IMG/VR virus record: IMGVR_UViG_3300029787_004840
Span: 1-45,697 of that record
Length of the DNA: 45,697 bases
Direction: 5' to 3' (one strand)
DNA from: a virus
Made by a program: the position numbers and the translations under genes. Position 1 is the first letter of the stretch, and the number at the start of each line of letters is the position of its first letter. The notes beneath the pieces were generated by a model. The model was given only the letters and a program-made list of their open reading frames with translations. It was not told the origin of the DNA and did no database searches. Of the stretch, positions 1-45,697 are shown piece by piece.

Positions 1-2
1 CC

Positions 3-449
<447 letters not shown>

Positions 450-493
450 ACCAACTCCGAAGTGTTTACGCTTTTCGTGTTGGAACTTCGCTG

Positions 494-533
494 ACTCCCC
501 CTAATTCCTGTGTTTTAGGGGGAGTTTTTGTTT
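494..533 (+). terminator. Strong intrinsic terminator
   Basis: A perfect 11-bp inverted repeat, ACTCCCCCTAA (494-504) and TTAGGGGGAGT (515-525), encloses a 10-nt loop and runs into TTTTTGTTT. It closes the unit ending at 449. The GGGGGAG of its 3' arm could act as a Shine-Dalgarno for a TTG at 532, but the next gene more likely starts at ATG 559. Confidence 0.93.
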
Positions 534-544
534 GGCTATTCTAC

Positions 545-553
545 TATATAATA
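545..553 (+). promoter_or_regulatory. T4-late-like promoter box TATATAATA
   Basis: TATATAATA ends exactly 5 nt before the ATG at 559, with no Shine-Dalgarno between. T4 late promoters (TATAAATA) start transcription about six bases past the box, which would put the mRNA 5' end on the start codon. The same 9-mer with the same spacing occurs at 15288. It lies just after the terminator, as expected for a new unit. Confidence 0.55.
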
Positions 554-558
554 ATGAC

Positions 559-783
559 ATGAATTGGAAAAACAAACTTTATACGGTTATCTTAGAGAAA
601 AAGGGCGAAGATCGCCATGCAGCTATTTCTAAAAATGTTGCAAAAATTAAAACTATGCCCGATGGGCCTGAGAGAGATGCTCTCAAGGCGAGCACCCTGA
701 AGCTGATCAGTGGTGGAAGGGAAAGCGGTCAGGGTGCTATAGAAACTGCGCCAAAACCAAAGTCTCAAACTAAACTATCTTAG
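559..783 (+). CDS. Small hypothetical protein (74 aa)
   Basis: I start this at ATG 559 (MNWKNKLYTV). A longer TTG start at 532 would overlap the promoter box and abut the terminator. The product is small, basic and hydrophilic, with a Pro/Lys-rich tail. No signal peptide, membrane segment or recognisable domain is visible. It sits alone between a terminator upstream and a convergent glycosyltransferase-like gene, whose end it overlaps by 14 nt (770-783). The mRNA is probably leaderless because the TATA box is only 5 nt upstream of the ATG. Function unknown. Confidence 0.6.
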   Translation: MNWKNKLYTVILEKKGEDRHAAISKNVAKIKTMPDGPERDALKASTLKLISGGRESGQGAIETAPKPKSQTKLS

Positions 784-1459
784 CAGGTAGGTGTTTCCCG
801 TATTGTTTTAAGAAAGCTTCCCTATTTCTATGCCAGGAATCTCTTCCTGCTAGTTCTCCTATAGATTCATGCCTTAATTGAATTGGGATTGTATAATTTT
901 TCTTTCCTTTTAAAAATGTTTGAAAAGTATAGAAGATGTCATAAAAGTCCCATCTACCTACGAACTTCTTAGGCTGTGTAAGCTGTATTGAGTCAAGCGT
1001 TCTTTTTGTCGCAGCTAAGAATACACCATCCATTACGACAACTTCACCTAGTTGACCAAAAAAAGTAGCGTCCATAGTGCTTATATCTTTTCCATGAAAT
1101 ACATAACCACTGTGTGACCCTGCTTTCCATTGCTCCATATCCCACCACACACCGCTCTTGGCAAAATGTCTTGTTCCCGCTGCGCCAACAAATCCTGTGT
1201 CAGATTGTGACAACTTTTCTTTGAGTAGTTGGGTAAATACCTCTGGGCGAGTTAGTACTTCAATATCGTCATGACATAAAATTATGATATCTTCAGGATC
1301 TGCATTTACATCTTCTATTCCTTTTTCGTATGCTCTAAATATAGAATGCTCCCCTATTAATAATTTTGATTCTATGTCGCAAGATTTAAAGAACTCTAAT
1401 AGTTTAGTAGTGGTGGGAGAAAGTTCCCCACGGGTACAAGTTAAGGAATAAATTTTCAT
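770..1459 (-). CDS. Glycosyltransferase-like protein (GT2 / PF13712 type)
   Basis: This 229-aa protein looks like a short GT-A nucleotide-sugar transferase of the 'glycosyltransferase like family' (PF13712). The candidate metal/nucleotide-sugar motif is ILCHDDIEVL (residues 60-69, D64/D65), where a DXD-like pair follows a hydrophobic strand. An acceptor-side strand VMDGVFLA (142-149), WDFYD (170-174) and a conserved-looking C-terminal HESIGE (197-202) followed by basic/aromatic residues also fit. No signal peptide or membrane segment is seen, so it should act in the cytoplasm. It is inverted relative to the head genes and its ATG shares two bases with the terL ATG (CATG, 1457-1460). It might decorate a virion protein, modified DNA or a host glycan; the sequence does not say which. 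Confidence 0.75.
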   Translation of the reverse strand: MKIYSLTCTRGELSPTTTKLLEFFKSCDIESKLLIGEHSIFRAYEKGIEDVNADPEDIIILCHDDIEVLTRPEVFTQLLKEKLSQSDTGFVGAAGTRHFAKSGVWWDMEQWKAGSHSGYVFHGKDISTMDATFFGQLGEVVVMDGVFLAATKRTLDSIQLTQPKKFVGRWDFYDIFYTFQTFLKGKKNYTIPIQLRHESIGELAGRDSWHRNREAFLKQYGKHLPAKIV

Positions 1460-2999
1460 GGAAAAAACAGTTTTAGACGAATTTAAGAGGTGTAAAGAAG
1501 ATCCGATCTACTTTATGAGCAATTATGTTAAAGTAACACACCCAGTAAGAGGTTTAGTGCCCTTTAAATTATACCCCTTCCAACAAAAGATTGTTACAGA
1601 AATTGAGCAGAATCGTTTCAATATATTAAGAAAATTTAGACAGGCGGGATGTACCACTATTGCTTCCGCATATTCATTATGGTTAGCAGTGTTTAAGCGG
1701 GATCAATCAATCATTATTTTATCTAAGGGAGACACTGAAGCTACTGAAGTTTTGGACAGAATTAAAGTAATGTATGAAGAGCTACCTGCTTTCTTGCAGC
1801 CTGGGATATCTGAAGATAACAAGCACACTCTTAAATTAAAAAATAGGTCTGTTATAAAATCAAGGCCTTCAGGAAAACAGTCAGGTAGATCTTTAGCGGG
1901 ATCATTTTTAATTATTGACGAAGCAGCGTTCGTTGAAGCTATTGATACCATTTGGGCTGCTGTTTATCCAATTATTTCAACAGGAGGTAGAGCATTTATT
2001 CTTTCGACAGTTAATGGTTTAGGGAATTGGTTTTACGAGACATACACAAGGGCCATAGAAAAAGCAAATTCCTTTAATGCTATTGATATTCGATGGCAAG
2101 AACACCCTGAATACTTTAGAAACCCTAATTTTGAATATATTTATGAGGAGATGGAACATAGAACCCCTCCATTTCATATTGAAGATTGGGAAAAGGTAAC
2201 AAAATCAAACATGCCGCGTAAACAGTGGCTACAAGAGTATGAATGTGAATTTTTGGGAACAGGTGATACCTTTTTAGATGGCTCTTTATTATCTCATTTA
2301 GCAGAGTGTGTAAATGACGAATATTATATAAAATATAATAATAGAATGCGGGTATGGAAAGATCCTGAGCCTTATTATGAATATATTATTGGTGTTGATA
2401 CTGCTTTAGGTAGAGACAGAGATTACTCAGCCGCTCAAATTATCAATGCATACAATGGAGAAGTTGTAGCAGAGTTTTATAGCAATAAGACCCCTATTAA
2501 TGAATTTGCGGAAATTTTAAATACCGAGGGGCTATATTATAATATTGCTAATATTGTCGTAGAGAGAAATACCGTAGGTAATCATGTGATTGATCTATTA
2601 TATAATGATCATGAATATGAAAATCTATGGCATGATTCAAAGTCTTTAGCAGGGTTCCAGGTCACGATGAAAAATCGAGATACTATTTTAACTGAATTAG
2701 AAGAGAGTATTAGAACTAATGTTCTAAAAATTAACTCTAAGAGAACTTTAAATGAACTAAATACTTTTGTAATAAGTAACTCAGGGAAAATAACGGCAGA
2801 CAGAGGCAAGCATGATGATCTAATTATGAGTTTATGTCTAGCTAATCATATTTTAAAAGCACATCGAGAGAGTGATACAGTTGAATTTAGTAACGAAAGT
2901 GCTTTTAATTTAACTCCCGACACTAAAAATAAAACTAAATTCCCCATAATAACTAACGGGGGGCCAAAAATAGAAGATTTAACATGGTTGATAAAATAA
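1458..2999 (+). CDS. terL: Terminase large subunit (gp17-like)
   Basis: This is the motor that translocates and cuts phage DNA during packaging at the portal. The 513-aa protein has an N-terminal ATPase with an adenine-binding YPFQQ (39-43), a P-loop-like RKFRQAGCTT (58-67), Walker B LIIDEAAF (151-158, D154/E155) and coupling motif ILSTVNG (181-187). The C-terminal RNase H-like nuclease has IGVDTALG (D314), VVER (E369) and GKHDDL (D453/D454). The usual P-loop lysine is Cys65, with Lys59 upstream, as in the deviant Walker A of other terminases. AAGGA at 1443-1447 serves as ribosome site. It overlaps the portal gene by 16 nt, suggesting translational coupling. No small-terminase gene is recognisable nearby. 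Confidence 0.96.
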   Translation: MEKTVLDEFKRCKEDPIYFMSNYVKVTHPVRGLVPFKLYPFQQKIVTEIEQNRFNILRKFRQAGCTTIASAYSLWLAVFKRDQSIIILSKGDTEATEVLDRIKVMYEELPAFLQPGISEDNKHTLKLKNRSVIKSRPSGKQSGRSLAGSFLIIDEAAFVEAIDTIWAAVYPIISTGGRAFILSTVNGLGNWFYETYTRAIEKANSFNAIDIRWQEHPEYFRNPNFEYIYEEMEHRTPPFHIEDWEKVTKSNMPRKQWLQEYECEFLGTGDTFLDGSLLSHLAECVNDEYYIKYNNRMRVWKDPEPYYEYIIGVDTALGRDRDYSAAQIINAYNGEVVAEFYSNKTPINEFAEILNTEGLYYNIANIVVERNTVGNHVIDLLYNDHEYENLWHDSKSLAGFQVTMKNRDTILTELEESIRTNVLKINSKRTLNELNTFVISNSGKITADRGKHDDLIMSLCLANHILKAHRESDTVEFSNESAFNLTPDTKNKTKFPIITNGGPKIEDLTWLIK

Positions 3000-4750
3000 A
3001 TAAACAGCTTGATGAAGATGGAGGCCAGTCAACATGGGCCAATTATGGAACAAAAGGACCCTATTACTATCCAAGAGGTGCATTAGGCAAGTTCTTTGCT
3101 AGATTCTTCGCTTCTCCTGCACAAAGTATTGTTGCTAAAGATTTTGAAGGGGGAGAAGAGGGGAATTTAAACGGAGACACTACACTACCTAACTCAGATG
3201 TGAAAAAAGAGTCGGGCGGTCTGGCATTTACCATGAACCGAGCTACCCCAGTGTACTCGGAGATTGAACGAACTAGAAAGTCACGCTATAGAGATTACGA
3301 AAAGATGGATGAGTACCCTGAAGTGGGTGCTGCGTTTGATGTTTATGCAGATGATTGTACTCAACGTGATACACAAAGAAAAAGATGGCATGTAAAGACA
3401 GAAAGCCCAGAAATAGTTAATGAAATAAACTCATTATTTGAAAAAATTGAGCTTGATAGAGTCTATTTTGATATATGCAGAAATGCAGTAAAATTTGGAG
3501 ATTGTTTTATTGAGTTAATTGCGGATATTAATAATCCTAGCAGGGGTATTCAGAAAATTAAAGTATTAAATCCAAATTATGTCATTCGAGTAGAAGATGA
3601 TTACGGTTATTTAAAAACTTTTCTACAACAAATACCTAGCAAAACTACTTTAGAGCCATCACTCTCACAAATGGACGAAACAGGAAGTAAAGAGAGTAAG
3701 TATATTGAACTTGATAAAAATCAAATTGTTCATTTTCGGTTATTTACCTCTGATCCTAAGTTTTACCCATATGGTAAGTCTGTTGCAGCCTACGGTGTCC
3801 AAACTTTTAGGTCTTTGCGACTTATGGAAGATGCAATGCTAATTTATCGATTAGCTAGAGCGCCAGAAAGACGCATTTTTTACATTGATGTTGGAAATTT
3901 ACCCTCAAGCAAAGCTGAATTATTTATAGAACGTGTAAAAGAAAAATTTAAAAAAGAAAAGTACTACCGAGGGAACGGTATGGATGCAAGATACAACCCT
4001 TTAGCTGCAGATGAAGACTTTTTTGTTCCAATTAAAGGAAATCAAGGCACTAGAATCGAAACGTTGCCAGGAGCTACGAATTTAGGAGAAGTAACTGATG
4101 TTTCTTACTTTAGAGATAAGCTTTTAGCCTCTCTGAAAGTACCTAAAGATTATGTGGTTTCTACAAAGGACGCTGCTCCTGAGAGAAAGGCTAATCTTTC
4201 TGAACTAGATGTAAAATTTGCAAGAGCAGTTGCGCGAGTACAGCATGATATCGAAACAGGGCTTGAGTTAGTAGCTAAACGACATTTGGTGATGAAAAAT
4301 TACCCAAATTCGTTAATTAATAGCTTGAGGATTGAGCTACCTGATCCTTCTGATAGATTCACCAAGAGACAGTTAGAGATTGATTCAGCTAGACTAGCAA
4401 TTATTCAAACTGTAACACAAACACAGTTATTCCCAAAAGATTACATCTACAAAGAATACTATGATATGAGTGAAGGTGAAATTCAGGTTGTGAAGAATCA
4501 GCTTAAGCAAGAATCGGAAGACTCTGCTTACCAGCAACAAGAGCTTAATCAGATATCACCAGGTGCAGGAGAACTTCCACAAGGAAATACTCCAGGAGGT
4601 TTAGCTTCCACTCCCACACAAGCTCAACGGGAAGACGCAGAATTTAAAGAGCTAATCAGTTTTACAGATAAACGAAGAAAAACAACACCCTATAGGGTAG
4701 AAGAAAGTAATGCTTGGCAAAGAATTTTGTCAAAAATAACAAAATCTTAA
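2984..4750 (+). CDS. Portal protein (gp20-like)
   Basis: The 588-aa product is a T4-type portal, the dodecameric ring through which DNA enters the head and on which the prohead is nucleated. The characteristic region is around residues 83-135 (MNRATPVYSEIER, then DEYPEVGAAFDVYADDCTQ). After it comes a long mixed alpha/beta body with the segment VAAYGVQTFRSLRLMEDAML and the wing/stem-like FRDKLLASLKVPKDYV. The Gln/Pro-rich C-terminus looks disordered. It is slightly longer than T4 gp20 (524 aa). It starts inside the last codons of terL, so the two are probably coupled, and it ends 56 nt before the next gene, in a gap that holds a promoter-like box. Confidence 0.93.
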   Translation: MVDKINKQLDEDGGQSTWANYGTKGPYYYPRGALGKFFARFFASPAQSIVAKDFEGGEEGNLNGDTTLPNSDVKKESGGLAFTMNRATPVYSEIERTRKSRYRDYEKMDEYPEVGAAFDVYADDCTQRDTQRKRWHVKTESPEIVNEINSLFEKIELDRVYFDICRNAVKFGDCFIELIADINNPSRGIQKIKVLNPNYVIRVEDDYGYLKTFLQQIPSKTTLEPSLSQMDETGSKESKYIELDKNQIVHFRLFTSDPKFYPYGKSVAAYGVQTFRSLRLMEDAMLIYRLARAPERRIFYIDVGNLPSSKAELFIERVKEKFKKEKYYRGNGMDARYNPLAADEDFFVPIKGNQGTRIETLPGATNLGEVTDVSYFRDKLLASLKVPKDYVVSTKDAAPERKANLSELDVKFARAVARVQHDIETGLELVAKRHLVMKNYPNSLINSLRIELPDPSDRFTKRQLEIDSARLAIIQTVTQTQLFPKDYIYKEYYDMSEGEIQVVKNQLKQESEDSAYQQQELNQISPGAGELPQGNTPGGLASTPTQAQREDAEFKELISFTDKRRKTTPYRVEESNAWQRILSKITKS

Positions 4751-4756
4751 AAAATA

Positions 4757-4787
4757 TGCTAACTGATTGTAGTATATAAAGTTAGCA
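4757..4787 (+). promoter_or_regulatory. TATATAAA promoter box inside inverted repeat
   Basis: The 56-nt gap after the portal gene contains TATATAAA (4773-4780) between the inverted repeats TGCTAAC (4757-4763) and GTTAGCA (4781-4787). A late-type box at this site would start transcripts near 4786, leaving about 20 nt of leader with AGGAG (4791-4795) before ATG 4807. The repeat could be an operator or an mRNA 5' hairpin; there is no U-tract, so it is not a typical terminator. Confidence 0.5.
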
Positions 4788-4806
4788 CTTAGGAGTAAAT
4801 AAATAA

Positions 4807-6558
4807 ATGTTTGATCATATTTTTGAAAATAGAGATAAGAAAGTAACCAATATAGTTAAGTTATGTGACTATTTGGGAAGGTCACTTAGGGAAAATGTAG
4901 AAATTTTCTCTATAGATGATTCAGATAATAAAGTAACCTTTATTACAGAAGAAGGAAAAATTATAGCAGGTAACTATGATTTCACAGGAAATGTTTCTTT
5001 AACTAATATCCAAGTTGAAAGTGATGATTTATTCAGAGATGACGCTCAATTTGATGAGTTTGTAGATTATAAAATATCTAACTTTATTCATAATATATTC
5101 GAAGAGGATTTTGTTGAAGCGGATACTAGCTTTAACAAAGTCCTTCAACTTTGGGAGAGTAGAGTTAAATTCTCATCAGTTAAGAAAAAACTTTACGAAA
5201 AGTCGCAGAAGTTCAACGGGACTAATAGGATCATAGAAAGTGATGAATTTCAAAAAATGGTCGAGATTGCACCTCAAATTGTTGAGTTTTTAAAAGAAAA
5301 CAAGAACTTAGTGGCAATTCCAGAAGTTAAAAACATGATTCGTTTATCCTCCTCTGTTGCTCAAGCATTTGATGTGCCTAAATTATCTACAGATGATTTA
5401 AATGAGTCCTCCTATTCTATCCCTAATACAGTTAACCATAGTATTTATGAGATGATCTGCAAACAAGAATTAGTCAGAAAAGAATTGGTTGAGTCAAAAA
5501 ATAACTTTGATTTAATTTGGTTAAACAATGATAAGGTCTCAAAGCTCTCTTCCTTGGTTTATGAGGAAAACGAAGAGACAATCCTGCGTTCCCTTGTAGA
5601 AGCTATCTGTGATGTCCCTTACTTAGCCTTAGCTACTAAGCGTCAAATTACAGATACTCTAACAAGTAATTTAGAGCTAAATGAAAGTATTAAAGTTAGT
5701 GTTAAAGATATTAAGACTTTCAGTAGTGTACTTTTTGAGCAAAAGAAGCCACTAAAAAAACTTTTCGTTTCTATGTTAAATGAAAAGTATGGAATCAGTG
5801 TTCAAAATTTAAAGGACATTCCTACTTTTAAAAGCTTACTAAATACCCAAGTGTTAATCTTTGAGGCTATTTCCAAACTTAGCCCTAAAGGGTCTGTAGT
5901 TAAAGAAGTACTTTCCGAAGCAAGCCAAATGTTAAAAAACAAAAACGGTGTTGAATCAATTGATGTTAATCACTTTATTGAATTACTTTTTGAAAAAGCA
6001 GAGTATTTTGATGTTCTTCTTTCCGATCCTATTATTGATGATTTATCATTAAAAGAAACGTTTTCAAATATTGATTCAATCGACGAATTAGTCGCCTCCA
6101 TTTTAGAAAATAAAGAAAAAGGCTATAAAGGGATCGAGGGCGGAACTAAGGAGGCTGAGGAAAAAGAAAAAGAACTAAAAATGGCTGCTGATGATGAGGA
6201 GGAATCTGATGAGAAAAAGCCAAAGAAGAAGAAGAAACTATCTAAAAAGCAATCAAAAACAATGGACACCGATAAAGACGGAGATATTGATGCTGAGGAT
6301 TTAGCAAATCTTCGTAATGACGAAACTCAAATTGAAGACGAGCCTCGCGTAGATGAAGAACCTAAGGTCGAGGCTATGCCAGAAGTGCCTGAAGAAGATA
6401 CAGAGCAGGAGGAAACTTCAGAGCCTGTTGAAGATACAGCAAAAGAAACTCCAACATCAGATGAGATTATGGCTGACTTTAAAAACTTTGAAGATATTCT
6501 TAATTCAATTAACTTCGACGATATCGAGACTGAAGAAGAAGGGGATGAATCAGAATGA
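4807..6558 (+). CDS. Acidic EF-hand structural protein, possible prohead core
   Basis: This 583-aa protein sits immediately after the portal, where T4 relatives carry prohead core and protease genes. Residues 1-430 are rich in helix-forming and charged residues with no protease motif that I can see. Residues about 440-480 are a Lys/Glu-rich stretch. DTDKDGDIDAED (487-498) fits the canonical EF-hand calcium loop, with acidic residues at positions 1, 3, 5, 9 and 12 and Gly at 6. The last 80 residues are extremely acidic. Acidic, helical, low-complexity composition is typical of scaffold proteins, which supports a prohead core role, but this is inference from position and composition. The ribosome site is AGGAG at 4791-4795, and a promoter-like box lies upstream. 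Confidence 0.6.
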   Translation: MFDHIFENRDKKVTNIVKLCDYLGRSLRENVEIFSIDDSDNKVTFITEEGKIIAGNYDFTGNVSLTNIQVESDDLFRDDAQFDEFVDYKISNFIHNIFEEDFVEADTSFNKVLQLWESRVKFSSVKKKLYEKSQKFNGTNRIIESDEFQKMVEIAPQIVEFLKENKNLVAIPEVKNMIRLSSSVAQAFDVPKLSTDDLNESSYSIPNTVNHSIYEMICKQELVRKELVESKNNFDLIWLNNDKVSKLSSLVYEENEETILRSLVEAICDVPYLALATKRQITDTLTSNLELNESIKVSVKDIKTFSSVLFEQKKPLKKLFVSMLNEKYGISVQNLKDIPTFKSLLNTQVLIFEAISKLSPKGSVVKEVLSEASQMLKNKNGVESIDVNHFIELLFEKAEYFDVLLSDPIIDDLSLKETFSNIDSIDELVASILENKEKGYKGIEGGTKEAEEKEKELKMAADDEEESDEKKPKKKKKLSKKQSKTMDTDKDGDIDAEDLANLRNDETQIEDEPRVDEEPKVEAMPEVPEEDTEQEETSEPVEDTAKETPTSDEIMADFKNFEDILNSINFDDIETEEEGDESE

Positions 6559-7337
6559 CTCAAAGAGATACTTTTCTACCTGTATGCAAACTAGTTACCA
6601 TAGCTGATAATGACGTAGCAGATGTTTCTTTAGCTAGAACGGCCACTTTTCTTGAGAAAGTTACTTTAGGCAGTCTTAATGTTAATGACGGTACTGACTT
6701 CACTGACTCAACTACTTCTGGGTTTACAGAGGGTACTAATACTTTTAGCGTAAGTGGTGGGATAGGTGCTGATGCTCTTCCCGCAGTAGGGACAAGTGCT
6801 ACTTTTGAAGTGATCGTTGAGCGTAATCGACCAAGAACTGATAAGGGTCTAACAGTAAAAGAAATTAATATTACAGAAAAAGGCGCTTATCAGTATGCTT
6901 CTGTAGGTCTGGCTGCGCCAAGTGCTTTGGGCGTTTTAAGCAATGGTAGAAATCCTGCGGGGGCTCACACAACTGCTTCTGCAACATTTACTCTTGATTT
7001 TGCACCTGAAACTGGTGCTGTTCCATATGTAACAGTTACAAATGTGAGCGGAGATTCAGGCTACTTTCGCGTGTTCCCCTCTTCTGGGGCAGGCTTGTAT
7101 ACCTCAGGCACGGCAGCTAATGTACTGGCTGGGGCTGAGGGTGTAGACACTTCTGGGTTTGCTGGGATTATTGGTGCGGCAGGAACAACTGTTGTATTAA
7201 CATTACAACCTGCAGAGGCTGTAAATATTATTCATATTGAAAATCAAGTAAACGGTGTAGCGCAGTTCGCAGTGAACTATGGCGTGGTTAAGCAAGCTAA
7301 CCCCTTGCGTGATCAAAGCTATCCTGAAGTACTATGA
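6555..7337 (+). CDS. Putative virion structural protein (260 aa)
   Basis: The start overlaps the preceding stop as ATGA, so expression is coupled to the EF-hand gene. The protein is Ala/Gly/Thr/Val-rich with alternating hydrophobic stretches typical of beta-sandwich virion proteins, and has few Lys. Residues 1-45 begin with a compact TFLPVCKLVTIADND stretch. The C-terminus (AVNIIHIENQVNGVAQFAVNYG) looks like two beta strands. No enzyme motif is visible. Its place in a head/packaging run makes a capsid, vertex or decoration protein possible, but I cannot assign it. It does not resemble T4 gp21, gp22 or gp23. Confidence 0.55.
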   Translation: MTQRDTFLPVCKLVTIADNDVADVSLARTATFLEKVTLGSLNVNDGTDFTDSTTSGFTEGTNTFSVSGGIGADALPAVGTSATFEVIVERNRPRTDKGLTVKEINITEKGAYQYASVGLAAPSALGVLSNGRNPAGAHTTASATFTLDFAPETGAVPYVTVTNVSGDSGYFRVFPSSGAGLYTSGTAANVLAGAEGVDTSGFAGIIGAAGTTVVLTLQPAEAVNIIHIENQVNGVAQFAVNYGVVKQANPLRDQSYPEVL

Positions 7338-7801
7338 AAATATCGAACCTTACTAGTATTACTCCTGGTGCGCTAGGTAATATAACAGGGCATAGACTTG
7401 GTAGTACTACCTCTTTGATTTCTAGAAGAGGAGGAACAAGACAGGCTTCTATTACTTTTAGTAATGGTAAAGTTCCTGCTTTTACCATTACTGCTTTGAA
7501 AAGTTTTGCGCCAGGTAGAAAAGGTAATGACCTTAACTTTGGATGCGTTTTAGTCCCTGGGAGTAGGTATGTTTTATTTCTTTTCGAGGATGACAACGAT
7601 AAGTTGGATGGAACATTAAGTACTGCTGGACAAGCTGCTGGAGCGACTACTGCCGCAGGAATTGTCAATAAAGTAAACAGTAGTGCTATGAATGTATTTA
7701 TTAGGGCTACACTTCATACAGATGCTACCAACGTTAATTACACGGGACATTCTGCCGTCAATTTAGCTAATACTGATCCTCTACAAGGAGGGCGTGGGTA
7801 G
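7334..7801 (+). CDS. Putative virion structural protein (155 aa)
   Basis: It is coupled to the preceding gene by an ATGA overlap. The 155-aa product has a basic first half (SRRGGTRQASITFSNGKVP) and strands such as CVLVPGSRYVLFLFEDDND, followed by a Gly/Ala/Thr-rich tail. The composition suggests a small beta-rich capsid-associated or fibre-associated protein. I do not recognise the family. Its neighbours, a 260-aa protein and a C1q/TNF-like protein, look like members of the same assembly, because all three genes overlap and share Ser/Thr/Ala-rich composition. Confidence 0.5.
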   Translation: MKISNLTSITPGALGNITGHRLGSTTSLISRRGGTRQASITFSNGKVPAFTITALKSFAPGRKGNDLNFGCVLVPGSRYVLFLFEDDNDKLDGTLSTAGQAAGATTAAGIVNKVNSSAMNVFIRATLHTDATNVNYTGHSAVNLANTDPLQGGRG

Positions 7802-8553
7802 TGGCGGACAAAACACCTTTAAAGTTTGAATTTGATAGTACAACTCCGTCTTCTTTGGCGGAGTTTACTTCTTCTGATACTATTCCTATCATTAATGGCG
7901 GTACTGGTGTATCTTCATTGAGTAATTTTGATACGTCTTTATCTTCTTTGTTGCTTTTAAGAAATAATGTTTCCGCAACTACTGTATCGTCCACTGCATT
8001 TACAGGAGGAACAATTACAAGCACTAATGTTTCCTCCACGGTGGTAACTTCTCCTTCTATTACGGGTGCTGTAGTGGCTGCAACCGCTAGTGTTTCCTCT
8101 GCTGCGGTCTCAGGGGAAACTTTCAATGGAATGCCTTACCCTCCTCCCTTTGCATATATTCAGTTAACCGCAAATGATACTGCTTCGGCTGATGAAAAGC
8201 AGGTTGGGTATTCGAATACCCCAACTAGCGTTGTATCTAATGCAGCAGATATTTCTTGGGATGACACCGCTAAAAACTTTGTAATTCACAAAGCAGGAAC
8301 CTATGAGTGCGTAGGGAGACTCTTCTTTGAAGGAGGGTCTACACTGGTTACAGTCGAAGTTAGAAAAGAAGGTAGCCCAGTTAATACGGCAATACCCAGG
8401 GTACACACTACAGTAGATCCTGTCGAAAGGACAATTTCCGCTATATTCACCGCTGCCGCTACAGATGTAGTTGATGTTACTTACGACTCAGGATCAGGAC
8501 AAACACAAGCAGCAATAACAGGAACTACCGTAACGGTTAAGAGATTAAAATAA
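7801..8553 (+). CDS. Fibre-like protein with C1q/TNF-like C-terminal domain
   Basis: It starts at GTG 7801, overlapping the preceding TAG by one base (TAGTG). The N-terminal 110 residues are Ser/Thr/Val-rich and contain IPIINGGTGVSSLSNF, a GGTG motif common near shaft starts in phage fibres. Residues about 115-250 look like a C1q/TNF-type jelly roll: the strand pattern AGTYECVGRLFFEGG, LVTVEVRKEG, RTISAIFTAAATDVVDVTY and a terminal TVTVKRLK strand. Such domains trimerise and bind ligands. Because it lies with head genes rather than tail genes, it could be a head fibre or decoration spike. The function is inferred from the fold pattern only. Confidence 0.6.
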   Translation: MADKTPLKFEFDSTTPSSLAEFTSSDTIPIINGGTGVSSLSNFDTSLSSLLLLRNNVSATTVSSTAFTGGTITSTNVSSTVVTSPSITGAVVAATASVSSAAVSGETFNGMPYPPPFAYIQLTANDTASADEKQVGYSNTPTSVVSNAADISWDDTAKNFVIHKAGTYECVGRLFFEGGSTLVTVEVRKEGSPVNTAIPRVHTTVDPVERTISAIFTAAATDVVDVTYDSGSGQTQAAITGTTVTVKRLK

Positions 8554-8792
8554 TGAATACACAAGAAAAAAAAATGACCATTACAAAAGAAACTTTAATG
8601 CCTTTGGGCATGGTAATACTGCTCTGTGGTGGCGTAGTTTGGATTAGCAGTCAGTTAAGTTTAATCCATAATAAGCTTGAGTTGTTAGAGTCTAGCTTAG
8701 AAGAGCAATGGACTAAGCGTGACATGGAAAATTGGGGTCTTAAGCTGAAGCTAGAAAATCCAGAAATAACAATTCCTGGCTTGAATAACTAA
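8553..8792 (+). CDS. Single-span membrane protein (79 aa)
   Basis: It is linked to the previous gene by TAATG (stop 8551-8553, start 8553). The product has a short charged N-terminus, one hydrophobic span at about residues 16-35 (MPLGMVILLCGGVVWISSQL) and a charged, probably coiled-coil periplasmic or cytoplasmic tail. The size and one-span layout resemble small phage lysis or inner-membrane proteins such as spanin-like or holin-accessory proteins, but no lysis gene is adjacent. The role is therefore open. It ends in a 4-nt convergent overlap with the next minus-strand gene. Confidence 0.6.
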   Translation: MNTQEKKMTITKETLMPLGMVILLCGGVVWISSQLSLIHNKLELLESSLEEQWTKRDMENWGLKLKLENPEITIPGLNN

Positions 8793-9016
8793 TCAACCAT
8801 ATGATTTTGTTTAAGTAGATTTAATATTTTATCATTATATTGTTCAATTAATACAGATACTTTGGTTTGTATATTAAACAAGGTTTTTAATCCTTCTACT
8901 GAAATGTTCCCTCTTTCATTAAAAGACTTTAATTCTTTTTGGAGTTCTTGTATTTTTTGTTTGTCAGAATCACTAAGTGATCCGAGTTTCTTTTTTATCT
9001 CTGCGTAGCTTTTCAT
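8789..9016 (-). CDS. Small coiled-coil hypothetical protein (75 aa)
   Basis: This minus-strand gene lies directly downstream of uvsW and overlaps its end by 4 nt (9013-9016), so the two are probably co-transcribed and coupled. The product is strongly charged and helical (IKKKLGSLSDSDKQKIQEL, then VSVLIEQYNDKILNLL), with heptad-like spacing of Leu/Ile. T4 encodes a small accessory gene, uvsW.1, next to uvsW, so a partner or regulator of the helicase is a reasonable guess from position. No sequence motif supports a specific function. Confidence 0.6.
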   Translation of the reverse strand: MKSYAEIKKKLGSLSDSDKQKIQELQKELKSFNERGNISVEGLKTLFNIQTKVSVLIEQYNDKILNLLKQNHMVD

Positions 9017-10374
9017 ATTATTGTTACCTTATGGCCTTCTGCCCTGTAGTGTTTTTCTCTCTCCTCTGAATGTGATTTTATGTATTTTTCTTTATCCATA
9101 AAATCATAAACAAAAACCTCTTCTTTGGAATCATGTTTTCTTAGTGCTCTTCCTAATGCTTGGAGAGTTGCAATTTCTGATTTCATCCCTCTCGCGTTTA
9201 CGAAATGGGTGATTTCTTCAATGTTAATCCCTGTTTGGAGGATTTTAGTACCAATGAGGACGCTAGATTTTCTATGTCCTCGGAATCTAGATATAGCTTC
9301 ATACCTTTCTCCGATTGAGTCACACCCTTGCAGGAATTCACAATTCCCTCCAAGTAGGTTTTCCAGGGTTCTTCCGTGGTCAAGTGATTTGGTAAGAATA
9401 AGTATACGGGCTTTTTCATTTTTATTTTTGATGTCATTGATAATATCCTTTATTGTATTATTTCTATCTTTATTATTTACTATGTATTTATCGTAAATAT
9501 CTAAGTAACTATCATTCTCGTCTTCGTTTTCTGCGGTATAGGGCCTATCAATAATTTGAATAATCGGCTTGGTGAGTTTTCCTTCTTTTACGAGTTGGTC
9601 TGTAGTTGCAACTGTATGCGTTGGACCTAATCCTCCCTCTAGATTGAATGCGCTTATTTTTTGTGACGGAGGGGTGGCTGTAAATCCATAGCGGTAGTTT
9701 GCATTAGGAAAAGATTGCATTGCTGCTACGGTTGTTTTTCCTGTACTGAATTCATGACATTCGTCAATCATTAATACTTCAGAATCAAGGTGTGTGTCTA
9801 GGACTTTTTCAATACTTTGCACAGTGCATAGCATAATGTCTCCAGGAATATATCCCTCACTAAAACACATCCCTAGATTGTTTATTTTTATTGATTTAAG
9901 AAAGTCGTATGTTTGTGTAAGTAGTTGTTTTGCATTAAACAAAAGAATCATTTTTCTAGGTGCTAATGCTTTAATTAACCCTGCCATAATAATTGTCTTA
10001 CCTGCTGCGGTAGGGGCTTTTATTACTCCCCTTTGCTTTTTAAGCATTGTTGATATTGTTTTGTCTTGATAATGATAATATGTAATTCCTTCAAATGAGT
10101 AGGAATTTGTTATTTTATCAGTGCTTCTACTGTCAATAATTTTGGGTTTCGCGTCTACTTTTTTTAAATCAGCCAGTATTCTGTCCAGCAAGCCCGTTTT
10201 AAATTCTCCTTTTTTTGAAAAAAACTTCTTTTTTCCATCCCATACTTTTCTTTTATATTGTGGAGAATACTCCGATCCTGGTATTTTAAATGAGTATAAC
10301 TCAGATAATGCACTAATTAATTTTGGATTATCAGTAACCAGTCTTGAATTTATTGTATTTATGTGAAGTTCCAT
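9013..10374 (-). CDS. uvsW: UvsW-like SF2 DNA/RNA helicase
   Basis: UvsW unwinds branched DNA and R-loops and shifts T4-type phages from origin-dependent to recombination-dependent replication. The 453-aa product has the UvsW N-terminal DNA-binding domain (about 1-75, with SPQYKRKVWDGKKKFF). Next come Walker A APTAAGKT (120-127), Walker B/motif II DECH (204-207), motif III TAT (232-234), and helicase C with GTKILQTGINI (about 375-385) and motif VI QALGRALR (405-412). The length is close to that of T4 UvsW (about 500 aa). The start follows CTATAATA by only 6 nt with no Shine-Dalgarno, implying a leaderless transcript from a promoter shared with the divergent gp26-like gene. Confidence 0.93.
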   Translation of the reverse strand: MELHINTINSRLVTDNPKLISALSELYSFKIPGSEYSPQYKRKVWDGKKKFFSKKGEFKTGLLDRILADLKKVDAKPKIIDSRSTDKITNSYSFEGITYYHYQDKTISTMLKKQRGVIKAPTAAGKTIIMAGLIKALAPRKMILLFNAKQLLTQTYDFLKSIKINNLGMCFSEGYIPGDIMLCTVQSIEKVLDTHLDSEVLMIDECHEFSTGKTTVAAMQSFPNANYRYGFTATPPSQKISAFNLEGGLGPTHTVATTDQLVKEGKLTKPIIQIIDRPYTAENEDENDSYLDIYDKYIVNNKDRNNTIKDIINDIKNKNEKARILILTKSLDHGRTLENLLGGNCEFLQGCDSIGERYEAISRFRGHRKSSVLIGTKILQTGINIEEITHFVNARGMKSEIATLQALGRALRKHDSKEEVFVYDFMDKEKYIKSHSEEREKHYRAEGHKVTII

Positions 10375-10378
10375 ACAT

Positions 10379-10389
10379 ACTATTATAGT
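10379..10389. promoter_or_regulatory. Near-palindromic divergent promoter ACTATTATAGT
   Basis: The 28-nt gap between uvsW and the gp26-like gene holds ACTATTATAGT. On the minus strand it reads CTATAATA and ends 6 nt before the uvsW ATG. On the plus strand TATTATAG lies shortly before TAGAGG (the ribosome site) and ATG 10403. One box could serve both directions. Confidence 0.45.
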
Positions 10390-10402
10390 TTAGAGGTATA
10401 AT

Positions 10403-11155
10403 ATGAACGATAAAATTTCAGAAACACAAGTTATGTCAGAAGAAGAGCAGGTTGCACTCCTGTTAGAAAATTTACCTTCCGAAACGGAGATGGATATTTC
10501 AGTGCCTTCTAGGGGGATTCCTTATTTTGGAAAAGAGGGTAAGGTTAGGGTTCGACCTATGACATTCCAAGATGAAAAGTCTATGAGCACAGGATCAAGG
10601 TCTCCTTTGTTTAATCCTGCAAATCACCTTCTGTCCCAATGTGTGAAAAATGTAGATGTAGATCGGCTTGTAATAATAGACAAGTTATTTTTGTTAATTA
10701 AAGTCAGAGAGCTTTCATTCGGATCAGACTATAAAGTAGGAGTAATTTGCCCAAACTGTAGTTATGAAAACAAATTAAATCTAGAACTCAGTAAACTTAT
10801 ATCTAATCAGGTCCCTGAAGATTTTTCTTTTGATAAGATTGATATACATTTAGAAGGAATTAATAAAAAAGCTTGTTTAAACTTCCTGACGGTTGCAGAT
10901 GAAGATTATATAGATCCTGGCAAAGTTTCTGAAAACTTATGGAGATTTATACAAAGCATCGAAGGAGTTGATAATCCTATGGTTATTGCAAAGGTAGTTG
11001 AGAGATTACCTCTCCAGGATGTTCATAGTATTATAAAAGCAATGATGCTTTCCGAGTATGGAATTCAGCCTCACGTTAGGTTTACTTGTGATTCTTGCAC
11101 AAAATCCAGTCTAATTAACCTCCCCATAGACGAAAATTTTTTCTCGGTGAATTAA
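10403..11155 (+). CDS. Baseplate hub protein, gp26-like (PF12322)
   Basis: The 250-aa protein matches the T4 baseplate gp26/gp51 family, needed for hub assembly. The diagnostic N-terminal region is VPSRGIPYFGKEGKVRVRPM (34-53), followed by TFQDEKSM and a helical body. Two CxxC pairs (C116/C119 in CPNC and C229/C232 in CDSC) look like one zinc-binding site. The family ending LPIDENFF is present just before the stop at 11153-11155. AGAGG lies before the start, with the divergent promoter just upstream. Codons near the end form a tandem -1 slippery sequence (11134-11143), which would extend the protein into the frame ending at 11322 and give about 306 aa. T4 gp26 is 208 aa. Confidence 0.85.
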   Translation: MNDKISETQVMSEEEQVALLLENLPSETEMDISVPSRGIPYFGKEGKVRVRPMTFQDEKSMSTGSRSPLFNPANHLLSQCVKNVDVDRLVIIDKLFLLIKVRELSFGSDYKVGVICPNCSYENKLNLELSKLISNQVPEDFSFDKIDIHLEGINKKACLNFLTVADEDYIDPGKVSENLWRFIQSIEGVDNPMVIAKVVERLPLQDVHSIIKAMMLSEYGIQPHVRFTCDSCTKSSLINLPIDENFFSVN

Positions 11156-11322
11156 ATGGTTCCATAGAAGTCTCAGATCTGCTTCAAGAAGCCTATATAC
11201 TCATGAAACATATAGGTATGTCCTATAGTGATATAAAAACCTTAACTAGAAGCGAAAGAGCCACATTTATTCAGCTTCTTACTGAAGAGATGCAGCGAGA
11301 AAAAGATGCCATTAATAAATAA
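11134..11322 (+). CDS. Frame -1 extension of gp26-like gene (gp51-like, candidate frameshift product)
   Basis: There is no ordinary start for this stretch. In the -1 frame it is open from 11119 to TAA 11320-11322, overlapping the gp26-like end and the next gene by 17 nt. It encodes about 59 residues after the slippery site, including NGSIEVSDLLQEAYILMKHI and SYSDIKTLTRSERATFIQLL. That helical pattern resembles the C-terminal segments of gp26/gp51-type and tail-chaperone proteins. The only internal ATG (11203) lacks a Shine-Dalgarno and would discard the first third. The simplest reading is a fusion made by -1 frameshifting at A_AAT_TTT_TTC. The alternatives are a mutation or sequence error that split one gene. 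Confidence 0.6.
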   Translation, partial: KFFLGELNGSIEVSDLLQEAYILMKHIGMSYSDIKTLTRSERATFIQLLTEEMQREKDAINK

Positions 11323-12295
11323 TATTGAAGTAGTAGATCGAAATAATAGACCCCCAGCCGATTCAAGGGTTTTACTTAAAACTTATTTTGTAAATGATGG
11401 AGTTTATACGGATCCTTATGCGGTTAGTACCGTTCATGTTTTTAAAAGATCTCAGAATCTAAGTCCTAATTCGGTATTAGATAACGATGGCTTAGTGGCT
11501 TCTGGAATGACCTCTGCTGCTGCCATGGTTTTTGGCGTTACAGGAACGGGTGTTATTGGAACGGAACCTAACTCCACTGATATAAATCAGTACACTGGCG
11601 TAGTGGCCCCTGTTGGCGCAGGTGGAGGACATCCTTGCTCAGGGGTGAGTGGTTTATATAAGATAGATCGTGGGGAGTTTGGCTGTGTTTTGGACGGATT
11701 AGCAGGGTCCTCACTTTCTGGTACAGACCAAAATGGGAATACTATCATGAATACTGCTAGTCAAGCTATTAGGTATTTTGATATTTGGACTGTTAAGATG
11801 TTTGAAGGTAGCTCTTGGAAAACCTATATCAATAACTTTGAACTTTTTGATAATACAGTTTTTACCACTACGGAACCTATTATTTTAAGGTCAAGTAATA
11901 AATTGTTTAACAGAAATGTAATTGCAGGATCCATTACTAATCTAAAAATCGGAACAGAAATTACTGTAGAAAACTTAAATATAAGTGAGTCTATAAAAAA
12001 TATATTTAAACAGACAGCGATTACATCCCCATCTATTACAATAGTAAAGCATAACGAAGATTCTAGCCTCCCTTCTAAATGTCTGGTTACAACTTCAACA
12101 GATATTGATCTTACTTCTGATGATACTTTAATTTTTCGTTTTGATACAGATACCTTGCTAAGTAGTAAGAATCCTTTCGCAGGGTTCTCTATTGATGATC
12201 TAGGAGCCAGAACAGGCACTTATTCGGCGCAAGTAACGTATAACTTACTTACCGAAAAAATAGTATCCCCGTTAATGTATTTTATTGTTAAATAA
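11306..12295 (+). CDS. Putative virion structural protein (329 aa)
   Basis: The start lies inside the end of the -1 frame ORF and follows GAGATGCAGCGAGAAA, with only a weak ribosome site, so coupling to upstream translation is likely. The N-terminus (INNIEVVDRNNRPPADSRVLLKTYFVNDG) and C-terminal strands (TGTYSAQVTYNLLTEKIVSP) look beta-rich. The middle is Gly/Ser/Thr-rich. No enzyme motif or membrane segment is visible. Placement between a baseplate-hub gene and a well-expressed 184-aa gene suggests a neck, tail or baseplate component. I cannot name a family. Confidence 0.5.
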   Translation: MPLINNIEVVDRNNRPPADSRVLLKTYFVNDGVYTDPYAVSTVHVFKRSQNLSPNSVLDNDGLVASGMTSAAAMVFGVTGTGVIGTEPNSTDINQYTGVVAPVGAGGGHPCSGVSGLYKIDRGEFGCVLDGLAGSSLSGTDQNGNTIMNTASQAIRYFDIWTVKMFEGSSWKTYINNFELFDNTVFTTTEPIILRSSNKLFNRNVIAGSITNLKIGTEITVENLNISESIKNIFKQTAITSPSITIVKHNEDSSLPSKCLVTTSTDIDLTSDDTLIFRFDTDTLLSSKNPFAGFSIDDLGARTGTYSAQVTYNLLTEKIVSPLMYFIVK

Positions 12296-12307
12296 AGTTA
12301 GAATAGA

Positions 12308-12316
12308 ACTATATAC
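12308..12316 (+). promoter_or_regulatory. T4-late-like promoter box CTATATAC
   Basis: ACTATATAC (12308-12316) lies in the 41-nt gap before ATG 12337, followed at the expected initiation distance by AGAGGA (12323-12328). It shares ACTATATA with the box at 543-550. A dedicated promoter suggests that the short downstream gene is made in quantity. Confidence 0.5.
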
Positions 12317-12336
12317 TTTTATAGAGGATATATTTT

Positions 12337-12891
12337 ATGCCAACACCATTAACTCCACAACCTATTCAAGATAATACAAAAGTTTTGGGAGGATTACCTG
12401 AAGGATTTTCTACCTCAGGTGCAACGTCTGCTAACGCTACCACAAATTGGAGAATTCACACGCAAAATGTGGAAATTATGTATAAGCGGATAACGCAGTA
12501 TAAAACTTTAGACGGAACTGCTGACTTTAATTATTTGGATGTTAATTACACCGTTGATATTGCTAGGGAGCATCTTTATTGGAATGCCTCAAGTGGTGAT
12601 GCATTACAAACGCAAACATTAAATCTTATCAGTGATTTGAGCACTTCTGGGTCCCTAGGAGGTAGTGGGGTTATTCGTACCGTAAACGCAGGTATACTTC
12701 GTAGAGAAGTTAGGGACGGGGATGCTGAAAGTATGACCAGGCTTTCAGGAAATTTAATCGTAGGAAAACAGCCTGGGTCATATGATCAGTCTTATGATAC
12801 TTCAGGAAATGTTAACTCCACCGTATTGGATATGATAACAGGGGTTAAGGTAGCTGCTCCTGATTTCGAGATAAGTATTGTTGACCTTTAA
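12337..12891 (+). CDS. Putative virion structural protein (184 aa)
   Basis: The gene has its own promoter-like box and a good ribosome site (AGAGGA, 12323-12328), arguing for high expression. The 184-aa protein has a Pro/Thr-rich N-terminus, a central segment RIHTQNVEIMYKRITQYKTL, and an ending ITGVKVAAPDFEISIVDL. The size and expected abundance would suit a tail tube (gp19 analogue) or another repeated structural subunit, but I see no residues diagnostic of gp19. It ends 9 nt from the convergent primase gene. Treat it as an unassigned structural protein. Confidence 0.5.
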   Translation: MPTPLTPQPIQDNTKVLGGLPEGFSTSGATSANATTNWRIHTQNVEIMYKRITQYKTLDGTADFNYLDVNYTVDIAREHLYWNASSGDALQTQTLNLISDLSTSGSLGGSGVIRTVNAGILRREVRDGDAESMTRLSGNLIVGKQPGSYDQSYDTSGNVNSTVLDMITGVKVAAPDFEISIVDL

Positions 12892-12900
12892 GATAAACCT

Positions 12901-13908
12901 TTAAATATGTAAATTATTTAAAGATTTATTCTCAAAATTATACTCGTAAGTTTTTTCTGTGAACCAGCTATACAGGTCTTCACCTGCCTGATGTGCTTCG
13001 TTCCAATCTTTGTACCTGTGTTGGGGTGTGCATATTGAAAATGACGAAAGTAAGTATTTCTTTCTAAGTTTTTCAAACTTTTCCACTCCTCGCATTCCAG
13101 CCTCATCGTTGTCATATGCTAGGATGATTTTACCTTCAAACTCTCGGAGTGCTTGCATTTGAACATTTGAAATCGTACTGCCTACTGTGCATGTTGCATT
13201 TAAGCCGTTTAAATTAAGTGTAATTGCGTCCGAGGGTCCTTCGCAAATACATAGGTGATCTTGCTCAAAGTCGAAGGGATAAAGAATATTGCTGGATTTT
13301 ACCCCATTTTCAGTGCTTGGATTTAAGTACTTGGGGGATACTCCGTGCATTAGGCTGCGAGCTTGAAAAAAGAATATTTCTCCGTCATAATCTTTAAAGG
13401 GAATAATTAAACGACCCCTATACTTCCCCTCACAAGAAACATAGAACGGGGCCTCCTCATACTCTTTTAAGTTAAACAATTTGCGGTCCATTAGAAATTT
13501 CCAAGCTCGGAGGACCAATTGATTGCTGCTACTATGGCTTTCGACGTTGACAGGGATAAAGCTAGTGGTGTCTAAAGAAGCCTTAAGCGTCGGATCAGGT
13601 GTAGAGGCAGAGGGTGCGCTATCCCATATATCCAGTCTACCTGACTCTAATCCTTGAAATAATAACTTTGATTCTGCTGATTTATAGGTAATCTGCTCCA
13701 AGATAGAGTACAGTTTTATAAAATTGCCCGTGCTGCCTGTTTTAAAGCACTGCCATAATCCTGTATCCAAATTAATACTCATATGCTTTTTGTAGTCACC
13801 TTCTATAAATACAGATGGAATAATTAATTCCTTGCCGCTAGAAGATATACGGTATTCTCCACTCACTTTGTCTGTGAGATAGTCTTTAATATACTGAGGA
13901 TTAAACAT
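12901..13908 (-). CDS. DNA primase, Toprim type (gp61-like)
   Basis: This primase should make RNA primers for lagging-strand synthesis with a replicative helicase encoded elsewhere. Starting at ATG 13908 (335 aa), it has an N-terminal region that resembles a degenerate primase zinc domain (NLDTGLWQCFKTGSTGNFI, 47-64) with too few cysteines for a full site. It also has the primase-core strand GRLIIPFKDYDGEIFFFQAR (165-184), and Toprim motifs CEGPSDA (E223) and AYDNDEAG (D266/D268), then KDWNEA (300-305). A TTG at 13956 would add 16 residues but overlaps the divergent nuclease gene and lacks a ribosome site, so I prefer ATG 13908. Its CAT abuts the opposite gene's ATG (CATATG). Confidence 0.87.
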   Translation of the reverse strand: MFNPQYIKDYLTDKVSGEYRISSSGKELIIPSVFIEGDYKKHMSINLDTGLWQCFKTGSTGNFIKLYSILEQITYKSAESKLLFQGLESGRLDIWDSAPSASTPDPTLKASLDTTSFIPVNVESHSSSNQLVLRAWKFLMDRKLFNLKEYEEAPFYVSCEGKYRGRLIIPFKDYDGEIFFFQARSLMHGVSPKYLNPSTENGVKSSNILYPFDFEQDHLCICEGPSDAITLNLNGLNATCTVGSTISNVQMQALREFEGKIILAYDNDEAGMRGVEKFEKLRKKYLLSSFSICTPQHRYKDWNEAHQAGEDLYSWFTEKTYEYNFENKSLNNLHI

Positions 13909-14688
13909 ATGGTTTTTATAAATACAATTAGCAACTCGAAACGCGACACTTTTCAACAGTGTAAACTTAAATACCGATACAGGTATGTAGACCGACTGAA
14001 GGACTACGACATATCAAACACCGATGCGCTGCATTTCGGCTCATATATTCACCAAATATTTGAAGATGGTGTAAAATCGACCAAATATGACCAACTGCAA
14101 GCTATAGCAGAAGAAATTAAGGGCAAGTATACCTTTGCCAAGTCGTACAATCCAAAAATAGAGACCTGTTTGAAGAATTTTTTGAGGTTTAACGCCTCAC
14201 TTCCTGAGATGGGCATAACAGAACAGCATTTTGATATTGAGGTGGCGGAAGGAATATCAATGAATGGGTACATTGACCGCATAGTGAAGGGAAAAGAGGG
14301 AGGTTATTTGGTTATTGATTACAAAACATCCAAAAGAGAAAAAAGCAAAGTTGATTTGTATCAAGACCCACAGTTAAAAGGGTATGTTTACGCTGTTCAT
14401 AAGCTTTATGGAGTTCCTGTGGATAAAATCACAGCCGCTCATTACTACCCTATTACTGACACGCTTGTTTCTGTTAAATATACAAACAATCAAATACATT
14501 CTCACGTAAGAGGAGTTATTGATGATGTTTGGAAGATACGAAAAGCTAAAAAAGATGAGTTGCTTCCGATTAGAAATCAGTATTGCAACTGGTGTTCATA
14601 TAAAAGCCTATGCCCTGAGTTCTGTACTCATGACACAATAAATAAAAGGCTTGATGAAATAAAGGCTGGACCAGCCAAAAAGGGTTAA
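13909..14688 (+). CDS. Cas4/RecB-like PD-(D/E)XK exonuclease with Fe-S cluster
   Basis: This 259-aa nuclease of the PD-(D/E)XK superfamily resembles Cas4 and the AddB/RecB nuclease domain, which resect or process DNA ends. It has SNSKRDTFQQCKLKYRYRYV (8-27, C18), GSYIHQIFE (H48), GYIDRI (D123), VIDYKTSK (D137, K139) and QDPQLKGY (Q155, Y159). The C-terminal triad CNWCSYKSLC (C226, C229, C235) with C18 makes the usual four-cysteine 4Fe-4S set; C239 is extra. It is divergent from the primase with abutting start codons, and convergent with the membrane gene. A role in phage recombination or replication is likely. No cas1/cas2 or CRISPR array is present, so CRISPR adaptation is not implied. Confidence 0.87.
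   Translation: MVFINTISNSKRDTFQQCKLKYRYRYVDRLKDYDISNTDALHFGSYIHQIFEDGVKSTKYDQLQAIAEEIKGKYTFAKSYNPKIETCLKNFLRFNASLPEMGITEQHFDIEVAEGISMNGYIDRIVKGKEGGYLVIDYKTSKREKSKVDLYQDPQLKGYVYAVHKLYGVPVDKITAAHYYPITDTLVSVKYTNNQIHSHVRGVIDDVWKIRKAKKDELLPIRNQYCNWCSYKSLCPEFCTHDTINKRLDEIKAGPAKKG
14657..14676 (-). terminator. Weak candidate terminator for minus-strand genes
   Basis: On the minus strand GGCTG-GTC-CAGCC (14676-14664) is followed by TTTATTT. The stem is only 5 bp and lies within the nuclease coding region, so it is marginal. It is placed where transcripts of the DUF1360-like gene would need to end. Confidence 0.3.
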
Positions 14689-14690
14689 TT

Positions 14691-14978
14691 TCAGCCGCCC
14701 GAAAAAGCGGAATGATCATATCGTGATAAAACGATAATAGCAGCAGAGGCCAGAAATCCATCAAATAACAAGCACCCAGTTGGACTGTACAGCATCACTG
14801 AGGCGAGTAGGCCAGCCCAAAAAGCGATACATCTATCACATCCTAAAAGGTAGCCTAGAAGCTTTACCTTTGAATACGCCCAAGCTCTAAAACTATAAAG
14901 CATTGGAGATGTAGTCACCCCATTCGCTACACCATATACACTCAAACACCAAACCAGTAACTTAATTAACTCACTCAT
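14691..14978 (-). CDS. DUF1360-like membrane protein (95 aa)
   Basis: The 95-aa protein has a hydrophobic N-terminal span (about 6-22), a second around 38-62 and a third at 66-85. A CxxC is embedded in YLLGCDRCIAFWAGLL (C47, C50). This CxxC-FW-GL pattern is typical of DUF1360-type small membrane proteins found in phages and Bacillus. The role is unknown; holin or membrane-remodelling functions have been suggested for similar phage proteins, but nothing here proves it. It is the second gene of a two-gene minus-strand unit, 6 nt after the preceding stop. Confidence 0.65.
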   Translation of the reverse strand: MSELIKLLVWCLSVYGVANGVTTSPMLYSFRAWAYSKVKLLGYLLGCDRCIAFWAGLLASVMLYSPTGCLLFDGFLASAAIIVLSRYDHSAFSGG

Positions 14979-14984
14979 AATATT

Positions 14985-15275
14985 TTACTTTTTTCTTTTT
15001 CCTTGTATTAACGGAGAGTAAATACTAATGTCTATAGCCTCAAAAAAGTTATCTACTTGCTCAGGTGAGTATTTACATTTCTTTGTTAAATAATTATATA
15101 GAGTATCTATCCTAATTACTTTTCGTTTGGTTAAGGAGTTAAGCACTTTTATTTGAAAGTGCTTAATAAACTTTGTACTAAATCGGTGCTTCCACTTTTC
15201 TATAAAATCGTTACTTAGTGTTGTATTGATTAAATCAATAAAATCAATAAGCTCTATATCACTATTACTATACAT
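14985..15275 (-). CDS. Hypothetical protein (96 aa)
   Basis: A small basic, mostly helical protein (IELIDFIDLINTTLSNDFIEKW, then FIKHFQIKVLNSLTKRKVI) with a Lys-rich end. The layout of helices with TKRKVIRIDTLYNYLTKK could be a winged-helix-like DNA-binding fold, but this is weak. It is the first gene of a two-gene minus-strand operon with the DUF1360-like gene. The ATG is preceded by an exact T4 late box TATAAATA 6 nt upstream and no Shine-Dalgarno, so its mRNA is probably leaderless. Function unknown. Confidence 0.55.
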   Translation of the reverse strand: MYSNSDIELIDFIDLINTTLSNDFIEKWKHRFSTKFIKHFQIKVLNSLTKRKVIRIDTLYNYLTKKCKYSPEQVDNFFEAIDISIYSPLIQGKRKK

Positions 15276-15281
15276 ATTTAA

Positions 15282-15289
15282 TATTTATA
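15282..15289 (-). promoter_or_regulatory. T4 late promoter box TATAAATA (minus strand)
   Basis: An exact T4 late consensus TATAAATA on the minus strand ends 6 nt before ATG 15275. It overlaps the plus-strand box TATATAATA at 15288-15296 by two bases, forming back-to-back promoters for the two divergent units. Confidence 0.6.
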
Positions 15290-15296
15290 TATAATA
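15288..15296 (+). promoter_or_regulatory. T4-late-like box TATATAATA for the tail operon
   Basis: TATATAATA ends exactly 5 nt before ATG 15302, the first gene of the 30-kb tail operon, and no Shine-Dalgarno lies between. Box and spacing are identical to those at 545-553. Confidence 0.6.
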
Positions 15297-15301
15297 CACA
15301 G

Positions 15302-15916
15302 ATGTTTGCATTTTCTGCCAATAAAATTCTAAAAAATTTCAACCTAAAACAGTTAGCTGGAGGGTTACTTCAGAGATACTACCAACTTAGGCAGGATGAA
15401 GGTGTAAAAGATACTTCTTGGGATACATTTAAAGATTCATCTCAAGAAATGAACTTATCAGTAACTGATAGGTTAGAGGATTTGTTGAAGCTTTATGCAA
15501 CTGATGTGGTTAAAAGCTATTCATCTCTTACAGCAGGTAATTTAGTTGTTTTTGAATATACTTCTCTCAAACAGATTAAAAAATCATATTTTGCTCTTAT
15601 TGTAGGAACTAAACATGGCAATGGAGTGTATGGTAATACAAACACGAAAAACGATCTAATGTCTTGTTTTTTAATAGATTCTGGGACAGACCTAAATACA
15701 ATGGCATCCGTTGTTAATGTACTTCATTCTCAGCGAACTAAGAAAGTCTCTAAGAAATATCAAACATTGGAAAACGAAAACCTAAATAGATCAATCAGAG
15801 AGGAATCAGAAATATCAAATGAAGGAATGCAAGCTATATTTCCTACAAATGAGTTTCGAACATTCAGGCTCAACTTAGGAATGACTACTATATATAAATT
15901 AAATTTAGATGGTTAA
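15302..15916 (+). CDS. Hypothetical tail-operon leader protein (204 aa)
   Basis: First gene of the long tail operon, with a late-type box 5 nt upstream of ATG and no ribosome site. The 204-aa product is mixed alpha/beta, with a helical N-terminus (ILKNFNLKQLAGGLLQRYYQL), a central strand region (SYFALIVGTKHGNGVYG) and a strand-like end (TIYKLNLDG). It overlaps the tape-measure-like gene by 8 nt. The position directly before the tape measure is where tail chaperones, tube or completion proteins are often found. No family is recognised, so this is context only. Confidence 0.55.
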   Translation: MFAFSANKILKNFNLKQLAGGLLQRYYQLRQDEGVKDTSWDTFKDSSQEMNLSVTDRLEDLLKLYATDVVKSYSSLTAGNLVVFEYTSLKQIKKSYFALIVGTKHGNGVYGNTNTKNDLMSCFLIDSGTDLNTMASVVNVLHSQRTKKVSKKYQTLENENLNRSIREESEISNEGMQAIFPTNEFRTFRLNLGMTTIYKLNLDG

Positions 15917-17543
15917 TAATAAAAGAACGACAGCCCCGACACTAGAAGAGGCATATGATCCATTATTCTTTGCAGTAAGAAGGATAGAAAAATCTATGCT
16001 TGGACTAACGGATAAAATTCCAGGTTTAAGCCTTGCTGTATTTCAATTATCAAAGGTTTTTAGAGACTTTGCCAGTGTTGCTATAGAGCAACAGAGAAAC
16101 TTCTTAGCTTTTAATAAAAGCTTCTCCATGGTTCTACAGGCGACTGGCTCTAAGTTGGATGGCTTACCTGGTGGTCTTGCTAAATCTTTAACTTCGTTGT
16201 TTTCTTTCCAACAAGCAGGACTTACGAGGGTTAGCTCAGAGACCATACACCTAGCTAATAGGATGCAGATAACTAATCAAAGCATGGCTTCGTTAGTTTC
16301 TTTTAATAAGAAGTTAGTTGTTCAAGGAACACTCAGACAGTCTCAAACCAACTTACTTAATAAACGTCTACTAAACACGGGTCTTGCTTTTGGCGTATCC
16401 ACAGATCAGATGTTAGAAGGATTTAGTGAATTAGGAAATTCTCTTGATATTCTCGGCCTTACAGGAGGAGCAGGAGGCGCTGCTTTCGCAATTAGTGAGC
16501 TTACCGCTAAGTTCCCTGCGTTTGGTGGTCATATTGGGAAGTTTGTTGATGCTTTAGTAACTGCTGATATTGGAAGTCTAGCTAACTTAGGTATTTTAAC
16601 TGATGTAGATAGACTCATGGCAGGGCAACTTGATGCTAAAGGTTTAGAGCAGCTAATTCTAAAAACATCTACAGGAGTTGGGAGGTTTGGTGGCTTAGGC
16701 GGAAAAGGTAAGATTGAGACAGAGAACATCTTAGGGATTATTGGGACTGTTGGCGTTTTAGGAGAGCAGTTAGCACGGGGGTTAAAACAAACACCTGCAA
16801 ATAAAGGTGGCCGTTCTGTAGAAAGAGTGTTTCAAGACTTTAGAACTGCACTAGAGACTACGTTACTTCCCGTTGCTCTAGAAATAGCCAGCTTTTCTAC
16901 TAATTTCTTGAATAAAGCAGGTGAACTTGTTAGAGAATTCACTCTTTTACGTCCTATCATTAAGACCTTTTTTACCTTTATGGTTGGTTTAAAAGCTTAC
17001 AATATAGCTCAAGCAGGGATTGAAAAAATATACAGAGCTAGGCTTCAGATAGCAAGCGGGGCTTTATTACATGCAATAAGACAAAACACTGTAGCTACCA
17101 TACGTAGTACAGTCGGTGGGAAAATGATGAAAGCAAGCCTAGCGGGGGGCGCTTTGTTGACATTTGGAGTTCCTTTAGTAATAGCAGCCCTAGGTGCTTA
17201 TGGTATTGTTGAATTAATGTCTGGGATATCAAATAGCACTGAGAAACTCGCAGAGGCAGCGGAAACAGAAGCTAAACTAAAATTACGTGAGTTTGATAGG
17301 GAAGATAAAAATCGATCAAGCTTTGAGGGATTAACCAGGGACATAATTAATAGCCACCTTAGGTCTTCAACTTTAGGGGTTGGTGGTGGTGTAGCACAGA
17401 TTAATAAGCTTCAAGAGATTCTTGAGGCAACAGATAAGACAACAGAAGCTGTTGACAATGCAGAAGGCGGTGGACTTGGTTCAATTCCTAGAGGGGGCTC
17501 TGGTGAAATGGATATAAATAGTGTCTTTCCGTTTGGTGTATAG
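15909..17543 (+). CDS. Tail tape measure-like protein
   Basis: The 544-aa protein has the look of a tail length ruler. It has long amphipathic helices (AVRRIEKSMLGLTDKIPGLS, FRDFASVAIEQQRNFLAF), Gly/Ala-rich stretches (GLTGGAGGAAF) and a strongly hydrophobic segment at about 407-437 (MKASLAGGALLTFGVPLVIA). The C-terminus is Gly-rich. No peptidase domain is visible. It precedes the tube-cap/baseplate genes, matching the order expected for a tape measure. T4 gp29 is 590 aa. At the usual 0.15 nm per residue, 544 residues would correspond to a tail of roughly 80 nm, which is an inference. It starts inside the end of the preceding gene. Confidence 0.7.
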   Translation: MVNNKRTTAPTLEEAYDPLFFAVRRIEKSMLGLTDKIPGLSLAVFQLSKVFRDFASVAIEQQRNFLAFNKSFSMVLQATGSKLDGLPGGLAKSLTSLFSFQQAGLTRVSSETIHLANRMQITNQSMASLVSFNKKLVVQGTLRQSQTNLLNKRLLNTGLAFGVSTDQMLEGFSELGNSLDILGLTGGAGGAAFAISELTAKFPAFGGHIGKFVDALVTADIGSLANLGILTDVDRLMAGQLDAKGLEQLILKTSTGVGRFGGLGGKGKIETENILGIIGTVGVLGEQLARGLKQTPANKGGRSVERVFQDFRTALETTLLPVALEIASFSTNFLNKAGELVREFTLLRPIIKTFFTFMVGLKAYNIAQAGIEKIYRARLQIASGALLHAIRQNTVATIRSTVGGKMMKASLAGGALLTFGVPLVIAALGAYGIVELMSGISNSTEKLAEAAETEAKLKLREFDREDKNRSSFEGLTRDIINSHLRSSTLGVGGGVAQINKLQEILEATDKTTEAVDNAEGGGLGSIPRGGSGEMDINSVFPFGV

Positions 17544-17560
17544 ATAAAGGATAAAAAATT

Positions 17561-18544
17561 ATGGCATTATTTGGAAAAGCACATAAGATTGATAGTGAAT
17601 TACAAGATAGGTCAAGGCTTACCTTTGAATTTCCTGACCCTGCGTATGGGGATAGGATTTGCCCATTTTTTGAAAACCCTAAAATCACAGAAAAAAAATC
17701 ATCAAATTTGGTAACTTATGATGTCCTAGGAAGAACTAGTAATTTCTTTGGATACACTGGAGCTAAATCAAAAGAGTATAGGGTAGAATTTTTTATAACA
17801 TTACCGAATGTAGTTCATACGGCAACAAATACTCTTTTTGATAGCATTCCAAGAGATAAAAATAAACTACAGAGGCAACAGGACTTTTTTAATAAGACTG
17901 ACGAATCCTCTGAGGAGCATGGAGACCAAACAGAGTATTTAAGAAGACGAAAAGCGTTTTTATCTAAAATTAATGGTGAGCAGGGGCTTGAGAGTGTTCT
18001 TAATTCTGTTCTTTTGAAAGCTGAGGGATTAAAGTCCGATCAGCCAGTAGAAAGAATGATACAAAATGGTGTGTTAACATATAATAAACTAGCAAATACT
18101 TCCCCTGAATTAGATTTAGCGAATGAGTTAGATGCATACGACAAACCATTTATTTTTGCTCAGGCCATTGATATGCTTCTTTTTTGGGTAGATCTAATTA
18201 GGTGTAGCACACTGACTGCAAGAAAAAGTCCAACGCTCGGTCCTCCAATTATTAGGATTGATCACGGTGTACTTTATGATAACGTTGCCACTATAGCTAA
18301 AGCATACAGTATAGATATTGAAGAGGCGGCTGGCTATGATATAGTAACATTACTACCAAACAGAATAAAGGTAACTCTTACTTTATTAGAAGTACAAAGA
18401 AGTTACGATTTTAGAGCAACAAAACAGACTGCAGTACGTCATACAGACATGCTAGAGGGTTGGGATGATTTATTGGAACAGCATGACAAACAATATCCTG
18501 CATACGGAAAGAGTTTATTCAATTCGCCGCGCTCGCTTGGGTGA
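17561..18544 (+). CDS. Baseplate tail-tube protein (gp48/gp54-like)
   Basis: The 327-aa protein resembles the T4 baseplate-to-tube junction proteins that cap the hub and start tube polymerisation. Supporting segments are RLTFEFPDPAYGDRICPFFENP near the N-terminus, PPIIRIDHGVLYDNVATIAK (about 229-248) and LLPNRIKVTLTLLEVQRSYD (about 264-283). The last is the strand-rich fold shared by tube-initiator and P2 gpU-like proteins. An AAAGGA ribosome site lies about 10 nt before the ATG. The next genes are gp53-like and hub/spike-like, consistent with a central baseplate block. The choice between gp48 and gp54 cannot be made by eye. Confidence 0.65.
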   Translation: MALFGKAHKIDSELQDRSRLTFEFPDPAYGDRICPFFENPKITEKKSSNLVTYDVLGRTSNFFGYTGAKSKEYRVEFFITLPNVVHTATNTLFDSIPRDKNKLQRQQDFFNKTDESSEEHGDQTEYLRRRKAFLSKINGEQGLESVLNSVLLKAEGLKSDQPVERMIQNGVLTYNKLANTSPELDLANELDAYDKPFIFAQAIDMLLFWVDLIRCSTLTARKSPTLGPPIIRIDHGVLYDNVATIAKAYSIDIEEAAGYDIVTLLPNRIKVTLTLLEVQRSYDFRATKQTAVRHTDMLEGWDDLLEQHDKQYPAYGKSLFNSPRSLG

Positions 18545-18571
18545 ACCGTGTTATTTTAGAGGAATAAAAAA

Positions 18572-18886
18572 ATGGAATTAATTGAAAATAAAACTAATAG
18601 CAGTAGGACAAGATATTCGTATGGGTACACCGTGTTAGAACATCGTGGTAAAAGAACAACTACTTCTGTCGGATCAAACTTTGATCAATATTTGCCTGTA
18701 ATGTATCAAGCATCCAATAAAGAAGGGAGAATACCCCCAGAATGTGGAAATCGTCCTGATGCTATTGCTGACATTTTTTACGATTCACCTGGGTATTGGT
18801 GGTATGTGATGCAATACAACGGAATATCAGACCCTTTCGAGCAACTTAATCGTGGAGACAGAATACTAATACCTGAACTGCGATGA
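18572..18886 (+). CDS. Baseplate wedge protein gp53-like (LysM-like)
   Basis: This 104-aa protein is typical of the short gp53/LysM-like baseplate proteins that clamp the wedges or hub. It contains PPECGNRPDAIADIFY (55-70), WWYVMQYNGISDPFEQL (76-92) and the ending RGDRILIPELR (94-104). Together these match the pattern RPDxIAxxxYxxPxxWWxIMxxNxIxDPFxxLxxGxxLxIP. A good ribosome site AGAGGA (18558-18563) lies 8 nt before the ATG. It is translationally coupled to the following 1078-aa gene by an ATGA overlap. T4 gp53 is 196 aa, so this is a minimal version. Confidence 0.82.
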   Translation: MELIENKTNSSRTRYSYGYTVLEHRGKRTTTSVGSNFDQYLPVMYQASNKEGRIPPECGNRPDAIADIFYDSPGYWWYVMQYNGISDPFEQLNRGDRILIPELR

Positions 18887-21800
18887 GCAACAACCCAAAT
18901 ACAAAAAATTTCACTGATATTCGTGTCGGAACGTATAATGTTTTTCTAACTACAAATCGAGGACTTGCATCAACTTTCACAAAAGCAGAGAATTATAGCT
19001 CTTTTATGGCAGAGCATCAAAATAATCCTGAAGTATCCTTTTTAGGCACTGCAACAAATAATCAAATTGTTCACGAATTAAACATAACTGAGCTAAAGCA
19101 TGAGTTTAACTTTAGTTCTAAAAATGAAAACTTACTAACGTTACGCACAGCGGAACCTGGACTAGAGGTATTAAAACGACTTTACTATTTGTTTATGGGC
19201 GAGAGGCTTACGGACCTTAAACTAAAGAAAGACCATATATCTAAAAGAGGCGCGAAAATTGCTAAAGACGTTGAAGAGATCAATCAGACTTGGGGTGCTG
19301 GGGCTCGATTAAACGTTGGTACGGGTATGGGACAAGTCGGGGGAGAGGAAGAAAAAGAAGCATTGCTTGAAGATTTAAGTCAGAATCTTCGTGGTCAAAA
19401 GGTTTACATTGCGTATGGAATTGGAGAAAATTTAGACTATTGGTGTGGTCCGTTATTAACTTACTTAGGTAGAATGGAGTATAAAAATGATGGAAAAAAA
19501 GAAGAAATGGTTTATCATTTTTCTTCTGATCATGTTAGAAGACAATTTGATGAGAGAGAGCGACCTGGAATATCGCAAAAGGTAAATTTTAAAAAGGTAT
19601 CAATACCAGTCTTAGCTATTGACGCTGAGTCAAGAATACAAATAAAAAGTAAAACCGAAGCTCAACTTGAAGAGGCTGGAGTAGCAGAAACAGGACTAAC
19701 GTTTGCTGAACAGATAACTCAAGATGCAGGTGGAGATCCAGATTTAGTGGAGCCCGTAATGGGTGGGACGGAAGCTGATGCGTCAGAGCTAGGAGGCGGC
19801 ACCTTGGGAGGTTTTAGTTTTGCCGTAGACCAAAAAAAATATGTAGTACCTTTTTCGGGGTATACTCCTTCTTTTCATGACAATGTTGTAAAGTTGTTAT
19901 CTAGTTATTTTAACGATATGGGGATCACAAATCATTTAATTGTGTTACCTAATTTAGATTTTATTTTTGCACCCTTAATGACCACTATCATTGGGACTGG
20001 GAAATTTAATGAATTTTTGGCAGAGATTAACCCCGCCTTCACCCCTCCTCCTACCGCTGACTCTGATATAAATTACACTCAGTTTATTGAATCTTTGCAG
20101 GTCGCAGACCCAAATGCTGAGGTCAATGATCAACAAGAAAATGCTATCCTGAATGGTATTTATTTATTAAATCAATTTTTGTTTGGAGGTAAAAACGCCT
20201 CAGGTGATGTAATCAAACCTAGAGAACATTTAGATATATTAATTCGGTTTTTTGATTCAGTGGGATTACTTGGAAATCAGGTTACTCTACCCTCGTCTAG
20301 ACAGTCTCCTAAATTAATAAATACCACAAAACAGAAAAAAGTGGAAGATACAGGAGGAGTAAGTGGCGCTTCTTTTATTGAGACGGGCATTTATGAGATT
20401 ACGCCTGGAACGAACGTGCATCTTCCTTTTCTTGGTGTTCCCATGTCTTTTATTCCTGAAACCTCCTCTTTACTTCCTACAAATCTACACAGTGATACTC
20501 CCTGGCTCACTCAGGGAAAACAAAGAGAAATTGAAATTATAGATTGGAAAGACATCCCAATATATGATCCTTTTTCATTAAACGCAGAAGAACAGACAGC
20601 AGATATGGTAGTAAACTTAGAAATTCCTATTACTGTTTCAGAAGAACAAAAAGAAGCCCCTCCAACCACACCCGCTAATTATATTGAGCTTTTTCTAGTA
20701 GCGATACAAACTATGCTCGATAAGCATACAAAAAATTCAACTTGGGAGATTACTGCTAATTGGGAGAATAAAAACAGTCTAGTGGAATTATTTTCCAAAA
20801 AATTCGGTCGTGGGACTTTTTCAAATTATGTCTACGCATTTGATCAATTGTCGGATACTCCAAAACAAATAGCCCCCCCTGAGGCGACAGAAGATGCTTA
20901 CTTTATTTTTGGAGAAAAATCTTTAATTCGTGATTATGTATATGGCGAAATATACACTTACGCAAAAGAAGACGAGAACCCTAGAAGTTCTTCTTACTAT
21001 TTAAATAGAGGGATTCCTATGACTAATAAGTATAAGCAGTTTCCTAGATACATGGTTGATCCATTTTGGACTGCAATATCCAATGATATAGATTCTCTTA
21101 TCGCTCAAACCGATCCTAATGTGTTTGTTCCAGGAAAAGGGCTGTCTGGTGCAAAAAGCCCCGCAGAGCTACAAGAGAAATTTGAATCCTATAGGCTTAC
21201 TGGAGGTCTTGGGTATGATCCTGTAGAGTATTTTGCAAATCTAAGCAAGTCCTATTTTGCTCAAGTTCAAGAACTGATGTATGTTAAATCAGCAGAGACC
21301 CACTTAGGCTATTTTAATGATTATGAAGGTTTACTTTTTAATAGCGTAGGCTCATTACCTGACGAGTTCAGTTTTTTAGCATCAGAAGAAAGCAGACACG
21401 CACGTACAAGGCTTAGAGATTTAAATATTCCGTTCTTTATAGGTAACGAGAAATCAGGAAATGTCTTGTCTTATAATTTTGATGCTGATAACTTTATTTT
21501 TAATCAGTTTTTTGGCAGTATTCAGCAGATCTATTATAATATGGGTGTTAGGTATGCAACTCTAGGAGGAATAAATAATCCATTAGGAGGAACAATGTCA
21601 GATGATAAATTATTTGAGGCTTTTTATGAAGCATTAGATCAGCTTAGAGGTCAGGCAGACCCCGCAGGGGCACTATATGCCGAAGCATTTACTCAAGGGC
21701 ATGATGCAGGGTTTAATATAACCCAGTTATCAAATGATCTTACTGATATGCTACTAACAGACACTGTAGGAATAAAGCGTAAAACTAGAAGAGGTTTCTC

Positions 21801-22119
21801 TTCCGATATAACTACTATGGTAAACTTATTTAGAAATTTATTTGAGAATCAGTTCAAAGGTCATATTAAAACATTGCCTATGTTTCATCTCTCTACTGTA
21901 AACGCTACATTAAGACCTGCTGTTATTTTCTTAAAAAATTCGGGTAAGTTAGATGGGTCTGATCCTGCATATGGGATTATGAATCAGAGATCAACGGCTA
22001 ACTTTTTTAGTGGGATGTATAAAATCGTTGGCTTTAAGCACCTAATATCTTCTAAAAAATCTTTTTCTGAATTTCACGTAATAAAAGATATTGCCACTAC
22101 TCTGGCAGGAGTGGAATAA
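18883..22119 (+). CDS. Large baseplate hub-like structural protein (1078 aa)
   Basis: The position between gp53-like and gp5-like genes is where hub proteins (gp27/gpD type) are encoded. The N-terminal 220 residues are beta-rich (FTDIRVGTYNVFLTTNRGL, then GQKVYIAYGIGENLDYWCGP). The C-terminus has PMFHLSTVNATLRPAVIFL and FSGMYKIVGFKHLISSKKSF. The latter resembles the closing strand pair of hub barrels, where a coating domain maintains G-Y-x-V-x-G-x-x-H. The central 500 residues are large insertions with no recognised fold. At 1078 aa it is far longer than T4 gp27 (391 aa). Hub identity is inferred from context plus the end motif. Confidence 0.6.
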   Translation: MSNNPNTKNFTDIRVGTYNVFLTTNRGLASTFTKAENYSSFMAEHQNNPEVSFLGTATNNQIVHELNITELKHEFNFSSKNENLLTLRTAEPGLEVLKRLYYLFMGERLTDLKLKKDHISKRGAKIAKDVEEINQTWGAGARLNVGTGMGQVGGEEEKEALLEDLSQNLRGQKVYIAYGIGENLDYWCGPLLTYLGRMEYKNDGKKEEMVYHFSSDHVRRQFDERERPGISQKVNFKKVSIPVLAIDAESRIQIKSKTEAQLEEAGVAETGLTFAEQITQDAGGDPDLVEPVMGGTEADASELGGGTLGGFSFAVDQKKYVVPFSGYTPSFHDNVVKLLSSYFNDMGITNHLIVLPNLDFIFAPLMTTIIGTGKFNEFLAEINPAFTPPPTADSDINYTQFIESLQVADPNAEVNDQQENAILNGIYLLNQFLFGGKNASGDVIKPREHLDILIRFFDSVGLLGNQVTLPSSRQSPKLINTTKQKKVEDTGGVSGASFIETGIYEITPGTNVHLPFLGVPMSFIPETSSLLPTNLHSDTPWLTQGKQREIEIIDWKDIPIYDPFSLNAEEQTADMVVNLEIPITVSEEQKEAPPTTPANYIELFLVAIQTMLDKHTKNSTWEITANWENKNSLVELFSKKFGRGTFSNYVYAFDQLSDTPKQIAPPEATEDAYFIFGEKSLIRDYVYGEIYTYAKEDENPRSSSYYLNRGIPMTNKYKQFPRYMVDPFWTAISNDIDSLIAQTDPNVFVPGKGLSGAKSPAELQEKFESYRLTGGLGYDPVEYFANLSKSYFAQVQELMYVKSAETHLGYFNDYEGLLFNSVGSLPDEFSFLASEESRHARTRLRDLNIPFFIGNEKSGNVLSYNFDADNFIFNQFFGSIQQIYYNMGVRYATLGGINNPLGGTMSDDKLFEAFYEALDQLRGQADPAGALYAEAFTQGHDAGFNITQLSNDLTDMLLTDTVGIKRKTRRGFSSDITTMVNLFRNLFENQFKGHIKTLPMFHLSTVNATLRPAVIFLKNSGKLDGSDPAYGIMNQRSTANFFSGMYKIVGFKHLISSKKSFSEFHVIKDIATTLAGVE

Positions 22120-22124
22120 TTAAA

Positions 22125-22313
22125 ATGAATCAAACAAACACAACAGACGAATTTGCGTTAAATAATTATAAAAAAACTACCCCTAAGTACCCCGCTGGTA
22201 GGATAAAAAAAAGCATAGGATCAGGTGTATTAAATGCTTATCAAGTAACTAAGTTAACTATAAACCAAAAAGAAAGAATTAAAGAAGACAAAAGAAAAGA
22301 GGGAATTAAATAG
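22125..22313 (+). CDS. Small basic hypothetical protein (62 aa)
   Basis: A 62-residue, strongly basic and hydrophilic protein (KKTTPKYPAGRIKKSIGSGV, ending KERIKEDKRKEGIK) between the hub-like gene and the spike gene. It is separated from the first by 5 nt and overlaps the second as TAGTG (22311-22315). Size and placement would suit a small spike adapter or chaperone, but nothing in the sequence confirms this. Confidence 0.5.
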   Translation: MNQTNTTDEFALNNYKKTTPKYPAGRIKKSIGSGVLNAYQVTKLTINQKERIKEDKRKEGIK

Positions 22314-23473
22314 TGGTTTACGTAGGTAATGTAATATCTAAAAAAGATATACTAGGAAAAGGATCCCTCACAGTTTGCCCCAAGGGTTTAGATGAAAAAG
22401 ATCCTAACAATTGGATTGACGTAAAATACACTTCTTTCTATTCCGCTGGTACAAATTCTGCTGCCGTCTTTTTGCCTGAGACCAATACCGAAATTCTGTA
22501 TGATATTGCAAAAAATGACGCTGATAAGACATACTATTTTGTATCCTGCATAATTACTCCTAATGTTGATAAAGCTCAAGTACTTCAACCAGAAACATCG
22601 GATAAAAACCCTGAATTAGGTGGGGAAAATACATACCCTCATGACCCCGAGGATGGAAAATATAATAATCAGAGTATGAGTTATGGTATATCAACTCCTT
22701 TGGGCCATAGTATTTTGATGCTTGAAGGACGAGATGAATCCTCTGATAACACAGGAATAAGAATATCTAGCGCAAAAGGCCATGCGGTAGTTTTAGATGA
22801 CTCTGCTGAGACTCAAAAAGCAGTCTTTAAGAGTAAAGACCAGGGAGCCAGCTTAACACTTACCGACTTAAAATCAGAAGAGCCAATTGTAGGACCAGAA
22901 GGAGCGTATCTTAAAGCTATTGGCAATACTTATGTTGAATCCGCTGAAGGGGATTTAGTACTTAGAGTTCAAGATGGAAGGAATTTAAAAATACACAATA
23001 AGGCCACTGGATCTCACGGAGATCCTCTTCCTGCGACAAAAAGATCTTCGTTTGGTAATATAGAAATCGCCACAAGTAGAGGCGATATTAGTATAGTAAG
23101 CAGAGGCAATGGAGTATTTATTGATTGTCTTGGTGGTGACAAATCTACGGGGGAGACTGGCGCTACTTTTCAAGTTAGGAGCAATAATAAAATATCACTA
23201 TATTCTGAAAATGGAATTGATATAAAATCATTGGGAGATGTAAATATAAAAGGAAGGAATGTTAATATTCAATCTGACACTGCCACTCAAGGCAAAATTC
23301 AATTGAATCCTGTTGTTCCTCTGGATTTAAGTATGGGAATAAGAAAAACAAACCAGGAAACTGATTTTGAGAATTTTTTCGGAGTGTTTCCTTTTTTCTT
23401 TAACCCTTTGTGGAGCCCTAACTATACTGTAGGGCCGAATACTGACGGTAGGCTTGGAGGGCCTCTTCCCTAA
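22313..23473 (+). CDS. Baseplate spike protein (gp5/VgrG-like, no lysozyme)
   Basis: It starts at GTG 22313, overlapping the previous TAG. Residues 1 to about 95 look like an OB fold (MVYVGNVISKKDILGKGSLT, then TYYFVSCIITPNVDKAQVL) as in gp5/VgrG needles. The middle (YGISTPLGHSILMLEGRDES, and GIRISSAKGHAVVLDD) matches the gp5/VgrG strand region. The rest is a triple-stranded beta-helix-like tail with short alternating repeats (GNIEIATSRGDISIVSRGNG, NGIDIKSLGDVNIKGRNVNI). Unlike T4 gp5 there is no lysozyme domain, so the puncturing tip carries no peptidoglycan hydrolase here. The Pro/Phe-rich C-terminus (FGVFPFFFNPLWSP) may form a tip or bind a cap protein. Trimerisation is expected from the family. 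Confidence 0.82.
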   Translation: MVYVGNVISKKDILGKGSLTVCPKGLDEKDPNNWIDVKYTSFYSAGTNSAAVFLPETNTEILYDIAKNDADKTYYFVSCIITPNVDKAQVLQPETSDKNPELGGENTYPHDPEDGKYNNQSMSYGISTPLGHSILMLEGRDESSDNTGIRISSAKGHAVVLDDSAETQKAVFKSKDQGASLTLTDLKSEEPIVGPEGAYLKAIGNTYVESAEGDLVLRVQDGRNLKIHNKATGSHGDPLPATKRSSFGNIEIATSRGDISIVSRGNGVFIDCLGGDKSTGETGATFQVRSNNKISLYSENGIDIKSLGDVNIKGRNVNIQSDTATQGKIQLNPVVPLDLSMGIRKTNQETDFENFFGVFPFFFNPLWSPNYTVGPNTDGRLGGPLP

Positions 23474-26145
23474 TGGCGATATTTAACCCAGAATTTTTAA
23501 CTAATCCTGTAGCGAGTCTCAACACCGCATTTGGAATACCTACGTGTATGCTTAATTTAAGCATGGATGCTTTGAGCTTCATTGATGGGGATGTGCTCCT
23601 TACAATGACCGAGGCGGCTGAACAAGGAAAAGCAGCCGCACGTTCAGCGATGGCAGGTGTGGTAAATACTTTATTTTCGGACATGGGACTTCTCTCTTAT
23701 GATGCTGGAACTGGTAAATTTACACTGTTTTCAGAGTCGAGCAAATTTGGCATAGATCTAAGTTTTTTAGAGAAGTTATCTCAAGTGAATGGTTTTTTGC
23801 TCCAATTAGAAGAGTTTATTCAGGAGGGAACAGAGCTTTACGAAGAGATAAGTGGGTGCTTGGGGCAGTTTGAAGATTGGTTAAACAGTACTGGACCCTC
23901 ACCCATAACTGGTACAGGAGGATTATTGGCTGATTCTTCTGATCAGTATACAGAAAACGCTCGCGCCGCAGCCTTGGGCATAGCAAGACAGCGAGTAGAT
24001 CAGACTATTGAATTCGCTAAGAAGTGCAATAATCTTATTGAAAATATTGGTCTTGTTTTAATTGCAAGACAGCAAGAAATTACCACTGAAGCCTCTGAGG
24101 GTCCTATCTTTAGATTGGTTTACGGACCTCCTGTATCGAAGCAGGGATTGTTTATTCTTTCCGAGGATGGTATTTACTATGATTCGCAAACTAGACTTTA
24201 TGGAGGTAAGCCTATACCCTCGGCTTCTGACATTGGTTTTGTAGTAGATAGCGAAAAGTGGACAATGGATCATGCTGCAAATCTTGGAGGGAAAGGCACC
24301 TTAGTCTCTGTTGATAATCTTAATGAGTATGTCGATACTATTTTTGATCCAAACAAAATAGACAATTCTGAAACTTTAACTAATTTTTATGATGCTGATC
24401 ACTTCTTAAATGTTTTGTATGGGCATCAATCAAAGAGAGTTGATGATATACGTTTTGAAATCATAGAGTTACAGAATAGCGGATACAACGATGATTCTGC
24501 TCTTCTTATCAATCACAAACAAACACTAAGGGCCGTTACAGACTCATATGAAAAGCAGATAAATAAGAGAAAAAAACAAATTGAAGTGGCTGTAAAAGCC
24601 CCTGATCTTTTTGGATCCACTACTGCTTTTGAATTAGGAACCATACCTGTTAATGATTTTTCTTACTTGAGTTCTATAAGTTTGGGAGTTACCCTGGAAA
24701 AACAACAAGAGCTAACTTTTCAGGCAGGAGATGTTGATGACGTTGTTCTTCCTGTTGAGCCTACTTTTGTTACAAACTACGGAACTACCTCCGAAGTATT
24801 AATTTCACCTTTGGTAGTTCCTCCCATAGGAAAAGGTTCAATACTTTTTAGTAATTCGGTATCCTCAACACAGGCTCCTGCGTTATCGTTGACAGATTTA
24901 ATTGCCTCTAATAATCTATTTTCCATCTACAATTTTTTAAAGCCTTCTGTGTACACTGCTTCGTCATTGATGTTTGATACTCTAAATTGTGCTACGCTAG
25001 GAACTTATGGAGATGCACAGTTGGTAGGCAGAACTACTCAAGGAGTATTTGCCTCTGGTTTAGGTATACCCTTCTTGCAGGGGGTAGCTAGGTTTGAATC
25101 GGAACATCTAAAGTTAGTTAATGTGGGCTCTTATTTGCGGTTACCTCCAACTAACGAATTCCAAAATTTACTTTATAGTAAGGCAGGCTGCAGCCTTGAT
25201 TGCTGGGTCCATATTCCTTACTATGGTACTGATTACACATCGCAAGAAAGAGGAAATGCACAGTTTAGACCTTACGCTCAGGGAGGCTGGGGAGATTACG
25301 GTTATTATAAAATTTTATTAGGTAACGAAAATCTTGGAGGTGCTTTGTCTGTTGCTGATCCAAGCTCATTGGTTAATGCTAGAGGAACGGATTCCACTAG
25401 AGGTTTGTTGCTTGGCTTTACAAGAGATCCCGTAATTTATAGGGACGATTTTGTAATCCCTGGCCCGAACACAAACCCTGGATTAAATGTCGGGGTTGAT
25501 ACCTCATCTACAACCGCATCAAGCTGTTTCTTTATAGCACCCACACAGGCTTTTGATAACAGTTCCGTGGAGTTTGTCCCTAATTCCTCCTGTGCCAATC
25601 AGGATGGGTTAAAATATTGCAAGATGACGATCAAGGATGATCTTTCAATAAATGGAAGCCGAATGTCAGATGTCTCTAGTGGGTTTGTTCATTTACACAT
25701 ATCATTTAATGTTTCGAGCAATAACTGTTCAATTTACTTAGATGGAAACAAAATGGCTACTTCCTCAATGCAGGATGTTTTTGGGAGCGAACCAAGTCGA
25801 AGCCCTCGAATACCCACGTTTATTACTTCCCCAGGAAAACAGAATCCTAGCTTTCAATATACAGCAAGCACGTTAAATCAGAGGGACGATGTTTCTGTAT
25901 TTAATAATGGACCGTTAACTGATACTTATTTTACTCCTTGGATTGTTGGGGGAGGATGGACAGACGGGTTCCCTATCGATAAAACTTCTAAGGATGGAGG
26001 GTTCATGGGGCTTCGTCATGGTCTGACAAGCGGCTTAAACGGATTCATAGGAAGTGTGAAGTTTTATTCTCGACCCCTAACTAATAAGGAAGTAGTGCAA
26101 AATTATGAAGCACAAAAGGGCTTCTTCAAAAATATAATAACATGA
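23473..26145 (+). CDS. Baseplate-associated structural protein with LamG/ConA-like domain
   Basis: The 890-aa protein starts by TAATG overlap with the spike gene. Residues 1-230 contain a helical stretch with Cys residues (TAFGIPTCMLNLSMDALSFI, then ELYEEISGCLGQFEDWL), a hydrophobic anchor-like layout. The middle holds a helical pair (DDIRFEIIELQNSGYNDDSA). Residues about 560-885 look like a laminin-G/concanavalin A-like lectin domain: AGCSLDCWVHIP, VHLHISFNVSSNNCSIYLDGNK and the closing LNGFIGSVKFYSRPLTNKEV. Such domains bind glycans or glycoproteins. Its position between spike and gp25 suggests a baseplate-mounted receptor or surface-glycan contact. It is coupled to gp25 by ATGA. Confidence 0.72.
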   Translation: MAIFNPEFLTNPVASLNTAFGIPTCMLNLSMDALSFIDGDVLLTMTEAAEQGKAAARSAMAGVVNTLFSDMGLLSYDAGTGKFTLFSESSKFGIDLSFLEKLSQVNGFLLQLEEFIQEGTELYEEISGCLGQFEDWLNSTGPSPITGTGGLLADSSDQYTENARAAALGIARQRVDQTIEFAKKCNNLIENIGLVLIARQQEITTEASEGPIFRLVYGPPVSKQGLFILSEDGIYYDSQTRLYGGKPIPSASDIGFVVDSEKWTMDHAANLGGKGTLVSVDNLNEYVDTIFDPNKIDNSETLTNFYDADHFLNVLYGHQSKRVDDIRFEIIELQNSGYNDDSALLINHKQTLRAVTDSYEKQINKRKKQIEVAVKAPDLFGSTTAFELGTIPVNDFSYLSSISLGVTLEKQQELTFQAGDVDDVVLPVEPTFVTNYGTTSEVLISPLVVPPIGKGSILFSNSVSSTQAPALSLTDLIASNNLFSIYNFLKPSVYTASSLMFDTLNCATLGTYGDAQLVGRTTQGVFASGLGIPFLQGVARFESEHLKLVNVGSYLRLPPTNEFQNLLYSKAGCSLDCWVHIPYYGTDYTSQERGNAQFRPYAQGGWGDYGYYKILLGNENLGGALSVADPSSLVNARGTDSTRGLLLGFTRDPVIYRDDFVIPGPNTNPGLNVGVDTSSTTASSCFFIAPTQAFDNSSVEFVPNSSCANQDGLKYCKMTIKDDLSINGSRMSDVSSGFVHLHISFNVSSNNCSIYLDGNKMATSSMQDVFGSEPSRSPRIPTFITSPGKQNPSFQYTASTLNQRDDVSVFNNGPLTDTYFTPWIVGGGWTDGFPIDKTSKDGGFMGLRHGLTSGLNGFIGSVKFYSRPLTNKEVVQNYEAQKGFFKNIIT

Positions 26146-26606
26146 CGCAATCATCTACAGTTTATGGAGCCACGCCTCTAGAGGCAACAAAAAACGATAT
26201 TATCAGCTACAAAGAGTCTGATGATATTTTTGGTGTCAGATACCCACTGTACATTGAAAATCAAACCTCGAAAGGAATATTTAAGAAAACCAAAGGTTTT
26301 GAACTGCTAAAAAGCCAGTTGAGGCAATTCATCCGTACCGAGCGCGGCGAGCGAGTAATGCTACCTAACTTTGGATTATCTTTGCAAAAGTATCTATTTG
26401 AGCCTTTAACTGCTGACCTTGTATTAAATATTCGAAAAGAAATTATTTACGGTATTACTTCCTATATTCCTGAAGCTAGTATAATAAGCTTAGATGTAGT
26501 TCCAGGCGGAAATGTTCAAGCCTACGGTTTACCAGGAATTACAATTTCATTGGTTGTCACTTCTACAAATACAAATCAGCAAACAGATTTACAAATAGCA
26601 CTATGA
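26142..26606 (+). CDS. Baseplate wedge protein gp25-like
   Basis: This 154-aa protein is the GPW/gp25 family wedge subunit that starts sheath assembly from the baseplate. The family core is LLKSQLRQFIRTERGERVML (55-74) followed by PNFGLSLQKYLFEP (75-88) and a C-terminal strand. The ERGER-x-x-x-P-x-F-G pattern is highly diagnostic. It overlaps the preceding and following genes by ATGA. The length is near that of T4 gp25 (132 aa). Some family members have been called lysozyme-like, but no hydrolase function is needed here. Confidence 0.93.
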   Translation: MTQSSTVYGATPLEATKNDIISYKESDDIFGVRYPLYIENQTSKGIFKKTKGFELLKSQLRQFIRTERGERVMLPNFGLSLQKYLFEPLTADLVLNIRKEIIYGITSYIPEASIISLDVVPGGNVQAYGLPGITISLVVTSTNTNQQTDLQIAL

Positions 26607-28210
26607 GCGTTAGAAATTATAATTTACCAGATAGCATACCTTTTACAACCGCAGAGTCGGACTTTCAAAAATTATTACAAAGCGGTGAAAAGTTTAAAAA
26701 TAAAAAAGATCTTATTGATTACGCTGGAACTGACTTTGGTGATTTACGACAAAATCTAATAACCTATCTCCAGGCTGTATACCCAGAGGACTATCAGAAT
26801 ATTTCTGAGTCGGATTTTGGCATAATGTTTACGGAACTTGTTTCTTATATGGGAGCAGTTTTATCTTTCAAAGCTGACGCTCTTGCTAATGAGAATTTTT
26901 TATCTACTGCAAAAAATAGAAATAACGTAAAAAAGCTGCTAGAGCTAATAGGTATTCGCATGAAGGGTCCAACTTCTGCAGGTGGAAATGCAAGAGTAGT
27001 CCTACTTTCACCCGCTGGAAGTAATCCTGTTATTACTGCACAAAATAGAGTTGTAACATTAACGTCACCACAAGATGGAGGGCAAGTAACCTATACGTTG
27101 TATCCTGTTGAGAGTGGAAAGATTTCAGCATTAGCAACAAATACAACTGATATCACTTTAGCTTTAAGTGATTCGGAAAGTGGCGCAAACGCTAGTTGGA
27201 CGAATTTAGCTTTAGTGGAAGGCTCCTTAGTTGATGAAACTGGTTCCTTTGATTCCACTGAGGTATTTAAAAAGATTACATTAACACAAGGGCCTGTTAT
27301 TGAGAATAGTGTTCAAGTATTTGTTACAGCAGAAGATGCAGCCTCAGGGGTATACACCCAAGTTGATAATATTTTTTCATCTTCGGGGGCTACGGATAGA
27401 ATATTTGATACTGTTTACGATGATGAGTATAATGCTACTTTACGGTTTGGTGATGGTGCAGTAGGAGCATCTCCCCCAAACTCTTCTACGTATAGAGTAG
27501 TTTATAGGATTGGAGGAGGGACAAGAGGTAATTTAATAGGCGCTACTATTGCATCACCAATAACAACCTCTGTAGGCCCAGGAACCCTATCAAATACCTC
27601 TGTTATAACAGGTGGAATTGATGCGGAAACAGTGGAGAATGTAAAACGAAATGGGCCTTTAGTATTTAAACAACAAGATCGTCTTGTTACTTTAGGTGAT
27701 TACTCTTCACATGTATCTCGCTATGTCAGCCCTACAGGTGGAGCTTCAATAGGAACCGCTTCGACTAGAAAGGCGTACTCGTCTGCAAATATTATTGATG
27801 TTTATGTTCTTCAAAAAGCGACAGCAACACAGCTACAAAGAGCAACAGTAGATTATAAATCAAATCTTCTTAACTCTATTGAGCAAAAAAAGATGTTAAC
27901 TGATGAAGTTGTTGTTGCAGACGGATTAATAAGAACTCTTGATTTAAGTTTAACACTGTACGTTGATTCGGCCCTAAAGGACAGCGAGGATATAATAAAA
28001 CAAAAAGCAGCAAGTGTAGTTACTTCCTTTTTTACTTACGATAAATTTGGATTTGGTGAGACATTTATTCCACAGGAATTGAATAGAAAATTATTTGATT
28101 TGAATGAAGTAAGGTACTCTACGGTAGATAATTTTACAAAGAACGTAACTGTATCTTTCAATGAAGTGATACAACTAAATAATGCTACAATAAATGTAGC
28201 GTATATCTAA
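26603..28210 (+). CDS. Baseplate wedge protein gp6-like (gpJ family)
   Basis: The 535-aa protein matches T4 gp6 / P2 gpJ, the wedge protein that forms the inner ring of the baseplate and transmits conformational change. The N-terminal region FGDLRQNLITYLQAVYPEDY, SESDFGIMFTELVSYMGAVL and ANENFLSTAKNRNNVKKLLELIG is the family signature. A beta-rich middle follows (TYTLYPVESGKIS, RFGDGAVGASPPNSSTYRVV) and the C-terminal NRKLFDLNEVRYSTVDNF completes the pattern. T4 gp6 is 660 aa. It is coupled to gp25 by ATGA and to the next gene by TAATG. Confidence 0.9.
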   Translation: MSVRNYNLPDSIPFTTAESDFQKLLQSGEKFKNKKDLIDYAGTDFGDLRQNLITYLQAVYPEDYQNISESDFGIMFTELVSYMGAVLSFKADALANENFLSTAKNRNNVKKLLELIGIRMKGPTSAGGNARVVLLSPAGSNPVITAQNRVVTLTSPQDGGQVTYTLYPVESGKISALATNTTDITLALSDSESGANASWTNLALVEGSLVDETGSFDSTEVFKKITLTQGPVIENSVQVFVTAEDAASGVYTQVDNIFSSSGATDRIFDTVYDDEYNATLRFGDGAVGASPPNSSTYRVVYRIGGGTRGNLIGATIASPITTSVGPGTLSNTSVITGGIDAETVENVKRNGPLVFKQQDRLVTLGDYSSHVSRYVSPTGGASIGTASTRKAYSSANIIDVYVLQKATATQLQRATVDYKSNLLNSIEQKKMLTDEVVVADGLIRTLDLSLTLYVDSALKDSEDIIKQKAASVVTSFFTYDKFGFGETFIPQELNRKLFDLNEVRYSTVDNFTKNVTVSFNEVIQLNNATINVAYI

Positions 28211-31200
28211 TGGCAAAAAAATATTCAAAAATTAATTTTGTTGATGCAGTAAAGATTATCACTCCTAATGTATATCTAAATGATGATATCGAGGTTAGTG
28301 GGTATAGTGTAAAGGTAACTGACACTGTAATCAACAGCCACTTAGCGTCGATGGCAAAAATAACAGAGACCCTAAATGTCAGTGCTTTGTCTGCTGACCC
28401 AAATCTAAGCGCCATAAATACAGCCGCTGGGTTTGGGCAGTTCTTTGTTAAGCAAAACGATCTTACTAAAGTTACTCCCTATTCATTTGATATAAATATA
28501 TTGCGACCCCTAGGGTACTCATATGGAGATTATTCAACTTCAAGTGCCTTCTTTAATTTTCTTAGCGGTACATTACTTCCAAAATTAACTTTAAACTCAG
28601 AGTCCCTTCATACGGATACGTCTAATGTTTTTGCTAATACAGCATCAGGAACTCACAAGTATTTAATTTCCAATTTAAGTTGGCTATATTTTTTAAATAC
28701 AAGTGGTGTAGTAAGTGCTCCTTCAAGCATTGTCGCCAGTTCTATAACGAGCACTTTTTATGAAGGAAAGTCTTATTTAATTAATGATGGAATAAAAGAT
28801 TATCAAAAATATCTTTGGGATAATTATTCAAGTTTTAGTTCTATTGATTCTCAAATTATCCCTGCTGCATTTCTTTCAGGTGCAGGGAGCTATACAAGTG
28901 GTAATCAAAATCTAAGTAAGTTGCAGACATTTGCGGATGTTATTTATTCTCCTCTTTATATTGATCGGGAAGACACTACGGTTAAATCTGCAATTGAAGC
29001 CTATGTTGGCGCAGGAGCAGGCACGTTGCAGACTACGGAAGCTGCAGGTCCATTCCATAAGTTTATAAAGGCTGTATCTTATCTACTTAGAGATATTGAT
29101 AACGAAGTTGAATCTTTAGAGCGCCTAACTTCTATTACTGATTGTCCTTCTGAGTATCTCCCATATCTTGCTAATCTTTTAGGTTGGACTTTATATGGAA
29201 ACAATGAAACTTCTTGGAGGAATCAGGTAGCTAATGCTACTAGCTTATATCGCAAAAAAGGAACTAAGCAAGGGCTTGTTGATGCAATGAACTCTGTTTT
29301 AGTAGAGAATCCTATTGACGTTAGCAGCACTGTTATTGAAATGTATGAGTCTTACATACCTAGGCTTATGTACTATTTATTATTAACAGAATCAAAGGAC
29401 TTATTCAATTTAAAAACCTATTCTGCTGCAGAGGCTGATTCTTATGGGATAAACCCAGAAAGTTTTAGTCCAACAGATGCAGATCAAAATATTAGAGCAG
29501 CAGTGGACTCGATTATGCAGAATGCAGTATCTAAATACCCACATCTATTCTTTATAAAAAATGAACCTTATAGAGTTAACATTTTAGAAGATGGTACTGG
29601 GTGGCTAGGTCCTACTGTAGAAGATGGAGGTAATTATTACACAGGAGAATTCTTTGGTCCAACGTCTAGACGTATTGCGCTTCTGGGTGATCCCAACTTT
29701 AAATTTAAGTATCGAAACTCAGAAATGCCTATACCCCCTTGGGATGATGAGAAGTTTTATAGAAACTGTATGATAACTCAGAATCTCATCTCTTTTTTCA
29801 AAAGTGAGTTATCTAGATTCTGTATTAACTCTCAAATTATAGATAGTTTTGGTGATTTTATTAGTAAATACACCACGCAACCTATAGACAATACAGACCT
29901 CTATCTTGGCAATGGTTACGTATTCTTTACATCTTCTTTAGAGACTCCTCCAAATTATGAAGAACAGTTAGATCAACATGATGTTACTAATTATAATTAT
30001 TTTGGACTTTGGAGTGGTAAGTCTTCAACTTATGATTTCACTGTTTGCGCTGGCACTTTCTCTAGTATTCTCTTTCAGGACTCCTCTGGATTATATACAA
30101 AAAATGAAATCCTCGACTCCCTAGCAATTGTTGACGAGTTTAGTCCTGCAAAATCTATACCTAGAACAAGGGTTGTTTTATCACAAAATGAATACGCAAG
30201 TGGTTTAGATTACATATGCCCTTCTGTAAGATACAAAATATTAGATGTCCCTACTTGCTCTGGTGCTATGTCCAACTATGAAGTTTGTGGAATTTATGAT
30301 AGAGGGACAGGGTATGCACTCGGACGGCAAAAACACCCTGGTTTTGATGATTCAAGAAGCAACTTTCCACATAATAATGTTCCTGTTTTTACTAGATCTC
30401 AGGCACTGTTTTCAAATAATATTACCAACTCTGTAGTGAATACAAGCCAGACTGTCCCAGCCACCAGTGCGGTCCCCCGTAGGTCTGTGAGAAGGCGAAA
30501 TTTTTATAATACATTAGACGAGAAACATTGGTTTGGTCGAGATGGTTATAACATGCCTTCTTTTTACAATAATACTAGTTCTATTTTAGACTTCCTGCCT
30601 TTAGGGATAATACCTTCTTCAATGAGTTTCGCAAATGCAAGCCCTGAAAATTTATCAGGAGTATACGAAAGTGATTGTGCAACGACAGACTCTAACAGAA
30701 GTTATTTTGGTTTAGATGTAAAAGACGCTTACCTCACTAGAAGTTACGGGAGCCCTACTTTCTCTTCTTGTGATCAATTTGTTAGGAGAGGATTACTTTC
30801 TGATGAGATATACACATTCTTTAACTTTCACGAAAAAAAGAAGAAGGCCATCGCTGAAGAAATACTGAATTTAAATAAAAACCAATTAATTACTTCCTCT
30901 ACGTGGATGAACGTTGTTGATTCTTTTGCAAATAGAATGAACGATGTAGGATATGATAAATATATTTCACCTGCCCTGGATAAGCGCCGCGTTTCTACGG
31001 GGGAAAATCGAGGAGTCCAAGAAATTTATAATACTTATAATAAATTCTTCCTAACTTCCTTGGCAGGAAGTGCGCTTCCCCAATCTCTGCTGGATTCCGT
31101 TGTTGATGGGGGTTCTAATATCTTATCACACACATATGGCCCTCTGTATTTTAATGCTAGTTTTAACTTAGATGGAGATACCGTTAAAAACAATGTAGCT

Positions 31201-34200
31201 ATTCCTAATGGGACAGGAGAAAACATTATTAATGGCAGTCTATCCAATCCTTACATATTTGATCTTACTTCTTCGGGTACTAATTTCACAGGAGCAGGAG
31301 TAATCGAAGAAACACTTTCGGGGTCTCCTTACTACGGTGGGTCTGAATATATTGCTAATAACTTTTTAAGCGGTCTCTCCTTTATAGATACTAGAAACGC
31401 TGATGCTATTACCAGTAGAAATAAGTTTGCTATTTATGATTTAGAATCTACAGAGGAAACAAAGCTTGCTTCTTTTGATAATTATTTTATAAATAATAGA
31501 ATGATTTATTTACAGACAGGAGGCTATGGGCTACCCCGAGTTAGATTTAATCTTAGTGGGACAACAGAGCAAGAAAATAATATTTTGATTCCAGAACACG
31601 ACTTCCAATTAAAAATAGATTACTCGTCTGGAAAACTGGGTAGCGCGGAGCTTGGTGGAGGATCCCTAGGGGTATTAATCAGAACAAAAACAGAAACAAC
31701 AGAGGATGGAAAAGCGGTAGTATTTTTCTGGACTCCAAAACAAGAGTGGGAGATGGCTTATGTATCTGATCTTGCTAGTAGCTCTACTGGAATCCAAACA
31801 ATTTTAGATCAGTATACCCATAAGTTCACAGACACTTCATCAACTGTAGCTACTCTTGATGCACAGTGTGGAGAATCTGTTGACCTGGGTAATAATAGTG
31901 TTATTAGGTACATAAGCACAAAAGATATAAGCACAGCTACAGTAGATTTCCACACTAAAAATCAATTAACAGAGGTTCCTTTTTCCTATGGGACGTATTA
32001 TAAAGCTAATAACTCTGAAGTTTATAACGGTAGGAATGTTCAATTACACAGGGCTGATATTTCAGACTTAACAAAATCTCAGGGTTATGTTGTAGAAGCT
32101 TTCCAACTACCTAAGATAAATCAGCAAGAAGAGTTTATTATATTAGATAAATTAAGCGTAGTAGATAAGTCTTTAAACAGCTATGCGGCTATTCCTTATG
32201 ATTCTTCAATACCAGACATAACAAAACAAGACACATCGATCCCTGGGGATAATACGTATAATTTATTATTATCCAATGGGGACTCTTTAAAGGACATCGC
32301 ATTTACTTCATTATTCTCACAAGGGGCTACTGAGGATACTACGAGTACCCAAAATACTCAGGACTTATGGGTTAACCAACAAGAGAGTATTGTGGGTTCT
32401 TGGGGTGGGTGGGTTGTTGGGTATCATGGTGGCTGGAATCCCAGCCAACTCAATAGCAGATTGTGGTCAGTTGTAGGACAACCCTTTGGGCGCTATTATC
32501 TTGACGATTTCTCCTTAACGAACTATCAATCCTCAGTGAACGGTTTTTTATGGACAGCAGGCGCAGCGCCTATTCAATTTTCTCATTTACAGACTGGTTT
32601 TATTGGCGATAAACCTTGGGGAAAGATTCCTTTTTGTTCTCCTTGTAATTCAACCTGGACCGCGCAAGCTGTGGGTATTTGTGGCGATACAACTACAGGC
32701 ACACCACAGCAAGATGAAATTACAAGAATAGCCGCCGATTATTTTGTTGCGCGGAAAGGCTTTCTTTCGGTTAATGAGTGGTCCCCATTTATAAATATAG
32801 GGATGAGGCAAAGTTTTGCCAACGAATCGACCTTGTATCCACATATCCAGCCTGGAGTAGGTATACATGTTTGGCCTGGGTCTCATAAAGATTCAACGAA
32901 AGCTGTTCATTCACCATTAATTGGCCTAGCCCGAGCAGGACATGCTAGTGACGAGCAATGGGTTGAAGGCCAAGAGCAATCAAATGGGTTTATTAATAAT
33001 GGGACAGGAGAAAGGAACCCCTTAGGATTTAGAAAAGATGTAGACAAGTTTGATTATTCAACTATAGAAAGAAATCTAGGAACTAATACTTTTGGGACCT
33101 ATGTAAATAGTCATGTATCATGTGGCTCTCCCTTAATGATAGATTTTACTTCCAATAGAGTTACTCCTCTGTCTGAATCTGTTGCTCATACTCCCGAGTT
33201 AGCGTATAATTTCTTATCTGAACCCGCTTCTTGGGAATACAGAACTAGTGAACCTCATGATTATCATTTGCCAACTATTTTAGATCCTTTGGGGCAAGTA
33301 ACCTCTTCTTTAGCTGCACATTCATTGATGCCCATCCAGGTAAAGAGAACTCCTCAAGCTAACCAGGGCGCTAATAGTCCCTTTAATCCGTTTGATAATG
33401 ATGTATCCAGGAAGTATAATAAAACGGTACTAGAATCTTTCTGGGATACTAGCGAAGAGGGTGGTCACGGTATTACTTTTCCACCAATGTCAATTTATAG
33501 AGATACACTAAGAAGCCAGTTAACCCATGGTACAGAGTACTCATTTACTGTCTACGTTCGTGGAAGTGGGACTGAAGACACTAGGAAAGCTAATACTTAT
33601 GCAACTTCGGCAATCGTAACTATTGCTCCAATAGGTTCTAAAACCAGCTATTCTAGAGTAAGGATAAAACTACCAGCGTTTAATAGCGGTGAGACACCTA
33701 CTGTCGAAAAGCTAAAAGGAGGAACTGCTGCTGGATTGACAAACAATCAAGCAACATTTATAACACAGCATCAGGTTATGCTAGATGAAGATCCTGATGT
33801 TTTGGTTAATTGGTATCAAATTCGTGTTACCCTTCCTTATGATGCTTTTGAAGAAGACTTATCAGGCGAGATTAATTTAGGACTTAGATGTACAATACAA
33901 GCGTACAATGATAAATTTGACGGTCTAATTATGGGTGGTGAGACTCCCAATTTTCAAACTGAAGCAGACGCAACAAGGTATACTACAATACCTGCCAAGC
34001 TTTGGGTATGGGGCTCGTCATTAGTGGAAGGCCCTAGAGATGGAGAACAAGTAGGAACTCCTACTCGAAAAACTGTGAGCCTGAGACAAATAGGTAAGAG
34101 GTGTGTTTCACCAGCAGTAAATGCACTAGAACTCCTTCAAGATTTTCTGAATAATTACCAACAAAAATATGGGATTTGGAACCAATCAAATAATAGTATT

Positions 34201-34857
34201 TTTGATGCGGGAGTGTATGGGGTAAACGTAGATGCTATAACCTATGATATGGCTTCTAACGTGACTACCACCGAGGAAGGTCAGGATGAGCTACAAATTT
34301 TTGCAGATAAGAGAATTTTACAAAATGATTCTGGTGCTTTGAAAATATATAATGCACAAACCTCTTCCCTTGTTCCCTTAACTCTTCAAGAGAAAAATGT
34401 AGGTGCTGTAGGAGGATTCCCTTCAAGGCTGTACAAAGGTGTTTCCTTGTATGATAATAGTGGAGCAAAATATAGTGGTAACATTACTTACTCATTAACT
34501 AGAAAATTATTAAGAGACGCTACTTTCCCTACTGAAGGAGAAGAACTTAGAGAGTTATCGGTATCAGGAGATTCAGAAGGAACTGCACTATATAAAGTTG
34601 TTACTGGAAGTATACCTATACAGCCTATAGAATTAGTGAGATTATTTAGGTTTTTTAATAAACTAGGAAAAACTACAGGAAATCCCAGAAGCATATCTAA
34701 GGGAGGCTTTAATACTAGGGTTGCAGCAGACTCTTCAGGAGTGCATGATTTAAGTGGGGGAAGTAGAGTCTCTTACCGATCAAATCCAGATAATACGAAT
34801 ATTGGAACCAAAGATGGAACCTATTCTAATTACACAAACATAGATATAATAAATTAG
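28210..34857 (+). CDS. Giant gpI/gp7-like baseplate protein with carbohydrate-binding-like domain
   Basis: The 2215-aa protein is the largest in the window and follows gp6, as gp7 does in T4 (1032 aa). Residues about 295-365 resemble P2 gpI/tail_P2_I (ITDCPSEYLPYLANLLGWTL, RKKGTKQGLVDAMN), the wedge fold of gp7-type proteins. The following 1000 residues are beta-rich with many Asn/Ser/Tyr. Residues about 1755-1940 look like a beta-sandwich carbohydrate-binding module of the kind common in phage tails (YSFTVYVRGSGTED, then WYQIRVTLP, closing WVWGSSLVEG). The next gene carries a similar module. No stop or frameshift interrupts it. A wedge arm that reaches out to the cell surface is a plausible reading. 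Confidence 0.72.
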   Translation: MAKKYSKINFVDAVKIITPNVYLNDDIEVSGYSVKVTDTVINSHLASMAKITETLNVSALSADPNLSAINTAAGFGQFFVKQNDLTKVTPYSFDINILRPLGYSYGDYSTSSAFFNFLSGTLLPKLTLNSESLHTDTSNVFANTASGTHKYLISNLSWLYFLNTSGVVSAPSSIVASSITSTFYEGKSYLINDGIKDYQKYLWDNYSSFSSIDSQIIPAAFLSGAGSYTSGNQNLSKLQTFADVIYSPLYIDREDTTVKSAIEAYVGAGAGTLQTTEAAGPFHKFIKAVSYLLRDIDNEVESLERLTSITDCPSEYLPYLANLLGWTLYGNNETSWRNQVANATSLYRKKGTKQGLVDAMNSVLVENPIDVSSTVIEMYESYIPRLMYYLLLTESKDLFNLKTYSAAEADSYGINPESFSPTDADQNIRAAVDSIMQNAVSKYPHLFFIKNEPYRVNILEDGTGWLGPTVEDGGNYYTGEFFGPTSRRIALLGDPNFKFKYRNSEMPIPPWDDEKFYRNCMITQNLISFFKSELSRFCINSQIIDSFGDFISKYTTQPIDNTDLYLGNGYVFFTSSLETPPNYEEQLDQHDVTNYNYFGLWSGKSSTYDFTVCAGTFSSILFQDSSGLYTKNEILDSLAIVDEFSPAKSIPRTRVVLSQNEYASGLDYICPSVRYKILDVPTCSGAMSNYEVCGIYDRGTGYALGRQKHPGFDDSRSNFPHNNVPVFTRSQALFSNNITNSVVNTSQTVPATSAVPRRSVRRRNFYNTLDEKHWFGRDGYNMPSFYNNTSSILDFLPLGIIPSSMSFANASPENLSGVYESDCATTDSNRSYFGLDVKDAYLTRSYGSPTFSSCDQFVRRGLLSDEIYTFFNFHEKKKKAIAEEILNLNKNQLITSSTWMNVVDSFANRMNDVGYDKYISPALDKRRVSTGENRGVQEIYNTYNKFFLTSLAGSALPQSLLDSVVDGGSNILSHTYGPLYFNASFNLDGDTVKNNVAIPNGTGENIINGSLSNPYIFDLTSSGTNFTGAGVIEETLSGSPYYGGSEYIANNFLSGLSFIDTRNADAITSRNKFAIYDLESTEETKLASFDNYFINNRMIYLQTGGYGLPRVRFNLSGTTEQENNILIPEHDFQLKIDYSSGKLGSAELGGGSLGVLIRTKTETTEDGKAVVFFWTPKQEWEMAYVSDLASSSTGIQTILDQYTHKFTDTSSTVATLDAQCGESVDLGNNSVIRYISTKDISTATVDFHTKNQLTEVPFSYGTYYKANNSEVYNGRNVQLHRADISDLTKSQGYVVEAFQLPKINQQEEFIILDKLSVVDKSLNSYAAIPYDSSIPDITKQDTSIPGDNTYNLLLSNGDSLKDIAFTSLFSQGATEDTTSTQNTQDLWVNQQESIVGSWGGWVVGYHGGWNPSQLNSRLWSVVGQPFGRYYLDDFSLTNYQSSVNGFLWTAGAAPIQFSHLQTGFIGDKPWGKIPFCSPCNSTWTAQAVGICGDTTTGTPQQDEITRIAADYFVARKGFLSVNEWSPFINIGMRQSFANESTLYPHIQPGVGIHVWPGSHKDSTKAVHSPLIGLARAGHASDEQWVEGQEQSNGFINNGTGERNPLGFRKDVDKFDYSTIERNLGTNTFGTYVNSHVSCGSPLMIDFTSNRVTPLSESVAHTPELAYNFLSEPASWEYRTSEPHDYHLPTILDPLGQVTSSLAAHSLMPIQVKRTPQANQGANSPFNPFDNDVSRKYNKTVLESFWDTSEEGGHGITFPPMSIYRDTLRSQLTHGTEYSFTVYVRGSGTEDTRKANTYATSAIVTIAPIGSKTSYSRVRIKLPAFNSGETPTVEKLKGGTAAGLTNNQATFITQHQVMLDEDPDVLVNWYQIRVTLPYDAFEEDLSGEINLGLRCTIQAYNDKFDGLIMGGETPNFQTEADATRYTTIPAKLWVWGSSLVEGPRDGEQVGTPTRKTVSLRQIGKRCVSPAVNALELLQDFLNNYQQKYGIWNQSNNSIFDAGVYGVNVDAITYDMASNVTTTEEGQDELQIFADKRILQNDSGALKIYNAQTSSLVPLTLQEKNVGAVGGFPSRLYKGVSLYDNSGAKYSGNITYSLTRKLLRDATFPTEGEELRELSVSGDSEGTALYKVVTGSIPIQPIELVRLFRFFNKLGKTTGNPRSISKGGFNTRVAADSSGVHDLSGGSRVSYRSNPDNTNIGTKDGTYSNYTNIDIIN

Positions 34858-36669
34858 ATGTTAGGCACAGTAGAAATATATAAAGATTTTAATAGTAAAA
34901 CACAAGAGCGGGTGTTTCATCAGTCTAATTTAATTGTTAATGGAGGCGCAGAAACCATATGCTCATTGCTTACTACACCCTCTGGGATTGTAGCAGGGGC
35001 AGCAGGAAGCACAGATAGCTCTAATTTTACTATACAAGCATTATCTTTAGGAAAAAGCTCAGAAGCTTATAGAGCTAATGGACATTATTTTCCATTCTCT
35101 GAGAAGTCTTATTTTGCTATAAACGACATGTATACTACTTATGTAAACTCGGTAAGCAGCGATGGTATTATTCGGGCCGTTTCTGAAAATAATGAAAACA
35201 TAGCATTTTCCACTAGTTCCTATGATCCAAAGAGAGATCCAGGAGTCTGGCCTAACCCAAATGATAGGCAATTAGAAAAATTCACAGATACGGCTATTGA
35301 TCAAGTTAAGGGTCAGTACTATTATGCTGGAGGGGATGTTCTCCAGGGAAGGGCTCCCTCTTATGGGCATAATTTAAACAGGATTGTCTCTAATACAAAT
35401 CCTAATCTTTTATCTTATACAGAGCCCATAACACAAGATTCTGCGGGGGTATACTGGACTGTTGTTAATATAGGCGCATCTTCTTTATCAGGACTCAACA
35501 CTGGTCCTGAGTATGGAACACAGGCACTACTTTTAAGTTCAACACATAACGCTGTAGGTAGACTCACACAAAATGTTCCTTTATCAAAAACTTGTTTTCA
35601 TCACAATGTAGATCATACTTATAGCGTTTATGTTCAACTTCCACAAAAAAATGCTACATCGTCAATAACATTAAATATTAGAGATACAACAGCCCCAAAT
35701 GTTGGGCACTCTGCAAAATTTATCACTTATGATGAGTCAGTATCTTCCTATATTTCCCCTGTAGTGTCCTCCTTAGCTAATGGTGCTTTGGCAAAGGTAT
35801 CTCCAGTGGTGGATAAAACGGGTACTCCTGGTTGGTACAGACTGCAAGTTAGGCTTCAAGGATTAGGCGACACTGCTTTTGTTGGCACTAAAATGGGAGA
35901 CCAAGTAGAGGCTCGCCTTACTTTTACTGCACCTGGAAATAAACCTACCACGGGGGGCGAATTACATATTTGGGGTACTCAATTAGAAGAAAGTTTTGGC
36001 GCTTCTAGATACCAGCCCGTGTCGGGGATTGAGAGATCATTTAAGACTGGTGGTGTTGCGGGGGATACTTTTCTAGGTTGTTATCCTCATACCAGCGGGA
36101 CTTCTTTTGCAATTTTATCAGACATAAAGTATTTACAAAATTCGACCAGTAATGTTTTAACAAGTGGAACTTTTCCTGATACTACAGACCGCACTTATTT
36201 TAACTCTTCGTCTGTAAGATCAATGGATCAGAATGGATTTATAAAGGCGTACTTTCCATCCGCAACAAAAGGGGGAGAGCAAGCTTGGCCTTACGATATT
36301 ACCGATCCTGGATCTGGTCTTATTGTTTCTGCTGATGTTAATTTTTCCTCCACAGGAGAAGTTTCTTGTATAACAACGATTGCCTCTGCGGATCTAGGAC
36401 TAGCAAACATGTTTGGTGGTTTGTTTAAACTTGGGCTATGGACAATTGATTTACCCAAAACTTTGGCTGATACTGACGATTTAGGTAATTCAAAAATTGC
36501 GCCTTCGTTCCCTTTGACCTTTAATGCTGGCTATAATAAACTAGTATATAAGCTATTTGCCGAAAAAAGCTTAACAAAAAATATGGCAGCAGTTAATGAC
36601 GATGGTTCCAATGCGGGGTGGTTGAAATATTCAGATTTGACATTAGTTTGGAGGCTTAATTTTATATGA
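34858..36669 (+). CDS. Tail fibre-like protein: adapter plus carbohydrate-binding-like domain
   Basis: It starts directly after the previous TAG. Residues 1 to about 75 (LGTVEIYKDFNSKTQERVFH, QSNLIVNGGAETICSLL) share the pattern G-x-V-E-I-x-K-x(n)-N-x-[IV]-x-x-G with the next two plus-strand proteins. Residues about 250-385 match the beta-sandwich glycan-binding domain often seen in phage tail proteins (TYSVYVQLPQK, GWYRLQVRLQG, HIWGTQLEESFGASRYQPVS). The C-terminal 150 residues end in YSDLTLVWRLNFI, like the W-x-L-x-F ends of the paralogous adapter modules. So the glycan-binding domain seems inserted between the two ends of the adapter fold. It is coupled to the sulfatase gene by ATGA. Receptor binding is inferred. 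Confidence 0.68.
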   Translation: MLGTVEIYKDFNSKTQERVFHQSNLIVNGGAETICSLLTTPSGIVAGAAGSTDSSNFTIQALSLGKSSEAYRANGHYFPFSEKSYFAINDMYTTYVNSVSSDGIIRAVSENNENIAFSTSSYDPKRDPGVWPNPNDRQLEKFTDTAIDQVKGQYYYAGGDVLQGRAPSYGHNLNRIVSNTNPNLLSYTEPITQDSAGVYWTVVNIGASSLSGLNTGPEYGTQALLLSSTHNAVGRLTQNVPLSKTCFHHNVDHTYSVYVQLPQKNATSSITLNIRDTTAPNVGHSAKFITYDESVSSYISPVVSSLANGALAKVSPVVDKTGTPGWYRLQVRLQGLGDTAFVGTKMGDQVEARLTFTAPGNKPTTGGELHIWGTQLEESFGASRYQPVSGIERSFKTGGVAGDTFLGCYPHTSGTSFAILSDIKYLQNSTSNVLTSGTFPDTTDRTYFNSSSVRSMDQNGFIKAYFPSATKGGEQAWPYDITDPGSGLIVSADVNFSSTGEVSCITTIASADLGLANMFGGLFKLGLWTIDLPKTLADTDDLGNSKIAPSFPLTFNAGYNKLVYKLFAEKSLTKNMAAVNDDGSNAGWLKYSDLTLVWRLNFI

Positions 36670-39600
36670 AAGGTTCAGTAGAAATTACAAAAGTTTATTC
36701 CGATGGTCGCAAAGAGCTTGTTTGTAGAGACAATAATGTATTAACTACAGGGTTAGGTGTTTCACTTGTTGATTTATTTACGGAAACAGGAAGCACTGAT
36801 ATTAAAGATAAAATCGCTGGATATTTTCAAATTGGCGTAGGTAAACATCAACCAGAAAATCAGTCTGATTCAGCATCTAAGTATATAAGCAGTTTAGCCT
36901 CTCCTCTAACAACTTCGGAAGAGTATGGCGTAGATGCCTCTCTTGATGTTAATATTCACAATCTGGTGACCCTTCACCCTACCGTGTTTAATGGAGCTAT
37001 TCAGCAGGGAACGCAAGAGGCTGTTTTTGTTAAGTTAGAGAATAGTGATTCTGTTAATAATATTAATGGTGTAGTGAGCTATAAGCTTGTTTTAACCGAA
37101 GAGATGGCTAATGATCTTAATGGTGAGATAACTGAGTTTGGATTATTTACTAGAAATACTACTGAGGCTGCTTTCTCTTCCAAACAAAGACCTCAAGACC
37201 ACAAGTCTGTTTTGTTGGCATACAAAAATTTAGAGGGGGTAGCAGGGTCGGGGATCGAAAAAAATTCAGATTACTCTTTAGTTGTTGATTGGCAATTAAA
37301 ATTTGTTGATGATTCTGCTGTTGCTGAGGTTCGACCTGCCGCGCCAGGGAGACCTAATGTCGTATTTATTATGATTGACGATGTTGGAGTCGATCAATTA
37401 GGGATGTATGATTCTTTAAATCCCTATAAATTAGGGGAGAATGGAACTCATGCGAACGCAGTACCATTTAGTCAGCTAGACGATCCAACGAATGGGAGTG
37501 GCATTTATCCACATACGCCAACTTTGAGTGCTTTGGCAGACGCAGGGATGACCTTTTTTAATACGCGATCTCAACCTGCGTGTACTCCAACTAGGGGTAC
37601 TTTCCTGACAGGAAAGTATAACTTTAGCTGTCAGAATTTTCAGCCTCTCGAAACGGGTGGCTTCATCCCAAACACTGGTTTTTGGGGGCCTGGATTGGGG
37701 ATTGTTCCTGATGCAAATTGGTTGAGGAGAAGCCGAGGAGGTTTAAGAGGTCTTAATGATCCATACAGGATTATTAATCAACAAGGGTATAAACAATCTC
37801 TCCAAAATGGTATTACAGACGGGAATGGTAACCCTAATTTTATCCCTCAAAATGCGGTATTTGCAGATTACATGAAGAAAGATGACGTAGGATATAATTC
37901 ATCTTTGTTTGGGAAATGGCATTTAGCAGCGTGGTCTGATCAACAAGTTTATTGCGAGGAGGGTATTGATGATACCCAACAACAAAATATTAAGGGCAGA
38001 GGATGGTCACACATTGGTATAAAAGGGAAGTGGGATCACTATGTTGCAACGTTCAGTAATTTAAATGTGCCTCCTATCCCAGGATACAATGCAGTTACTA
38101 ACGTCTGGGAAAACGCATCCCAGTGGCCTAACAAAGGCGGAAGCACTACTGACTCCACTGATGGGAAGCAGATGGGTTTTGTTAACTTTTTTGCGAACTA
38201 TAACGGGGATATTCTAACAGTATCAGATACAGGGTATAGGACATATAAAGAGGTTGGGCCTAGTGTTCCCTATGAGCAAGGGGATGCTAGTTCTTTTGCT
38301 ACTAACTTTATCCTATCGGCGGCAAGCAGCCACTTTAATACCGCAACAGAGCCCTTCTTTATGTACATAAGTCCGAATATGCCTCATACTCCGTATACCT
38401 ACCCCCCTTCATCAAATGTATATAATTCATATTATAATCAAAATGATAGGTATTCTGTTCTCCAACGAGGAACAGATGCAAATACAAGCACTTCTGCGAC
38501 TTGGATTGCTACAAATGCAATGATTGAGAATTTTGATAAAACGTTATCGGGATTTTTAGCAAATTTAGATCAGAGTAGGAGGGATAATACTGTATTTATC
38601 TTTACTTCTGATAACGGAGGAGTTCTTACTGACCAAAGAAAGAGAGCCGTTTTCGCATCATCCTTGGGGTTGGGGGCAGGAACAAGCCTTGGTGGTGATT
38701 ATAACGGGTCTGGGGGTTTTGGATCAACATATGATAAAATGCTTAACTTAGGCGCTTACTGTTCATCATTAACTCCATCAGCCGTTAGGAGAGGTGGTGA
38801 GAATGATTCCGCTAATCAGTTTAAGGCTTCGTTGTATGATCGAGGGGTTTTAGTTCCTATGATTGTTAGTGGTCCTGGCATCAGTGCAGGAGTTCAAACA
38901 AGTGCTTTAGTAGATTTAACAGACATGTTAGCTACTGTAGTAGACTTCGCAGGTGGAGATTTTAATAGCTTTCCTGCTGTTCCAACTGATTCAGTATCTT
39001 TCAAAGATGTTTTACTTGGAGTAACAAACTCGTCTAGTCATGGAAGACAGTTTTCCTTTTCTGAGGTATTTTTTCCGAATGGAAATAGCATAGGAACTGT
39101 ATCTGATTCTGGAACATATACTGGTTATGCAGGATGCCCAAACCCTATTGCTATTAATTCGGTTGAGGGTGTTGAAGATCCTAATCCTTTTTTCCCTAGA
39201 AGAGTACGAAGAGGGTTGAGTGTCAGATTTTCTCCCTCTCAGTTTATTGGCTTTAATCCACCCAAGCTTGGCGCAGTAATTGAGGACTTAATAACAGAAG
39301 GGGTAATTGATGCAGGCGATGTAACGGCTGTATATGATGAAATTCCTGATGCTAGTGCTGGGTTATGGAAAATAATAAGGCCTGGGTCTGGTCGTGTTAA
39401 TTTTGGCGCAGATTTTCCGCATGACACCCAAGAATCTACGGCTACTCCGAATTTCCCTCACACATTAGGGTTGGGAAGACTATATGAGGAATTATACCAT
39501 TTACAAAAGTTAGATTTTGATGCAGTTGACCCTTATGAACTAAAGGATTTTATTGATGAGGAGACTAAAGGAATAAAAAACGGATACTGTGCGAGTGCGT

Positions 39601-39827
39601 TATTTGTATCTGCAATTGTTAACTCTACTGGAAATGGTGGCATAAATAAGTCGGGACAACTAAATAATACAGTACATTATTATAATGTAGGCCGTATCTA
39701 TGAGGCTATTAGATTAGCGTTAGGGAGTTTCTTACAGTATAGATACACTCCTACCCAAACTATGAACCTTTTGGGTGGTCAGGATATGTGGGACCCAGAG
39801 GACGAGAACAATGAGGCGATACAATAA
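36666..39827 (+). CDS. Tail adapter fused to type I sulfatase
   Basis: Residues 1 to about 215 are the virion adapter module (KGSVEITKVYSDGRKELVCR to YSLVVDWQLKF). Residues about 228-990 form a complete alkaline-phosphatase-superfamily sulfatase: PNVVFIMIDDVG (D238, D239), CTPTRGTFLTGKY with CxPxR (C306, R310), FGKWHLA (K417, H419), NMPHTPY (H574), FTSDNGG (D649, N650), FKASLYDRGVLVPMIVSGPG (K720), and the C-terminal EELYHLQ...DPYELKDF. C306 must become formylglycine to work, and no maturase gene is seen here, so the host would need to supply it. It should remove sulfate esters from a surface or environmental polysaccharide during adsorption. No signal peptide is present, as expected for virion assembly. 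The exact substrate is unknown. Confidence 0.9.
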   Translation: MKGSVEITKVYSDGRKELVCRDNNVLTTGLGVSLVDLFTETGSTDIKDKIAGYFQIGVGKHQPENQSDSASKYISSLASPLTTSEEYGVDASLDVNIHNLVTLHPTVFNGAIQQGTQEAVFVKLENSDSVNNINGVVSYKLVLTEEMANDLNGEITEFGLFTRNTTEAAFSSKQRPQDHKSVLLAYKNLEGVAGSGIEKNSDYSLVVDWQLKFVDDSAVAEVRPAAPGRPNVVFIMIDDVGVDQLGMYDSLNPYKLGENGTHANAVPFSQLDDPTNGSGIYPHTPTLSALADAGMTFFNTRSQPACTPTRGTFLTGKYNFSCQNFQPLETGGFIPNTGFWGPGLGIVPDANWLRRSRGGLRGLNDPYRIINQQGYKQSLQNGITDGNGNPNFIPQNAVFADYMKKDDVGYNSSLFGKWHLAAWSDQQVYCEEGIDDTQQQNIKGRGWSHIGIKGKWDHYVATFSNLNVPPIPGYNAVTNVWENASQWPNKGGSTTDSTDGKQMGFVNFFANYNGDILTVSDTGYRTYKEVGPSVPYEQGDASSFATNFILSAASSHFNTATEPFFMYISPNMPHTPYTYPPSSNVYNSYYNQNDRYSVLQRGTDANTSTSATWIATNAMIENFDKTLSGFLANLDQSRRDNTVFIFTSDNGGVLTDQRKRAVFASSLGLGAGTSLGGDYNGSGGFGSTYDKMLNLGAYCSSLTPSAVRRGGENDSANQFKASLYDRGVLVPMIVSGPGISAGVQTSALVDLTDMLATVVDFAGGDFNSFPAVPTDSVSFKDVLLGVTNSSSHGRQFSFSEVFFPNGNSIGTVSDSGTYTGYAGCPNPIAINSVEGVEDPNPFFPRRVRRGLSVRFSPSQFIGFNPPKLGAVIEDLITEGVIDAGDVTAVYDEIPDASAGLWKIIRPGSGRVNFGADFPHDTQESTATPNFPHTLGLGRLYEELYHLQKLDFDAVDPYELKDFIDEETKGIKNGYCASALFVSAIVNSTGNGGINKSGQLNNTVHYYNVGRIYEAIRLALGSFLQYRYTPTQTMNLLGGQDMWDPEDENNEAIQ

Positions 39828-40403
39828 ATGGACAAGTTTAAACCAAGAGGATTTTTAGAAGTTATTAAAGTATACGAAGATGGATCAGAAGAAGTTCATT
39901 TTTCAGAAAATAATGTTATTACTTCAGGAATGGGAGTAGGGTTGTCTCATTTATTCTCTGGATCAGGTGCTGACACAGTATCTGATTTTCAAGTATTAAA
40001 TTTTCAGGTGGGCACGGGAGGAGATATTACGGACTATGGTGTTTCTTCTCATAAAATAAATACTCCTTTAACAGAGGCTCAGTACATTTCCACAGGGAGC
40101 GAGACTCTTATTGAAGCCCTTAAACCGATTCAAAACGGCACCGTTAAGGCTTCCACTGAAAGTATGGTTAGATTGCCTTTTTCAAATATACAAAAAGTAA
40201 CCCCTACTTCGGTGCGCTTTAATTTACTTTTAGATAGGTATACAGCCAACCAAGAAACTGAATTAGATGAAGTAGGATTGTTCATGAGAAACCCGAGAGG
40301 ACTAAATACTCCTAGTCCCATACTGGTTGCATATAGACCCTTTAGCGGGATAAGAAAGACCAGCACCTTTTCATTACTATTTAAGTGGACTCTCCATTTT
40401 TAA
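39828..40403 (+). CDS. Stand-alone tail adapter protein (paralogue)
   Basis: The 191-aa protein aligns over its full length with the first 215 residues of the sulfatase gene: GFLEVIKVYEDGSEEVHFSE (8-27) with NNVITSGMGVGLSHLF, NFQVGTGG, a central LPFSN/LLLDRYTANQETELDEVGLF, and the end STFSLLFKWTLHF. It lacks any catalytic or glycan-binding extension. It could cap or pair with the larger paralogues in a mixed trimer, or be an empty docking socket. It starts right after the sulfatase stop and ends 3 nt before the beta-helix gene. A fibre-attachment role is inferred. Confidence 0.7.
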   Translation: MDKFKPRGFLEVIKVYEDGSEEVHFSENNVITSGMGVGLSHLFSGSGADTVSDFQVLNFQVGTGGDITDYGVSSHKINTPLTEAQYISTGSETLIEALKPIQNGTVKASTESMVRLPFSNIQKVTPTSVRFNLLLDRYTANQETELDEVGLFMRNPRGLNTPSPILVAYRPFSGIRKTSTFSLLFKWTLHF

Positions 40404-40406
40404 ACT

Positions 40407-43400
40407 ATGCCTTTTAATCCAACAGATCTGTATTCCACAAGCGCAGGAACCCAAATATATAACTACTTTAATCCTTTTGTAACAAAGTTTGATAGTCAGT
40501 CTTTTTATAATTATGAGCAAGATAATCAACCTTTATTCGATTTGGAAGAAAGAACCTTGGGGCTTTGGGAAAAGTCTACTGGCTACTTTACATCCTCTTT
40601 AAACGGGATGCCTCTAGTAGTTTCAGGCAGTTTAGATAGCACGAATAGAAATGTATTCACCGATCTTCAGACAGCAATCGACTCTCTACCTAATATAATT
40701 AGAACCCCTACTTTAATTGAAGTTGCAGCCTCTGGATACTTGGGTGGGTTAGAATTAAAAAACATAAAAATAGTAGAGAATGGTGTTTTAGAGATTGTTA
40801 ACCGTGGGTTTGCAAAAATTTATACAGGATTTGGTAATGGAGCAACATCTTCTTTAGGTAAGTGTACTTCAACAGACTTACAAAAAAGGTCCTACCTTAA
40901 TACTATTTTATCTCCTGATCTTAGCAGCACGATTTCTGCAACCTCTGCTCTTTCCGTAGCGACTAATGTTGCCAATTTATTTACCTCTAGGTTTAATAGA
41001 ACTTTTGTACAAGAAGCAAATTTTACGACTACTAAAGAAAGAAACGCTAGAGTCTCCTTAAACTTTATGGATGTTGACAATTCAATAGCAACTTCTTTTA
41101 TTGATACTGGAGACAATCTATTTAACTTCGCAAATTATGAGATGGGCGAAGCAGGGAATATTATAGACCTAACACCTTCCTCTCTTGATATATCAGCCGT
41201 AGCGGGAGATACTGGAGCATTGCTTCAAAGAAATACGACAACTTCTGTTCCTGACGGTCGCCAAGTTGGAGGGTTAACTTATTGCAATGCGTTATCTTCT
41301 TTAACTATTGATAACTGCGCTGGTCCATTATATATTAGAGGATTTTGTATTGATGGAGTAAGTGGCGCAGGTACAGCATATTTAAGTAGTCCATATAAAA
41401 ATAGTGTTGGTATAAAAGTGTTTAACTCTAGTCCTGTGATAGAGAATTGTGCGACAATGCGAAATACAACAACGGGAGCTAAATTTGTTAATTCCGAAGT
41501 TACCTTAAGTCGTGGCTTTTTTGCAGATAGAAATTATTTAGTAGAGAATCCAGGGACCACTAGATCAACGGACACTACGGTTGGGCTTCATGCTATTAAT
41601 AGTAAAGTAAATTTATATGGTGATCCTTTCTACGCCTCAGGTAGTGATTACTTATTTAATACACAGAATCATACTATTGGGGCACTCCTAGAGAATAGTA
41701 CTTTAACAGGTGGGCAAAGCAAGCCTACCAACTCTGAAAATGATTCTTCCATAGGATTTTCTTACAATGAAGTAGGTATTAAAGCTTTAAATTCTAATAT
41801 TATAGTTAGCGGTAATTTAGATATTTATAATAACGACACAGGTGCCCTTTTACAAGACTCTCACGTATCAACAGATAGGCTGACTGTAGAAAACCATACA
41901 GGTGAAGGAATTGTCGCAGAAAACTCTACTATTCTTTACAATAATAGTTTAGCTAGACGCGACTATGTGTCTGATCTTAATGGGTATAGAATGACTCAAA
42001 CGTTATTTCATAGGAACGGATCGCACATTAATTTAAAACAAGGAAGTAATCTATCATACTTTAGCAATGCTTCCGCTACTGTAGATATCCCAACAAGATT
42101 TGGCGGACTAAGATTTGCTGGATCTCATGGGGTAGGAGACGATGGCTCTTTACCTTGCATTAACCTAGAGCAATCAAAAGCAAATCTTATTCACTCACGA
42201 ATAGTTGTTAGCTCCTTAGATAAGACGGCTCCTGGGATTGCGGGAGCGGCGATAAAAGCCTCTGATAACTCCTATGTTAAAGCATTAGGGACAGTTAATG
42301 GAGCTACGATTATTCAAGGTCCTGCTACTTATTTAGGCGGTGAGCAGGTTGCGGGAGTGGCTGCATTAAATGGATCAAAAGTAAGCTTTAGAGGTCCTAC
42401 CGCTATTGTTCAGTTTGGGGTTGATGCTTTGGCTGACGCAAATTCAACGTTAGAATTTGTTCCACATCAAGAAGATGATGGAACTTTAGCCTTGAGTAGC
42501 TTTAGTTTAGCTACGATTGGTAATCATACTTCCGTTGAATTACATTCGACAAAAACATGCCTAGCAGCTACGGATAACTCTAAAATTATTATGCAAGACT
42601 TAGGGAGTGCCAGAGGTCTTTACGCTTCGGGGCTTGATAATGATTATTCAGATGCGGATGTTGCTAGATTTGTTAGCGCAGGGTCCATGCAGTTTTACCC
42701 TAATGCAAACAATCCAGATACCACTACCACCCACTCTAATTTAGGTTTGGCAGACGCATCATTGGCGAACGACAAAATGACCACTGCCAATTTTACGACT
42801 ACAGGAGTAGTTAGAGTTGATTATAATTATTTAATTACTAACCCCTTTGCAGCAAATGCCTCTGCTACAATGAGAAATTCTATAACAAACGGCGGATTAT
42901 GTGTGCAAGCTTTCGGAAACAGTGTTGTCAATGCAAATAATATTCATTTTCCTACAGGGTATGTTCAAGCAGAAGCAACTTTCTTTGATCCTAGCGCGAC
43001 AGTAGCGGGATGCAATCAGTTAAAGATTTGGAATATCGGAGATACTTCTAAGCTTTATGCATCTCACTTAGCTGTTAGTGGAGAAGACCCAAACAAGACA
43101 AGCTACCATGGGCCAAGAGCGGCATTTTTAAGTGGTGTTTCAAATGAATTCGGAACAGGGAGCATAGGGGTTGATTCAATTCATGTTGCTTATGGAGCCG
43201 CTTCTGGAACACCGAACACGGGTCGATTGAGTGTTTGTGATCTATTCGGTCTTGGGGTAGACTTGGCTTCTTCTGGAGACTCCACGATAATCGACGCTGA
43301 GGTATCGGCACTTAATCTCGCAATAACGGGTAATAATAATAGGTTAGGTCAACTTGATTCTCAAAACAAAGGGCCTTTTAGGGTTTACTTTGGGACTAAC

Positions 43401-43886
43401 CCTGCACTTCGTTTTATTGGATATCCTTCTGCAACTCTTGGTCATCGAGGGGATCATTCAAAGTTTGCGACCGAAGATACCCGCCCATTGCAGCATATTG
43501 CTCAAGGGTATAGTCTATCCTCTGGGGCTGGGGTCTTCTTAGAAGCTTTAAATGCTAGTGCATCCCACAATATCCTTATTAAAACTAAGGGCTATAATGG
43601 GTTTACCCCTCATATTGTAGCAGATTCTTCAGGGTATTACTACCCCTCTGATATGGCAGAGTCAGATAGAGGCACTAATGTCTTCTTAGATGAATCAGCA
43701 GCCAACACTTTTGCAAATGCAAAGAATGCAGCTTATCGCCCCTTATCAGGAAGAGCAAATCCTAAAGTAAGTATTTACCGATCCACAACAGGAGCAGGAG
43801 GGATAGGCAGTAATGGCTTAGGGGTAAGCGCCTTAGGCGTAGGATTAAAATCAATTAATATCTTTGATATTAGGAGGAATATATAA
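40407..43886 (+). CDS. Beta-helix tail spike-like protein (1159 aa)
   Basis: The N-terminus has FYNYEQDNQPLFDLEERTLG, a pattern shared with the next protein, and likely docks on the virion. Residues about 90-850 contain recurrent short rungs of the type G-[LIA]-x-x-x-NS-x-[VIL] (GAKFVNSEVTLS, GLHAINSKVNLY, GALLENSTLTGG, GIKALNSNIIVS, GIVAENSTILYN), as in right-handed parallel beta-helix spikes. Their pitch and Asn/Ser at turns fit this fold. C-terminal residues about 1000-1159 are Gly/Ser-rich. Such proteins often degrade or bind surface polysaccharide, but no catalytic site can be picked by eye. It may act together with the sulfatase. SD AGGAGG at 43872-43877 serves the next gene. Confidence 0.77.
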   Translation: MPFNPTDLYSTSAGTQIYNYFNPFVTKFDSQSFYNYEQDNQPLFDLEERTLGLWEKSTGYFTSSLNGMPLVVSGSLDSTNRNVFTDLQTAIDSLPNIIRTPTLIEVAASGYLGGLELKNIKIVENGVLEIVNRGFAKIYTGFGNGATSSLGKCTSTDLQKRSYLNTILSPDLSSTISATSALSVATNVANLFTSRFNRTFVQEANFTTTKERNARVSLNFMDVDNSIATSFIDTGDNLFNFANYEMGEAGNIIDLTPSSLDISAVAGDTGALLQRNTTTSVPDGRQVGGLTYCNALSSLTIDNCAGPLYIRGFCIDGVSGAGTAYLSSPYKNSVGIKVFNSSPVIENCATMRNTTTGAKFVNSEVTLSRGFFADRNYLVENPGTTRSTDTTVGLHAINSKVNLYGDPFYASGSDYLFNTQNHTIGALLENSTLTGGQSKPTNSENDSSIGFSYNEVGIKALNSNIIVSGNLDIYNNDTGALLQDSHVSTDRLTVENHTGEGIVAENSTILYNNSLARRDYVSDLNGYRMTQTLFHRNGSHINLKQGSNLSYFSNASATVDIPTRFGGLRFAGSHGVGDDGSLPCINLEQSKANLIHSRIVVSSLDKTAPGIAGAAIKASDNSYVKALGTVNGATIIQGPATYLGGEQVAGVAALNGSKVSFRGPTAIVQFGVDALADANSTLEFVPHQEDDGTLALSSFSLATIGNHTSVELHSTKTCLAATDNSKIIMQDLGSARGLYASGLDNDYSDADVARFVSAGSMQFYPNANNPDTTTTHSNLGLADASLANDKMTTANFTTTGVVRVDYNYLITNPFAANASATMRNSITNGGLCVQAFGNSVVNANNIHFPTGYVQAEATFFDPSATVAGCNQLKIWNIGDTSKLYASHLAVSGEDPNKTSYHGPRAAFLSGVSNEFGTGSIGVDSIHVAYGAASGTPNTGRLSVCDLFGLGVDLASSGDSTIIDAEVSALNLAITGNNNRLGQLDSQNKGPFRVYFGTNPALRFIGYPSATLGHRGDHSKFATEDTRPLQHIAQGYSLSSGAGVFLEALNASASHNILIKTKGYNGFTPHIVADSSGYYYPSDMAESDRGTNVFLDESAANTFANAKNAAYRPLSGRANPKVSIYRSTTGAGGIGSNGLGVSALGVGLKSINIFDIRRNI

Positions 43887-45697
43887 ATGGAAGAAAATAA
43901 TGGACAGCCAGGAGCATCAAATAATATTCTTAACTTAGCTAACGCTGAGTTTAGTTCTGATTATCAATATATTGATTCGGACTTTAGTTTTACAGACCCA
44001 CCACGATACTATAAAGCAAATGACCCTTATTACTATGAAGTTGATAATATACCTCTAAAGCAAATACAAGAAAATTGCTTATGGCTTAGAGATCAAATTA
44101 CAGGGAAAAATCTCGATGTTACTGGGATAAGTACGAGAAAAATTATAGATTTACAGCCCTTCACTACTAATGCAAATCGAATTGTAAATGTTAGGCCTGG
44201 GAAGTTTACGGCCAGGATTAATGATGCACTCTCTAGTGGAGCTAACGCTATTGAGAATTTAGCAGGAACTGCCTCAGTAGACATCGCAGCCTCCCCTATC
44301 TACAAGTTGCCTGATTTATCTATTGATGATTCGGTGTTCAAATCCTTGATTGGAGATACTGTTGAAAACATTATATATAGCAACGGTCTGTACGATCAGT
44401 ATCAGGTGCATGGATCAACACTAAAAAAGCCTGTTATTACAACAACTACCGTTACAGGGGGAACATTAGAAATTAACTTCTTTTCTACTGGAACCTATCT
44501 ACGTGATGTAGACGAATTCCTAGCTGTTTCTGAGTTACCAAAAATTAAAACAGCAGTATGGAAACAGTTTACTACGGTAACAAATTTAGATGGAGGGAGA
44601 CTATCCCCTGACTTACAACAATTAGCCACTGATTTCTGTAGACGTTGGGGTGGTGTTTTTAGAACATCTGTGGTTAATGTGCCTACTCAATTATCTATTG
44701 AAATCCCACCGTTCTCTGTCGATGATTTTGCGGACAATAATACTACTTACGATCCTCAAATTAGAATAGATATGCTATTTCTCTATACTCACCCCATAGA
44801 TACCACTTCTACTATTATAGCAAAGGCTGGAGGGACAGGTTTAGAGACTATTACATCACCAAGGTTAGGTTTAGTTAAAGGTGCGGGGTCTATTTTAACG
44901 CCAAAAGGGGATCCTCCTGCATTGAATATCACAGACACTCCTTCTATTATGGATACTGCTGCTTGGGACACCCAGGCATCAGATGATGCAAGATATTATG
45001 ATACTTCTCAACAAGTTGAGGGCGCTGATCTAAGTATTCAATCCCCCTTGTCTGATCAAGTAGCTTCTAACATCCCAAACCCTTTTCCTGGTACAGGGAC
45101 GATTGGGCACAGTTTTCCATCGCCTGACGATTTACTAAATTTAGCTCCTTTAATTTCACAAGGAATAGTTGATAATGAGCTTTCTTTGGTTGGGCAGTCT
45201 GTGCTTCCTCTATGTTATGTTCTTGTAAAGAAAGATAGTGCTATTATAACTGAAGACGAAATAATAGATATTCGACCTTTCTTGCGTACTGCAGAGTTAA
45301 CTTACAATGAACGTTCTGGTGTTGCTGCTGCAAATCCTCCATTATCTTTGGCAAATCCAGCGACTGGAAAAGCTGAGTTGTATAATGCAATAGAAGCCAT
45401 CCGTGACTACGACACTGCAAAAAGACAAATTTTATCAGAAGAGGTTGCACTTGCAATATCTAAAGTCCCTATCGCTCAACCAAAATGCACTTTGCAATTA
45501 TTCCGCAAAAATTGGGCTGGTAATGCAAATCTTCCGATAGTAGTGCAACATACACAAAATAATGGAGATGAGCCACACAGCCAAAACTATTTACAATCCG
45601 CGCCCTCTTATTGGAGTGATGTTGCAGGTGGCAATACTTTTGAAAATGTTGCCGCTGGTCAAGCTACAATGAAGTTAATCCCAGGTAAGTACTTATT
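43887..45697 (+). CDS. Tail/baseplate fibre protein, 3' end outside window
   Basis: An open frame runs from ATG 43887 to the window end (603 codons visible, no stop), so the gene is truncated here. AGGAGG (43872-43877) lies 9 nt before the ATG. Residues about 46-72 (DPYYYEVDNIPLKQIQENCL) match the docking motif Y-x-YE-x-DN-x-PL of the preceding beta-helix protein. The body is beta-rich and Pro/Thr/Asp-rich. A segment LCYVLVKKDSAIITEDEIID followed by IRPFLRTAELTYNERSG resembles recurring strands in virion fibre/baseplate proteins of T4-like marine phages. No enzymatic motif is visible in the visible part. Likely another receptor-binding or connector protein of the same cassette. Confidence 0.72.
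   Translation, partial: MEENNGQPGASNNILNLANAEFSSDYQYIDSDFSFTDPPRYYKANDPYYYEVDNIPLKQIQENCLWLRDQITGKNLDVTGISTRKIIDLQPFTTNANRIVNVRPGKFTARINDALSSGANAIENLAGTASVDIAASPIYKLPDLSIDDSVFKSLIGDTVENIIYSNGLYDQYQVHGSTLKKPVITTTTVTGGTLEINFFSTGTYLRDVDEFLAVSELPKIKTAVWKQFTTVTNLDGGRLSPDLQQLATDFCRRWGGVFRTSVVNVPTQLSIEIPPFSVDDFADNNTTYDPQIRIDMLFLYTHPIDTTSTIIAKAGGTGLETITSPRLGLVKGAGSILTPKGDPPALNITDTPSIMDTAAWDTQASDDARYYDTSQQVEGADLSIQSPLSDQVASNIPNPFPGTGTIGHSFPSPDDLLNLAPLISQGIVDNELSLVGQSVLPLCYVLVKKDSAIITEDEIIDIRPFLRTAELTYNERSGVAAANPPLSLANPATGKAELYNAIEAIRDYDTAKRQILSEEVALAISKVPIAQPKCTLQLFRKNWAGNANLPIVVQHTQNNGDEPHSQNYLQSAPSYWSDVAGGNTFENVAAGQATMKLIPGKYL

Follow-up and report, generated by a model that had tools for sequence, protein, structure and literature searches.

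Organization of the tail locus

The window, meaning the whole 45,697-nucleotide stretch of viral DNA analyzed here (IMG/VR record IMGVR_UViG_3300029787_004840), encodes a series of baseplate and tail proteins followed by a protein in which an N-terminal tail adapter is joined to a formylglycine-type sulfatase (Table 1). An ORF check found the reading frame of this fusion uninterrupted.

Table 1. Features of the tail locus, in window coordinates
Feature	Coordinates	Strand	Basis or remark
gp53-like baseplate wedge	18572..18886	+	PHROG 7145, 6.7e-08; PHROG 232, 4.9e-06; gp53 by position and by eye
gp25-like baseplate wedge	26142..26606	+	PF04965, 4.8e-08
gp6/J-like baseplate wedge	26603..28210	+	PHROG 219, 6.2e-36
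2215-aa tail protein	28210..34857	+	Phage-tail domain TIGR02242, E 4.9e-11, below family cut-off
603-aa protein, conserved ends, variable middle	34858..36669	+	Homologues of 364-1525 aa
Complete fusion gene, N-terminal tail adapter and formylglycine-type sulfatase, 1053 aa	36666..39827	+	Supported by homologues
Adapter domain, residues 1-215	36666..37310	+	PHROG 5417-like; paralogous to downstream gene
Sulfatase catalytic domain, about residues 228-963	37347..39554	+	Pfam, PDB matches, sequence
Metal ligands D238-D239	37377..37382	+	Residue check and alignment
CTPTR, residues 306-310, formylglycine maturation motif	37581..37595	+	C306, R310
K417-W-H419 of GKWHL	37914..37922	+	Residue check and alignment
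H574	38385..38387	+	Residue check and alignment
Metal ligands D649-N650	38610..38615	+	Residue check and alignment
K720	38823..38825	+	Residue check and alignment
191-aa stand-alone adapter paralogue	39828..40403	+	Present in 12/12 relatives in adapter tree
1159-aa protein, repetitive, fibre-like by eye	40407..43886	+	Conserved beside adapters

The window also encodes a gp17-like terminase, with a best identity to isolated phages of about 36%. Synteny extends over the whole window in a 75-kb sister contig (G011, locus L015), whose terminase is 81% and sulfatase 49.5% identical; this sister also encodes a gp18 sheath, a gp21 protease, and a gp23 capsid protein. By these T4-like markers, the source contig is a fragment of an uncultured T4-like myovirus. 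The fusion gene lies downstream of the gp53-, gp25-, and gp6/J-like baseplate genes, and its position in the baseplate cluster is fixed, also in the sister; a location within the tail/baseplate cluster is what a virion-associated glycan-active enzyme would have. Searches bearing on the host returned no adapter-pattern homologue in GTDB genome contigs and, in a weak test on the phyla to which Rhodopirellula and Pedosphaera belong (392 and 388 genomes), no closely related terminase. No tRNAs were found in the window or the 75-kb sister.

Two other genes of this phage group deserve mention. The product of positions 770 to 1459 on the minus strand, which adjoins the terminase gene on the opposite strand, is 68% identical to a sister protein matching Glyco_tranf_2_5 (PF13712). 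The homologue of the 603-aa protein in L032 (L032:1163-5740) matches the head-spike fibre domain NF048003, and the 603-aa protein and its homologues, including L030:2968-6405, possibly mark a second cargo site.

Catalytic site and predicted fold of the sulfatase domain

A first-pass annotation, made from sequence alone, had described a full-length sulfatase with an intact active site, and independent searches bore this out. The protein matched the Pfam sulfatase family PF00884 in two stretches (103 bits against a curated cut-off of 25 bits; E = 2.4e-29), and phmmer matched 21 distinct PDB sulfatase sequences, the top one being the k-carrageenan sulfatase S1_16. PHROG 19870, annotated as "unknown function," was also matched. 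All ten catalytic residues named in advance (D238, D239, C306, R310, K417, H419, H574, D649, N650, and K720) were found at their claimed positions, and by visual inspection the domain ends in ELYHL..DPYEL, a motif resembling that of sulfatases. With the family profile, the CxPxR motif, the metal ligands, the catalytic Lys, His, and Arg residues, and an alkaline-phosphatase-like sulfatase fold, the product is on its sequence a formylglycine-type family S1 sulfatase, predicted to be catalytically active.

Structure prediction also recovered the expected sulfatase fold. An AlphaFold2 run on a 4-sequence alignment reached a pLDDT of only 26.8; a usable model came from 79 sequences (11 phage sulfatases, 6 sulfatase-less adapter proteins, and 62 cellular sulfatases), with a mean pLDDT of 68.5 and a pTM of 0.71. 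In this model 238 residues, mainly in the conserved core, had a pLDDT of at least 90, and 286 fell below 50; within the adapter domain, values were 85 to 92 for residues 1 to 20, 83 to 86 for residues 141 to 160, and about 32 to 60 for residues 61 to 140. The top PDB matches found by Foldseek were sulfatases (S1_19 carrageenan sulfatase, arylsulfatase A, and gut sulfatases), with E values down to 2e-16. TM scores by target length were 0.48 to 0.60, modest values probably due to long, poorly modeled family-specific inserts. Against BFVD, the long matches were giant-virus sulfatases, and a second set spanning about 210 to 240 columns comprised small phage proteins, archaeal-virus proteins, and annotated tail fibres; because this length fits the adapter, we take the second set to represent that domain.

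A probable tail adapter with exchangeable cargo

The N-terminal 215 or so residues of the fusion are 33% identical (4.3e-15) to the product of the gene immediately downstream (39846-40403), and both match PHROG 5417. The function of this family is undescribed in PHROGs, where it is annotated as "unknown function"; in the present fusion, the adapter bears an enzyme. The adapter match, the paralogue, and the position inside the baseplate/fibre cluster agree with the earlier view that a tail-type module is fused to the sulfatase.

Comparison of related contigs, retrieved via neighboring genes, revealed that the content of this locus varies. The adapter stands alone at the fusion's locus in L022, L023, L025, L032, and its near-copy L033, is extended in L024 by 630 residues that match no Pfam family, and is missing along with the rest of the gene in L030, L031, L034, and L036. 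(By eye, the L024 extension, L024:3890-6454, looks Calx-beta/Ig-like.) PF00884 was absent from all six fusion-less related records searched whole, up to 111 kb, and was confined to the fusion gene in 8/8 fusion-bearing records checked. In a tree of adapters, the 191-aa paralogues formed one clade separate from the cargo-bearing line, in which L022, L024, and L025 grouped beside 11 sulfatase-bearing adapters; L026, L032, and L054 had long branches and an unsure placement. An isolated Vibrio phage encodes a homologue of the adapter in the equivalent position, directly after weak gp25- and gp6-like matches. Because related loci hold the adapter alone or with a different extension, the sulfatase behaves as a swappable module on an existing tail protein. 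Paralogous adapters, exchange at the locus, and tail-fibre fold matches together mark residues 1 to 215 as a probable attachment domain.

These data bear on whether the enzyme might instead be soluble, produced in the infected cell and set free on lysis to loosen the matrix or supply nutrients, outside the virion. Soluble phage sulfatases do seem to exist, since free-standing sulfatases with signal-like N termini lie beside phage genes on L138 and L139. The fusion differs in that no member has a signal peptide, the N terminus being the adapter; this adapter is common to neighboring genes within the baseplate cluster and stands alone in sister phages, all of which makes a soluble enzyme unlikely. 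Free-standing sulfatase genes were seen on viral contigs L138, L139, L141, L143, L150, and L155, and that of L139 adjoins a terminase gene. These proteins, including the PHROG 19870 member on L138, resemble the fusion in placing a sulfatase beside phage genes but are separate proteins with a secretion-like N terminus and no tail adapter, and they seem to represent a second type of phage sulfatase, distinct from the first.

Active-site residues are invariant across a phage family

The search for the same architecture in other phages, proposed with the first-pass annotation, succeeded: 13 further IMG/VR contigs encode an adapter-sulfatase fusion, 12 found in the first two scans and one more (L054) in a third. 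All are metagenomic contigs representing partial genomes, and four end within the gene; L013 and L014 are cut inside it, and L006 and L008 lack their 3' ends yet span the catalytic residues. Since L009 and L010 are near-copies, the set used for conservation (n = 11) consisted of the window plus ten distinct contigs covering the catalytic residues.

All ten catalytic residues were invariant in 11/11 phage sequences, at pairwise identities of 36 to 87%. With 94 of 573 domain columns invariant, the hypergeometric probability that all ten sites would be invariant by chance in these 11 sequences is about 1e-8. The C.PTR motif is kept in every phage member that reaches it, as is every catalytic residue. 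Usable dS was obtained for a single pair, L003/L015, with a dN/dS of 0.20; two further pairs, near saturation, gave values of about 0.11 to 0.12. Judged from these alignments, the fusion gene is under purifying selection and keeps its active site.

Some receptor-binding proteins reuse enzyme folds, and the sulfatase domain could in principle be a noncatalytic binding module of a virion protein, as the inserts of about 300 residues in two members (L005 and L012) might also suggest. A binding role would be at odds with the invariance of ten catalytic residues, C306 included, at 36 to 87% identity, far above the average column, and we consider it very unlikely.

Several members have additional segments. 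The inserts in L005 (L005:6001-10065) and L012 (L012:8001-12167) lie in the sulfatase domain after GKWHL, and that of L005 had no NCBIfam match. In L054 (L054:2844-7370), some 500 extra residues (about 215 to 717) separate adapter and sulfatase; this insert had no significant family or PDB match and by eye resembles an alpha/beta-hydrolase (VAGNGFGSTLAGYLA), with Gly at the position of the nucleophile Ser.

Relation to other sulfatases

A scan of GTDB genomes that used the catalytic region as its query provided 80 cellular sulfatase loci, mostly from Planctomycetota and Verrucomicrobiota. Nine of the ten catalytic residues recur in 61 or more of 62 cellular sulfatases; at the remaining position, H419, most of the sampled enzymes have Q. 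The phage sulfatases formed one clade (support, 100/100), set apart from the sampled cellular enzymes by a stem of 1.93 changes per site. Because the sampling was pattern-based, it may have missed the cellular enzyme that is actually closest. The fusion shares its fold, CxPxR motif, metal ligands, and catalytic Lys and His residues with the S1 carrageenan sulfatases S1_16 (9fo1) and S1_19 (6prm). Most sampled cellular S1 sulfatases start with signal-like N termini (by eye), whereas the phage proteins lack these and have the tail adapter and family-specific inserts.

The nearest relative found outside the family is itself viral; it scored 134 bits, and the best cellular enzyme in the sample scored 64. 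This 769-aa protein (L172:723-3029, equivalent to L181:7001-9307) is encoded on a different, high-GC viral contig (3300037808_000598). Like the phage family it has no signal peptide; it differs in having about 54 residues before the sulfatase, no adapter, and no recognized tail genes adjoining.

PF00884 and CxPxR also cover phosphonate and phosphodiester hydrolases, and a weak HdlasePehA match was obtained, so a formylglycine enzyme that shares this fold but hydrolyzes phosphodiesters or phosphonates in place of sulfates has to be weighed. The top family and fold matches are to carbohydrate sulfatases, S1_16 and S1_19 among them, and K417, H419, and K720 are all retained, leaving a phospho-hydrolase only a slim chance. 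That a single metagenomic contig could be an assembly chimera or hold a misplaced bacterial gene, sulfatases being common in marine bacteria, is practically negligible given that the fusion recurs at the same place in contigs of several metagenomes, including the 75-kb syntenic sister.

Proposed maturation of the active-site cysteine

The claim that C306 needs a host FGE, restricting productive hosts to those with this enzyme, is plausible in part. FGE (PF03781) was absent from 13 phage records and anSME (TIGR03942) from 16, all of them partial genomes, which is consistent with a host limit and makes dependence on a host maturase plausible; a maturase gene of the phage may lie beyond these fragments. 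Naming FGE alone was too narrow, because the maturase could equally be of the anSME type. FGE-domain proteins were present in 12/12 tested genomes bearing cellular relatives. Prokaryotic FGE acts in the cytosol, which fits a cytosolic, nonsecreted tail protein. Tentatively, and with somewhat less than even likelihood, the virion may depend on a bacterial maturase as the sole means of installing this catalytic residue, and a host without one may yield virions with a dead enzyme, in which case the maturation state would record the last host and restrict the next infection.

Comparison with known virion glycan enzymes

The full protein had no tblastn match at 1e-5 in 50,697 phage records. A cellular sulfatase query matched 35 phage-collection records; the three inspected (UNVERIFIED Campylobacter phage A11a and two faecal scaffolds) resemble bacterial chromosome and offer no precedent. 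No tail-borne phage sulfatase was found in the open-access literature, which is weak evidence of absence. The "FGE-sulfatase" of a prophage study is a domain of a DGR target protein (PMC12724379), a different thing that was likewise set aside as a precedent. Within the phage records searched here, the sulfatase was not recognized in isolated phages.

Typical tailspike and capsule depolymerases are beta-helical lyases, hydrolases, or esterases, and described phage glycan enzymes mostly cut chains or remove acyl groups. In its presumed function, the fusion resembles these depolymerases and virion-borne deacetylases as a tail-carried enzyme acting on surface glycans. A formylglycine sulfatase would differ from typical tailspike depolymerases by stripping a substituent rather than cutting the chain. 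A classical tailspike is a trimeric beta-helix that cuts the backbone; because the catalytic domain modeled here has a sulfatase fold and no beta-helix, we do not class the protein as one. Given its presumed virion location, it would be a sulfatase variant among the known virion glycan enzymes.

Proposed role and implications

From the sequence, predicted fold, conservation, synteny, and modular cargo, all shown here, we infer virion assembly, maturation, activity, and substrate. The protein is probably a virion-borne, catalytically active formylglycine sulfatase whose targets would be sulfated glycans on the host or in its surroundings; the first-pass annotation proposed sulfated capsule or slime as the substrate. 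Residues 1 to 215 would attach it to the baseplate/fibre apparatus beside the stand-alone paralogue, with residues 228 to about 963 kept as enzymatic S1 sulfatase cargo. Once the protein has been made in the host cytosol, its C306 would probably be converted to formylglycine by a sulfatase maturase of the host, and the protein would then be built into the tail without secretion. On meeting the host or its surrounding matrix, the enzyme would remove sulfate esters from a glycan, and this desulfation may breach the layer, uncover a receptor, or release the particle.

If correct, a tail sulfatase would add desulfation to the activities of phage glycan enzymes. Such an activity is relevant wherever polysaccharides and slimes bear sulfate, and in the sea many of them do. 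The virion would moreover contain an enzyme whose formylglycine is probably host-made, tying infectivity to a modification system of the host. The gene suggests that this phage may strip sulfate off the glycans around its host, and that sulfated glycans are a barrier or a receptor for some uncultured bacteria.
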